A stretch of DNA of 46,769 nt from Ignavibacteriota bacterium (lineage in GTDB: Bacteria; Bacteroidota; Ignavibacteria; UBA10030), in NCBI GenBank assembly GCA_003170475.1, contig PMZI01000028.1, positions 1 to 46,769 of the forward strand. The letters run 5' to 3'. Shown here in pieces: positions 1 to 46,769 of the stretch. The first letter of the stretch is position 1. Each line of letters opens with the position of its first letter. Position numbers and translations under genes: made by a program. The notes under the pieces are model-generated. The model saw only the letters and a program-made list of their open reading frames with translations. It had not been told where the DNA came from and made no database searches.

Positions 1-397
1 CGGCAAATCCCGAAGGGATCCTCCGAAGGAGTCCTTTGGACCTGTGGGACTGGCGCTCGCAAACTGGATAGGTGAAGTTGAAACAGAAGTTGGCTAGATG
101 TAAAGTGCCCGAACGAACGACATTCGGCCAATTCATCGTTCGGTCGGGCGGGCGGTTTGCCTAAATCGTTGGGCGCAAGCAAAGATTCAGTTTCTTAAGG
201 CGTTTTGCGGCGCAGAAGCAGCTGCGCTTGGAGGGATTGTTGTTACAGGATCCAGTGTGGTGACGGCGTGTTATACGGATCCCGAACGAGTGTTTCACAT
301 AATAGGCGGATCATTCTAATCCATGTTGGGCGGACATGTGGTTCCAACGATAGAATCTGAGAATACCCGTTCACAAATACAGTGAAAGAAGCACGAT
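1..397. other. Left-end intergenic region, no gene supported
   Basis: No reading frame here has a recognisable family or a convincing start. The first 31 bases hold two short palindromes, ATCCCGAAGGGAT (7-19) and CTCCGAAGGAG (21-31). They could be the end of an intergenic repeat or of an upstream terminator. The promoter of the S41 peptidase gene presumably lies in the right part, but I see no clear -35/-10 pair. Confidence 0.4.
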
Positions 398-1663
398 ATG
401 GTTCCTACAAGGCTGAAATGGCTCTGTTCGATATGCATCGCGATTTTTCTTTTGTCCGGCGTCGCTCTGGCGCAGGATGCAGTCGACCTGCGGATCGCGA
501 GCTACGAGGCAATCTGGCAGACGGTGAATGAGCAGCACTACGATTCCACCTTCGGCGGGCTCGACTGGACCGCGATTCATGACAAGTACTACGATCTGGT
601 GAAGCATGCCAATGATGAGACCGGATTCCTTGAGATTGCGAACCGCATGCTTGGCGAACTGGGATTGTCCCACTACTCCGTCTTTCGGGCTGAGCCGGAC
701 GGCCCTTCCACTGGGACCGTTGGTCTTGAAACCCGCCTGCTGGATGGCAAGGCGGTCATCACCACCATCAGGGAGGGTTATCCCGCCGCAAAAGCGGGCC
801 TGAGGGAAGGCTACATCGTCGAAGCCATCGACGACGTTCCCGTGGAAAAGATCCTGAGCAATAGCAAAAAGAAGGCGCTCTCGCATGTCAACGAGTGGCG
901 CAGACAATCAGACCTGGACCGCGCCATTCGCAATCGCCTGCGTGGTGCGCCTGGTACGTCGGTGTCGCTTACATTTCTGGACGAGTATGATTCTCTGCGC
1001 CGGACCACGTTGTTGAGAAAGGAACGTCCAGGGAAGACGATCCTCGACAAGTCCCTGCCCCCGTTTTTCGTCGAGTTCCAAGCCAAGCGGATCGCCGACA
1101 ACATTGGGTACATCAGCTTCAGCACTTTTCTTTCTCCGGTGGATGAGCGCTTTGAGCAGGCGATCGACGGCATGCTGGATATGCGCGGTATTGTTCTGGA
1201 CATCCGGGGAAATCCGGGAGGCATGCATGAAGTGGGAGAAGCAATCGCCGCGAAACTCCTTCAGAAGCCAACGCTGTTCTCGGTCTTCAAGTATCGTGAC
1301 AGGAAAGAGGAAGTCGTTGTTCAGCCAAACGGGAGGACCTATGCCGGCCCCGTGGTTGTGCTGATTGATGGGCAGAACGCATCGGCCAGCGAACGTTTTG
1401 CGGCATGTCTTCAGTCCATTGGACGCGGAGTCGTGATCGGGGAAAGGAGTCGAGGGGCCGTGGGCCCATCCGATGGAGAAGTGCTGCCTAACGGCACCAC
1501 TTTCCAATACTTGACCGCCCAGTCCCTGACGCCCGATGGAATCGTGCTGGAGGGACGTGGGGTGATTCCGGATATTGTCATCAGGCCGGATCGCGAGGCT
1601 CTGCTCCATGGAAAGGACGCGGCGTTAGATCGAGCCATCAAGTACATTAAGACCGGGCAGTAG
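398..1663 (+). CDS. S41 family (tail-specific-like) secreted peptidase
   Basis: A serine peptidase of the C-terminal-processing/tricorn-like S41 family, expected in the periplasm or outside the cell. Residues 1-26 form a signal peptide (basic start, hydrophobic core, cleavage after ALA). A PDZ-like segment at about 105-155 carries the AAKAGLREG signature. The catalytic core at about 225-400 has LDIRGNPGG (267-275) and the nucleophile motif NASASE (328-332), with the likely catalytic Ser at 329. The end reads GRGVIPDIVI, as in other family members. At 421 residues it has the usual length. ATG 398 follows an AAGAA purine stretch and is directly followed by the signal peptide. The gene stands alone. 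The substrate cannot be told from sequence. Confidence 0.88.
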   Translation: MVPTRLKWLCSICIAIFLLSGVALAQDAVDLRIASYEAIWQTVNEQHYDSTFGGLDWTAIHDKYYDLVKHANDETGFLEIANRMLGELGLSHYSVFRAEPDGPSTGTVGLETRLLDGKAVITTIREGYPAAKAGLREGYIVEAIDDVPVEKILSNSKKKALSHVNEWRRQSDLDRAIRNRLRGAPGTSVSLTFLDEYDSLRRTTLLRKERPGKTILDKSLPPFFVEFQAKRIADNIGYISFSTFLSPVDERFEQAIDGMLDMRGIVLDIRGNPGGMHEVGEAIAAKLLQKPTLFSVFKYRDRKEEVVVQPNGRTYAGPVVVLIDGQNASASERFAACLQSIGRGVVIGERSRGAVGPSDGEVLPNGTTFQYLTAQSLTPDGIVLEGRGVIPDIVIRPDREALLHGKDAALDRAIKYIKTGQ

Positions 1664-1854
1664 GGGGCAGACAGAATGGGCGGAGTCAAGGACCGGCCGC
1701 CCATCAAGCGGCTCAAGCTGACGGAAACAGGATGGTCCGATTCATTCGATGTTTGTCCGCCGCAGCTTACTTGTCCGCCATCCTTTTTGGCGGAGCCGCG
1801 ATCCGTTAGGCGGGCGCCAATCATCACAGTGCCACACGTACAGCGAGGGTCCCC

Positions 1855-2007
1855 ATGATTCGCAAACTCAAGAACGGTCACTACCGCCTCTACTCAACGA
1901 AGAAGAATCCGAAAACAGGGAAGCGGCGCAACTTGGGTACGTTCACGACTCGGGCGGCGGCCGAAAAGCACGAGCGTGAAGTTCAGTTCTTCAAGCGACA
2001 GGGCTGA
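1855..2007 (+). CDS. Small basic protein, 50 aa, resembling an integrase N-terminal arm
   Basis: A 50-residue, strongly basic protein starting MIRKLKNGHYRLYS and ending VQFFKRQG. The pattern is a short beta hairpin (GHYRLYSTKKNPKTGKRRNLGTF) followed by a helix (TRAAAEKHEREVQF). This resembles the arm-type DNA-binding domain of tyrosine integrases (GKRxxLGTFxTxxEAExxE). From memory, near-identical orphan proteins (KNPKTGKRRNLGTF..RAAAEKHER) are common in environmental bacteria. A GCGAGGG purine block lies just upstream of the ATG. It is probably a nucleic-acid binding protein, and no catalytic integrase domain follows. Function unproven. Confidence 0.6.
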   Translation: MIRKLKNGHYRLYSTKKNPKTGKRRNLGTFTTRAAAEKHEREVQFFKRQG

Positions 2008-2097
2008 TACACCGGCGCTTGCACACTGGAAGGGCGATGTTGAATCGGAGCTTGACCAAATTTAAGGTGCTCGATCCATGCCGATGCTTTCCAGAGA

Positions 2098-2147
2098 TTT
2101 GCCTTTGCTTGCTGCTCTGGGTACCTTGCATCACCCTCTCGCACCGT
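2098..2147 (+). repeat. Diverged dispersed repeat, copy 1
   Basis: About 50 bases that match 7401-7450 at roughly 80% by eye. The shared core contains TTTGCCTTTG, GCTCTGG, TACCTTGCAT and ACCCT.TCG. Both copies lie upstream of a plus-strand gene (T9SS cargo protein here, response regulator there). It may be a decayed mobile fragment or a leader element. Confidence 0.4.
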
Positions 2148-2404
2148 TTGCATACCGCCACGATCACAGGGAGAAGTTATGCTTTTTTTGGATCATCACA
2201 ATCCACCCCCTGTGTGTTCAAAGCAAGGAACGAAAAACGAGTTTCCGATGATGCACGTGAATTTGGCGTTTGCACCCCCCAAGACAACGCGCATGGACTG
2301 CAGCATGTTGTTCTGACACTGCACCCCTGCGTTCAATACTTGGCCTTCCATCTCGCGGAGGTAGCATTGCCCTTTGGCAAAACTGTTACCTCTGAAAGGA
2401 AAAT

Positions 2405-4330
2405 ATGAAAACAGAAGATGCAACACTGTATAGTCTCCCGCATGGCGAAAATCCGTTGTTTGGCATTGTGACTAAAGTCTTTGCCCTCCTTAGTATTCTT
2501 ACACCATGCCTCATGGCTCAGACATCGAACACATGGCCGAAGCCGACCGTCGCGATATATGACTGCAACTGTTCAGCGGCGACCACCGGCGACCCTGCCA
2601 CTCAGAGCATCATCAACACATCTTCGCGATGGATTCTTCAGGACATTCTCCATGACACCTCCAGCCAGCAAGTCAGTCTGTTCTCTTATGGATACGCAGA
2701 CACTACTGCAACCGATTTCACCCTTTCGGGGTTTGTCATCACGTTGCCGGACAGTGGACGGGTGGTCGATGCCGACTACATTATCGCAAGCACGCTCGTC
2801 AGGAGCGTCAGCAACTACACGCTGACGGTCTCTTTGCTGGACGGACGTACGTTCAGTCACGCCATTGATGCAATCGCGACGTTCGTCACGGTGAGCAATG
2901 CGAACGTGCAATCTGCGTGTCTCTCGGCGGTCCAGAAGATCCTCCCGCTGACGACGAAGATCCGGAACTACCAGGAACTGCTGAAGAGCGGGAATCCGGC
3001 GTTGTGCATCAATCCGCAGATCGTCCTCGTTCCTGCCCAATCACATCTCGCCCTGAAGGGAAATACGACGGTTGCGATCACGGCAACGGACTGCGATGGG
3101 ACGCCGATCATCAACCATCAGCTGACACTGAGCGCAACGGATGGGTCATTTGGCGTCTCCACTGTTCAGACGGATGTTGCAGGTAACGCGACCGCCTTAT
3201 TCACTGCGGGCGGCACGAGTGGCGTCGCCCTGGTCACGGCGACTCTGGTGAATGCGCTTACCGTCACACATGATACGATCTCTCCGAACGGCTCAGAAGC
3301 GATCGTTGTCGGGACGTACGATTCGACCCTCTGGGTGATGACATACACGTTTAGCCAAACCGGAACGGCCTTCATCGATTCTCTCTACCAGAAACCCGAA
3401 GGGACGGCCTGGATCCAATACACGACATTCTTTGCGCAATCCGCTCAAGGCAAGTTCTTCGGTCCGGGGAAGATCCAGAAGCTCACTGATATCGAATGGC
3501 ATGCAACGAGCGGCGTATTCTCCGGATCAAGCTTCGCTCATTCATTCGAAAAGGACAGCTCGCCACTCGATCTTAGCGTTTGTCCGAGTAAATACTGGGC
3601 AATGTCTGGATCCTCGTGGAGCTACATTGCGAAACCAGATTCCAACCAGAAGGTCTACTCGTCCGCAGAAGCATCCTATGATCCAAAGAACAATTACGAG
3701 GACTTCGCAATCGATATTCCTTACACAATGGTGGGGGGGTCTAGCTACATGTGGTATGCGACAGGAAACCGGATCAACGGAGAATGTCAGACCAGCTCCC
3801 ACTTCGATGGCGGACATGCAAAGGCGAAGCTCAGTAAGACGGGCTTGATGAGCCTGTTTGGCACTCCCGGAACTGTCCTGGGACTTTCGATTGTGCCTGT
3901 ATATTCCAACGGATCCTTCGTCATGTGCACGATCACCGTGAACGGTACCTGGCGCGTCACCGGCCCGGATGGCATTATCCCTGTCATGTCCACCAATGAA
4001 TTTGTGGCTACACTCAAACCGTTCTCAGCGTTAACAACGTCGGTGAAGGAAGGAATCGGACTGCCGAAGGCATTCTCACTGGCTCAAAACTATCCGAATC
4101 CGTTCAATCCTTCAACGATCATCCAGTATGACCTACCGGCTGCTGGACACGTGACACTGCTGGTCTACAACATGCTCGGACAAGTGGTGGCGAAGCTCGT
4201 CGACGAAGCGCAGAATGCCGGTACCTACAAAGTAAAGTGGGATGGATCAGGTGTTGCTAGCGGAATGTATTTCTATCGGCTACAAGCGGGAGAATTCATT
4301 AGCACAAAGAAGGCAATTCTGATAAAGTAG
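2405..4330 (+). CDS. Secreted multidomain protein with type IX sorting domain
   Basis: A 641-residue exported protein. A signal peptide follows a long N-terminal stretch (hydrophobic core FALLSILTPCLMAQ, about 25-38). Residues about 45-190 resemble a CsgG/curli-type fold, with DADYIIASTLV and a statement on a 'dilution' of subunit repeats not possible by eye. Residues about 205-295 form a bacterial Ig-like (Big_1) domain with ALKGNTTVAITATDCDGTPI and TDVAGNATALFTAG. The last ~80 residues are a type A T9SS sorting domain: LAQNYPNPFNPSTIIQYDLP, GHVTLLVYNMLGQVV, then GMYFYRLQAGEF. In T9SS this domain is cleaved after outer-membrane passage and the cargo is anchored or released. The start at 2405 has a GAAAGGA ribosome site. 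Binding target unknown. Confidence 0.85.
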   Translation: MKTEDATLYSLPHGENPLFGIVTKVFALLSILTPCLMAQTSNTWPKPTVAIYDCNCSAATTGDPATQSIINTSSRWILQDILHDTSSQQVSLFSYGYADTTATDFTLSGFVITLPDSGRVVDADYIIASTLVRSVSNYTLTVSLLDGRTFSHAIDAIATFVTVSNANVQSACLSAVQKILPLTTKIRNYQELLKSGNPALCINPQIVLVPAQSHLALKGNTTVAITATDCDGTPIINHQLTLSATDGSFGVSTVQTDVAGNATALFTAGGTSGVALVTATLVNALTVTHDTISPNGSEAIVVGTYDSTLWVMTYTFSQTGTAFIDSLYQKPEGTAWIQYTTFFAQSAQGKFFGPGKIQKLTDIEWHATSGVFSGSSFAHSFEKDSSPLDLSVCPSKYWAMSGSSWSYIAKPDSNQKVYSSAEASYDPKNNYEDFAIDIPYTMVGGSSYMWYATGNRINGECQTSSHFDGGHAKAKLSKTGLMSLFGTPGTVLGLSIVPVYSNGSFVMCTITVNGTWRVTGPDGIIPVMSTNEFVATLKPFSALTTSVKEGIGLPKAFSLAQNYPNPFNPSTIIQYDLPAAGHVTLLVYNMLGQVVAKLVDEAQNAGTYKVKWDGSGVASGMYFYRLQAGEFISTKKAILIK

Positions 4331-4354
4331 GTTCATAACGGCACTGTGGTTTGC

Positions 4355-4792
4355 CTAGTAAGTGAAAAACAAAATAAAACCTATTGCTTCAGATGCTATC
4401 GAACCGATTACATAAAGATAGCTGAGCAAAGAAGCACCCGGTACTAAAACACATCTCTCGGGATGCATTGGGTCAACACTTACCTTAACTACGCTCCCTA
4501 CGGAATATTTTTCACAATAATCTCTTGAACCGGACTCGGTTTCCCATGTGCCACCATATCTTATTTTGTAGCCTTCATAGTGCAAACCATCAAATGTGTA
4601 TTCATAAGAAATAACGGGAACATACGCTCTAATTCTGCCCCATATTATTTGCACTCGAGACTCGATAATATCACACTCGACTAGGTTCCAATGGTGACTT
4701 CGTATAGCTAGCCAAAGATTTCTAGAAGACCACATGAATCCGATGAGACCGCCAAGACTTAACAATAAGCCATATATCAACTTGTGGTCCAT
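4355..4792 (-). CDS. DUF3592 family membrane protein
   Basis: A small inner-membrane protein of about 145 residues. An N-terminal membrane segment (about 5-25) and a C-terminal one (LLSYLYVIGSIASEAIGFILFF) flank a soluble loop. The loop follows the DUF3592 pattern: W-x-x-V-E-C-x-I-I-x-S, Y-x-P-V-I-S-Y-E-Y-x-x-x-G, then V-x-V-x-V-D-P-x-x-P-E-R-C-V-L-V-P-G. Function of the family is unknown. ATG 4792 was chosen over a TTG at 4816 because a GGTGGAG ribosome site lies between them. The coding sequence is visibly AT-richer than its neighbours, which may mark recent acquisition. It runs opposite to the T9SS cargo gene, converging on it with a 24-base gap. Confidence 0.72.
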   Translation of the reverse strand: MDHKLIYGLLLSLGGLIGFMWSSRNLWLAIRSHHWNLVECDIIESRVQIIWGRIRAYVPVISYEYTFDGLHYEGYKIRYGGTWETESGSRDYCEKYSVGSVVKVSVDPMHPERCVLVPGASLLSYLYVIGSIASEAIGFILFFTY

Positions 4793-5183
4793 ATATGTTT
4801 TCTCTCCACCTAACAATCATTCAACGGATCCGCACAAGATGTTAGGGTTTGGTTTCCTAATCTATTGCGACGCTTGTGCTCATTCGGTCAGCATGTGCGG
4901 GCCGTTAACCGATGCGAATGATTCCTTGATGAGTACCATTTCCGAAAATGATACCAGTACCAAGGCAAAAACAGAAATCGTACTGACCAGCTCCCTGTTG
5001 TGGTGCCACTGTTGAGTTAGTTAATTTGTTCAGCCGTTGGCAAGCCCACGGGGTATCGGACCTGTAGAGCTGAATGATCTGTTCCACCGTATGTCTCTGC
5101 ATGCCCGTCGGTGTCTCCCTCTGACCCAAGACAAATAAAGCTCTAACTCATTCTTTGATCATTTATCGGGGGCAAGTCACCCT
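4793..5183. other. Gap between two minus-strand genes
   Basis: No supported gene. On the minus strand near 5105-5065 one can read RHTVEQIIQL, which recalls the start of IS3-type OrfA proteins. Nothing after it fits, so at most it is an unrecognisable remnant. The promoter for the DUF3592 gene should lie at the left end. Confidence 0.3.
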
Positions 5184-5582
5184 TCAAGCCGGACGAGGCG
5201 AAGATATCATAACCTTGTATCCGTCCGGATCACGAAATCGGAACGCACGTGTACCCCAAGGCGTATCAGCGGGCTCCGAGTCCAGAATGCCACCGTGTTT
5301 CTTCATGCCGTTTGCAAGCTCGTCGATGTTTTGATCGGTTGTGATACGCAGCGAAAAACCCTCGCCTTTGACGCGTTCCCATCCCTTTGCACCGTCGTCC
5401 TGATTGATCGAAATCGACACGTCTCCCGCCTTCAGCGCCACGCTCCGCAGAGTTCCTTCGCGCTCGATCTTGCGCTCAATAACAAAGCCCAGCGTATCTT
5501 GATAGTAGGTAAGACTTTTCTGAAGATCTTTAACGGTTAATGAAACGGCGAGGGGACGCCCTTTCAACAATTCTGTGCTCAT
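5184..5582 (-). CDS. VOC (glyoxalase/bleomycin resistance) family protein
   Basis: A 132-residue single-chain vicinal oxygen chelate protein with two beta-alpha-beta-beta-beta modules. The first is at about 8-60 (AVSLTVKDLQKSLTYYQDTLGFVIERK), the second at about 75-130 (FSLRITTDQNIDEL, ending TRAFRFRDPDGYKVMI). The RDPDGY motif is the usual place of the second-module metal ligand or its neighbour. Family members include lyases, dioxygenases and antibiotic-binding proteins, so the substrate is open. The start has a clear GAGGAG ribosome site. Monocistronic; the next minus-strand gene upstream lies about 350 bases away. Confidence 0.85.
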   Translation of the reverse strand: MSTELLKGRPLAVSLTVKDLQKSLTYYQDTLGFVIERKIEREGTLRSVALKAGDVSISINQDDGAKGWERVKGEGFSLRITTDQNIDELANGMKKHGGILDSEPADTPWGTRAFRFRDPDGYKVMISSPRPA

Positions 5583-5930
5583 CTGTGCTCCTCTATAATG
5601 TCAGTGCTTCCTGTTTGGGCCGAAATACCTTCGCAACAATCTATTCTATCAAAAGAAGAACTTCAACCTCTTGTGTTATCACCCCAGAACCTGGTGCTCC
5701 TGTCGTTTGCCGTGAGCGCGCGGGTGCAAGGTTATGAATTGTTCGCTCGTAAAACAACTACATGTGTCAACCTCGAGAAGAAATCCAAAGACAAGTCGTT
5801 GCGGTATGATAACGATCTCTATTGGTGGCTCACAACGCTCAGCAGGCATTGAGACGCCCTGTTCTTTCCGAGTCACGTTTCCACGCGTGGCAAATTGCGC
5901 TGGCACACGTTCTGTCTGCTTCAATCCTTT
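5583..5930. other. Intergenic gap, no gene supported
   Basis: About 350 bases between the start of the VOC gene and the end of the SPFH gene, both on the minus strand. No family-like reading frame and no strong hairpin. It should hold the VOC promoter. Confidence 0.35.
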
Positions 5931-6863
5931 TTATTTCTCTGACCTCTTGCTCGGAATGTTCAGGAGTGGTGTCAACTTCTGATCATACGGCAAAATGATT
6001 GTCGAGTTATTGGGACTGCTCACGACGTCTTTGAGCTGACTGATGTAATACCATTGCAGATAATTCTGCGTCAGTCCATTGCCGATGATTTTTTGAGCAT
6101 TCGAAATTCCCTGAGCCTCAATTGCTTTTCGTTGCGCCTCCTTCTGAGCATACAGTATGGTATACTCCATTTGTTGCGCTTCCTGAGAAGCTTTGAGTTT
6201 TGCCGCAATGGCATCGCTGACCGTTGTCGGTGGTTCCACATTTCTAATGAGTACGTTATCCAAAACGACACCTTTACCGGTCAGTTCTTGCAGCAGTAAT
6301 TCAGTAACCGTTTTCGTATAGGCATCTCTCTGGAGAGACATAACGTCGCTGGCGTCAAACTTGGTGGCAGCATTGACCAACGCAGTTCTGATGGCCGGCC
6401 TCACAATCACTTCTTCATAGTCAAGACCGATATTGCTGTAAACATTATTCGCCTGCAATGGATCTAAATGATACCAAACGCTGACATCGAATTTCAGGAT
6501 AAGTTGATCGCGGGAGAGCGTGGCAACAGCATCATCACCGGTCTTCTTGCCTTCATTATGGACTGAAGACATCGTGTAGGCTTTCGTTTGAACAGACATC
6601 TTGTAGACGTCAGTGAGAAAAAAGATCGGGTGAATACCAGCCGGGAGAGACTGTGAACCAACATTGCCGAACGTCACGGGAACTCCTACATATCCTGGCT
6701 CAATAATCGTAAAGGATGAAGCAGCGAAGGCTACGACTGCCAACCCAAGACTTACAAATCCGGCTTTCCTGAAGTCAATAGGATAAGAGGCGTCCCTTCG
6801 CCGAACGGTCAACAGGGCAATGCCTACAGCAGCAAAAAATACAACAAGAAATGAAGTAGTCAT
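5931..6863 (-). CDS. SPFH/prohibitin family membrane protein
   Basis: A 310-residue membrane-anchored SPFH (stomatin/prohibitin/flotillin/HflK) protein. Two hydrophobic segments lie at about 3-20 and 34-50. The SPFH domain follows from IIEPGYVGVPVTFGNVGSQSLPAGIHPI to about 235, then a helical, Gln/Ala/Lys-rich coiled coil (AKLKASQEAQQMEYTILYAQKEAQRKAIEAQG) and a short tail. Such proteins build ring-like assemblies at membrane microdomains or regulate FtsH-type proteases. No FtsH or NfeD gene is adjacent, so the partner is unknown. The start has a textbook AAAGGAG ribosome site. Confidence 0.87.
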   Translation of the reverse strand: MTTSFLVVFFAAVGIALLTVRRRDASYPIDFRKAGFVSLGLAVVAFAASSFTIIEPGYVGVPVTFGNVGSQSLPAGIHPIFFLTDVYKMSVQTKAYTMSSVHNEGKKTGDDAVATLSRDQLILKFDVSVWYHLDPLQANNVYSNIGLDYEEVIVRPAIRTALVNAATKFDASDVMSLQRDAYTKTVTELLLQELTGKGVVLDNVLIRNVEPPTTVSDAIAAKLKASQEAQQMEYTILYAQKEAQRKAIEAQGISNAQKIIGNGLTQNYLQWYYISQLKDVVSSPNNSTIILPYDQKLTPLLNIPSKRSEK

Positions 6864-7157
6864 GATGTTCTCCTTTGGTTTTTGTTTTCACTACAATCTA
6901 CGGATTTCTCGATCAGTCCGCATGACGCAGTTCCTCACGCGGCAACTCTTTCTATCGTTTGGAGCCTGGAGAATGAGCGGGGACGAAGAAGATGGTCATT
7001 TTGTGCTGATTCCTGCGGTTACGGTGATTGTACTTGGTTGTAGTTCAGTGATGCTATTCTTCTGTACGCATACATCCTGCTCCCGTGAACAGCTCCAAAG
7101 AAGAATCCCCGCCTGACCCGGTTGCGCTCATGAAAGCGGGCAGGCCCTTCGGTACAA

Positions 7158-7233
7158 GTCCCGCTTCGCCTTCGGCTCACGGGACAGGCCCCGATCAAAA
7201 AGCAATCGGGGTAAATCGGTGGGCTCGTCCACC
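7158..7233. repeat. Cluster of three intergenic hairpins
   Basis: Three consecutive inverted repeats: GTCCCG/CGGGAC (7158-7163 with 7180-7185), CCCCGAT/ATCGGGG (7189-7195 with 7205-7211) and GGTGG/CCACC (7218-7222 with 7229-7233). The first hairpin, GTCCCGCTTCG..CGGGAC, recurs at 15880-15906. This suggests a REP-like family in the genome. Confidence 0.5.
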
Positions 7234-7400
7234 AATCTCGGTCCAAGAAGGCCGGGTGGAGATTCTTTTTCTTATTCAGGGATCTTCAAACAATCCCATT
7301 CCTTTCCCTCGATCCGACCTGCCATTCCTCACGATTCAATGTGACAGCGATAGAGACATATTGGTACTACCACATACAGGCCTGTCGCCGTTCTCCGGAA

Positions 7401-7450
7401 GTTTGCCTTTGTTGAGCGCTCTGGCTACCTTGCATTACCCTTTCGAGCCG
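7401..7450 (+). repeat. Diverged dispersed repeat, copy 2
   Basis: Matches 2098-2147 at about 80% by eye. It lies about 110 bases upstream of the response regulator start. Confidence 0.4.
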
Positions 7451-7558
7451 TCCACACTTTTCTGCTGCCATGTGGACTTGCAGGCCCTGTAATCATCTTC
7501 GAACTATGCTTGTTCCATCCCGAGTCCGGCGAGCAGTATCTTCGGAAAGTAGAATCAT

Positions 7559-7930
7559 ATGACAGTGAAGAAAAACATTCTGGTCGTCGATGACGAGCAC
7601 TCACTCAGAACCGCAATCTGCGCTCAGCTGAAAGAGCAAGGCTACGGTGTTTCTTCTGCAGAGGATGGGGAGGTTGCCATCGAGATGTTGCGTTCCCAGA
7701 CATTCGACTTGATTCTTCTTGATCTTAATATGCCAAACGTTGACGGATTCGAGGTTCTGAGGTTCGCTAAACAGAAGTATCCAAAGACCAAAGCAGTGAT
7801 GATGACGGGATTTGCGGACTTGAACAATGCTCTTGATTCAAGAGGATTGGGAGCAGATCATTTCATCGCCAAACCCTTCGAGCGCAAAGAATTGCTCTCA
7901 GTAATCCATCGTCTCCTGAGGGATGTCTGA
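7559..7930 (+). CDS. Single-domain response regulator (CheY-like receiver)
   Basis: A 123-residue stand-alone receiver domain. The acidic pair is Asp11/Asp12, the phospho-acceptor Asp55 (LILLDLNMP), the switch Thr83 (VMMTGFAD) and the conserved Lys105 (FIAKPF). There is no output domain, so it should act by protein contact, as in chemotaxis or phosphorelays. No histidine kinase is nearby. A GGAAAGTAGAA purine stretch precedes the ATG. It ends 57 bases before the aldo-keto reductase; co-transcription is possible but the functions do not obviously match. Confidence 0.9.
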   Translation: MTVKKNILVVDDEHSLRTAICAQLKEQGYGVSSAEDGEVAIEMLRSQTFDLILLDLNMPNVDGFEVLRFAKQKYPKTKAVMMTGFADLNNALDSRGLGADHFIAKPFERKELLSVIHRLLRDV

Positions 7931-7960
7931 TCTGAAAACGCAACAGAGCACTTCACCTGA

Positions 7961-8983
<1,023 letters not shown>

Positions 8984-9043
8984 GGGGGTTCGCTGCACCA
9001 TCAAAGGAAGTATTTCATTTCTTCTGTCTCAAAGGAGTTCACG

Positions 9044-10039
9044 ATGAAGGTCTTGTTTATCGGCGGGACGGGAAACATCAGCACGGCAGTGAGCAGGTTG
9101 GCGGTGGAGCGCGGCATAGAACTGTGGCATTTTAACAGGGGAAAAAGAGGTCCAGCAGTTCCCGGCGTGCAAACGATCGTCGGCGATTTCGCCAAACACG
9201 ATGAGGTCGCAGCCAAGCTGAAAGGGCATTCGTGGGACGTCGTCGTGAATTGGATCGCCTACCTGGAAGAGGATGTCCAGCGTGACTACGAACTTCTGAA
9301 AGGAAGAACAAGTCAATATATCTTCATCAGTTCAGCATCCGCATACCAACGACCGCTGGCATTTCCCATCGTGACGGAATCCACCCCCCTCTGCAATCCG
9401 TACTGGCAGTATTCCCGCAACAAGATCGCGTGTGAAACCAACCTGATGACTCATTACAGGAACGATGGTTTTCCCATCACGATCGTAAGACCCTCGCTGA
9501 CGTACGACACTGTGATCCCTGTCCCGATCGGCGGCTGGACGGAGTACACGATCGTCGATAGAATCAAAAAGGGGGAGAAGATCATCGTGCACGGCGATGG
9601 TTCCTCGCTGTGGACCATCACGCACGCGGATGACTTCGCCAAAGGATTCGTCGGACTCTTTGGCCATCAACAGGCGATCGGACAGGCGTTTCACATCACC
9701 TCTGACGAGATCCTCACGTGGGATCAAATTCATCAGGCTCTGGCAGAAGCGGCAGGGTGTAAAGCCAACATCGTTCACATATCGTCGGATTTCCTCGCAT
9801 CGTACGATGAGGAGCTTCGGGGAAGCCTTGTTGGCGACAAAGCGACGAGCGTGATTTTTGACAATACGAAGATCAAGCGATTCGTCCCCGGATTCGTCGC
9901 AACAATACCGTTCCAGCAGGGGATTAAGCGTACGCTCGATTGGTTTGAGGTGGATCCCGCCAGGCGAGTGGTGAAAAAGGAGACGAACGAATTCATCGAA
10001 AAAGTCCTGAAGCAGTACGAGGGTGCTCTGAAACGCTAG
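9044..10039 (+). CDS. NAD-dependent epimerase/dehydratase (extended SDR)
   Basis: A 331-residue extended short-chain dehydrogenase/reductase. The Rossmann start is MKVLFIGGTGNIS, with GGTGNIS as the dinucleotide loop, and the catalytic pair is Tyr123/Lys127 (YSRNK). FISSASAYQ supplies the Ser. The C-terminal half (about 190-331) is the substrate domain. The pattern resembles the CSP41/RfbB-like group that acts on nucleotide sugars or binds RNA in plastids, so the substrate is open. A strong AAAGGAG site precedes the ATG. No sugar-pathway genes are adjacent. Confidence 0.85.
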   Translation: MKVLFIGGTGNISTAVSRLAVERGIELWHFNRGKRGPAVPGVQTIVGDFAKHDEVAAKLKGHSWDVVVNWIAYLEEDVQRDYELLKGRTSQYIFISSASAYQRPLAFPIVTESTPLCNPYWQYSRNKIACETNLMTHYRNDGFPITIVRPSLTYDTVIPVPIGGWTEYTIVDRIKKGEKIIVHGDGSSLWTITHADDFAKGFVGLFGHQQAIGQAFHITSDEILTWDQIHQALAEAAGCKANIVHISSDFLASYDEELRGSLVGDKATSVIFDNTKIKRFVPGFVATIPFQQGIKRTLDWFEVDPARRVVKKETNEFIEKVLKQYEGALKR

Positions 10040-10130
10040 ATCCCATCTCAAAAAAAAGCTTTTCTGTCCCGCAGTGACTTCAGGCAAATGTGTCATCGCG
10101 GGCGCCGTTTGCGAAGTGACTTCTTCTGTC

Positions 10131-10317
10131 ATCCCCTCATGCCGTTAGAGGGGATCCAGAACGTGAATTGCATCAGCCAGGAGCAAATGTGACGCTCAGT
10201 TCTGGATTCCCGATAGGAGCATTCGGGAATGACAGGGATTTGGTATAGATTGTCCAGCTTCTGGATTCCGCCACCGAGTGGGATTCCCGCCTGCCATCAG
10301 TGTACCTGCAAGGCGGG
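10131..10317. repeat. Three REP-like palindromes in tandem
   Basis: Inverted repeats ATCCCCTC/GAGGGGAT (10131-10138 with 10148-10155), ATTCCCGA/TCGGGAAT (10206-10213 with 10223-10230) and CCCGCCT/AGGCGGG (10286-10292 with 10311-10317). They are joined by repeated words such as CTGGATTCC, GAATGACA and ATCCAGAAC. They fill the 446-base gap between the SDR and gamma-glutamyltransferase genes. A similar AATCCCGCC..GGAATCCAG motif is at about 15793-15820. No gene is visible in this gap. Confidence 0.6.
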
Positions 10318-10485
10318 CAGGCAAAGAGCGGAACTTCGTCGTCCCAAAGAGAAGAAGCGGGACTCCTCGCCATAGCTCTGAAGGTTTTTGAGATAGCTTT
10401 TGGTTGCATTTATTGCAGTAGAGGGTTCATCGTCAGATAGTGTCCATCCGGAATAACGCATTCACTGAAAGGACGAACTCGCCTC

Positions 10486-12159
10486 ATGCCGAAATATCTC
10501 ATCACTCTTTTCGTCGTTGTGCTCGTCCTCGCTAACGACGGCCTTGCCCAGGACCGGACACAGGCCCGCTCGATGGTCGTCACGCGCTACGGCATCGTCG
10601 CAGCAGAAAGTCCGCTTGCCGCGCAGGTGGGTGCCGCGATTCTCGCAGACGGTGGAAATGCGGTCGATGCCGCCATCGCCACCAACGCAATGATGGGACT
10701 CGTCGCTCCGATGAGCAACGGCATCGGTGGCGACCTGTTCGCGATCGTGTATGACGCGAAGTCGAACAAGCTCTACGGACTCAACGCGAGCGGATGGGCA
10801 CCGGCCGGACTGACAATCGAATTCCTGCGCAGCAAGGGGATGAAATCGATGCCCTATCAGGGAATTCATTCAGTCACCGTCCCCGGCACAGTCGACGGCT
10901 GGACCAAACTGCAGGAACGATTTGGAACTCTCCCCTTGAAGCATCCCCTCGCTCCAACCATTCATTATGCCGAGGAAGGCTTTCCTGTCGCCGAGCAAGT
11001 ATCCGCTCTGTGGGCGGGCGAAGAAAAGCTCCTGAAGAGCGAACCGGCTACGGCAGAGACCTATCTGATCGAAGGACACACGCCGCGACTCGGCGAAATA
11101 TTCCGCAATCCGAATCTCGCCAGAAGCTTAAGAGCAATAGCCGAGCATGGGCGGGATGCATTCTATAAGGGAGGCATCGCAAAGCTTATACTGGAATGTT
11201 CACGCCGGCATGGAGGCACACTCACGGCCGAAGATCTCGCCTCGTTTTCGGGCGAGTGGGTGGAACCGATATCCGTCTCCTACCGCGGGTGGACTGTCTA
11301 CGAAATTCCACCGAATGGTCAGGGAATCGCCGCTCTGATGATGCTGAACATCATGGAGAACTTCCCGCTCAGCTCGTACAAACACAACTCTGCAGCAGCG
11401 CTGCACACCATGATCGAGTCCAAAAAGCTCGCCTATGCGGATATGCTGCGCTTTGTTGCCGACGAGCGGTTCGCCAAAACCCCCGTGCGGGAAATGCTCG
11501 ACAAGAAATACGCTCTCATCCGCGCGAAGCTCATCGATACAACCAAAGCGAATTGCGTCGTTGATGCCGGAACGCCACCGGCAGCAGGCGACGAGACGAT
11601 TTATCTCTCTGTTGTCGACAAAGACGGCAACATGGTTTCGCTCATCCAGAGTAATTACGAAAATTTCGGATCCGGAGTGGTTCCAGAAGGAGCCGGCTTC
11701 GCCTTGCAGAATCGCGGTGCGTTGTTCACGCTTGACCAGCAACATCCTAACGCTCTCGCCCCACATAAGCGCCCGCTTCACACGATCATCCCGGCGTTCA
11801 TGTCAAAAGGCGACATCAAGATTGCATTCGGGATTATGGGGGGATGGAACCAGGCGCAAGCGCATGCACAATTTGTCGCAAACGTCGTAGATTTCGGTAT
11901 GAACATACAGTCGGCGCTCGAAGCGGCGCGTTTCAGGAAGAGCGCCTTCGAAGGATGCGACCTCCAGCTCGAATCCCGCGTCCCTGCTTCCGTGCGTGCA
12001 CAACTTGAATCGATGGGACACAGACTCGAAGTGCGCGGTGAGTTCTCTCCCGTCATGGGAGGCGGACAGGCGGTCTTGAGGAATTTTGCGACGGGCGTTA
12101 ACTTCGGGGCATCAGATCCAAGAAAAGACGGAGCGGCAGTACCGGAACCGGTCAGATAA
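10486..12159 (+). CDS. ggt: Gamma-glutamyltransferase
   Basis: A 557-residue exported gamma-glutamyltransferase that splits or transfers the gamma-glutamyl group of glutathione and related amides. Residues 1-22 are a signal peptide ending ANDGLAQ. The large-subunit start SPLAAQVGAAILADGGNAVDAAIATNA is characteristic. The autocatalytic cleavage site and nucleophile is Thr371 (GDETIYLSVVDKDGN), where the second Thr of the usual TT pair is Ile. Later motifs NYENFGSGVVPEGAGFALQNRG and GIMGG are present. The precursor should cleave before Thr371 into large and small subunits. A GAAAGGA ribosome site supports the start. Monocistronic, preceded by a repeat-filled gap. Confidence 0.92.
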   Translation: MPKYLITLFVVVLVLANDGLAQDRTQARSMVVTRYGIVAAESPLAAQVGAAILADGGNAVDAAIATNAMMGLVAPMSNGIGGDLFAIVYDAKSNKLYGLNASGWAPAGLTIEFLRSKGMKSMPYQGIHSVTVPGTVDGWTKLQERFGTLPLKHPLAPTIHYAEEGFPVAEQVSALWAGEEKLLKSEPATAETYLIEGHTPRLGEIFRNPNLARSLRAIAEHGRDAFYKGGIAKLILECSRRHGGTLTAEDLASFSGEWVEPISVSYRGWTVYEIPPNGQGIAALMMLNIMENFPLSSYKHNSAAALHTMIESKKLAYADMLRFVADERFAKTPVREMLDKKYALIRAKLIDTTKANCVVDAGTPPAAGDETIYLSVVDKDGNMVSLIQSNYENFGSGVVPEGAGFALQNRGALFTLDQQHPNALAPHKRPLHTIIPAFMSKGDIKIAFGIMGGWNQAQAHAQFVANVVDFGMNIQSALEAARFRKSAFEGCDLQLESRVPASVRAQLESMGHRLEVRGEFSPVMGGGQAVLRNFATGVNFGASDPRKDGAAVPEPVR

Positions 12160-12216
12160 GAATTCTGAAGTCTCTTCCTCATTGAGCAAATAGGTAGCTC
12201 AGCACGTCTCATTCAC

Positions 12217-12270
12217 GAGTTGACGACTTATTGACAACTTCATTTGTCGCTATCGTACTAAAGTTGTCAA
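12217..12270. promoter_or_regulatory. Inverted repeat upstream of the phosphatase/lipid kinase operon
   Basis: TTGACAACTT (12231-12240) is exactly complementary to AAGTTGTCAA (12261-12270), separated by 20 bases. GAGTTGAC (12217-12224) is a further partial copy of the same word. It lies 62 bases upstream of the first gene of a three-gene operon. There is no T-run, so an operator is more likely than a terminator. TTGACA may also serve as a -35 element, but I see no good -10 at standard spacing. Confidence 0.45.
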
Positions 12271-12331
12271 CTCACAGGATTCTCGTATGACACAGTGGAC
12301 TGAAATAAGACCATAGTACTGCTGAACCAAT

Positions 12332-12802
12332 ATGATAGATATATCCAAAGTGACCGAGTACTTATACGTGGGCTCCCGAGTCAGGAAGGAGCATGCTGAT
12401 GAATTGAAAGTCCGCAATTTCGATCTGATTATTTCTATGATCGGGGAAACTCGGTTTGACGATATCTATTTGCTTCCCCCCTTCAAGACCCTTTGGATCA
12501 GGACGTATGATACATTTCTCACTCCCATCTCTGTCAAGAAACTGCTGGTGGGGGTTGAAGCAGCGTTGCCTGTTATTCAAAATAAAGGCAAGGTGTTGGT
12601 CTTTTGCCGGCAAGGCAGACGTCGAAGCGTTGCCATGGCAGCCGCCATCCTTATCAGCATGGGATACACCGGCGAAGAGGCTATCGACGCATTGACCACA
12701 GCTCGTGAAGTAGCCACTCCCAGAAGGTGGTACATCCGAAAGCAAATCGAAGCCTTCGAAAAATACTGGCGGAAAAGGGAGTTGCAATGGAAAAGAAAAT
12801 AG
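12332..12802 (+). CDS. Dual-specificity/tyrosine phosphatase-like protein
   Basis: A 156-residue protein with the fold and signature of Cys-based phosphatases. The CX5R(S) loop is Cys92-RQGRR-Arg98-Ser99 and a likely general acid is Asp60 (RTYDTF). The residue before the Cys is Phe rather than the usual His. The N-terminal pattern VTEYLYVGSRV is typical of eukaryote-like dual-specificity phosphatases. It overlaps the next gene, a lipid kinase, by 16 bases, and a PAP2 phosphatase follows. A lipid-phosphate or phosphoprotein substrate at the membrane is therefore plausible but inferred only from context. Confidence 0.78.
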   Translation: MIDISKVTEYLYVGSRVRKEHADELKVRNFDLIISMIGETRFDDIYLLPPFKTLWIRTYDTFLTPISVKKLLVGVEAALPVIQNKGKVLVFCRQGRRRSVAMAAAILISMGYTGEEAIDALTTAREVATPRRWYIRKQIEAFEKYWRKRELQWKRK

Positions 12803-13704
12803 AAACAATCCGTATCATTATTAATCCGGCCGCCGGAAAAGATGAAATTGTCCTGCCGATTATCAATACTTCCATGAAAGAGGCTGGTATCAAGTGGGAG
12901 GCATCCATTACGCACGAAGCCGGCGATGCGATCCGGTTTGCTCAGGCTGCGGTCAAAGAAGGAATCGATGCCCTCGCTGTCTATGGTGGAGACGGCACAC
13001 TGATGGAAGCGATCAGCGGACTCATCGGATCAGATGTGCCGTTGATTATTCTGCCCGGAGGCTCTGCCAATGTCATGGCCATGGAACTTGGCATACCCAA
13101 AGATCTCAAGGAAGCCTGTGCGCTTATCAGCCAAGTGCCTCGGGAATTAAAAACTATCGATGTGGGGCAGTTTGGCAGTCGTTATTTTCTTGTAGGAGTA
13201 AGTCTGGGGTTTAGCGCGGATCTGGTAAAGGGCGCTGATCGGAGGACGAAAAATAGGTTCGGCATGTTTTCCTATTTTCTCTCGGCGGCGGCGGCATTGA
13301 TGAAAACCAAGAAGGCCGTCTATCAACTCATCATCGATGGACAACAACATAAAGTTCAAGGCCTGACCTGCGTGATTGCGAATTCAGGAAATCTCGGGTT
13401 CAGCAGCATTTCTTACGATAAGCACATCGATATCAGTGATGGGTTCCTGGATGTTGTCGTGCTGCGAAAAGCGAATCTCAGTCTGTTGAGGCTTGTGGCG
13501 GTCACATTCTTCAAACGGGAACGGCCGGAGAATGTGGAATTGGTGGAACACTGGCAGGGCAAGGAGATCAGCGTTTCCTCGAGTCCCAAACAAACGGTTC
13601 AATGTGATGGTGAAGTATTAGAAGAGAATGCTCTCCATATCAAGGTCATTCCACGGGCGATCAATGTCCTGGTTCCCAGAGAAAAGAGCAAGGTGAGTGA
13701 ATAA
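12787..13704 (+). CDS. Diacylglycerol kinase family lipid kinase (YegS/DagK-like)
   Basis: A 305-residue lipid kinase. The nucleotide loop is INPAAGK (12-18) and the catalytic signature is GGDGT (67-71), followed by ILPGGSANVMAMELG. A later FGMFSYFLSAAAAL and the C-terminal CDGE motif complete the family pattern. It should phosphorylate diacylglycerol or a related lipid at the inner membrane. ATG 12787 was chosen over upstream in-frame codons because GGGAG lies seven bases ahead of it and family similarity begins there. It overlaps the upstream phosphatase by 16 bases and the downstream PAP2 gene by 8 bases, so the three are translationally coupled. Confidence 0.9.
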   Translation: MEKKIETIRIIINPAAGKDEIVLPIINTSMKEAGIKWEASITHEAGDAIRFAQAAVKEGIDALAVYGGDGTLMEAISGLIGSDVPLIILPGGSANVMAMELGIPKDLKEACALISQVPRELKTIDVGQFGSRYFLVGVSLGFSADLVKGADRRTKNRFGMFSYFLSAAAALMKTKKAVYQLIIDGQQHKVQGLTCVIANSGNLGFSSISYDKHIDISDGFLDVVVLRKANLSLLRLVAVTFFKRERPENVELVEHWQGKEISVSSSPKQTVQCDGEVLEENALHIKVIPRAINVLVPREKSKVSE

Positions 13705-14338
13705 GCGTTTGTTAGCTTTTTATGCACTGATCCTCGTGAGCATTGTTGGATTGACTATTTTTGTCCAGAACTATCCAGTATCCAACTTTGATCTCGATGT
13801 GACCCGGGAGATTCAGGAACAACGGGCCTGGGATCCCACACTCCTGATGAAATTCGTCAGCATTTTTGGTGATGCTGTTGTCGCGCCCGTCTCGGTCATC
13901 ATTGCCTCATTGTTCTTCTATTTGACCTATCGCCGTCGCGAAGCCTACTTCACGCTGGCTGTTGTTCTTCCCGATTTCTTCAACATGTTGGTCAAAATAC
14001 TGGTCCATCGCCCGCGGCCAACATCGGTTGATGCCAGGGTCTTATTACAATTTACCCAGACCGGTTTCCCCAGCGGGCATGTCGTTCATTATGTTGTGTT
14101 CTTTGGTTTTCTTCTGACGGTAATGATCGTGAACAAAGATATTTCTTTGTCATGGAGAATTATGGTTGGCATGCTCTGCAGCTTCCTGATTTTCACGGTG
14201 TCGATCTCCCGGATTTATCTCGGTGCCCATTGGGCCACGGATGTGATCGGGGGATATCTCTTCGGACTCATCTACCTGGGGATCATGCTGAAGTATTATC
14301 TGAAAGATCCCAAGTTCACACGCACTCCCGCAGCCTGA
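13697..14338 (+). CDS. PAP2 family phosphatase
   Basis: A 213-residue integral membrane phosphatidate-phosphatase-type enzyme. All three catalytic motifs are intact: Lys100-x6-Arg107-Pro108 (KILVHRPRP), Pro-Ser126-Gly-His128 (FPSGHVVH) and Ser-Arg172-x5-His178 (SRIYLGAH). About six membrane segments can be seen. The substrate could be phosphatidate, phosphatidylglycerol phosphate or undecaprenyl pyrophosphate. Being coupled to a diacylglycerol kinase, it would reverse the kinase reaction or act on its product. The start is a GTG overlapping the end of the kinase gene. Confidence 0.88.
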   Translation: MNKRLLAFYALILVSIVGLTIFVQNYPVSNFDLDVTREIQEQRAWDPTLLMKFVSIFGDAVVAPVSVIIASLFFYLTYRRREAYFTLAVVLPDFFNMLVKILVHRPRPTSVDARVLLQFTQTGFPSGHVVHYVVFFGFLLTVMIVNKDISLSWRIMVGMLCSFLIFTVSISRIYLGAHWATDVIGGYLFGLIYLGIMLKYYLKDPKFTRTPAA

Positions 14339-14634
14339 TTCTCGGGATTTGTTTGGGCAGGCAATTATTTCGGTGAGTGATTCGTCAAATGCGCTGATCT
14401 TTTCCGATTCGGTGAGATCGAACAAGACGATTGTAATCGCACATCTTAAAACAACGAGGCCAAACCACTACAATCTCAATATTGCAAATCTGAGAGCAAA
14501 AATCGCATTCGTGGTACTGGGCCAATAGAAGAAGAAAAACATCTGTCTTGCAGCCTGACCAGCGCCTGTGCTGGAGCTAGGAAGAACGCCGACTTCAACA
14601 GGAACCTTGTTTGCAACTAATCGTTAGATAATGA
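14339..14634. other. 296-base gap after the lipid operon
   Basis: No supported gene, terminator or repeat. One frame (about 14373-14514) reads as a short open stretch ending AKIAFVVLGQ, but it has no ribosome site and no family I recognise. Confidence 0.3.
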
Positions 14635-14862
14635 ATGACCACCGACCAGCCAAACAATCCTCTGCATGGCAAGACGCTTGAGGCGATCTTACAGCATCTG
14701 GTTGACCATTACGGATGGCAAGAATTGGGCTTGAGGATCAGGATCCGTTGCTTCACGGACAATCCGAGCATGCAGTCGAGCCTGAAGTTCTTGCGCAAAA
14801 CACCGTGGGCTCGGACGAAAGTCGAGAATCTGTATCTTGAAAGCATTGGATCATCAACTTGA
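14635..14862 (+). CDS. VF530 family DNA-binding protein (DUF2132)
   Basis: A 75-residue protein matching the VF530 family almost end to end: [46 protein letters not shown] and KVENLYL. The Vibrio member is known structurally as a small helical protein proposed to bind DNA; the role in cells is unclear. ATG 14635 sits just ahead of the conserved [10 protein letters not shown] block. The stop codon overlaps the start of the following metallo-hydrolase (TGATG), so the two are likely co-translated, an association worth noting. Confidence 0.85.
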
Positions 14863-15683
14863 TGAATGACCTCTCGACATGCGTCCTCGGCAGCTCAAGC
14901 GCGGGCAATGCCACACTCGTTTGGACTGCCGAGACGGCAATTCTCATCGACTGCGGATTTACTTCGGGTTACATCTCCGTTCAGTTGCGAAAGCTGGGGC
15001 TGAGCTTTTCAGATCTTGACGCAGTCTTCATTACTCATATCCACGGTGATCACGTCAATGAATCAACGCTCGGGAAACTCTTCAGAGAGCACGTTCCTAT
15101 CTATTGTCCTCCGGAAATCGAGTCGCATCTGAAGAAGAAATACCACTCTGCGGCAACTGCCTCCCGCCACGAACTTCTCAAGCCAGTAAAAAAGTCAGAA
15201 GTCACGCTCGATCATCTGATGATCCGTTCATTCGAAGTGCCCCATGATTCCGAAGGGGGATGCTTTGGATATAGCATCATCCACGATGGGGGTGGTGTGA
15301 CGAAGAAAATCAGCGTCTCCACAGATCTGGCGAGTCCCACGGCATCTGTCATCGATCACATGGCTAATTCGGATGTGATCGTGATTGAATCGAACTATGA
15401 TGTGCAGATGCTTGAATCTTCCGATCGGCCGGAGTGGCTCAAACGGCGCATTCGCGAGGACGGGCACCTTTCCAACGACCAGTGCGCTGAGTCGTTGCTG
15501 CAGATTGTCGATAAGTCACACACCTTCCCGAAAAGTTTGGCGCTCGCGCATGTAAGTCAGGAGTGCAACACGAACGCACTCGCTCTTGCTTGCATGGAAG
15601 CCGCACTGGAGAGCAGGGTAATCCGCGGTATCAGCGTCAATGAAACGCATCCCGATAAGCCCGGACTGACGATCACAGTGTAA
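14862..15683 (+). CDS. MBL-fold metallo-hydrolase (WalJ/YycJ-like)
   Basis: A 273-residue metallo-beta-lactamase-fold hydrolase. It opens with VLGSSSAGNATLVW and ILIDCGF, then the metal motif THIHGDH (about 56-62). Later elements are VSTDLASP, VIESNYD, GHLSN and LALAHVSQECN, the pattern of YycJ/WalJ and RNase-J-related exonucleases. It probably acts as a 5' exonuclease in DNA repair or cell-wall signalling by family analogy. ATG 14862 overlaps the stop of the VF530 gene; a TTG one codon earlier is possible. No two-component walRK genes are near. Confidence 0.85.
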   Translation: MNDLSTCVLGSSSAGNATLVWTAETAILIDCGFTSGYISVQLRKLGLSFSDLDAVFITHIHGDHVNESTLGKLFREHVPIYCPPEIESHLKKKYHSAATASRHELLKPVKKSEVTLDHLMIRSFEVPHDSEGGCFGYSIIHDGGGVTKKISVSTDLASPTASVIDHMANSDVIVIESNYDVQMLESSDRPEWLKRRIREDGHLSNDQCAESLLQIVDKSHTFPKSLALAHVSQECNTNALALACMEAALESRVIRGISVNETHPDKPGLTITV

Positions 15684-15879
15684 GCTTGGGTGAAGTGTTG
15701 AATATCGAATGATGAAGCGATGTGATGTGGAAGATGCGGGAAGGGTAGCTCGGGCTGCAGATCCCGATCGTAAGGCGATCGGTGCCTCCTCTTGAATCCC
15801 GCCTACGAGCGGAATCCAGGGGCGGGAGATGCTGAAAGTTGCAGCCACTCACGAAAAACGTTCGTTTTCGGCCTTCGCA

Positions 15880-15969
15880 GTCCCGCTTCGCTGTGCTCAG
15901 CGGGACGCGGAAAATGACAAAGAAGTTAGCGGCGTCCCGACGGACTTGCTAACTTCTGTCATTTTCGCG
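15880..15969. repeat. Two nested intergenic palindromes
   Basis: First hairpin: GTCCCGC (15880-15886) with GCGGGAC (15900-15906), the same family as 7158-7185. Next to it is a long imperfect inverted repeat. Its left arm (15906-15930) reads CGCGGAAAATGAC.. and ends GAAGTTAGC; its right arm (15948-15969) begins GCTAACTTC and ends ATTTTCGCG. The two arms pair almost fully across a 17-base loop. It looks like a REP/MITE-type element in the 655-base gap 15684-16338. Apart from the truncated gene at 16047 no coding sequence is supported there. Confidence 0.6.
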
Positions 15970-16020
15970 TAGCCCTAAAGGGATTCTTCTGCACCCTGAA
16001 AATTCGTGCTTGGTGCTCAC
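15969..16020 (+). repeat. Direct repeat, left copy
   Basis: Fifty-two bases starting GTAGCCCTAA and containing GCACCCTGAAAAT that match 19311-19362 at 43 of 52 positions in the same orientation. The two copies bracket a 3.3-kb segment holding the Crp regulator, the AT-rich ferredoxin/DUF4405/methyltransferase genes and the cydB fragment. Confidence 0.55.
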
Positions 16021-16046
16021 GCTCGACCTAGATTGTGTGATCAGGC

Positions 16047-16226
16047 ATGAAAACCGCCAAGCTAACATCTTGGCACTTCGCGCTCATTCTGGCGGCTGTC
16101 GTTCTCTTCTTGACCGACCGTAATAGTCCCTCCGCTCCCCAAACGCAAGCCCCGGCTCCGTCGTGGCAGGTCTACTCTTCACCACGTGGCGGCGCCACCA
16201 TGCGTACTTCTGCTGAGCCAGATTGA
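16047..16226 (+). pseudogene. Truncated N-terminus of a PLD-like nuclease (candidate)
   Basis: A 59-codon frame with a clear hydrophobic export/anchor segment (WHFALILAAVVLFL), a Pro/Ala-rich linker, then WQVYSSPRGGAT. Secreted phospholipase D-family nucleases begin their first strand with a very similar V-Y-F-S-P-x-G-G-A-T stretch. The frame diverges and stops right after this, and no HKD motif follows, so it looks like the first ~55 residues of a destroyed gene. No strong ribosome site. The identification rests on about ten residues and is tentative. Confidence 0.35.
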
Positions 16227-16338
16227 TTTGGCGTGAGTCGCAAGCTTGAATTCAATGGTCCCTGTTGATTTGCACTCTAATTTTGTGCAATCTTGCTCCT
16301 AAACATCATGTCTTCCACCTTCCCCCTTGCTAAGAGCC

Positions 16339-16893
16339 ATGTTCGACCGAATGTTCAAACAAGCCCCCAGACTCAAGAAGCATTGGCACAAGTATCAATA
16401 TCTCTTCACGGAAATCAACGTATCCGCCAAATGTACTCTCCTGAAAGAAGGGGAGATACCCCGCAAAGTGTTCTTCGTCAAAAAGGGATGCCTGCGCACG
16501 TCAATCAACAATCGTGGCAGGGACATCACCATCCAGTTCTTTTTTGAAGGCGATGCCGTTGCATCGATCGAGAGTTTCAGAACCAATCAACCAAGTGCCA
16601 TCAGCATCAAGAGCATTGAGCCTTCAACGATCGTCGTCCTTCCCAAGAACGGCTTCGAGATTTTGGGGCGCGACTTTCCCGAACTTAAGGATATGCTGCT
16701 CGAGATGGCATTGCGTCGCTTTGCAGATTACTCAAGACTCTTCATTTCCCATCTTAAGGACACTCCCCAGCAGCGCTACGTGGCTCTCTTGAAAGACAAA
16801 CCGGAGATCATCCAACGAGTTCCTCAGTATTACATCGCATCCTACCTCGGCATAACACCCGTTTCACTCAGCAGAATCCGCAAGAGAATCTGA
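16339..16893 (+). CDS. Crp/Fnr family transcriptional regulator
   Basis: A 184-residue regulator of the Bacteroidota Crp type. A cyclic-nucleotide-binding beta-roll at about 20-120 has RKVFFVKKGCLRTSINN and ITIQFFFEGDAVASIESF. A C-terminal winged helix follows (QRYVALLKDKPEIIQRVPQYYIASYLGITPVSLSRIRKRI). The glycine/arginine cAMP pocket signature of true Crp is not obvious and there is no iron-sulfur Cys cluster, so the ligand is unknown. ATG 16339 is preferred to a TTG at 16327. It lies 90 bases upstream of the ferredoxin gene and is a natural candidate to control it. Confidence 0.85.
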   Translation: MFDRMFKQAPRLKKHWHKYQYLFTEINVSAKCTLLKEGEIPRKVFFVKKGCLRTSINNRGRDITIQFFFEGDAVASIESFRTNQPSAISIKSIEPSTIVVLPKNGFEILGRDFPELKDMLLEMALRRFADYSRLFISHLKDTPQQRYVALLKDKPEIIQRVPQYYIASYLGITPVSLSRIRKRI

Positions 16894-16983
16894 CCTGCAT
16901 TTCTTTACAATTGTTAACAGCAAAAGCTCATGGACATGCGTATGTTCATGCAATAGCTGTTCGAGTGAAGGAAAGGCCAGAAC

Positions 16984-17235
16984 ATGAGGAATCCGTCCTT
17001 ACGTCGCATCCGTTCATCGACGGATTTTGTTCAACTGAACACAACACTTTGCAGGGCGTGCTGGGAATGCATTGAGAGTTGCTCAAATCAGGTCATCGAC
17101 AAAGTGGATTTGCCATGGCACAAGCACGCTCTGATTGTTGAACCGGATGCCTGTACAGGGTGTTTGAATTGCGTTACCACATGCCAATACAATGCTTATT
17201 CAGTATCCGTATCTGGTGGAGCAAAACAAGACTGA
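16984..17235 (+). CDS. 2[4Fe-4S] ferredoxin-type protein
   Basis: An 83-residue ferredoxin with two perfect four-Cys motifs: Cys23-xx-Cys26-xx-Cys29-xxx-Cys33 (CRACWECIESC) and Cys57-xx-Cys60-xx-Cys63-xxx-Cys67 (CTGCLNCVTTC). It should bind two [4Fe-4S] clusters and carry electrons in the cytosol. A GAAAGG site precedes the ATG. Its last 44 bases overlap the first frame of the DUF4405 membrane protein, which suggests coupled translation and a membrane redox partner. From here to about 18.66 kb the DNA is clearly AT-richer than the flanks. Confidence 0.88.
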   Translation: MRNPSLRRIRSSTDFVQLNTTLCRACWECIESCSNQVIDKVDLPWHKHALIVEPDACTGCLNCVTTCQYNAYSVSVSGGAKQD

Positions 17236-17808
17236 AGAGCTAAGGAAGCATACTCGCAATGGTTTTCTCGCCAACAATCTACTGCTTGCGTCCGGATTGG
17301 TAGTGATTCTCTCGGGATTAGCTCTCCAAATAGGCTTTCATATGGGCGGACCTCAGGGACATCAGATTGGCGCCCATGATGTACAATCCCAGATAATACA
17401 ACATGAACAGTAAAGGGGGATAGATACGGAAAAAAAGTGTGTGGGTTAAATTATTCAGATTGGTCAACCACACATAAGTTTGCAGTGGTCTTCTTTTCGT
17501 TACTGATGGCGTATCATACATACTTCCATTGGAGAGGGTACGAGGGGGTTGTCACCCGGCATTTCATTGGTAGAAACAGAGAGGTGATTATATTATCGGT
17601 ACTATTTCTCTTAGTAGCTTTTGCTGGCCTTGTCCCCTGGTTTATTGATTTGTCAGGCGGTACCAGTATTTCACGGATGTATTCTATTGAAATCCACGAT
17701 AGACTCACACTAGCCTTGATCGTTCTTCTTGTTTTACATTTTGTCAGAAGAGCTAAGTGGTTTCCTACTGCTTACGCAAAACTGAAAAGAAGAAATATAG
17801 CACACTAG
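17192..17808 (+). pseudogene. DUF4405-type membrane protein, interrupted by a stop and a -1 shift
   Basis: Two frames together make one DUF4405 (cytochrome-b-like) membrane protein. The first part (17192-17413) has a membrane segment and LALQIGFHMGG, then stops at TAA 17411. The same frame after the stop reads RGIDTEKK up to 17434. The protein then continues in the -1 frame as VCGLNYSDWSTTHKFAVVFF..YHTYFHWRGYEGVVTRHF to 17808. The junction is A-AAA-AAG, an in-frame dnaX-type slippery heptamer (17431-17437). The conserved His (STTHK, AYHTYFHW) would bind haem. The second part could be made alone from GTG 17437. Decay, sequencing error or recoding cannot be separated by eye. Confidence 0.6.
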
Positions 17809-17833
17809 GCGTTTCAAAAAGGATGACAGATTA

Positions 17834-18655
17834 ATGAGAGATTCAGGCAAAATAGAACTTGGAAGCATACAAGAAACACTGTTGCTTCCATTATGGGGAA
17901 GAGCCGTTGAGACACGGAAGCAAAAACCTCTCTTGACAGATAACAAAGCTGTTTCCATAGTAGACAGCATCCCTTACGATTTTACTCTAATTTCCAACAA
18001 CATCAACAAGTTCATTCAGTTTGGGTGGATTGCTAGAAGCGTATACTTCGATAAAGAAATAAAAGCATTCATTGGTCTACATCCTGAAGCGACAGTTGTC
18101 AATGTCGGGTGCGGACTTGACACAACCTTTGATCGCGTAGACAACGGGAAAATCCAATGGATAGACCTAGACTTGCCAGATACCATTGATTTGAGAAGGA
18201 AATATATACCCGAATCAGACAGAAGACGGTTTGTCGCCAAATCAGTCTTTGATACAAGTTGGTATGACAGAATAGAGCAAGGAAACAACGTGATGCTTCT
18301 GATTGCGGGGGTGCTTTTCTACTTTGATGAATCTGATGTGAAGAGACTCTTTAGCGATTTCCATGCTTTTCTTCCTGGGGTGGAGACTGTTTTTGACTAT
18401 GGTTCTAAACTCGGGATAAGACTTTCGAACAAAAGAGTGCTTGAAAGAGGGGGGATGGATAAATCTGCGTCCATAAAATGGGGAATCGATAATATTTTGG
18501 AAATGGAAAAATGGAATAGCAATATCAAAGTGATTAGCAATATGCCACTATATCAAGAGCATAAGAAAAACTTTCCAGCAATGGATAGATTTGGGATGAA
18601 TATAGCTGACTCACTTAAGCTAATGTCACTAGCTCACGTCATCATAAAGGGTTAG
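17834..18655 (+). CDS. PPM1/LCM-type SAM-dependent methyltransferase
   Basis: A 273-residue class I methyltransferase of the leucine carboxyl methyltransferase/tetracenomycin-polyketide O-methyltransferase group. Signatures are the N-terminal LGSIQETLLLPLWGRAVETR, the SAM motif VVNVGCGLDTTFDRV, WIDLDLPDTIDLRRK, and the later LLIAGVLFYFDESDVKRLF. Bacterial relatives modify natural products or unknown carboxylates. It lies 25 bases after the DUF4405 gene, in the same AT-rich block (one sampled line, 18001-18060, has 22 G+C of 60). The block may have come by transfer as a unit. Confidence 0.85.
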   Translation: MRDSGKIELGSIQETLLLPLWGRAVETRKQKPLLTDNKAVSIVDSIPYDFTLISNNINKFIQFGWIARSVYFDKEIKAFIGLHPEATVVNVGCGLDTTFDRVDNGKIQWIDLDLPDTIDLRRKYIPESDRRRFVAKSVFDTSWYDRIEQGNNVMLLIAGVLFYFDESDVKRLFSDFHAFLPGVETVFDYGSKLGIRLSNKRVLERGGMDKSASIKWGIDNILEMEKWNSNIKVISNMPLYQEHKKNFPAMDRFGMNIADSLKLMSLAHVIIKG

Positions 18656-18708
18656 GGCTCATCGGCATGAAGGAGCGGACTTCATTCCTGGGCGGGACGA
18701 TGACGATC

Positions 18709-19092
18709 GACACTGTTCATTTTCGGGATGCTCGGAGGCACGGCGTTCGCACTCTATCCCAACCTTCTGACGTCATCCACCGATCCTTCCAGTAGCCTCA
18801 CAATCCACAACTCTGCAGCGCAGGCGTATGGACTCAGCGTCGGGCTTTCATGGTGGATCGTGGGAATGGTACTCGTATCGGGATACTTCATCTATGTGTA
18901 CCGTTCGTTCAGAGGCAAGGTTGCCCTTCCTACAGAAGATGCCGGTTACTAAAGATGCCCTTTTAAAAGATTGTTCGCGGTTGATGAGCAGCTTGGAAAG
19001 CACGAGACCTTGCCGTTGATTCGCAGCTCCTTTGCTCTGTCAGTCGAGGAGCCCTGGAATCAATCCGAAACAAATCTTGATGACGTCTGTAT
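18709..19092 (+). repeat. Decayed duplicate of the cydB 3' end and downstream flank
   Basis: About 384 bases aligning without large gaps to 46386-46769. The match covers the last ~75 codons of cydB and runs some 140 bases past the stop, up to the end of the window. One stretch within codons 40-57 of the fragment is identical for 53 bases. The rest differs mostly at synonymous sites, while the downstream part is more diverged. The duplication may extend further to the right of the window's end in the other copy. Confidence 0.85.
18728..18952 (+). pseudogene. 3' fragment of cydB (cytochrome bd oxidase subunit II)
   Basis: A 74-residue frame, MLGGTAFALYPNLLTSSTDP to LPTEDAGY, that differs from the C-terminus of the intact CydB at 45583-46629 at only four residues (Ser/Ala, Ser/Thr, Ala/Pro, Ser/Gly). 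The first ~270 residues of the subunit are absent: just upstream, homology fades near 18709 and runs into unrelated DNA after the methyltransferase. It cannot make a working oxidase subunit. It marks a former second cyd locus cut off by the arrival of the AT-rich segment, or a duplication junction. Confidence 0.85.
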
Positions 19093-19310
19093 GATGGAAA
19101 TAGAAGAAGAGGGAACAACTGCGGGTGTGATTCCATTTGACAGGGGAGGGTGAAAGGAAGAAGCTACATTTGACGCCGGTCCTCGATTCCGCACTGAAAG
19201 ACCACCTTCAATTTCGCTTCAACTTACAGGGTGCACGCAGTTGCCCTGTCGAAATTCTCGTTCCTTCATTTTCGATCGCAAAGGGCAAAAATCGTACAGG
19301 GTGCAGAGGT

Positions 19311-19362
19311 GTAGCCCTAACGGGATCCTCGAGCACCCTGAAAATGCGTGCATCGTGATCAC
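19311..19362 (+). repeat. Direct repeat, right copy
   Basis: Matches 15969-16020 at 43 of 52 positions, same orientation. Here GCACCCTG (19333-19340) can also pair with CAGGGTGC just upstream (19298-19305), so the element can form a hairpin. Confidence 0.55.
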
Positions 19363-19576
19363 TTTGGAACTTGATTGAACACAATATCCAAACAAGCTCA
19401 CCGATTTTCCAAGCCTTTTCCCTTTTTCCGACTTCCCTGGGGAATCGCCCACCACAGCCACAATATCCTCTCAGCTTGCCAGTAGCTGGACAAACAAACT
19501 AACTTAACATTGACATTGGCGCCACATCAGGGGCTGGTCAGGAGTCGGTAAGATTGAGTGCAGGTCGATGAAAGCT

Positions 19577-19600
19577 GCCCCAGGACACGGGCTTTTTTTT
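19577..19600 (+). terminator. Terminator-like hairpin with eight T, no gene upstream
   Basis: GCCC (19577-19580) pairs with GGGC (19589-19592) and is followed by eight T (19593-19600). It faces the plus strand, but no plus-strand gene ends nearby. GGGGC near 19530 could pair with GCCCC as an alternative. It may end a short non-coding transcript. Confidence 0.45.
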
Positions 19601-19685
19601 AGGTCTTCAGAGGCGATATCTGATGCTAATAGATCTGTTGATCAGGGCTTGATGCCGCCGTGTGGAGGTGCTTGAGGTGGCCCCT

Positions 19686-19934
19686 CTACTCCTGTTTCTT
19701 GCAGAAGTTTCTGTATTCCCGGAGGAAGGCATCTTTGTATGCCTGCTCCATGCTCGTAGCGATGTAGTTGCCAGAGTCTCGTACGAGTGCGAGAAGCTCT
19801 GATTTCAATTCTTCGTCGTTCGTTTTCCCAGACGTCCGGGCGTTCTTGAAGATTTCCTCTAATCCAAGGATACCAGCGTCAGCGTTTCCGACTCTTATGA
19901 TCCGCGTATTAGGCTTGGCGCAACACGATCCCAT
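19686..19934 (-). CDS. Small Cys-Cys protein of the permease operon
   Basis: An 82-residue soluble protein opening MGSCCAKPNTRIIRVGNADAGILGLEEIF, with adjacent Cys4-Cys5 and a further Cys near the C-terminus (FCKK). I recognise no named domain. Similar small proteins with CC.xPNT.xI.VG...G..GL accompany ArsP-type permeases, from memory. A strong AAGGAG ribosome site fixes ATG 19934 rather than the longer frame. It is the last gene of the operon ArsR, CxxC protein, permease, CC protein. The Cys pair suggests a metal(loid) chaperone or thiol role; that is inference. Confidence 0.7.
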   Translation of the reverse strand: MGSCCAKPNTRIIRVGNADAGILGLEEIFKNARTSGKTNDEELKSELLALVRDSGNYIATSMEQAYKDAFLREYRNFCKKQE

Positions 19935-20014
19935 ATCGTTCTGTCTCCTTGTTTGAGTAATTATTGCAGCACTTGGAATGGATAAAGCGCATGATCGATC
20001 CGACCTTTGGTGTA

Positions 20015-21037
20015 TCAATAGATAAGGTTGAAGAGGTACCCGACCAGGATAATGCCGACTGCAACGACGCCTACAAAGATGAAAATCAACCGCAGCTTAA
20101 GAACTTTGCGCAGAATGATCGTCTCCGGAAGTGAAAGGCCAATCACCGACATCATGAATGCAAGCGCTGTTCCGAGCGAAGCTCCTTTGGCCAACAGTGC
20201 CTGAACAATCGGGATGATTCCCGCTGCGTTCGAATACAGTGGCACACCAATCAGCACAGCCACGGGGACGGACCACCACGCGGATTTTCCCATTAAACCT
20301 GCCATGAAGTTCTCAGGTACGTACCCGTGGATGGCGGCACCAACTCCAATTCCGACAAGGAGGTAAGGCCACACCTTGCCTACGATATCGCTGACAGCGG
20401 AGTATCCCGACTGAATCCGATCACGGAAAGCAGGCACGGCTTCCTGCATCCCTGCGTTGTTTGAGTGGATCTGATAGACCCAGTCCTCGACGAAGCGCTC
20501 CACTTTGAGTTTTCCAATAACGAATCCAGCTGCGATGGCGATGATGAGACCTGTGCCGACATACAGCAATGCAGTTTGCCATCCAAACAGCCCCAACAGC
20601 AAGACAACCGCGATCTCATTGATCATTGGTGCTGCAATGAGAAATGAAAAAGTGACGCCTAGCGGAATGCCTGTCTCGACAAAGCCAATGAAAAGTGGAA
20701 CCGCCGAACAGGAGCAGAACGGTGTCACAATCCCCAGCAAACTGGCAAGTACGTTGCCGACGAACAAAGATTTGCCACCGAGCATTGCACGTGTTCGCTC
20801 GGGAGAGAAATATGATCGCACGATTCCCACGACGAAGACAACCAACGTCAGCAAGAGTAACACTTTGGGGACTTCGTAGACGAAAAAGCGAACGGCTTCT
20901 GTTAGTCGCTCACCTTGCGGCAGTCCTGTCGAGAGCACGAGTGCATCTGCTAGTTCTTGCAGGACGGAATAGAGCGCGATCCAGAGAGGAAGGAGTACTA
21001 CAACCGAGCCAAGAGGATATTTCTCAACAAGTTTCAT
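20015..21037 (-). CDS. ArsP_1-type permease (DUF318 family)
   Basis: A 340-residue polytopic membrane protein with about eight to ten membrane segments. The signature PFCSCSAVPLFIGFVETGIPLGVTF carries Cys108 and Cys110, followed by FLIAAPMINEIAVVLLL. A second half has GVPLYSNAAGIIPIVQALLAKG. Relatives include ArsP, which exports trivalent organoarsenicals, and predicted Cu/Zn or selenium permeases. Its gene starts within the stop of the CxxC protein (four-base overlap). With an ArsR regulator at the head of the operon, efflux of a thiol-reactive metal(loid) is likely. The exact substrate is unknown. Confidence 0.87.
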   Translation of the reverse strand: MKLVEKYPLGSVVVLLPLWIALYSVLQELADALVLSTGLPQGERLTEAVRFFVYEVPKVLLLLTLVVFVVGIVRSYFSPERTRAMLGGKSLFVGNVLASLLGIVTPFCSCSAVPLFIGFVETGIPLGVTFSFLIAAPMINEIAVVLLLGLFGWQTALLYVGTGLIIAIAAGFVIGKLKVERFVEDWVYQIHSNNAGMQEAVPAFRDRIQSGYSAVSDIVGKVWPYLLVGIGVGAAIHGYVPENFMAGLMGKSAWWSVPVAVLIGVPLYSNAAGIIPIVQALLAKGASLGTALAFMMSVIGLSLPETIILRKVLKLRLIFIFVGVVAVGIILVGYLFNLIY

Positions 21038-21282
21038 TGCGGGCTCCGGTGGGCGAGAAGAATTTCTTTCAGCTTTTCTACAGGCGGCACAAAACCCGCC
21101 ACAACTACCTTCTCATCAATCACCAGCCCGGGGGTCTTCATTATGCCATAGGCGGCGATATCCTGATATGCCTCCACTTTTGTGATTGTCGCTTCGAGAT
21201 GGAGTTCATTCAATGCCTCCTCAGTGCGGCGGTAGAGAGTCTTGCAGTTCATGCAGCCGGATCCAAGAACTTTGATGTTCAT
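21034..21282 (-). CDS. Mini-thioredoxin (redox-active disulfide protein 2 family)
   Basis: An 82-residue thioredoxin-fold protein, MNIKVLGSGCMNCKTLYRRTEEALNEL, with active site Cys10-MN-Cys13 and cis-Pro in MKTPGLVIDEKVV. Such proteins (TIGR00412 type) have a CxxC redox or metal-binding role and often travel with ArsP-like permeases. Here the gene overlaps the permease by four bases (ATGA). It lies 28 bases after the ArsR gene. It may deliver or reduce the permease's substrate. Confidence 0.87.
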   Translation of the reverse strand: MNIKVLGSGCMNCKTLYRRTEEALNELHLEATITKVEAYQDIAAYGIMKTPGLVIDEKVVVAGFVPPVEKLKEILLAHRSPQ

Positions 21283-21310
21283 AATTGGTCTTTCTCATGA
21301 GTTTTTATTG

Positions 21311-21622
21311 TTATGCTTCCAGCGCTTCAGCCTTCTTTTCAGTTTCCCGTCGTGCGATTGCCGCCGCAATGTCGAGAATCTTGAAGATGCGATCATCTGA
21401 AACCTTGAAATTCACCCGCAGACCATCCTTCCACGATTTTAGAATTCCGGACCGGACAAGAATCTTCAGGTGTCGGGAGAGATTTGATTGTTCAAGCCCC
21501 AACGCTGGCGCGAGCTCACAATTGCACATGACATCCTTGCACAGTAGTTCAATTATGCGAATACGGTTTGGGTGCGCGAGTGCGACAAGTATTTCAGCTT
21601 TCAGATCTGCTGAAGTCTTCAT
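21311..21622 (-). CDS. ArsR-family metal(loid)-responsive repressor
   Basis: A 103-residue winged-helix repressor. LVALAHPNRIRIIELL is the ArsR start, QSNLSRHLKILVRSGIL the recognition helix. A Cys cluster, Cys28, Cys33 and Cys35 (CKDVMCNC), sits at the alpha-3 position where ArsR/CadC-type sensors bind As(III), Cd or Pb. ATG 21622 with AAGGAAC upstream was chosen over a longer frame from 21733, since similarity begins here and the palindromic operator lies in between. It probably represses its own operon and, judging by a near-identical operator at 32897, the DUF134 operon too. Confidence 0.88.
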   Translation of the reverse strand: MKTSADLKAEILVALAHPNRIRIIELLCKDVMCNCELAPALGLEQSNLSRHLKILVRSGILKSWKDGLRVNFKVSDDRIFKILDIAAAIARRETEKKAEALEA

Positions 21623-21644
21623 TGGTTGTTCCTTGAGAAGTGAA

Positions 21645-21668
21645 CTATATGAGCATATACTCATATAG
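21645..21668. promoter_or_regulatory. ArsR-type palindromic operator
   Basis: A perfect inverted repeat, CTATATGAG (21645-21653) and CTCATATAG (21660-21668), around CATATA. It lies 22 bases upstream of the ArsR start codon. The size and the ATAT..ATAT arms fit ArsR/SmtB operators. Eighteen bases (21648-21665) match 32898-32915 at 16 positions. Confidence 0.75.
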
Positions 21669-21877
21669 TGTGCCAGGATGTCTTGCCTGATTTTGGATGT
21701 TAGCACTGGAATATCTTCACGTGCATGCTGCATTTGGGAATTGTCTCCTTTTTTCAGGAGAAGGGGGCAGGGTGTTCGTATTTGCCTAAAGGTGGCGGTG
21801 GGGAGACTGCAAGGTGCGTTTCTATGAAGGAAGCAACTTCTTTTTGACTTCCGTTGACCACGGTTATGGTGTGGATA

Positions 21878-22105
21878 TCACGGCTGCGTTGATGTACGTT
21901 TCCCCACGGTCAAGATGTAGCCCATTCCGGCACCGTACACTGTGCTTATCCAGGGATTTCCTGAGATGGGACAAGAACCCGTTCGGCATCCCACAAAGTA
22001 ATAATACGCATAGCCACCGAGCGCTCCGAGGAGAGAAAACAGAACGCGCTTTCGCCAAAGCGAACCAAGGAAGAACTCTTTGAGTCGAAGAATGTTTGGG
22101 TTCAT
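21878..22105 (-). CDS. DUF6132 family membrane protein
   Basis: A 75-residue protein with membrane segments at about 20-40 and 50-68 and the block YYYFVGCRTGSCPISGNPWISTVYGAGMGY. That block, with its CRTGSCP Cys pair, is the DUF6132 hallmark. Function unknown. It is the second gene of a pair with a thioredoxin (four-base ATGA overlap), suggesting that the Cys pair is a thioredoxin substrate at the membrane. It lies about 250 bases upstream of the ArsR operon, same strand. Confidence 0.78.
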   Translation of the reverse strand: MNPNILRLKEFFLGSLWRKRVLFSLLGALGGYAYYYFVGCRTGSCPISGNPWISTVYGAGMGYILTVGKRTSTQP

Positions 22106-22482
22106 CGTACGAGCACCGGCTCTTGGACGGAAGGCATCAAGTCGCTCTCAATAATTCTCTTCAGCTCATTTTTCGGCAAGGCACCTATTGCGATTTTTGG
22201 TTTGCCATTGATCGGAACAAACAGCAGAGATGGGATGCTCTGAATGCCAAACATGCTTGCGAGTTCTGGCTGTTCTTCGGTATTCACTTTATAGACGTTC
22301 AGCTTCCCTGCATATTCTTGAGAAAGTTCATCGAGAACAGGACCTACCATCCGACAGGGTCCGCACCACGGAGCCCAAAAATCGACCAGCGCCGGAAGAG
22401 TCCCCTCATATTGCCACGTTTTGTGCTTCTCGAAATCAAACACCTTCTGGCGAAAAGTCTCTTTGTTGAGATGTTCTGACAT
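22102..22482 (-). CDS. trxA: Thioredoxin
   Basis: A 126-residue cytosolic thioredoxin. Active site WCGPC (Cys40, Cys43) in LVDFWAPWCGPCRMVGPVLDEL, with the cis-Pro at SIPSLLF. A ~25-residue N-terminal extension (FRQKVFDFEKHKTW) is typical of Bacteroidota thioredoxins paired with rhodanese or sulfur genes. It leads the DUF6132 gene by a four-base overlap. It would reduce disulfides of neighbours in this thiol-rich island. A divergent gene starts 171 bases away. Confidence 0.9.
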   Translation of the reverse strand: MSEHLNKETFRQKVFDFEKHKTWQYEGTLPALVDFWAPWCGPCRMVGPVLDELSQEYAGKLNVYKVNTEEQPELASMFGIQSIPSLLFVPINGKPKIAIGALPKNELKRIIESDLMPSVQEPVLVR

Positions 22483-22653
22483 GGTTGTACTCCTTTTTCG
22501 TTTACCTTGGCTTCTTTGCTGCAGATGAGATGATCGGAAACGGAAAACGGTTCAGTCGTCGCACAATTCGAGGACCTTTTACAGTATTCTTGCATCTCAT
22601 GAGAAGCAAAAGATACATGCAGACTCCTGACTATTCACGTTGAAGGAAGGACA

Positions 22654-22929
22654 GTGGCCAACCGAATTATCGTAAGAAAAGTGTTGAAAGGACTTGGAAT
22701 CTTCGGCATTCTCCTGTTCCTTTTCGGAATTCCCCGGGGGTATTTTCTCCTGGCTGGTTCAGTTGCTGCACTGTTCCTGGGTGTGACAGATTTCGGGAGG
22801 CAATGTCCTCTGATTCTGTCCATGCGCCATCTGGCTTACCGGGGAAGGTCAAAAGGGAAGACTACCATTGTATCAGCGAAGCCGATTGAAGAGATCGTCA
22901 GGGTCGATCGCGAACGCACTATTTCATAA
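22654..22929 (+). CDS. Small membrane protein, unknown
   Basis: A 91-residue protein with two closely spaced hydrophobic segments (about 12-28 GLGIFGILLFLFGIP and 30-45 YFLLAGSVAALFLGVTDF), then a basic tail. DFGRQCPLILSMRHL recalls the end of inner-membrane DUF2892/YgaP-like pieces (..CPLY..), but the match is weak. GTG 22654 follows a clear GAAGGAAGG site. A strong terminator lies 53 bases after its stop. Function unknown. Confidence 0.6.
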   Translation: MANRIIVRKVLKGLGIFGILLFLFGIPRGYFLLAGSVAALFLGVTDFGRQCPLILSMRHLAYRGRSKGKTTIVSAKPIEEIVRVDRERTIS

Positions 22930-22982
22930 CTACGCAATATGTTTGGTCGCGCTTCAGACTCATCACGAGCTTCAATGATCTC

Positions 22983-23009
22983 AGCCCCGTCGCCGGGGCT
23001 TGTTTATTT
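22983..23009 (+). terminator. Rho-independent terminator
   Basis: AGCCCCG (22983-22989) pairs with CGGGGCT (22994-23000) over a TCGC loop, followed by TGTTTATTT. It ends the small membrane protein gene. It also argues that the DUF6125 gene begins after it. Confidence 0.7.
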
Positions 23010-23068
23010 CAATGAGGGGAATGCGTACTTTGCAGCAATACAATTGCGAAAACCATCAAAGGGAGCCC

Positions 23069-23581
23069 ATGGTTGGTTTTGATGATCTGTCGCGCGAAGA
23101 TCTCATGAAGGTGATACAAGTTTACGCGAAGAACTTGTTGGCTCACGATGGGTGTTGGTTTCTGGCAGCGGAAGAGAAGCTTGGCATAGATGGAGCCATC
23201 AAGCTCGACGAAGAAGCGTGGAACAGATTTGCCGTTGTCGAGGCGAAGCGCATCATGAAGGAATTCAATATTTCACCTGGTAGCGGGTTGAAAGGTTTAG
23301 AACGGACACTTGCATTGCGGCTCTATGCGGCGATTAACAAACAAACAATCGAGTGGGTTGATGAACAAACGATAATCTTCCGAATGGTGGAATGCCGTGT
23401 CCAAAAAACACGGATGGAGAAAGACTTGCCGGCGTTCCCCTGCAAATCGGTCGGCATGGTCGAGTTCAGCCAGTTTGCGCGAACCATCGATGATCGCATC
23501 AAGACCGAATGCGTCAACTGTCCGCCTGATCCGGTTCATAGTTCATTTTGTCAATGGCGATTTTCGATTGACGGAGAATAA
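23069..23581 (+). CDS. DUF6125 family protein
   Basis: About 170 residues matching DUF6125 closely: FDDLSREDLMKVIQVYAKNLLAHDGCWFLAAEEKLG, RFAVVEAKRIMKEF, IIFRMVECRVQ and DLPAFPCKSVGMVEF, then RTIDDRIKTECVNCPPDP. The family is cytosolic, rich in conserved Cys and of unknown function; some relatives are called L-2-amino-thiazoline-4-carboxylate hydrolase-like. ATG 23069 follows AAAGGGAG at short spacing. Upstream in-frame starts at 23000 and 23012 fall within or right after the terminator. It is followed 17 bases later by a TauE-like gene and they are likely co-transcribed. Confidence 0.78.
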   Translation: MVGFDDLSREDLMKVIQVYAKNLLAHDGCWFLAAEEKLGIDGAIKLDEEAWNRFAVVEAKRIMKEFNISPGSGLKGLERTLALRLYAAINKQTIEWVDEQTIIFRMVECRVQKTRMEKDLPAFPCKSVGMVEFSQFARTIDDRIKTECVNCPPDPVHSSFCQWRFSIDGE

Positions 23582-23598
23582 CAAAGAAGGAAAAGCAT

Positions 23599-23961
23599 AT
23601 GGGTGACATAGCCGGTTATCTCATACTGGGTGTGCTGACAGGAATTCTCAGCGGACTCATCGGCCTTGGGGGTGGCTTTCTCATTGTTCCCGCTCTCGTG
23701 TTTCTCTTCGGGATGTCGCAACACCAGGCACAGGGAACCACGCTCGCCATGTTGGTTCCGCCAATCGGGATCCTTGCAGCGTGGACCTACTACCAAAAGG
23801 GATTTGTGGACATCAAAGTTGCGGCGTTTATTGCTGCCGGCTTTTTCATCGGGAGCGCCGTTGGAGCTCGGTACGCCGTGGGACTGTCGAGTGAGACGCT
23901 GGGGAAAGTCTTTGGTGTGGCTCTCGTCTTGATCGGTCTGAAAATGATCGTTGGTAAATAG
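23599..23961 (+). CDS. Half-size TauE/SafE-family sulfite exporter-like protein
   Basis: A 120-residue membrane protein with four segments. It matches one half of the TauE/SafE fold: GVLTGILSGLIGLGGGFLIVPALVFLFGMSQHQAQGTTLAMLVPP is the classic first half. Usual family members have two such halves (about 250 residues). A protein of this size would need to dimerise. TauE relatives move sulfite, sulfoacetate or other sulfur anions. Its place in a sulfur-redox region fits. An AAAGGA..AAGCAT leader precedes the ATG. Confidence 0.85.
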   Translation: MGDIAGYLILGVLTGILSGLIGLGGGFLIVPALVFLFGMSQHQAQGTTLAMLVPPIGILAAWTYYQKGFVDIKVAAFIAAGFFIGSAVGARYAVGLSSETLGKVFGVALVLIGLKMIVGK

Positions 23962-23989
23962 GCCACAGCACCAGGGCAATTATCATAAC

Positions 23990-24259
23990 ATGGTGGATAG
24001 TCTCATGACGATGAATGAAGAACTTCTGAATGATAACCGATTTCCGCAGCTGAGCCAGACACAGCAATCTGAAATCGTAGCAAGACGTTGCAGCGGAGTC
24101 CAACAACTTATCCGTGGCGCTCAGTCGCGGAGGGTGGCTGTCCGCATAGCTGAAGATGCGTGCCGTCAGTTTGCAGACGAGTGTCAAAGCGAGATTGTGC
24201 AAAACGCACTCATGCAGCGTGTTCAGCAAATGGTGGAGAAGTTCTGGGGGAAATATTGA
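23990..24259 (+). CDS. Hypothetical helical protein
   Basis: About 89 residues, predicted fully helical, Gln- and Arg-rich (LSQTQQSEIVARRCSGVQQLIRG..SRRVAVRIAEDACRQFADEC..LMQRVQQMVEKFWGKY). No membrane segment and no family I recognise. The start is uncertain: ATG 23990, 24005 and 24011 are all possible and none has a strong ribosome site. It follows the TauE-like gene by 28 bases in the same direction. Confidence 0.5.
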   Translation: MVDSLMTMNEELLNDNRFPQLSQTQQSEIVARRCSGVQQLIRGAQSRRVAVRIAEDACRQFADECQSEIVQNALMQRVQQMVEKFWGKY

Positions 24260-24340
24260 AACCAATGAGATCAGGGCATCTTCCTAGACGCCCTTGTAAT
24301 TGTCTGATGAATGTCGACGTTATACCTCGAAAGGAAATGC

Positions 24341-24883
24341 ATGCACGAACGTAGATACAACGCAGAAATTGATCGCCTCCGGTCGCCGGAGAGAACGGAA
24401 CGTTTGGAAGTCCCTCGGGTTATTGATCTCTGTCTCGAAGGCGCGCATATGCATACTGTGCTGGATGTTGGCACAGGGAGCGGTCTCTTCGCTGAAGGCT
24501 TCGCGAAAGAAGGAGTCGCTGTCACAGGGATCGACGCGAAGCTGGAGATGATTGAAGTCTCGCGGAAACTTGTGCCCGAAGCCGAATTCGAACAGGCAAC
24601 AGTCGAATCGATTCCGTTCGCCGATAAATCCTTCGATCTTGTTTTTTTGGGCTTCGTCCTCCACGAAGCAGATGACGCGGAACAGGCGCTCAGGGAATGC
24701 AAGAGATGTGCGAAGCACAGAGTGAGCGTACTCGAATGGGCTTACCGAGAGGAGGACTTCGGGCCGCCTTTGGAGCACAGACTCAGATCAGAGGACCTGC
24801 TCTCGATGGCGAACAAATTGGGATTCAAATCAACTGCAGTGATCACTTTGAAGAGGCTGCTCCTCTACCAGTTCCAGGTCTGA
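24341..24883 (+). CDS. Class I SAM-dependent methyltransferase
   Basis: A 180-residue UbiE/Methyltransf_11-type enzyme. Motif I is TVLDVGTGSGLFAEGFA, motif II ITGID-type (VTGIDAKLEMIEVSRKL), motif post-I FEQATVESIPFADKSFDLVFLGFVLHEADDAEQAL. ATG 24341 is preferred to 24311 because AAAGGA lies seven bases upstream and the family begins there. In metal islands such enzymes can be ArsM-like, but the Cys residues required for arsenite methylation are not evident. Substrate unknown. It converges with the TlpA gene over a palindromic terminator. Confidence 0.85.
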   Translation: MHERRYNAEIDRLRSPERTERLEVPRVIDLCLEGAHMHTVLDVGTGSGLFAEGFAKEGVAVTGIDAKLEMIEVSRKLVPEAEFEQATVESIPFADKSFDLVFLGFVLHEADDAEQALRECKRCAKHRVSVLEWAYREEDFGPPLEHRLRSEDLLSMANKLGFKSTAVITLKRLLLYQFQV

Positions 24884-24979
24884 GCATCAGAAACAAACGG
24901 AAGAGAGACAAGAGCAGTTGAGGTCTTGACACCCGCTCTAGCAGGGTGTGGAAAAAGGCACACGAAAAAGTAAAACCGT

Positions 24980-25055
24980 CAGGGTGAGCGAAGTCGAACC
25001 CTGCGATGTGCGTCAATTAACGCGTTTCGACTCCGCTCAACGCGACGAGTTTTTG
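24980..25055. terminator. Nested palindromes between convergent genes
   Basis: CAGGGT/ACCCTG (24980-24985 with 24998-25003) and CGCGTT/AACGCG (25021-25026 with 25039-25044). The inner words TGAGCGAAGTCGAA and TTCGACTCCGCTCA are themselves reverse complements at 13 of 14 positions. Runs of T follow on the right. Likely a bidirectional terminator and another copy of a genomic palindromic repeat. Confidence 0.6.
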
Positions 25056-25070
25056 TTTTTCAGCAATCTG

Positions 25071-25631
25071 CTAGAGAAGTTTCTTTATCTGGTTCTCGAA
25101 CGTCTCCTTTGATCTAAAGCCTTCGTACTTCGTTACAATCTTTCCGTGCTTATCAATAATGAAGGTCGTCGGGATGGCTTCGACACCGCCGTAGTGTGCA
25201 GCGACTTCATCGGTTCCGAGCAAGACCGGGTAATTCATCCCATTGTCTTTAACGAATGCCTGCACCTTGTTTGGCTGATCCAGAGCTATCCCTACAATCT
25301 GAACACCCTTCGAACCGTACTCTGACTGGAGCTTAATGAAGTCGGGAATTTCCCGCTTGCAGGGAGGGCACCATGTTGCCCAGAAATCGAGGATAACAAC
25401 TTTGCCCTTGAAGTCGGCAAGTGAAACCGAGCGGCCGTTCATGTCAACCAAGGTGAATCCTGGAGCCACACCGGAAACTTCAGCCCCCGCTAACGCGTAA
25501 CTGGTTGGCGCTGGTTCCTGCAGGGTTTCGTTGTTCCCCAAGAGAAGGTAGGTGGTCGCCAGCAGGGCCATGCTTAGGGCAATCCCTATATACACTCTTG
25601 ATCGATTTTTTGGCCGCATTCTCTTCTTCAT
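25071..25631 (-). CDS. TlpA/ResA-like thiol-disulfide oxidoreductase
   Basis: A 186-residue exported thioredoxin-fold protein. One membrane anchor (about 13-31), then AlkylHP/TlpA features: FTLVDMNGRSVSLADFKGKVVILDFWATWCPPC with active-site Cys88 and Cys91, and EAIPTTFIIDKHGKIV with the cis-Pro. In the periplasm such proteins keep the haem-binding Cys of c-type cytochromes reduced. An octaheme cytochrome gene lies 3 kb away and is a likely client. The gene is divergent from the thioredoxin-like trio. Confidence 0.9.
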   Translation of the reverse strand: MKKRMRPKNRSRVYIGIALSMALLATTYLLLGNNETLQEPAPTSYALAGAEVSGVAPGFTLVDMNGRSVSLADFKGKVVILDFWATWCPPCKREIPDFIKLQSEYGSKGVQIVGIALDQPNKVQAFVKDNGMNYPVLLGTDEVAAHYGGVEAIPTTFIIDKHGKIVTKYEGFRSKETFENQIKKLL

Positions 25632-25873
25632 TTAGTTTCCTCTCAACGATTCGTGTTCACCCGAAGGCACCGTGGGTTCATTGCAGGCTCAGGAACGGTC
25701 GTCGCGTCCATTGTCAGGAGTATGCAACTTCATTCAGGGCTGCTTCAATGCGATGCTGCATTCAGGAAAAAGATTCGGGAAGAAAGACATGACGGCATCT
25801 CCTGTCCGGAATCCTTCTGGATTCAGGTGCATCTCACTTACTGAGACCTACAACCCAACCAAAGGAGAATTCC

Positions 25874-26230
25874 ATGCTACAGACGAGTCTTAAGCACATC
25901 CTCACAGAACAGGACTTTCAGGATACCCTCAGAAGCAACGAAAATGTCATGATTTGCTGCGGTCGAATGGGACCGATGTGTATCCCGGTATATGAAGTGA
26001 TGGATGAGTTGCAAGGGGATTATGACCATGTCGCATTTCGGGATATGGAGTTTGACGGACCGATTGGTCACCTGATCCGCACTCTCCCGGAGTGCAAGAG
26101 CTTTCGCGGATTGCCGTTTACCGTCTATTTCAAGAACGGAAAAGTAGTTCGTGCAACGACGAGCATTCAAACGAAAGATCAAGTCACAGAAATTCTTGAT
26201 GCTGAATATGCGGCAAGGGCGGCAAAGTGA
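25874..26230 (+). CDS. Atypical thioredoxin-like protein with CCGRMGPMC
   Basis: A 118-residue thioredoxin-fold protein in which the usual WCxxC is replaced by VMICCGRMGPMCIPVYEVMDEL: Cys28, Cys29 and Cys36. The rest of the fold is visible, including a cis-Pro region FRGLPFTVYFKNGKVV. This spacing (C-C-x6-C) cannot be a normal CxxC dithiol and may bind a metal or persulfide. A strong AAAGGAG site precedes the ATG. It overlaps the TrxR-like gene by four bases, which points to that flavoprotein as its reductase. Confidence 0.82.
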   Translation: MLQTSLKHILTEQDFQDTLRSNENVMICCGRMGPMCIPVYEVMDELQGDYDHVAFRDMEFDGPIGHLIRTLPECKSFRGLPFTVYFKNGKVVRATTSIQTKDQVTEILDAEYAARAAK

Positions 26231-27192
26231 CTTGGGATGGCAATCCAAATACATATGACGTCATCGTTGTCGGTGCCGGCCCGGCAGGCTTGACCGCGGG
26301 GATCTATCTCGGACGGGCTAAGATGCGGACACTCGTCTTGAATGAAGGTCCTGTCGGCGGACAGTTGGTTCTCACTCATGAGATTGCCAACTACCCTGGT
26401 GTCGAGAGCATAAGCGGCTATCAACTCGCTGCGACGATGAAGAAGCAAGCGAGTACATTCGGCTGCACGATCCGCTCCAACGTCGCGGTCACGAATTTCG
26501 ACCTCGACGGAGAAGTGAAGACTATTGAAGTCAACGGAAAGGAGACATTCTGTGCTCCTGCGATCATTCTGGCGATGGGAGGAAGATCGCGAATGCTCAG
26601 TGTCCCGGGAGAACAGGAGTTTAAGGGAAAAGGTATTTCCTATTGCGCGACATGCGACGGTGATTTCTTTCAGGACAAAGACATCATCGTCGTTGGCGGT
26701 GGGAATTCAGCTCTGGAAGAGGCAGTGTCTCTGACAAAGTATGCGCGATCTGTTACGATCGTCCATCAGTTCGACGAATTCCAGGCATTTGCTCATGCCA
26801 TCGAAGAAGCAAGGGCAAACGCAAAAATAAGTTTCATCATGCAGTCGACCGTTACCGAGTTTATGGGGAATGGCTTTCTCCAAAGTGTGAAGATTCGGAA
26901 TCTCGTGTCCGGCGAGATAACAGAAAGAGCAATTGATGGTGTATTCATTTTCATTGGGTATGTTCCCAATACCGAAAAGTTCGTCGGTAGGGTCCAGTTG
27001 AATTCAGGGGGTGAGGTGGTTGTCAACTCGTCGCTCGAAACAAATGTGCAGGGTGTGTATGCGGCCGGTGATTCGATACAGAAGAAGTATCGTCAGGTCA
27101 CGACGGCGGTTGCCGATGGAACCATCGCGGCGCTGAGCGCGATCGGTCATTTGCACAATCACCGTGCAAATCAGTTGGAGAAGGCTCTATGA
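26227..27192 (+). CDS. Thioredoxin reductase-like flavoprotein
   Basis: A 321-residue FAD protein of the thioredoxin reductase fold. The FAD loop is GAGPAG (16-21), the redox pair Cys140-AT-Cys143 (SYCATCDGDFF), the second nucleotide loop VVGGGNSALEEA, and the C-terminal FAD motif GVYAAGDS. The NADPH-phosphate motif HRRxxxR of true TrxB is replaced by HQFDEFQ (180-186), so NADPH specificity is doubtful. NADH, ferredoxin or another donor is possible. GTG start overlapping the thioredoxin-like gene; it in turn overlaps DUF1858 by four bases. Confidence 0.9.
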   Translation: MTWDGNPNTYDVIVVGAGPAGLTAGIYLGRAKMRTLVLNEGPVGGQLVLTHEIANYPGVESISGYQLAATMKKQASTFGCTIRSNVAVTNFDLDGEVKTIEVNGKETFCAPAIILAMGGRSRMLSVPGEQEFKGKGISYCATCDGDFFQDKDIIVVGGGNSALEEAVSLTKYARSVTIVHQFDEFQAFAHAIEEARANAKISFIMQSTVTEFMGNGFLQSVKIRNLVSGEITERAIDGVFIFIGYVPNTEKFVGRVQLNSGGEVVVNSSLETNVQGVYAAGDSIQKKYRQVTTAVADGTIAALSAIGHLHNHRANQLEKAL

Positions 27193-27392
27193 TCACAAAG
27201 GAAATGACAATCGAAGAGCTGGTCACAGAGGTCCCTGATGCGGTGGGGTATCTTATGCAGAACGGGATCAAATGCATCGCTTGCGGTGAACCGATTTGGG
27301 AAACCGTCGAGTCAGCAGTAAAGAACAAAGGCTTCAGTGACAAAGAAGTCGAGACATTCGTCATAGATCTGAGCAAACTGAGCCGAGGATAG
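27189..27392 (+). CDS. DUF1858 domain protein
   Basis: A 67-residue protein: MTIEELVTEVPDAVGYLMQNGIKCIACGEPIWETVESAVKNKGF. This is the DUF1858 domain (usual in hybrid-cluster-linked and sulfur-redox proteins), with Cys29 and Cys32 in KCIACGEP. It could bind a metal or receive electrons or persulfide. Third gene of the overlapping trio, ATGA-coupled to the flavoprotein. Confidence 0.88.
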   Translation: MITKEMTIEELVTEVPDAVGYLMQNGIKCIACGEPIWETVESAVKNKGFSDKEVETFVIDLSKLSRG

Positions 27393-27597
27393 TCGGCTCC
27401 CCCACGCGCAATTCCATGTCTCAACTATTTTGCAGAGAGGTCTTGTTGATACGAGACCGCGTGGAACGCAGCCTCGATCCTCTCGAAGGTTCGTGATTGT
27501 CTTCTCCTCTCCTCCCATCCATTCCCAAATCTGGCATTCTGCCAACTGCGACAACTGGTCTTTGCCGATTTCCCAATCGCAAGAAGTTGAATCTGAT

Positions 27598-27630
27598 AAA
27601 TCCTCGAAAGTCCATAAAATTCGAGGATTT
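27598..27630. promoter_or_regulatory. Perfect inverted repeat upstream of the MerR gene
   Basis: AAATCCTCGAA (27598-27608) and TTCGAGGATTT (27620-27630), 11-base arms around 11 bases. It lies 36 bases before the MerR start codon, with no T-run after it. Its place and length fit an operator for autoregulation of the MerR-led operon. No other gene ends within 200 bases on the left. Confidence 0.65.
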
Positions 27631-27666
27631 GTGCATGGCACCATACTTGTATTTTAAAATATAGGT

Positions 27667-28146
27667 ATGGAAAATCCTAAAAACGACAAAACACCCCTGC
27701 ACACGATAGGAAGCGTTGCTCGAATGCTCGTGGTATCCGTGCAAACGCTTCGTATGTACGAGCGCCGGGGTCTCATTATCGCACAAAAGAGTGCTGGGAA
27801 TCAGCGTCTCTATTCTCAGTCGGACATTGAACGGTTGAAGTGCATACGCACGTCTATCAGCAAGCACAAGATTTCCATCGAGGGGATTCGCCGGATACAA
27901 TCCATGGTCCCTTGTTGGGAGAATGTGCAGTGTCCAATGGAACAGAGAGTTGAGTGTCCCGCATTTGCCGCATCGGATGCCGGATGCTGGACATACAAAC
28001 ACAAGACGAATGTGTGTGCGGGTCGCGATTGCCTGCATTGCAAGGTGTATCTGCTTGCTGGGGACTGCGAACAAATCAAGTCACTGGTCCATCATCAGAC
28101 CAGCCGTTTGTCTGAGACAACAGACGATCTGCAAAAAGGAAAGTAA
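27667..28146 (+). CDS. MerR-family regulator with eight-Cys C-terminal domain
   Basis: A 159-residue regulator. The winged helix HTIGSVARMLVVSVQTLRMYERRGLI lies at 12-37 and a linker helix follows. The C-terminal part holds eight Cys (83, 89, 97, 107, 117, 122, 125, 134) in patterns such as CWENVQCP, ECPAF, GCW, CAGRDCLHCKVY. It looks like an iron-sulfur or zinc module that could sense redox state, nitric oxide or sulfur species. It heads, with a three-base gap, the octaheme cytochrome operon, so it very likely regulates it. Confidence 0.85.
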   Translation: MENPKNDKTPLHTIGSVARMLVVSVQTLRMYERRGLIIAQKSAGNQRLYSQSDIERLKCIRTSISKHKISIEGIRRIQSMVPCWENVQCPMEQRVECPAFAASDAGCWTYKHKTNVCAGRDCLHCKVYLLAGDCEQIKSLVHHQTSRLSETTDDLQKGK

Positions 28147-28149
28147 AGA

Positions 28150-29718
28150 ATGAAACGGATATTCTTTGGGCTCATCGTTTTTGGTATGGTTCTTGGGATG
28201 ATCATGCTGGCCCTTCACGGAAAAAGCACCGAGAGCACACCGCTTGCAAAGCTGAATGAACAGTACGCCAAGAAGACCAAGGCATCGGTTGACCACTCGA
28301 TGTTTCAGCAGTTGAAGAAACGATTTGTGAAGCCACAAGATGTGACTGCGGCATGCATCTCATGTCACAATGGCCGCGCGAGCGAAGTGATGCAATCGAC
28401 CCATTGGAATTGGGAACGAACGGAATACATCGCCGGCAAGGGCATACGCGCCATTGGAAAACGAAATGTGCTCAACAACTATTGTATTGGCATCTCGGGA
28501 AATCAGCAAAGCTGCAATCGATGCCACATCGGTTACGGGTATTCCGACGCGTCGTTCAACTTCAGTGATTCTCTGAACGTCGACTGCCTCGCGTGTCATG
28601 ACAACAGCGCGACATATGTGAAAGCGATTGACGGAGCCGGAATGCCAGACAAATCAGTCGACCTCAACTACGTTGCCCAACACGTTGGCAAGCCTGACCG
28701 CACCAACTGCGGCACGTGTCATTTCTTCGGCGGCGGAGGGAACAATGTGAAACACGGCGATCTTGAGCAGGCGCTCTTTGACCCGACCCGCGATGTCGAT
28801 GTCCATATGGCTTCGGCAGGACCCGACATGCAATGCGTCGATTGCCATACGGCACAGAAGCACCAGATGCTTGGAAAAATGTATTCAGTCTCTTCGATGA
28901 ATCGCAACCGGGTTGAATGCGAACACTGCCATTCGGCAATGCCTCATGCAGACGATGTGCTCAACGAACACACCTACAAGGTGGCGTGTCAAACGTGTCA
29001 CATTCCGATCTACGCAAAGGTGAATCCGACAAAACTGAACTGGGACTGGTCGACCGCCGGAAAATTGAAAAACGGAGAACCGTATGAGGAGAAAGACTCG
29101 AGTGGAACTGATATCTATATGTCCATCAAGGGTTCGTTCAAATGGGGAAAGCAACTAAGGCCGGACTATATATGGTTCAACGGAACTGCGTCACACTATC
29201 TACTTGGGGATACACTCGATCCTTTAAAAGTGCTGGAGATCAACACCCTGTATGGAAGCTACGACGATCCGGACTCCAAGATCTACCCCGTGAAAATCCA
29301 TCGTGCAAAACAGATCTACGATGTTGTGAACAAATATCTCATCCAGCCAAAACTTGTCGAAGTGAAAGCGGGAGACGGCGGATTTTGGAAAGAATTCAAC
29401 TGGGAGCGGGCAGATGAAGAAGGCATGAAACAAGTCCGCCTGCCATACAGCGGAAAATATGGCTTTGTCGAGACAGAGATGTATTGGCCGATCAACCACA
29501 TGGTCTCTCCAAAAGAACAGTCAGTTCAATGCGCTGAATGCCACACGCGCGAGAACGGACGTCTTGCTCGCGTTGGCGGATTCTATATGCCGGGCAGGGA
29601 TTATAGCACAATCGTCGATCGATTGGGTGTAGGGGTTCTGATCCTCACGCTGATTGGAGTCATCCTCCACGGAACGGCAAGGGTTGTGGTGTATCGGAAG
29701 AGAAAGGATGCGAAGTAG
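28150..29718 (+). CDS. Octaheme c-type cytochrome, tetrathionate reductase (OTR) family
   Basis: A 522-residue exported multihaem cytochrome. Eight CxxCH sites at residues 69-73, 122-126, 146-150, 187-191, 229-233, 257-261, 280-284 and 461-465. A membrane segment or signal at 5-22 and a second one at the C-terminus (about 491-507). PQDVTAACISCHNGRASEVMQSTHWNWE is typical of the OTR family. The Shewanella enzyme reduces tetrathionate, nitrite and hydroxylamine in vitro, with a Lys-ligated active haem. Here the C-terminal anchor and the adjacent cytochrome b suggest quinol-fed reduction at the membrane. The physiological acceptor is not fixed by sequence. Confidence 0.92.
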   Translation: MKRIFFGLIVFGMVLGMIMLALHGKSTESTPLAKLNEQYAKKTKASVDHSMFQQLKKRFVKPQDVTAACISCHNGRASEVMQSTHWNWERTEYIAGKGIRAIGKRNVLNNYCIGISGNQQSCNRCHIGYGYSDASFNFSDSLNVDCLACHDNSATYVKAIDGAGMPDKSVDLNYVAQHVGKPDRTNCGTCHFFGGGGNNVKHGDLEQALFDPTRDVDVHMASAGPDMQCVDCHTAQKHQMLGKMYSVSSMNRNRVECEHCHSAMPHADDVLNEHTYKVACQTCHIPIYAKVNPTKLNWDWSTAGKLKNGEPYEEKDSSGTDIYMSIKGSFKWGKQLRPDYIWFNGTASHYLLGDTLDPLKVLEINTLYGSYDDPDSKIYPVKIHRAKQIYDVVNKYLIQPKLVEVKAGDGGFWKEFNWERADEEGMKQVRLPYSGKYGFVETEMYWPINHMVSPKEQSVQCAECHTRENGRLARVGGFYMPGRDYSTIVDRLGVGVLILTLIGVILHGTARVVVYRKRKDAK

Positions 29719-29719
29719 C

Positions 29720-30379
29720 ATGAAAAGAGAATATGTGTACAGAGCGTTCGAACGATTCTGGCACTGGATGCAGGCAATGCTAATCCTGTTCCTCGGAATC
29801 ACCGGATTCGAGATCCACGGATCGATACGGTTTTTTGGATACGATCAGGCAGTACGGTATCACAACACGGCTGCGATCAGTTTTCTGGTGTTGATCGTCT
29901 TCGCGATCTTCTGGCATTTCACGACAGGGGAATGGAGACAGTATCTTCCAACGTGGAAAAACCTGCGCGCTCAAGCTGAGTACTATGTCTTCGGCATCTT
30001 CCGCAATGCTCCGCATCCGACAAAGAAAACGGTCCTGAGCAAGCTGAACCCGCTGCAAAAACTTGTGTATGCGGGACTCAAAGCCTTGGTCATTCCTGTG
30101 ATGGTTATTTCCGGACTGCTCTATATGTTCTATCGTTACCCACATCGGTACGAGGTGCTGGGGTTGAACGTCGGTGGCCTGGAGGTGATTGCTGTGGTTC
30201 ACACGATAGGGGCGTTCCTCCTTGTGTCGTTTTTTGTGGCTCACCTGTATCTCATCACAACCGGGCACACTGTGACCTCAAACTTGAAGGCAATGATTAC
30301 TGGATACGAGGAACTGCCCGAGGAGTCGGACGAAAAGAAATCAAGCGTTGAAGCAAATGAACCTGTTCTCACAAAGTGA
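29720..30379 (+). CDS. Cytochrome b membrane subunit (cyt b561/FdhI-like)
   Basis: A 219-residue protein with four main membrane segments. MKREYVYRAFERFWHWMQAMLILFLGITGFEIHG is the standard start of formate-dehydrogenase-gamma/thiosulfate-reductase cytochrome b subunits. Candidate haem ligands are His15, His48, His66 and the later HTIGAF and VAHLYLITTGH. It should oxidise quinol and hand electrons to the octaheme cytochrome. It starts one base after that gene's stop. ATG 29720 was chosen because the family similarity starts exactly there. The Glu/Ser-rich tail (EELPEESDEKKSS) is cytosolic. Confidence 0.9.
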   Translation: MKREYVYRAFERFWHWMQAMLILFLGITGFEIHGSIRFFGYDQAVRYHNTAAISFLVLIVFAIFWHFTTGEWRQYLPTWKNLRAQAEYYVFGIFRNAPHPTKKTVLSKLNPLQKLVYAGLKALVIPVMVISGLLYMFYRYPHRYEVLGLNVGGLEVIAVVHTIGAFLLVSFFVAHLYLITTGHTVTSNLKAMITGYEELPEESDEKKSSVEANEPVLTK

Positions 30380-30382
30380 GCG

Positions 30383-30901
30383 ATGATTATGGATACGAAA
30401 TACATGAATCCTTACCTCGCGGGCTTTCTCCTCGGCCTGGTACTGTTAGCGACTATTTTCATCACCGGAAGGGGACTTGGAGCAAGCGGTGCCATCAAAA
30501 GCATCGTTGTTGCGACAGTTGACGGTATCGCATCGAAACACGCAGAAGGATCGCATTTCTATGGGACGTATGTCGGGCCGGGTAAAGACAACCCTATGAA
30601 ATCGTGGCTGGTGTTTGAAATCTTCGGGGTTCTTATCGGTGGGTTTGTCTCAGGGCTGGCTTCCGATCGGATGAAGTTTGTGACCGAAGCGGGGCCGAGA
30701 ATTCGACCAAAGCTCCGATGGTTGTTTGCCGCCATTGGCGGAGCGCTTTTCGGGATTGGTGCACAGTTCGCCCGCGGGTGCACCAGCGGCGCAGCGCTCA
30801 GCGGTATGGCAGTGCTCTCCACTGCGGGGTTCATTACAATGATCGCGATTTTTGGCACGGGGTATGCGGTTGCATACTTTGCCCGCAAGTTGTGGATATA
30901 A
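30383..30901 (+). CDS. YeeE/YedE-family sulfur transporter, first
   Basis: A 172-residue membrane protein of the YeeE/YedE (TsuA-related) family, which takes up thiosulfate or related sulfur species. About four membrane segments. The signature GIGAQFARGCTSGAALSGMAVLS carries the conserved Cys133. A long extracytoplasmic loop (SKHAEGSHFYGTYVGPGKDNP) follows the first segments. It follows the cytochrome b by three bases. Together with the next gene it would form a complete, two-protein YeeE-like channel. Confidence 0.88.
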   Translation: MIMDTKYMNPYLAGFLLGLVLLATIFITGRGLGASGAIKSIVVATVDGIASKHAEGSHFYGTYVGPGKDNPMKSWLVFEIFGVLIGGFVSGLASDRMKFVTEAGPRIRPKLRWLFAAIGGALFGIGAQFARGCTSGAALSGMAVLSTAGFITMIAIFGTGYAVAYFARKLWI

Positions 30902-30923
30902 GAGAAAGCAAGAAGGTGATTTC

Positions 30924-32120
30924 ATGGGACCATTCGTACCTGAATTGATATCGGATCAACTAAATCTCGTGGTAGCTCTTGTATTGGGGATTGCCTTCGG
31001 TGCTGTCCTGGAGCAAGCAGGATTTTCATCGTCCCGGCGACTCGCCGGCGTATTCTACGGCTATGACTTCACGGTTCTCCGTGTGTTCTTTACGGCGACG
31101 GTGACTGCGATGAGCGGCGTTCTGCTACTGGGATATTTTGGACTCCTGGATACCGAAGCAATTTTCGTCAACCCGACCTGGCTGGTTCCGGCAATCGTTG
31201 GTGGAATCATCATGGGGATAGGTTTCGTTCTTGGCGGCTATTGTCCGGGGACAAGCGTCTGTGCCGCCGCCATCGGCAAGATCGATGCGATGTTTTTCAT
31301 TGGTGGGGGGCTCCTTGGAGTGTTCGCTTTTGGAGAGCTCTTTCCACTCTACGGCAACTTCTATGATTCGACATCGCTCGGTCCAATCAAAGTGTTCGAT
31401 TCGTTGGGAATGTCTCAAGGGTTGTTCGCCTTCCTGCTCATTGCCGTGGCTGTGGGAGCATTTGCTGTGACGACGCTCATCGAAAAACGGGTGAACAAGC
31501 TTTCAGCTCCTTCCCTGGAGTTTAAGTCGCGGAGGCATATCGCTGCAGGAGTCGGCATTTTCGCCCTCGGTCTGCTCTTTATTGTTCTGCCGGACAGAAA
31601 GACTTCCCTCGTCGACAAAGTCTCTGACCCCAAGTATGTTGCTTCACATCCTGTCATAATGATGGATGCCGACGAACTGGCATTCCGCATCGTCGATCGT
31701 GAGCCGAACATTCGGATCATCGACCTCCGCTCCACCGATACATCGGCGAGCCTTGTTTTGCCCGGCGAGGAAAAGATCGCGGTGCGTGATCTGTTCGGCA
31801 AGGAGTGGCTCCCCATATTCTCGCAACGGCACCTGAAGAAGGTCCTGGTCGGCTATGACGAGTCTCAGGAGCGCATTGCCTATCTGCTTTTGCAAGAACT
31901 CGGCTACGAGAACCTGGCTGTGTTGAAAGGTGGATTTGAAGCATTCGACAAGACAATCCTCTCGCCTGGACCTTTTGTCCCGACGGGCAGCAGATGGGAT
32001 GCAGATGTCAAGGCGTTCCGAGAAAAGGCGCATGGAGATATACTTAAGCTGATCGCAGAGAACAAGAACAAAGGTGCGAAGGAGCCAAAGAAAACCAAGA
32101 AAGTGCAAGGAGGATGTTGA
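30924..32120 (+). CDS. YeeE/YedE-family transporter fused to a Cys-less rhodanese
   Basis: A 398-residue fusion. Residues 1-225 form a YeeE/YedE membrane domain (LEQAGFSSSRRLAGVFYGYDFTVLR, and GFVLGGYCPGTSVCAAAIGKIDA with Cys107 and Cys113). Residues about 245-360 form a rhodanese-like domain (RIIDLRSTD, LGYENLAVLKGGFEAF). The catalytic loop reads VLVGYDESQERIAY where active rhodaneses have Cys, so it cannot form a persulfide there. The tail is Lys-rich. ATG 30924 with AGAAGGTG upstream was preferred over an upstream in-frame start. Last gene of the MerR-octaheme operon. Confidence 0.88.
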   Translation: MGPFVPELISDQLNLVVALVLGIAFGAVLEQAGFSSSRRLAGVFYGYDFTVLRVFFTATVTAMSGVLLLGYFGLLDTEAIFVNPTWLVPAIVGGIIMGIGFVLGGYCPGTSVCAAAIGKIDAMFFIGGGLLGVFAFGELFPLYGNFYDSTSLGPIKVFDSLGMSQGLFAFLLIAVAVGAFAVTTLIEKRVNKLSAPSLEFKSRRHIAAGVGIFALGLLFIVLPDRKTSLVDKVSDPKYVASHPVIMMDADELAFRIVDREPNIRIIDLRSTDTSASLVLPGEEKIAVRDLFGKEWLPIFSQRHLKKVLVGYDESQERIAYLLLQELGYENLAVLKGGFEAFDKTILSPGPFVPTGSRWDADVKAFREKAHGDILKLIAENKNKGAKEPKKTKKVQGGC

Positions 32121-32165
32121 CGCTCGCCGGGATCTCAGAGGGTCAGTCGCCACGGGGACTTCCCA

Positions 32166-32801
32166 ATGCATGAAAACAAAGATCATTGGTACGACGGGCG
32201 GTTCTATGATCTTTTCATAGCGCCAAATCAGGATAAGATGTTTGCGCAGGTGAGGAGCATTGCAAGGAATGGGTCGACGGTGTTAGACGTTGGCTGCGGG
32301 ACCGGGCGGCTGGCATTCCAGCTTTCGGACAAATGTCAGAAGATCGACGGTGTCGATCTGTCAAAGAGAAACATTGATGTTGCGATCAGGAAACTCGCAA
32401 AACACCCGTCGGGAAACATCGCGTTTCATCACTCCGATATCTTTCGGTTCCTTCGGGAGACGCCGACCCGCTATGATTACGCTGTGCTTACCTACGTTGT
32501 CCACGAAATCGATGAGACTGTGCGGCAAGCCATCCTGGAAGTCCTCGCGAAAGTAGCTCGCGAGATCATTATTGTCGATTACCTGGCCCCACAGCCGAGG
32601 ACTTTTGCGGGAATTGTGAATGCAATGATCGAGTATGTTGCCGGGCCGGAACATTACGGAAACTTCAAATCGTTCCTCGCTTCACATGGCTTGCCTGGAT
32701 TGGCGAAGGCAGCAGGGCTCAGCATCATCAGCGAAGAGCAGAACAACCCTCCTGCAACTCATATCCTGGTTGTGGCGGGCACGCCTCGTCAGCCCTTCTG
32801 A
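32166..32801 (+). CDS. Class I SAM-dependent methyltransferase
   Basis: A 211-residue enzyme. Motif I TVLDVGCGTGRLAFQLS (about 37-53), motif II KIDGVDLSKRNIDVAIRKL, and YAVLTYVVHEIDETVRQAIL, resembling UbiE/ArsM-like folds. The N-terminal HWYDGRFYDLFIAPNQDKMF is common in anaerobes' methyltransferases near sulfur/metal genes. It starts 45 bases after the YeeE-rhodanese gene and may be part of that operon. No arsenite-type Cys set is seen. Substrate unknown. Confidence 0.85.
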   Translation: MHENKDHWYDGRFYDLFIAPNQDKMFAQVRSIARNGSTVLDVGCGTGRLAFQLSDKCQKIDGVDLSKRNIDVAIRKLAKHPSGNIAFHHSDIFRFLRETPTRYDYAVLTYVVHEIDETVRQAILEVLAKVAREIIIVDYLAPQPRTFAGIVNAMIEYVAGPEHYGNFKSFLASHGLPGLAKAAGLSIISEEQNNPPATHILVVAGTPRQPF

Positions 32802-32865
32802 TTTGTGCTGGTCGGATAGGATCGGACCCGCCGCAGATCCATCTCCTGCCACTCGTTGTGTTGAG

Positions 32866-32916
32866 TTGACTTGTGGGGATAAAACGTTTACATTAGTTAT
32901 GAGCATATGCCCATAA
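32866..32916 (+). promoter_or_regulatory. Promoter with ArsR-type operator for the DUF134 operon
   Basis: TTGACT (32866-32871), 17 bases, TACATT (32889-32894), then the palindrome TTATGAGCATATGCCCATAA (32897-32916), which would cover the transcription start. The core 32898-32915 matches the ArsR operator at 21648-21665 at 16 of 18 positions. The DUF134 gene starts 33 bases later. Confidence 0.7.
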
Positions 32917-32949
32917 TTATCCTAAGCGAGAAGACCCGAGGACTGTGAG

Positions 32950-33351
32950 ATGCCCCGACCGCAGAAATTCCGACGTGTAACACATACTCCAGGGTTTACA
33001 TACTTCAAACCCCAGGGCATTCCCATGCCCTTGCTCGATGAAGTCGTCCTCACGATTGACGAGTTTGAAGCTCTCCGGCTGGCTGACCTGCAGGCGCTCT
33101 CGCATGAAGAGGCAGCGACGAAGATGAAAATCTCGCGTGCAACATTTGGGAGGATTATTGAGAAAGCGCGTCAAACGCTGGTTGATGCAATTGTGAACGG
33201 TAAGGCAATTCGCATCGAGGGGGGCAATTACCGGATGGGGAAGATGTTCGAATTCCAGTGCAAGAGCTGTAACCGGAGTTGGAAATTCTCAGCGGCTGCC
33301 GCTGAACAGAAAGACTGTCCTCGGTGCAAACAGAGAGGGTGGTCCCGATGA
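32950..33351 (+). CDS. DUF134 (UPF0251) DNA-binding-like protein
   Basis: A 133-residue protein: PRPQKFRRVTHTPGFTYFKPQGIPM, LTIDEFEALRLADLQALSHEEAATKMKISRATFGRIIEKAR, the usual UPF0251 sequence with a sigma-70-region-4-like helix-turn-helix. An extra C-terminal zinc ribbon-like tail has CKSCNRSW and CPRCKQRG. Such proteins often sit beside NifX-like and metal-cluster genes, as here (35 kb). Probably a regulator. It is preceded by an ArsR-type operator and its stop overlaps the transporter start (ATGA). Confidence 0.88.
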   Translation: MPRPQKFRRVTHTPGFTYFKPQGIPMPLLDEVVLTIDEFEALRLADLQALSHEEAATKMKISRATFGRIIEKARQTLVDAIVNGKAIRIEGGNYRMGKMFEFQCKSCNRSWKFSAAAAEQKDCPRCKQRGWSR

Positions 33352-34190
33352 GTGATACCGTGATGAAGGTCATCCTCGAGACTGTGCAGATATCGTTGCT
33401 TGTGCTCGTCATGATGATTGCTGTAGACCTCATCAATGTTTGGACGAGGGGAAAAATGGGGGAATTCCTAAAAAGGGGTAGACAGTGGCGACAATACGTC
33501 ATTGCTTCGCTTGTTGGAGTGATGCCGGGCTGCGTCGGAGCGTTTACGAATGTATCACTCTATGTGCATGGCATGATCAGCTTCGGGGCGCTTGTCGGCG
33601 CAATGGCAGCAGTCTCCGGCGACGAGGCATTTGTCATGCTCGCGATGTTCCCGAAAACTGCTCTGCTGCTCTTTGGTATTCTTCTGGTTTTGGCAATTTT
33701 CATCGGATGGCTCACTGATCATCTTGTCCGACGTTGGCACATCCATACCTGTACTGACTGCACATCGGAATTGCTTCATGGTAACTCAGAGGGGTTCTCT
33801 CATTACATCAAAGAGCACGTCTGGCGCCATATTATCAAACGACATCTCTTGAGGACAGTACTCTGGACCTTTGGCGCTTTGCTGGTAGTTGAACTCGGAT
33901 TACAGCATTGGGATCTGAAGCAGTTTACGTCAGAGCACTCCCTCACGATGTTGTTCCTCGGCGCTCTTATCGGTTTGATACCGGAATCGGGTCCCCACCT
34001 CATCATCGTGACCATGTATGCGAGCGGGCTCGTACCGTTCTCCGTTCTCTTGACGAGCTCCATCGTGCAGGATGGTCACGGAATGCTGCCGATGTTGGCC
34101 TATTCTGTCAAAGATTCAGTAAAGATAAAAGGCTTCAACCTGGGGTTCGGATTGATCATCGGACTTACCGTCTATCTCATAGGATGGTGA
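33348..34190 (+). CDS. ArsP_2-type putative heavy-metal/manganese transporter
   Basis: A 280-residue polytopic protein with about eight to ten membrane segments. It matches the 'putative 10-TM heavy-metal exporter' family: GVMPGCVGAFTNVSLYVHGMISFGALVGAMAAVSGDEAFVMLAMFP and GALIGLIPESGPHLIIVTMYASGLVPFSVLLTSSIVQDGHGMLPMLAYS. The loop between the halves is His/Cys-rich (RRWHIHTCTDCTSELLH). Efflux of a metal or metalloid is the best guess. Coupled to DUF134 by a four-base overlap and led by the ArsR-type operator. ATG 33348 fits the family start. Confidence 0.87.
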   Translation: MSDTVMKVILETVQISLLVLVMMIAVDLINVWTRGKMGEFLKRGRQWRQYVIASLVGVMPGCVGAFTNVSLYVHGMISFGALVGAMAAVSGDEAFVMLAMFPKTALLLFGILLVLAIFIGWLTDHLVRRWHIHTCTDCTSELLHGNSEGFSHYIKEHVWRHIIKRHLLRTVLWTFGALLVVELGLQHWDLKQFTSEHSLTMLFLGALIGLIPESGPHLIIVTMYASGLVPFSVLLTSSIVQDGHGMLPMLAYSVKDSVKIKGFNLGFGLIIGLTVYLIGW

Positions 34191-34192
34191 CA

Positions 34193-34651
34193 ATGAACGA
34201 CATCGCGCAAAGTAGTAGCACGGCCGAACGTGGTCACAGCGCGGATGTATTCCACACTGAGTGTTTTGCGTGCGCCCCAATTCATGAGCAGGGTTTGCGC
34301 CTGCAGTTCGAATCAAGTGGCATTCAAACGACTTGCCACACCGAGATTACCAAGGCTCATCAGAGCTACAACGGGGTAGTGCATGGTGGAATCCTCGCGA
34401 CACTCTTGGACGCGACGATGATCCAGTGCCTGCACCACGCTTTCGGCGGCGATCCCCTGACCAGTAGATTGGATATCCGATGGCGCAATATTGTTCAGAT
34501 TGACACGCCTCTCACCGTCACGGCATGTATCACATCGCGACGCGGGGTACATGGCTGGGCACATGCGACAATTATGCAGAATGACCGGGTGTGTGTCACA
34601 GCTCGGGGCACCTTCAAGGTGGTTGAGTCTTTACGAGGGCCAGCGAACTGA
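34193..34651 (+). CDS. PaaI-type hotdog-fold thioesterase
   Basis: A 152-residue protein of the 4HBT/PaaI hotdog family. The central helix and active-site region reads SYNGVVHGGILATLLDATM (HGG motif), followed by the beta-strands TSRLDIRWRNIVQIDTPLTVTACITSRRGVHGWAHATIM. An N-terminal piece FHTECFACAPIHEQGLRLQF has the Cys pattern seen in 'CFACG' hotdog proteins. It would hydrolyse an acyl-CoA or similar thioester. ATG 34193, preceded by AGGA, begins two bases after the transporter stop; a longer start at 34184 overlaps it. A thioesterase in a metal-efflux operon is unexpected. Confidence 0.82.
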   Translation: MNDIAQSSSTAERGHSADVFHTECFACAPIHEQGLRLQFESSGIQTTCHTEITKAHQSYNGVVHGGILATLLDATMIQCLHHAFGGDPLTSRLDIRWRNIVQIDTPLTVTACITSRRGVHGWAHATIMQNDRVCVTARGTFKVVESLRGPAN

Positions 34652-34741
34652 TGGAAGAATACGGCGAGCAGCGCAGAGTTGTTTCCTCTTAGTGGATTCT
34701 CGCCGCGGATCATTCACAACCACAAGGCATTGAGCCACGTT

Positions 34742-34769
34742 TTGAAGAAGTAAGGTGTGATTGTATAAT
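34742..34769 (+). promoter_or_regulatory. Sigma-70-like promoter for the NifX-type gene
   Basis: TTGAAG (34742-34747), 16 bases, TATAAT (34764-34769). A start near 34776 would leave the upstream ATG 34772 outside the message. This supports ATG 34814 as the real start of the following gene. Confidence 0.55.
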
Positions 34770-34813
34770 TCATGAAAACAAACAATAAGGATGAATCAGA
34801 AGGGTTGGAAAAT

Positions 34814-35227
34814 ATGGATACCACAAATATCAAAGTCGCATTCGTCACTGACGACGGAACCACCATCAGTCAGCATTTTGGGCGGGCACATTACTATGAA
34901 GTTCTTACGGTCGTGAATGGAGCCGTGACGAACCGTGAACGTCGGGAAAAGGCGGGGCATCATACGTTTGCCGGACAAGAACAGCAGCACGAACATCACG
35001 GTCCTGGGCACGGATTTGACGAACATTCGCAGGGGAAACATCGCACGATGACGGAAAACGTAATGGACTGCCAGATTCTGGTCGCCCGCGGGATGGGATT
35101 CGGAGCATACCAACATATCACAGATGCCAAACTCAAGCCGATCATTACCCATACCCAGAACATCGATGATGCGGTTCGCGAAATCATCAGTGGCACGATC
35201 GTTAATCATGAAGAGCGGTTGCACTAA
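34814..35227 (+). CDS. NifX/NifB-domain molybdenum-iron cofactor-binding-like protein
   Basis: A 137-residue protein of the dinitrogenase iron-molybdenum cofactor fold: MDTTNIKVAFVTDDGTTISQHFGRAHYYEVLTV, and the later NVMDCQILVARGMGFGAYQHI and AVREIISG. A His-rich insert (HHTFAGQEQQHEHHGPGHGFDEH) could bind metal. No nif genes are near, so it is probably an orphan metal-cluster carrier, a setting common in anaerobes. ATG 34814, with AGAAGGG upstream, was preferred over 34772, which lies at or before the predicted transcription start. Confidence 0.87.
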   Translation: MDTTNIKVAFVTDDGTTISQHFGRAHYYEVLTVVNGAVTNRERREKAGHHTFAGQEQQHEHHGPGHGFDEHSQGKHRTMTENVMDCQILVARGMGFGAYQHITDAKLKPIITHTQNIDDAVREIISGTIVNHEERLH

Positions 35228-35277
35228 GGCCTCACAGTTATATCGATGCTGGGACTGAAGACCATTGGAGGTAAAGG

Positions 35278-35823
35278 ATGTTTGTGCCGCAGAAAATCTT
35301 TTTTACAAAAGGTGTCGGTCGCCACAAAGAGTACCTGCAATCCTTTGAGCTGGCCCTTCGGGACGCTGGGGTCGAGCGATGCAACATGGTGTCTGTCTCC
35401 AGTATTTTTCCTCCGAAGTGTCGTCGGATCACAAAGACTGAGGGGGTGAAACTCCTGGAGCCCGGGTCAATAACTTTTGTCGTGATGGCCCGCAACGCCA
35501 CGAATGAACCCAATCGTCTTGTAGCAGCCTCAATCGGGTTTGCCCAACCTGTTGATGATTCGGCATATGGATATCTGTCGGAGCATCATTCGCTGGGTGA
35601 GACGGATGAACGCGCGGGCGATTACGCTGAGGATCTCGCGGCATCGATGCTCGCATCCACATTGGGCATAGAGTTTGACCCGGAACTTGCTTGGGACGAG
35701 CGCGAAAAATACTACAAGATGAGCGGGAAGATTCTGAAGACATATAACATCACGCAATCGGCGGAGGGGAGCAAAGAAGGGATCTGGACATCGGTGGCTG
35801 CAATGGCCGTGCTCTTGCCCTAA
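35278..35823 (+). CDS. pdaD: Pyruvoyl-dependent arginine decarboxylase
   Basis: A 181-residue proenzyme that makes agmatine from arginine, the entry to polyamines. The self-cleavage site is Ser41-Ser42 in [12 protein letters not shown], giving a pyruvoyl group on the second chain. Other family blocks are present: [54 protein letters not shown] and [34 protein letters not shown] site precedes the ATG. This enzyme type is common in archaea and in Bacteroidota/Chlorobi. No other polyamine gene is adjacent. Confidence 0.92.
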
Positions 35824-36011
35824 AAGCGTAAACGAAAACCCGTTATTAGCCACAGGGGCTCCAAGGCGCAAAGAGAAAAACTAGAAACAATGAAGTACTC
35901 TCTCACCTTGGTTTCTGCGCGACCTGGTGGCGAGGCCATTCAAGCAGCCCTTTAGATTCCCGTCGGTTGCGCGCAGAAGGAAGAAAAAACCAACAGAGAA
36001 AGCACAATGTT

Positions 36012-36458
36012 ATGAGCGAGAAAACCCGGATCGGAATCATCATTTGCCATCGATATCATACATGCGCCGGTGGAAAGTGCTTCCATGCACTCTCCCGCAG
36101 GGAGGGGGCATTCAGCATGTACGAGAACAACGAAGTCGAGCTTGTGGGGTTTACAACATGCGATGGTTGCCCTGGCGGAAACGTAGAATCTGCTCCTGAA
36201 GAGATGAAGAAGAATGGAGCTCAGGTCATTCACTTTGCCACCGGTATGGTTGTAGGGTATCCACCCTGTCCCTACATTGAGCACTTCCGTGACTTTATTC
36301 CCGCGAAGTACGGTCTGAAGGTAGTGGTAGGTACGCATCCCATTCCTCAAAAATACTATAAGACTCATACAGAGCTAGGAACCTGGGAGACACCGGAATG
36401 GAGAGAATTGATTCAACCGACACTGACGGATGAGAAGACACGATTGGCATATGATTGA
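36012..36458 (+). CDS. CGGC domain protein
   Basis: A 148-residue protein: TRIGIIICHRYHTCAGGKCFHALSRREGAFSMY, VELVGFTTCDGCPGGNVESAPEEMKKNGAQVIHFATGMVVGYPPCPYIEHF. This is the CGGC domain, with several Cys (CHRYHTCAGGKC, CDGCPGG, PPCP) that probably bind a metal or iron-sulfur cluster. Function unknown. ATG 36012 is chosen over an upstream in-frame start as the family begins there. The 188 bases before it hold an inverted-repeat-like element (CTCCAAGGCGCAAAG with CTTGGTTTCTGCGC) and no gene. Confidence 0.82.
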   Translation: MSEKTRIGIIICHRYHTCAGGKCFHALSRREGAFSMYENNEVELVGFTTCDGCPGGNVESAPEEMKKNGAQVIHFATGMVVGYPPCPYIEHFRDFIPAKYGLKVVVGTHPIPQKYYKTHTELGTWETPEWRELIQPTLTDEKTRLAYD

Positions 36459-36542
36459 TAGACTAAGCGATCGACATAAACATAGCAAACATGGTGCTGC
36501 ATTCATCCTTCCAAATCTATAGGCAAGAGAACAAACACCGTG

Positions 36543-37238
36543 ATGAAAACAATAGGTTTGATCGGTGGCATGAGTTGGGAGTCGTCACTTGAATACTACA
36601 GAATTATCAATGAGACGACGAAGCAACAACTCGGTGGATTTCATTCTGCAAAAAGCATCCTCTACTCTGTGGACTTCGAAGAGGTTGAACGACTTCAACA
36701 TCAGGGTCAGTGGGGTGAATTGACAAAGATTATGGTACGCGCTGCACAAAGCCTCGAAGGAGCCGGAGCAGAGTTGGTGGTGATCTGCACAAACACGATG
36801 CACAAGATGGCTGAAGATGTGCAGGCGAGCATCCAGATACCACTTCTTCATATAGTGGACGCAACTGCGATGCAAATCCAACTACAGAACTTCCACACCG
36901 TTGGTTTGTTGGGCACAAAATTTACAATGGAGCAGGAGTTTTACAAAGGACGATTGTCAGAGAAGTTCGGCCTGACCGTTTTGATTCCAGCAGACGATGA
37001 AAGAGAAATTGTCCACAGAGTCATTTATGATGAACTGTGCCTGGGGCAAATCAAAGAACCGTCGAGGGCCGAATTCATTCGAATTATCAACAACCTTGTG
37101 AAGCGAGGGGCTCAAGGAATCGTATTGGGATGCACTGAAATCCCGCTCCTGGTGAAACAAAAAGATGTCAGCGTGCCTATATTTGACACGACGACTATTC
37201 ATGCACGGCAAGCTGTGGAAGAGGCACTGAAGGTTTAG
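36543..37238 (+). CDS. Aspartate/glutamate racemase family protein
   Basis: A 231-residue cofactor-free racemase. Two catalytic Cys are intact: Cys82 (VVICTNTMHKMA) and Cys197 (IVLGCTEIPLL). The N-terminus MKTIGLIGGMSWESSLEYYRIINE is the aspartate-racemase type. It interconverts L- and D-aspartate or glutamate, or a related amino acid. ATG 36543 is preferred to the GTG one codon earlier; family proteins start MKTIGLIGGMS. Solitary gene. Confidence 0.9.
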   Translation: MKTIGLIGGMSWESSLEYYRIINETTKQQLGGFHSAKSILYSVDFEEVERLQHQGQWGELTKIMVRAAQSLEGAGAELVVICTNTMHKMAEDVQASIQIPLLHIVDATAMQIQLQNFHTVGLLGTKFTMEQEFYKGRLSEKFGLTVLIPADDEREIVHRVIYDELCLGQIKEPSRAEFIRIINNLVKRGAQGIVLGCTEIPLLVKQKDVSVPIFDTTTIHARQAVEEALKV

Positions 37239-37285
37239 AAGATTTCTCCCCAAAAACGTTCATCTTAGTAGAGAATGAGAGCTTC

Positions 37286-38215
37286 ATGACTGTCGATAGT
37301 CACACGCACACCTTGAGATCAAAGCACCTGGCTGCCGCCATCGGTCTGAACGCCGTGATTTTTCTGGTGGAGATTGTTGGGGGCGTGATGACCAACAGCA
37401 TGGCCCTCATCTCAGATGCCTTGCACAATTTCAGTGATCTCCTCGCACTGGCTTTGAGCTACGCGGCTTCGAGGATTGTGCTATGGAAATCTAACTCGCA
37501 GAAATCTTATGGCTATGGAAGAGTAGAGATTTTGGTGGCTTTCGTCAACGCGTCTGCTTTGGTTATCATTGGCCTCTATGTTATCTATGAGGGCGTGCGG
37601 AGATTTGCCGATCCCCAGGTAGTCAATGGCACCTGGATGCTCAGCATAGCCTCGTTTGCATTTGTCGCGAACGCGGCCGGCACGATCTTGTTGAAGCAAC
37701 ATGCACACGCTGATCTGAATATGAAGAGCGCCTATCTGCATCTCTTGACTGATGCGGTTGAGTCGATTGGGGTAGTAGTTGTCGCAGCTATGATCGCATG
37801 GCAGGGCTGGCAAGTGCTTGATCCATTGGTCTCGATTGGTATTGGAGCCTTCATCATCAAGAGTGCTTGGGATGTGGTTTCGGAAACAACGCACCTTCTG
37901 GCTGAAGGGACGCCGAGAGGAATCGATCTGGATGAGGTCGCGAGGTTTATTCAATCATTTCCTGGAGTGCGGGAAGTGCATCATGTGCATATCTGGGGTC
38001 TGTCCTCACATCTACGCGCTCTGAGTGCCCACATCGTTGTGGAGGATCAACGAATCAGCGAAGCAACGAAGATTACTTCACTTTTGGAACATGCACTGGA
38101 AGAGAAGTTTGGGATCAATCATCCGACATTTCAGCTTGAATGTGCCGCCTGCCCGGAGCAAGGGGTCGTGGTGGACGCCCATCATTCATCACGAGAGCAC
38201 AACCACCCAGCCTAA
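37286..38215 (+). CDS. Cation diffusion facilitator (CzcD-like) metal exporter
   Basis: A 309-residue CDF transporter with six membrane segments. The metal site His/Asp motifs are in DALHNFSDLL (segment 2) and HLLTDAVESIG (segment 5). A His-containing N-terminal stretch (DSHTHTLRSKH) and C-terminal tail (HHSSREHNHP) flank it. It should export Zn, Cd, Co or Fe against protons. A cytosolic metal-sensing domain (about 210-295) follows the last segment. It lies six bases before the GlcD-like gene and is probably co-transcribed with it. Confidence 0.92.
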   Translation: MTVDSHTHTLRSKHLAAAIGLNAVIFLVEIVGGVMTNSMALISDALHNFSDLLALALSYAASRIVLWKSNSQKSYGYGRVEILVAFVNASALVIIGLYVIYEGVRRFADPQVVNGTWMLSIASFAFVANAAGTILLKQHAHADLNMKSAYLHLLTDAVESIGVVVVAAMIAWQGWQVLDPLVSIGIGAFIIKSAWDVVSETTHLLAEGTPRGIDLDEVARFIQSFPGVREVHHVHIWGLSSHLRALSAHIVVEDQRISEATKITSLLEHALEEKFGINHPTFQLECAACPEQGVVVDAHHSSREHNHPA

Positions 38216-38221
38216 CGTGAA

Positions 38222-39679
38222 ATGATATCGAACTCTACCCTCGCTAAATTGCGATCAATCGTCGGTGAGCCCAATCTTCTCGATTCGGCTGAAGATCGCA
38301 TTTCCTATTCCTACGACGGAACCCCGATTCTCAAACAGCTTCCGGATGCCATCCTCATTCCGCGGAGCGTCGGTCACATTGCGCAAATCCTCAGAGTCGC
38401 TAATGAGGACCGTTTCGCCGTCGTTCCGAGAGGATCCGGCTCCGGTTTGAGCGGCGGTTCGATTCCTGTCGAGAACTCGGTGGTCTTGTTGACGAACCAC
38501 TGGGATCGTATTTTGGAAATTGACAAGAGCAACCTGACCGTGTGGGTGGAGCCTGGTGTCATTACCGGAAAACTTCATGCGGCGGTGGAAGCTCTTGGGT
38601 TGTTCTATCCTCCTGATCCTGGAAGTGCAGTCATCTGCACGATAGGAGGAAACGTGGCTGAGAATGCAGGAGGAATAAGAGGCCTCAAGTACGGAGTGAC
38701 GAAGAATTATGTGCTCGGTATGGAAGTCGTCCTCCCCAGCGGGGAAGTGGTCGTCACAGGAGGAAAGTCAGTCAAAGATGACGCGGGATTCAATTTAAGA
38801 GATCTCCTGATCGGATCGGAAGGAACACTCGCTGTCATCACCCGCGTTCTGTTGCGCTTGATCCCGAAGCCCCAGTCCACTCGAACGATGCTGGCATTCT
38901 ATTCCAGCCTGAGTGATTCCGCGGAAACGGTCTCGGATATCATTGCATCGAAAATGACTCCTGCAGCTCTCGAATTCCTCGACAACACAACGATTCGATG
39001 CGTCGAAGAATACGCACATCTTGGTCTTCCTACGTCGATTGAATCGTTGTTGTTGATAGAAGTTGACGGAAGGTCTGCTGAGGTCGAGGAAGATGCCGCC
39101 AGGATCGTTGACATCTGCAACCGACACGATGCGTTCGAGATCAAGGTCGCCGGTGATGAACAGGAGGCGGTCAAGCTGCGCGCGGCCCGCAAGGTGGCGT
39201 TTTCCGCACTTGCTCGTGTACGCCCTACAACTGTTCTGGAAGACGCAACTGTACCGCGCAGTGAAGTTGCACCGATGCTGGAAAGCATCAACCGCATTGC
39301 GCGCTTCTATGGTCTCACGTTCGGCAACTTCGGACATGCCGGCGATGGCAACCTCCATCCGACGTGCCTGACGGACGAACGGGACAAACAAGAGATTCAG
39401 AAGGCGGAACGGGCATTTGATGAGATTTTCCAGGAGGCCATGCGGTTCGGAGGGACGATAACGGGCGAACACGGCGTTGGGTTATCCAAGTTGAAGTTCC
39501 TTGAAAGAGCGCTCGGTGAGCCGGCTATCGACATGATGCGGAAGATTAAGAAAGCTGTCGATCCAAACAGCGTTCTCAATCCCGGGAAAGTTTTCTCTCT
39601 CCGACCGCGATGCGAAGGTGCCTTGCCGCCCAACAGAGACCAGATCAAAAAGTTCTCCGATTCCGGGGCTTTCATGTAG
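38222..39679 (+). CDS. FAD-binding 2-hydroxyacid oxidoreductase (GlcD-like)
   Basis: A 485-residue flavoprotein of the glycolate/D-lactate dehydrogenase type. FAD-binding blocks VVPRGSGSGLSGGSIPV (about 61-77), NVAENAGGIRGLKYGVTKNYVLG and LIGSEGTLAVIT. The C-terminal domain has NFGHAGDGNLHPTCL and GEHGVGLSKLKFLERALG. It oxidises a 2-hydroxy acid and gives electrons to quinone or to an iron-sulfur partner. No GlcE/GlcF subunit follows, so it may be a stand-alone form. Start six bases after the CDF gene; no known reason for that pairing. Confidence 0.9.
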   Translation: MISNSTLAKLRSIVGEPNLLDSAEDRISYSYDGTPILKQLPDAILIPRSVGHIAQILRVANEDRFAVVPRGSGSGLSGGSIPVENSVVLLTNHWDRILEIDKSNLTVWVEPGVITGKLHAAVEALGLFYPPDPGSAVICTIGGNVAENAGGIRGLKYGVTKNYVLGMEVVLPSGEVVVTGGKSVKDDAGFNLRDLLIGSEGTLAVITRVLLRLIPKPQSTRTMLAFYSSLSDSAETVSDIIASKMTPAALEFLDNTTIRCVEEYAHLGLPTSIESLLLIEVDGRSAEVEEDAARIVDICNRHDAFEIKVAGDEQEAVKLRAARKVAFSALARVRPTTVLEDATVPRSEVAPMLESINRIARFYGLTFGNFGHAGDGNLHPTCLTDERDKQEIQKAERAFDEIFQEAMRFGGTITGEHGVGLSKLKFLERALGEPAIDMMRKIKKAVDPNSVLNPGKVFSLRPRCEGALPPNRDQIKKFSDSGAFM

Positions 39680-39916
39680 GCCGTGCAACCTCATGCCAGA
39701 ACATAGCCATCCAGTAGCCGTTTGGGCTGCGATGATGTGGTCTCGTCGAAACCGAATCAACGTTTTCCACCGCGCAACTTATGTGCGCATTATCCGTGTT
39801 TAAAGAACGCTTGGCCAGCCCGGGAGTGCAACAGATCAATTCGACGCGCGGCTCTCATCTGTTTCCAGGTATTGTTCCAGACTGCTGAACTCCACAGACA
39901 ACCCCAATCGTCTCTC

Positions 39917-41926
39917 ATGCAAAAAGCGATAGTCCTCATCCTTGCGGTGCTGCTTTCCACGGTCGTGACTTCCTTGCTCATGGCCCAGAAGATGGAGCGG
40001 TACAACCCGCGCTTGGCCTTTGAGCCCACATTTCTGAACCAGCCAGGGACGGCGTTTCGAGGCGCAAGCGGCAAGCCGGGGCCCGAATACTGGCAGAACA
40101 GGGGGGACTACATGATCACGGCAACCCTCGATACGCTCAGCAACACACTCAGCGCGCGTGAAGTGATCACCTACACCAACATGAGTCCGGATGTGCTTCC
40201 GTTTGTCTGGCTTCAACTAGACCAGAACATCGTGCAGAAGGATTCACGAGCAGCGCTCACCCAGGCTAGTCGTGGCCGTGGCGCGCCTGAGACAACGGAC
40301 GGATTCAATCTCAAGTCTGTGGCGATTGTTGATCGGAACGCCCGCGTGCCGGCGAAGTATGTAGTGTCCGATACCCGCATGCAGATTGTTCTTCCGTCTC
40401 CAGTCTCGCCGCGGGGTGGTCGGCTTCAGATCGAAATTGAATACAACTTCGTGATCCCTCGTCAAGGTGGCGGCCGCATGGGGAGGATGGCGACGAGTCG
40501 GGGGATGATCTACGACATCGCTCAGTGGTACCCGCGGATGGCTGTGTATGATGATCAACGGGGGTGGGATAACCTTCCCTACCTTGGGTCGGGTGAGTTT
40601 TATCTTGAGTATGGCGACTTCGACTACACGCTTGATCTCCCTGCGAACCAGATCGTTGGAGGTTCCGGAGAACTCCTCAACTCCGACGAGGTGCTGAGCG
40701 CCGCTCAACGTAAAAAAATACGTGAAGCTCAGATGAGTGATAAGACCGTTACGATCAGAAGTGTGGCAGTTGTGGAGTCAGGGGTTGGCAGTGGAAAGCC
40801 CGGTGATAGAAAGTCATGGCATTTCGCCATGAAGAGCAGCCGTGATATCGCCTGGGCAGCGTCGAGTGCCTTTGTTTGGGACGCAGCGCGGATCAATCTT
40901 CCGAGCGCCAAACCATGCCTGGCCATGTCGGTCTATCCAGTGGAAAGCGCCGGCGATTCCGCTTATGGGCGCTCGACAGAATATACGAAGTACAGCATCG
41001 AGATTTTCTCAAAGGATTTGTTTGAATACCCCTGGCCTGTGGCAGTCAATGTGGGGGGACCGGTGGGAGGACAGGAGTATCCGGGTATATTCTTCTGCGG
41101 GTTCCGGGGAAAAGGGAAAGAGTTATGGTGGATTGCATCTCACGAGATCGGTCACAGCTGGTTTCCGATGATCGTCGGGTCTAACGAGCGCCGGTGGGCT
41201 TTTCTGGATGAAGGATTCAATACGTTTGTGGACATCGCTGCCTCCGATGAGTTCAACCACGGCGAATACGCTCCGAAACGCGACGCCGAGTATGCCCCCG
41301 GTGGAGGAAACCCGGCCCGTGAGATTGCTCCACTTCTCCTTGATCGTGCGGCTCCACCCATCATCACGCCCGCCGATGCGATCTCCGAACAGTACCGCCA
41401 TCTGGTCTCGTATTATAGGCCGGCGTTCGGACTGGTACTTCTCAGAACCGTGATCCTCGGGCCTGAACGCTTCGATTATGCATTCCGTCAGTACATCAGC
41501 GACTGGGCTTTCAAACACCCTGTCCCAAGTGATTTCTTCCGCGCAATGAACAATGGAGCCGGAGAAAACCTCAACTGGTTTTGGAAGGGATGGTTCGTCA
41601 ACACGTGGACTCTGGACCAACAGGTTCGCAGTGTGAAATATCTCGAAGGCGATCCCACAAAAGGGGTGTTGATTACGCTGGGGAACAATGGAGAATTGCC
41701 GATGCCGGTCACGGTGGCGATCTACGAATCCAACCATCACTCAGGGCATGTGCAGCTTCCGGTGGAGATATGGCATAGTTCGGCGGAGTGGACCTTTCGC
41801 TACCCATCCACGAGTCCCGTTGACTCGGTCGTTGTTGACCCCGATCAGCGTCTCCCGGATGTCAATCCGGCGAACAATGTCTGGACGTCAGGAGCACCAG
41901 CGACAAGGCCGATGCGCCGGCGATAA
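39917..41926 (+). CDS. Secreted M1 family metallopeptidase, first of a tandem pair
   Basis: A 669-residue exported aminopeptidase-N-family protein. A signal peptide at 1-23 ([17 protein letters not shown]). The zinc site is HEIGH (409-413) with the third ligand Glu432, 18 residues after the second His ([13 protein letters not shown]). The substrate loop usually written GAMEN/GGMEY reads GGQEYPG here, so the Met is Gln. N-terminal domain beta-sandwich (about 40-230) and a C-terminal part (about 560-669) without helical repeats. ATG 39917 is chosen because it starts the signal peptide; the frame extends further upstream. A second M1 gene follows. Confidence 0.9.
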
Positions 41927-42044
41927 AGATTCGTTGTGCTCGGGGTTGCGATCCCGGGAATTGGTGCAGGCAAGTCCTGAGCATGCAAGAAACGTTTTGA
42001 GAATCGTCTCAGAATTTTTCACCACAGCTGAAAGGTGCAACGTT

Positions 42045-44042
42045 ATGAACAACAGAACCGCAGTACTCCTGACATTCTGTGCATTCGTGGTCTTCTCGAT
42101 GACGACGTTTGCCCAGGAGTCATCGACGTACAATCCGCACGAGACTTTTGATCCGGGCTTTCTGAACCAATCCGGCACGATCTATCGGAGCGGAAGTGGA
42201 TGCCCCGGTCCGGCCTACTGGCAAAACCGTGCAGACTACAAGATTACGGCGGAGCTCAACGAGGCGGATAGCACCATCACGGCTAACGAAACCATTTCGT
42301 ACAGGAACAACAGCCCAGACGCGTTGCCATATCTTTGGATTCAGCTCGACCAGAACCTTTCCCGGGAGGATTCCCGCGGCACGGCAACCGAGCCGGTGAG
42401 TGGCATGAGGCCTTCCTCAAGGCAGTTCACACAGGGCTTTGTACTCAAGTCCGTGAAGATCGAGCAGGACGGGAGGGAGTCTGACGCGAAATATATGGTT
42501 ACGGATACGCGGATGCAGATTATGCTCCCCTCGGCGATGAGAGCAAAAGGAGGAGAAATCAAACTGGAGATCTCCTACTCGTTTGAGATACTCCTCTTTG
42601 GGGCGGGCCGTATGGGGCGAACCGACACCAAGAACGGCACTATCTACGAAATAGCACAATGGTATCCGCGGATGGCAGTGTGTGACGATGTACAGGGGTG
42701 GAACACGCTTCCGTTCCTAGGTCAGGGAGAATTCTATCTTGAGTATGGGGATTTCGATTTCTCGATCAAGGTTCCGGAGGATCATATCGTCGTCGCGTCG
42801 GGCGAACTTCAAAACGCAAGTGAGGTACTTACCTCGCAGGAGCGGAAACTCCTCGATGAAGCAGCAAAGAGCGACAAAACCGTCACGATTCGCGGGGCCG
42901 ATGCCGTGAGCCCACCCGACAAGCGTCCCCAACATCTGGGGACAAAGACGTGGCACTTCAAAATGACGAATGCGCGTGATGTTGCATGGGCATCCTCCCG
43001 CTCGTTCATTTGGGATGCAGCTCGCGTTAAGCTCCCCAGCGGAAAGCGCTGCCTTGCGATGTCGGCATATCCCGTAGAAAGCGCTGGCGATTCTTCTTGG
43101 GGACGGTCGACCGAGTACGTCAAAGGCACAATTGAATACAATTCAAAGCAATGGTTCGAGTACCCCTATCCAGTTGCAGTCAATGTGGCCGGATTTGTCG
43201 GCGGGATGGAATATCCGGGCATTGTGTTCTGCAGCTGGCGCAGCCGCGGAGGCGGCCTGTGGGGAGTCACGACGCATGAGATCGGCCACAACTGGTTCCC
43301 CATGGTCGTCGGCTCGAATGAACGCGAGTATCCATGGATGGACGAAGGGTTCAATACGTTCATCAACATTTACTCAACGAGGAATTTTAACAACGGGGAA
43401 TACAAATCAGAGCGCGACTCTGCGCGGCGATTCGTTCCGATGCTGATGCGCTCGAACATATTTCCAATCTTCACGTACGCAGACAACATGCCGAGAAACG
43501 ACCTGAGCAACCTCGCTTACTACAAACCGTCGATCGGCCTGGTGATGCTGCGGGAGTACGTTCTCGGTCCCGACCGGTTCGACTATGCCTTCCGAGAATA
43601 CATCAAACGGTGGGCGTTCAAACATCCACAGCCGGGAGATTTCTTCCGGACGATGAATGAAGCATCAGGGGAAGACCTGAACTGGTTCTGGAAGTCGTGG
43701 TTTATGGAGAACTGGAAACTGGACCAGACGGTCAAAGACGTGAAGTATGTCGATAACGATCCTTCGAAAGGGGTTCTCATCACCATCGCGAACAACGAAA
43801 AAATGGTGATGCCCGTGACAGTGGAAGTGAAGGAATCGAATGGCCACAAGGGAAGAGTGAATCTGCCGGTGGAGATCTGGGCGCGTGGAGGGGAATGGAC
43901 CTTCAAATACCCATCCACAAGCATGGTTGAATACGTCACACTCGATCCTGATCACATCCTTCCAGATGTCAATTCAGACAACGATACTTGGACATCCGGC
44001 GTCGTCACGCGTAGACCCGCAAGAGGAAGGGGAAGGCAGTAG
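42045..44042 (+). CDS. Secreted M1 family metallopeptidase, second of a tandem pair
   Basis: A 665-residue paralog of the preceding gene, alignable from [24 protein letters not shown] to the end. Signal peptide at 1-23 ([19 protein letters not shown]). Zinc site HEIGH (411-415) with Glu434; here the substrate loop is the usual GGMEYPG. Tandem duplication with divergence, judged from the shared blocks PAYWQNR.DY and [16 protein letters not shown] site lies upstream of ATG 42045. It may work on different peptides than its partner. Confidence 0.9.
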
Positions 44043-44191
44043 GAGGTTGACCAGATTGTGCGCTTGGGCGTCTATTCTGCAGCTTTATCTGGTGCATGTT
44101 CTGGTCCCGAATACTTCCTCCTTCGTGCGCTAAGCATGTGTAGTCTTTTTGTATCTTCATCTTGTTCCACGATCGCGTCAGGAATAAACAC

Positions 44192-45526
44192 ATGGAAGAC
44201 GCCCTCCTCATCGACAGAGTACAGTTTGCCTTCACCATCATGTATCATTACCTCTTCCCTCAATTGACGATGGGCCTCGGCCTGCTCATCGTTGTCCTGA
44301 AGGGTCTCTTCCTCTGGAAAAAGGATGAACGCTACAATCAGAGTGCACGGTTTTGGGCGAAGATCTTCGCCATCAATTTCGCAGTTGGGGTCGTAACGGG
44401 AATCCCAATGGAATTTCAATTCGGCACGAACTGGGCGAGATTCTCAACATTCGCCGGCGGAGTCATCGGGCAAACGCTCGCCATGGAAGGGGTTTTTGCT
44501 TTTTTCCTGGAGTCGAGTTTCCTCGGTCTCTTTTTGTTCGGAGAGAAGAAACTGGGACGGTCCGGCCACTTTCTTGCCGCAGTGATGGTATTTCTTGGCT
44601 CCTGGCTCTCGGGGTATTTCATCATTGCCACCAACGCGTGGATGCAACATCCGCTGGCATATGCCGCCGCCACTGACGGGTCATTGCACGTCAGTGACTA
44701 TTGGGGGCTGTTGCTCAATCCATGGATTGGGTGGCAATACACGCATAACATGATCGGCGCCGTTGTGACCGCGGCGTTCGTGATGACTTCTGTCGGCGCA
44801 TTCTATCTCCTGTCCAATCGAAACGTGGAGTACGGAAAGGTCTTTGTCCGGGTCGGAGTTGGCGCGGGACTTATCGGGTCACTCCTTGTCGCATTTCCCA
44901 CCGGTGACGGCCAGGTCAAGAATGTCGCAACGTATCAGCCTGTCACCTTCGCCGGAATGGAGGGGCTCTTTGAGAGCAAAGAGGGGGCCGAACTCATGCT
45001 CATCGGCCAGCCCGACATGGAAAAGCTCCGGATGGATAATCCACTTTATGTTCCACAACTGCTCAGCTTTCTCACCCACTACCGATGGACAGCAGAAGTG
45101 AAAGGCCTCCAGGCATTCCCCAAAGAGCAATGGCCGACCAACATCCCTCTTCTCTATTATAGCTACCATATCATGGTCGGACTTGGCACGATCTTCATGG
45201 CGATCATGGCGTTGGCGGCATTCCTTCTCTGGAAAAAGAAGCTCTATCAGGCGCGATGGGCACTGTGGATTCTGCTGTTGGCGTTTCCATTTCCGTACAT
45301 CGCCAATACGGCAGGATGGATGACAGCGGAACTGGGCCGACAACCGTGGCTCGTGTATGGTCTCATGAGAACTCTTCACGGTGCATCTCCAACGGTGTCA
45401 GCCGGAAACGGTCTCTTCACGCTTCTAGGATTTCTTGGAATGTATTTTGTCATCGGGGTCTTGTTCCTCTTTCTCGTCGTAAAGAGAATCAACCAGGGAC
45501 CTGAAAACGCGGGCTCTGCTCACTGA
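44192..45526 (+). CDS. cydA: Cytochrome bd oxidase subunit I
   Basis: A 444-residue haem-bearing subunit of the bd-type quinol oxidase, a high-affinity oxygen reductase of the inner membrane. His19 (MYHYLFPQLTMG), Glu99 and Glu107 (AMEGVFAFFLESSFLG) match the E. coli haem/proton positions exactly, and the GWQYTHNM block gives a later haem His. It is about 80 residues shorter than E. coli CydA, which fits the short-Q-loop class. ATG 44192 was preferred over the longer upstream frame because family similarity starts there. cydB follows after 56 bases. Confidence 0.94.
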   Translation: MEDALLIDRVQFAFTIMYHYLFPQLTMGLGLLIVVLKGLFLWKKDERYNQSARFWAKIFAINFAVGVVTGIPMEFQFGTNWARFSTFAGGVIGQTLAMEGVFAFFLESSFLGLFLFGEKKLGRSGHFLAAVMVFLGSWLSGYFIIATNAWMQHPLAYAAATDGSLHVSDYWGLLLNPWIGWQYTHNMIGAVVTAAFVMTSVGAFYLLSNRNVEYGKVFVRVGVGAGLIGSLLVAFPTGDGQVKNVATYQPVTFAGMEGLFESKEGAELMLIGQPDMEKLRMDNPLYVPQLLSFLTHYRWTAEVKGLQAFPKEQWPTNIPLLYYSYHIMVGLGTIFMAIMALAAFLLWKKKLYQARWALWILLLAFPFPYIANTAGWMTAELGRQPWLVYGLMRTLHGASPTVSAGNGLFTLLGFLGMYFVIGVLFLFLVVKRINQGPENAGSAH

Positions 45527-45582
45527 AGATCAGAAAGCGTAGGATCGTCGACAGTCGAAGCATACTCTTCGAGGAAAGTGCT

Positions 45583-46629
45583 ATGGAAACATTGTGGTTT
45601 GTTCTCGTCTCGTTCATGCTGACCATGTATGTTGTCTTGGATGGATTTGATCTGGGTGCTGGAATTATTCATTTGTACGCGGCAAAGACCGATGTGGAAC
45701 GGCGCTTGATTCTCAACGCCATCGGACCTGTCTGGGACGGCAACGAGGTGTGGATCCTCGCAGCCGGAGGGACGCTCTATTTCGCTTTCCCGCTTGTGTA
45801 TGCATCGAGCTTCAGCGGATTCTATCTCCCACTGATCATGATCTTGTGGCTCCTGATGTCACGCGGCCTGAGCATCGAGTTCCGGCATCAGGTGGACAAC
45901 CCGTTGTGGCGGAATTTCTGGGACGTCATGTTTTCGCTTTCCAGCGGCTTGCTGGTGATCTTCTTGGGCGCAGCGCTCGGGAACGTCATTCGCGGAGTCC
46001 CTTTGTCAAAAGACGGATATTTCTTTGAACCGCTCTGGACGACCTTTACTGTTGTGCCAGAGTCCGGAATTCTCGATTGGTATACCGTCATCTTTGGCCT
46101 CGTCGCTCTGTTTACTTTGACAGTGCACGGCTCGAGTTACGTTGCGATGAAGACTGAGGGCGACGTACAGACTCGTTCTCGCTTTGCAGCAGGCAAAGCC
46201 TGGTGGGGAGTGATGGCGACAACGATCGCTGGAATCACTACTACATTCGCTTTGCGGCCTGAATTGCTCAACAACTTCACCAAGCACTATTGGGGGCTCT
46301 TGTTCCCACTCGCCGCGCTTCTCGGACTCTCAGGCGTCTGGTATCATTTCCGAAAAGGACAAGATACCCGGATGTTTCTTTCATCCACTCTTTTCATTCT
46401 TGCGATGCTCGGAGGCACAGCGTTCGCACTCTATCCGAATCTTCTGACCTCATCGACCGATCCTTCTGCGAGCCTCACGATACACAACACCGCAGCACAG
46501 CCGTATGGGCTCGGCGTTGGCCTTTCGTGGTGGATCGTGGGAATGGTACTCGTATCGGGATACTTCATCTATGTGTACCGCTCGTTCAGAGGCAAAGTAG
46601 CTCTTCCGACAGAAGATGCCGGATACTAG
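45583..46629 (+). CDS. cydB: Cytochrome bd oxidase subunit II
   Basis: A 348-residue membrane subunit paired with CydA. The start METLWFVLVSFMLTMYVVLDGFDLGAGIIHLYA is the standard CydB motif. Further blocks are GPVWDGNEVWILAAGGTLYFAFP and SRGLSIEFRHQ. About eight membrane segments. The last 74 residues recur, with four changes, at 18728-18952. A GAGGAAAG site precedes ATG. No cydX-like small gene is apparent within the 140 bases that follow before the window ends. Confidence 0.94.
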   Translation: METLWFVLVSFMLTMYVVLDGFDLGAGIIHLYAAKTDVERRLILNAIGPVWDGNEVWILAAGGTLYFAFPLVYASSFSGFYLPLIMILWLLMSRGLSIEFRHQVDNPLWRNFWDVMFSLSSGLLVIFLGAALGNVIRGVPLSKDGYFFEPLWTTFTVVPESGILDWYTVIFGLVALFTLTVHGSSYVAMKTEGDVQTRSRFAAGKAWWGVMATTIAGITTTFALRPELLNNFTKHYWGLLFPLAALLGLSGVWYHFRKGQDTRMFLSSTLFILAMLGGTAFALYPNLLTSSTDPSASLTIHNTAAQPYGLGVGLSWWIVGMVLVSGYFIYVYRSFRGKVALPTEDAGY

Positions 46630-46769
46630 AGATGCCCTTTAGAATGATTGGTCGCGGTTGATGAGCAGGTAGAAAAGCACAAGACGTCACCGTTGAATCG
46701 CAGACCCTTTGCTATTTTTGTGGAGGACTCCTGGAATCACTCCGCGACAAATCTTGATGACATCTACAC
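46386..46769 (+). repeat. cydB 3' end and flank, intact copy of the duplication
   Basis: The counterpart of 18709-19092. The match reaches the very end of the window, so the real extent is unknown. The 140 bases after the cydB stop (46630-46769) hold only this shared flank. Confidence 0.85.

Follow-up and report, generated by a model that had tools for sequence, protein, structure and literature searches.

A conserved gene cassette joining an OTR-type octaheme cytochrome, a split YeeE/YedE transporter, and a Cys-tailed rhodanese-like domain in an Ignavibacteriota genome

What does an octaheme cytochrome do beside genes for sulfur transport? This question is raised by five genes at positions 27667 to 32120 of the window, by which we mean the whole 46,769-nucleotide stretch of Ignavibacteriota DNA analyzed (contig PMZI01000028.1). 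Several substrates of OTR cytochromes are known in vitro, and we know of no settled physiological substrate. All five genes lie on the forward strand, with recomputed intergenic gaps of 3, 1, 3, and 22 bases, exactly as an earlier note on this DNA had stated (Table 1). The overall reading of that note was upheld in part: a single operon, the pairing of the OTR with its own quinol-type cytochrome b, and a tie to sulfur are supported, while its two separate YeeE transporters are not. An ArsP_2 gene lies approximately 1.2 kb downstream of the cassette.

Table 1. Coordinates of the cassette genes and associated features in the window
Feature	Position	Strand	Basis
Putative operator overlapping the MerR start: CCATAC-N18-GTATGG around core TATTTTAAAATA (27650-27661)	27641..27670	+	Core search in relatives
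MerR-family regulator, nine Cys (C59 and eight in the C-terminal part)	27667..28146	+	PF13411, 58.6 bits
OTR-family octaheme cytochrome c, C-terminal hydrophobic anchor, C112 as sole non-heme Cys, K201	28150..29718	+	TIGR04315, 1SP3
Cytochrome b, b561-type, PhsC-like	29720..30379	+	PF01292, 96 bits
Y1, PmpA-like C-terminal half of YeeE/YedE transporter, conserved C133	30383..30901	+	PF04143, profile 175-308
Y2rh, N-terminal transporter half of the PmpB kind with conserved C107, followed by the last TM helix, a rhodanese fold lacking Cys, and a basic linker to Gly-Gly-Cys398	30924..32120	+	PF04143, profile 10-191; PF00581
Rhodanese-like domain and C-terminal arm inside Y2rh, predicted periplasmic	31584..32120	+	Foldseek, profile match, charge alternation

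The octaheme cytochrome and its cytochrome b

The OTR scored 596 bits against TIGR04315, above the curated cut-off of 375, and carries eight CxxCH motifs, which bears out its earlier description. It matched the Shewanella OTR (PDB 1SP3; E value, 4e-128), with C112 aligning to chain C64 and K201 to chain K153, and each of these two residues was conserved in 100% of 123 aligned rows. We take K153 to be the heme-ligating lysine of 1SP3 and Cys64 to lie close to it. Ligation of the OTR active-site heme by a lysine outside the motifs is described in passages of PMC12285233. The two proteins are thus alike in their eight hemes, conserved Lys, and non-heme Cys; however, the Shewanella protein is soluble and periplasmic, with a small tetraheme cytochrome as its partner (passages of PMC4484225 and PMC6449678), whereas the OTR here is membrane-anchored and comes with a cytochrome b of its own, the transporter halves, and the tailed rhodanese. 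The cytochrome b identity was confirmed by PF01292. The best NCBIfam model was PhsC (PRK15006), whose score of 102 bits is below the cut-off of 204, making the protein a b561 relative only.

A split transporter and a rhodanese-like domain with a Gly-Gly-Cys tail

The last two genes had been described as YeeE-like, the second fused to a rhodanese fold, and the PF04143 and PF00581 matches agree with this. Y1 and Y2, however, are two halves of one PmpA/PmpB-type transporter, because each matches a different half of the PF04143 profile. Each half carries one conserved Cys, as in the PmpA/PmpB type (C133 in 100% of 108 Y1 rows and C107 in 100% of 100 Y2 rows); a second Y2 Cys, C113, was present in 81%. 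Following passages of PMC11582611, C107 and C133 were equated with Cys91 and Cys293 by their position within the halves rather than by alignment. Like PmpA/PmpB and YeeE-YeeD (TsuA-TsuB), this would be a cysteine-lined sulfur transporter, with Y2 as the PmpB half and Y1 as the PmpA half. A relay in which YeeE hands thiosulfate from cysteine to cysteine and on to YeeD is proposed in sections of PMC11073785. In that system, the "fourth cysteine" belongs to YeeD, a TusA-like partner in the cytoplasm, whereas the extra Cys here is on a probably periplasmic rhodanese-fold arm. The YTD cluster of sulfur disproportionators likewise combines a YedE-type transporter with sulfur-handling partners; it comprises YedE, TusA, DsrE, and two Chp genes (passages of PMC9751629), and the five-gene cassette lacks these partners. 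YTD membership was rejected on the lack of a TusA match in this genome, in a search whose control was positive in 11 of 14 cases.

The rhodanese part of Y2rh scored barely above the PF00581 cut-off (22.5 versus 22.2 bits). Foldseek returned rhodanese-like folds for it, the best being 2hhg (E value, 8.8e-5; titled possible tyrosine phosphatase), and the Y2rh profile matched the sulfide dehydrogenase Sud of Wolinella (PDB 1QXN; E value, 3.4e-4). The predicted model had an overall pLDDT of 74.7, with a weak membrane part, rhodanese blocks mostly at 80 to 93, and final residues below 50. The 44 PDB entries matched by the Y2rh profile included no YeeE structure; a joint Y1-Y2rh model (pLDDT, 54) was too poor to use, and contact of the arm with the OTR or the pore was seen in no model. 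Sud serves a periplasmic polysulfide reductase and uses a catalytic loop Cys. This Cys is absent from Y2rh, and the 9-column loop contains a Cys in only 1 of 100 distinct fused homologues; Y2rh was accordingly not classed as an active rhodanese sulfurtransferase.

Y2rh homologues end in GGC after a basic linker in 97 of 100 distinct cases; this conserved tail and the missing catalytic Cys had both been overlooked by the earlier note. A Gly-Cys tail was found in 131 of 138 cassette-linked rhodaneses, compared with 2 of 20 other rhodaneses and 2 of 1415 unlabelled ORFs. Of 35 unfused rhodaneses, 22 have no Cys but the terminal one, and a loop-like Cys was kept in 2 of the 35, as judged by a text pattern that is insensitive, being positive in only 4 of the 20 other rhodaneses. 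The seven exceptions were varied: L142 and L144 resemble another, lipoprotein-type rhodanese; L165 is split, with the tail on the next ORF; L143 is apparently frameshifted; L191 is a short ORF whose profile match continues through stops; L150 is a further copy in its cassette; and L167 has no tail. The tails of L060 and L061 end in GGLCS.

The tail is probably periplasmic, as judged from the alternating loop charges of Y2rh, which place the rhodanese outside, and from the many unfused homologues that start with a charged stretch and one hydrophobic helix (N-terminal anchor). Directly behind the last TM helix, the chain carries a weak positive charge (+0.66), which counts against a clean positive-inside reading. 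Two other interpretations of the tail were set aside. A GG-thiocarboxylate carrier of the ThiS/QbsE kind does not fit because many Psr-cassette tails have a single Gly (EGC or DGC), and those of L182 to L184 read MGC, yet the Cys is kept. The GlyGly-CTERM signal is a misfit, since no hydrophobic stretch follows the tail.

Distribution, a sister cassette, and a putative common operator

The possibility that the gene order is unique to this contig, raised earlier as grounds for doubt, was not borne out: Y1 and Y2 were both downstream of the OTR in 101 of 122 distinct OTR loci, and cytochrome b was also present in 98 of these 101. MerR was the variable member, called upstream in 39 of the 101. 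One anchored-OTR clade (SH-aLRT, 99) of 105 rows contained 99 cassettes, 2 partial cassettes, and 4 rows without, all 4 sitting at contig ends. Outside this clade, none of 10 soluble-length OTRs (455 to 472 aa) had the halves, one of the 10 being near a contig end. In L060 and L061, the halves stand beside an unanchored OTR with no cytochrome b. The tail was found in loci labelled Ignavibacteria, Chloroherpeton, other Bacteroidota, and Acidobacteria. Among the matches listed from the open-licence PMC literature, there was no description of an OTR with YeeE halves and a Cys-tailed rhodanese.

The window's own genome contains a second cassette (L035) with MoA, FeS, NrfD, Y1, and rhodanese genes in order, an arrangement of the PsrABC/PhsABC type in which the FeS gene was called by an in-house profile only. 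MoA was accompanied by Y1 in 24 of 30 further loci. The NrfD subunit belongs to PF03916, and MoA is nearest to PhsA; MoA was not named PhsA, because its 515 bits fall under the cut-off of 694. Judged by sequence, this PsrABC-type cassette shares with the OTR cassette its MerR type, its transporter halves, and its Cys-tailed rhodanese, a module swapped between reductases. The sulfur tie proposed earlier is backed by the transporter halves and by this sister cassette. The set MerR-psrABC-DUF395-rhodanese of 'Ca. Thermonerobacter thiotrophicus', described in passages of PMC6338057, is of the same kind as the second cassette; it has in common with the window's cassette the type of regulator, a pair of PF04143 domains, a rhodanese, and a reductase of sulfur type, but that reductase is PsrABC rather than OTR-cytochrome b. 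The passages report similar psrABC genes in Melioribacter roseus and I. album and do not mention a C-terminal Cys tail, a missing catalytic Cys, or an operator; the word octaheme is absent from the paper. No growth of M. roseus, a carrier of MerR-psrABC, occurred on S0, thiosulfate, or sulfite (passages of PMC3534657), and its psrA, preceded by a MerR gene, rises strongly on arsenate (passages of PMC5492636). These growth and arsenate data weigh against a sulfur-reductase reading.

In the regulator, nine Cys were counted rather than the eight noted earlier, and they were kept in 43 to 44 of 44 OTR-cassette and 20 of 20 Psr-cassette homologues (scores above 90 bits, duplicates included). Its C terminus was rejected as a Two-CW domain (NF045718; 7.8 bits and E value of 4.2 versus a cut-off of 35). 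The core in the window, TATTTTAAAATA, has 2 mismatches from that of relatives. Allowing up to 2 mismatches, the core TTG(N)TATTTATAAATA was found upstream of MerR in 31 of 40 OTR-cassette and 12 of 20 Psr-cassette genes, against a background of 44 of 6000 random windows from the same loci and 67 of 12000 mononucleotide shuffles. It was absent from 17 of 60 MerR upstream regions (9 of 40 OTR and 8 of 20 MoA) and present at 4 of 97 OTR/MoA genes without a called MerR. This core replaced CCATAC-N-GTATGG as a general operator, the degenerate form of which matched the window and L186 only. With a stricter pattern, the sole match in the window's own genome was the contig-66 site. OTR and PsrABC-type cassettes often lie behind a common putative operator core with the same MerR type.

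A possible sulfur carrier and the alternatives

Our preferred reading, held tentatively and with slightly more doubt than belief, is that the cassette encodes a sulfur reductase fed by quinol, together with a sulfur-import relay to which it is coupled. Electrons would pass from quinol through cytochrome b561 to the membrane-anchored OTR on the periplasmic face. The periplasmic rhodanese of Y2rh, having lost its catalytic Cys, would act as the support of a flexible, basic arm with Gly-Gly-Cys398 at its end, and Cys398 would bear a sulfur adduct, either a persulfide or a thiosulfonate from tetrathionate or polysulfide. This residue would shuttle between the OTR active site (the lysine-ligated heme and C112) and the pore cysteines, Y2 C107 and Y1 C133; the OTR would split the S-S bond by reduction, and sulfane sulfur would be imported. 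The Cys-rich MerR would control the cassette from the palindromic operator, with the same regulator type and accessory module also attached to the genome's PsrABC-type reductase. The reported reduction of tetrathionate by a Beggiatoaceae OTR, the relay proposed for YeeE, and an OTR adjoining SoxY/SoxZ in lucinid symbionts speak for this reading. Against it stand the M. roseus data, the lack of a TusA match that might supply a cytosolic acceptor, the reduction of nitrite and hydroxylamine by OTRs, the loci where OTR-cytochrome b has no halves beside it, the arrangement in L060 and L061, and C. abyssi, which has an OTR but whose predicted respiration of tetrathionate and sulfur was unconfirmed by growth (passages of PMC5317091). 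The sequences themselves show the cassette and how widely it is kept, the tail, the loss of the catalytic Cys, the swapped module, and the common site; the carrier chemistry of the thiol, the substrate, and the import and reductive directions are inferred, as is, by analogy with SoxY, a thiol arm that swings between the transporter and a reductase supplied by quinol. The SoxY C terminus is GGCGG. Like SoxYZ, Y2rh would offer an arm on which a single Cys binds sulfur, in association with sulfur enzymes; Y2rh differs in its rhodanese fold, membrane tether, and fusion to a transporter half, and only PF04143 and PF00581, not the SoxY fold (PF13501), were found in it at E values of ≤0.001.

An unlikely but simpler account, close to that of the earlier note, is that OTR-cytochrome b reduces a free sulfur oxyanion, while thiosulfate or sulfane sulfur is transported separately by the Pmp-type pair and the C-terminal Cys is structural or regulatory. 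OTR relatives do reduce free tetrathionate, as reported for a Beggiatoaceae OTR in passages of PMC6449678, and 5 of 122 loci have OTR-cytochrome b but not the halves; however, a structural Cys need not sit at the extreme end of a basic linker, and the tail Cys is kept in fused and unfused forms, beside two unrelated reductases, where the catalytic Cys is lost. Less likely again is a Sox-like, oxidative direction, in which OTR-cytochrome b would oxidatively load or strip the sulfur of the arm, electrons would go to the quinone pool, and the transporter would import sulfane sulfur. The SoxY parallel, the OTR adjoining SoxY/SoxZ in lucinid symbionts (passages of PMC11237559), and the passage of sulfur from the SoxY Cys along SoxT pore cysteines considered in parts of PMC11582611 are consistent with it, but the sister enzyme is nearest to PhsA and has an NrfD subunit, an OTR relative was assayed as a reductase in the passages cited, and a genome-wide PF13501 search gave no SoxY match, with the positive control likewise silent.

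We give marginally less weight still to arsenic or thioarsenate, with MerR sensing arsenite or a metal and both cassettes handling (thio)arsenic oxyanions or the sulfur stress accompanying arsenate respiration. The transporter halves and rhodanese indicate sulfane sulfur instead, and we know of no arsenate reduction by an OTR. The arsenate response of psrA behind its MerR gene in M. roseus (PMC5492636, in part) and the ArsP_2 gene downstream in the window are the points in its favor. Quite improbable is reduction of nitrite or hydroxylamine by the OTR, with the transporter genes serving another purpose: passages in the literature report both substrates for OTRs, and a profile search found no NrfA over its cut-off in this genome, but the halves lie behind the OTR in 101 of 122 loci and behind PsrABC-type genes too, a context that disfavors a nitrite-only role.

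Sulfur import and the sensing of external sulfur are called poorly understood in the abstract of PMC11582611. The cassette order and the Cys-tailed rhodanese suggest an undescribed carriage of sulfur between enzyme and membrane. They may, in a proposal that falls a little short of an even balance in our judgment, represent a periplasmic sulfur carrier of a new class, in which a rhodanese fold has lost the catalytic Cys and its sulfur chemistry has moved to a C-terminal Gly-Cys swinging arm. At least two unrelated reductases (OTR-cytochrome b and PsrABC-type) would have this carrier in common, fused to a split transporter or next to it, so that reduction of a sulfur compound and import of its sulfur would be coupled on one thiol. 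If this is true, the arm-bearing rhodanese would be a SoxY analogue built on another fold, and the carrier idea would be narrowed to one residue, Cys398. The OTR would gain a genomic context and a tie to PsrABC-type enzymes through regulator type, transporter, and carrier.

The five-gene cassette and its spread

The earlier note had described a MerR regulator, an octaheme cytochrome (OTR), a cytochrome b and two YeeE-like proteins (Y1, and Y2rh, in which Y2 is fused to a rhodanese fold) as consecutive genes, and the window sequence confirmed their order, shared direction and gaps. The OTR, the only one found in the window's genome by the TIGR04315 search, scored 596 bits (family cut-off, 375). 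The match to Shewanella OTR 1SP3 spans residues 55-467, relative to which an extra hydrophobic segment is present at the C-terminus. Sixteen of its 17 cysteines lie within eight CxxCH motifs; the other, C112, aligns with C64 of the 1SP3 chain, and K201 aligns with K153, which we take to be the lysine ligand of the Shewanella active-site heme. Both residues were kept in 123 of 123 aligned OTR rows. A lysine ligand from outside the motif is described for that heme in the excerpted text of PMC12285233. Y1 covers the second half and Y2 the first half of PF04143, with one conserved Cys each, a split resembling PmpA and PmpB as described in an excerpt of PMC11582611.

The cassette is real and widespread. 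TIGR04315 was searched in 395 genomes of the phylum, and 55 carried an OTR above cut-off. A profile scan of genome contigs yielded 212 loci, the best 80 of which were named; these were mostly from Ignavibacteria and other Bacteroidota-type MAGs, some being labelled Acidobacteria, KSB1 or Armatimonadetes, although MAG labels may be wrong. Neighborhoods were extracted for 51 of 60 above-cut-off places, including the window, with nine f26-family loci keeping short flanks, and removal of duplicates left 122 distinct OTRs. Y1 and Y2 followed on the same strand in 101, and 98 of these also had cytochrome b. The OTR was followed by Y2 only in two cases, by cytochrome b only in five, and by none of these genes in 14, of which ten were of soluble length (455-472 aa; one close to a contig end) and four (L122, L123, L156 and L163) were truncated by contig ends. 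The C-terminal hydrophobic segment exceeded the cut-off in 93 of the 101 cassette OTRs and was marginally below it in five and clearly below it in L060, L061 and L165. In a quick, midpoint-rooted tree, one supported clade of 105 rows held 99 cassettes, two partial cassettes and these four contig-cut loci; L060 and L061, which lack cytochrome b, fell outside. The Y2rh profile matched in 324 of the 395 genomes, mostly weakly; full-length matches above 480 bits occurred in 33, all carrying an OTR above cut-off. Weaker near-full-length matches were Psr-type loci (G016, G134, G188, G337 and G389) or a contig end (G011). In the L082 cassette (genome G005), a stop separates Y2 from the tailed rhodanese.

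Coordinates of the cassette, its neighbors and related loci
Feature	Locus	Coordinates	Strand	Observation
Five-gene cassette	window	27667-32120	+	MerR, OTR, b561-type cytochrome b, Y1, Y2rh
Upstream genes	window	25071-27392		ResA-like thiol-disulfide, thioredoxin-like, thioredoxin-reductase-like, DUF1858 (ends ~275 bases upstream of MerR)
Downstream genes	window	32950-36458		DUF134, ArsP_2 heavy-metal exporter family, Nitro_FeMo-Co, pyruvoyl-dependent Arg decarboxylase, CGGC-domain proteins; possibly a metal or redox cluster
CGGC protein	window	35967-36458
CGGC-like protein	L068	9359-9823		directly preceded by soluble OTR gene; resembles window CGGC protein by eye
CGGC-like protein	L070	9530-9994		as L068
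Second PF04143 pair	contig 66			MerR, molybdopterin subunit, FeS, NrfD, Y1, Y2, rhodanese with KKKKEGC end
Third setting of Cys-tailed rhodanese	L183 (also L182, L184)	6898-10906		Y1-Y2-rhodanese, MGC end; in L183, by eye, additional upstream rhodanese exported and two-domain, downstream gene cysteine-desulfurase-like

A Cys-tailed rhodanese beside two enzymes

A PF04143 search revealed a second transporter pair in the window's genome, on contig 66, with a molybdopterin subunit closest to PhsA (515 bits, below the cut-off of 694). Among 30 further loci (L168-L197), nearly all chosen for Y2 or rhodanese matches, 24 combined a PsrABC-type enzyme (Mo-ABC) with Y1, and a Cys-tailed rhodanese was present in 23 of these (L191 appears broken). 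L182-L184 have an additional rhodanese upstream in place of the Mo enzyme, L168 is a contig end, and L177 has neither Mo-ABC nor Y1. L175 pairs Mo-ABC with two Cys-tailed rhodaneses without Y1 or Y2, so even where the transporter is missing the tail may act for the reductase. The OTR and Psr cassettes adjoin each other in L150, L152 and L153. Since an excerpt of PMC6338057 already describes a MerR-psrABC-DUF395-rhodanese set, the Psr cassette is a known gene set.

The Y2rh C-terminus carries GGC in 97 of 100 distinct proteins (terminal in 81, one residue from the end in 15 and two in one), GGLCS in two and no such tail in one, while a Cys occupies the rhodanese catalytic-loop position in one of the 100. 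Conservation is 100% for C107, 81% for C113 and 99% for the tail Cys; C107 and C398, the tail Cys of the window, are invariant in a 35-row alignment. Counting fused and unfused forms together, a Gly-Cys tail is present in 131 of the 138 rhodaneses linked to a cassette, compared with two of 20 other rhodaneses (both L175) and two of 1415 unlabelled ORFs. Mean net charge alternates along Y2 (-0.8, +1.0, -1.2, +1.0, -1.1, +2.6); it is +0.7 directly past the last helix, -2.1 for the rhodanese and +3.8 for the tail. Under the positive-inside rule, such alternation would place the N-terminus and rhodanese outside, with the weakly positive stretch after the last helix as a caveat. Export would also fit the start of many unfused homologues, where a short charged segment is followed by a single hydrophobic helix. 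The AlphaFold model has a rhodanese, a helix at 359-381 and a terminal end with pLDDT below 50, as expected for a flexible arm and equally for any unstructured end.

Of the 101 cassettes, 39 have a called MerR gene upstream, and a different 120-175 aa gene directly precedes the OTR in 15 of 99 loci (six, inspected by eye, look MarR-like). The nine MerR cysteines are kept in OTR (44 rows) and Psr (20 rows) cassettes, with a single exception at the C134 position. The MerR gene is preceded by the core TTG(N)TATTTATAAATA in 31 of 40 OTR and 12 of 20 Psr cassettes, compared with 44 of 6000 windows drawn at random and 67 of 12000 shuffled sequences; the 43 cassette occurrences are not independent events, because relatives share ancestry. 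The window's putative operator is two mismatches from the core. That this predicted site is common to cassettes of two different enzymes argues for a single signal.

A putative thiol arm and its direction

The gene set is conserved, its rhodanese has lost the catalytic Cys and retains the terminal one, and the enzyme beside it is exchanged between cassettes; from these observations we infer a thiol arm, which would act as a periplasmic donor of sulfur to the transporter pore cysteines. YeeE is proposed to hand thiosulfate from cysteine to cysteine until it reaches that of a cytoplasmic-side partner (PMC11073785, excerpt), and transfer from SoxY along SoxT pore cysteines is considered in the excerpt of PMC11582611. 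In symbionts, OTR adjoins SoxY-S3 and SoxZ (PMC11237559, excerpt) and is thus, independently, paired with a swinging-arm protein there as well.

Weighing against the proposal, TusA had no match in the window's genome. M. roseus has MerR-psrABC, and the excerpted PMC3534657, silent on whether transporter halves come next, reports no growth on S0, thiosulfate or sulfite, tetrathionate lying outside the compounds tried; arsenate induces its psrA (PMC5492636, excerpt). For C. abyssi, predicted sulfur and tetrathionate respiration was unconfirmed in the growth tests excerpted from PMC5317091. In the window's genome, no NrfA exceeded its cut-off, and molybdopterin oxidoreductase gave three full matches and two partial ones within one further gene.

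For a recombinant OTR encoded near a thiosulfate-reductase cytochrome b, PMC6449678 (excerpt) reports a maximal rate of 93 umol per min per mg with tetrathionate, above that with nitrite. For the OTR cassette, a reductive direction is favored because both enzymes belong to reductase families, and sulfur import by the transporter halves is favored because of their family. The cassette is a variant of known sulfur-reductase gene sets, itself new, and its surprising element is the Cys-tailed rhodanese with its putative arm.
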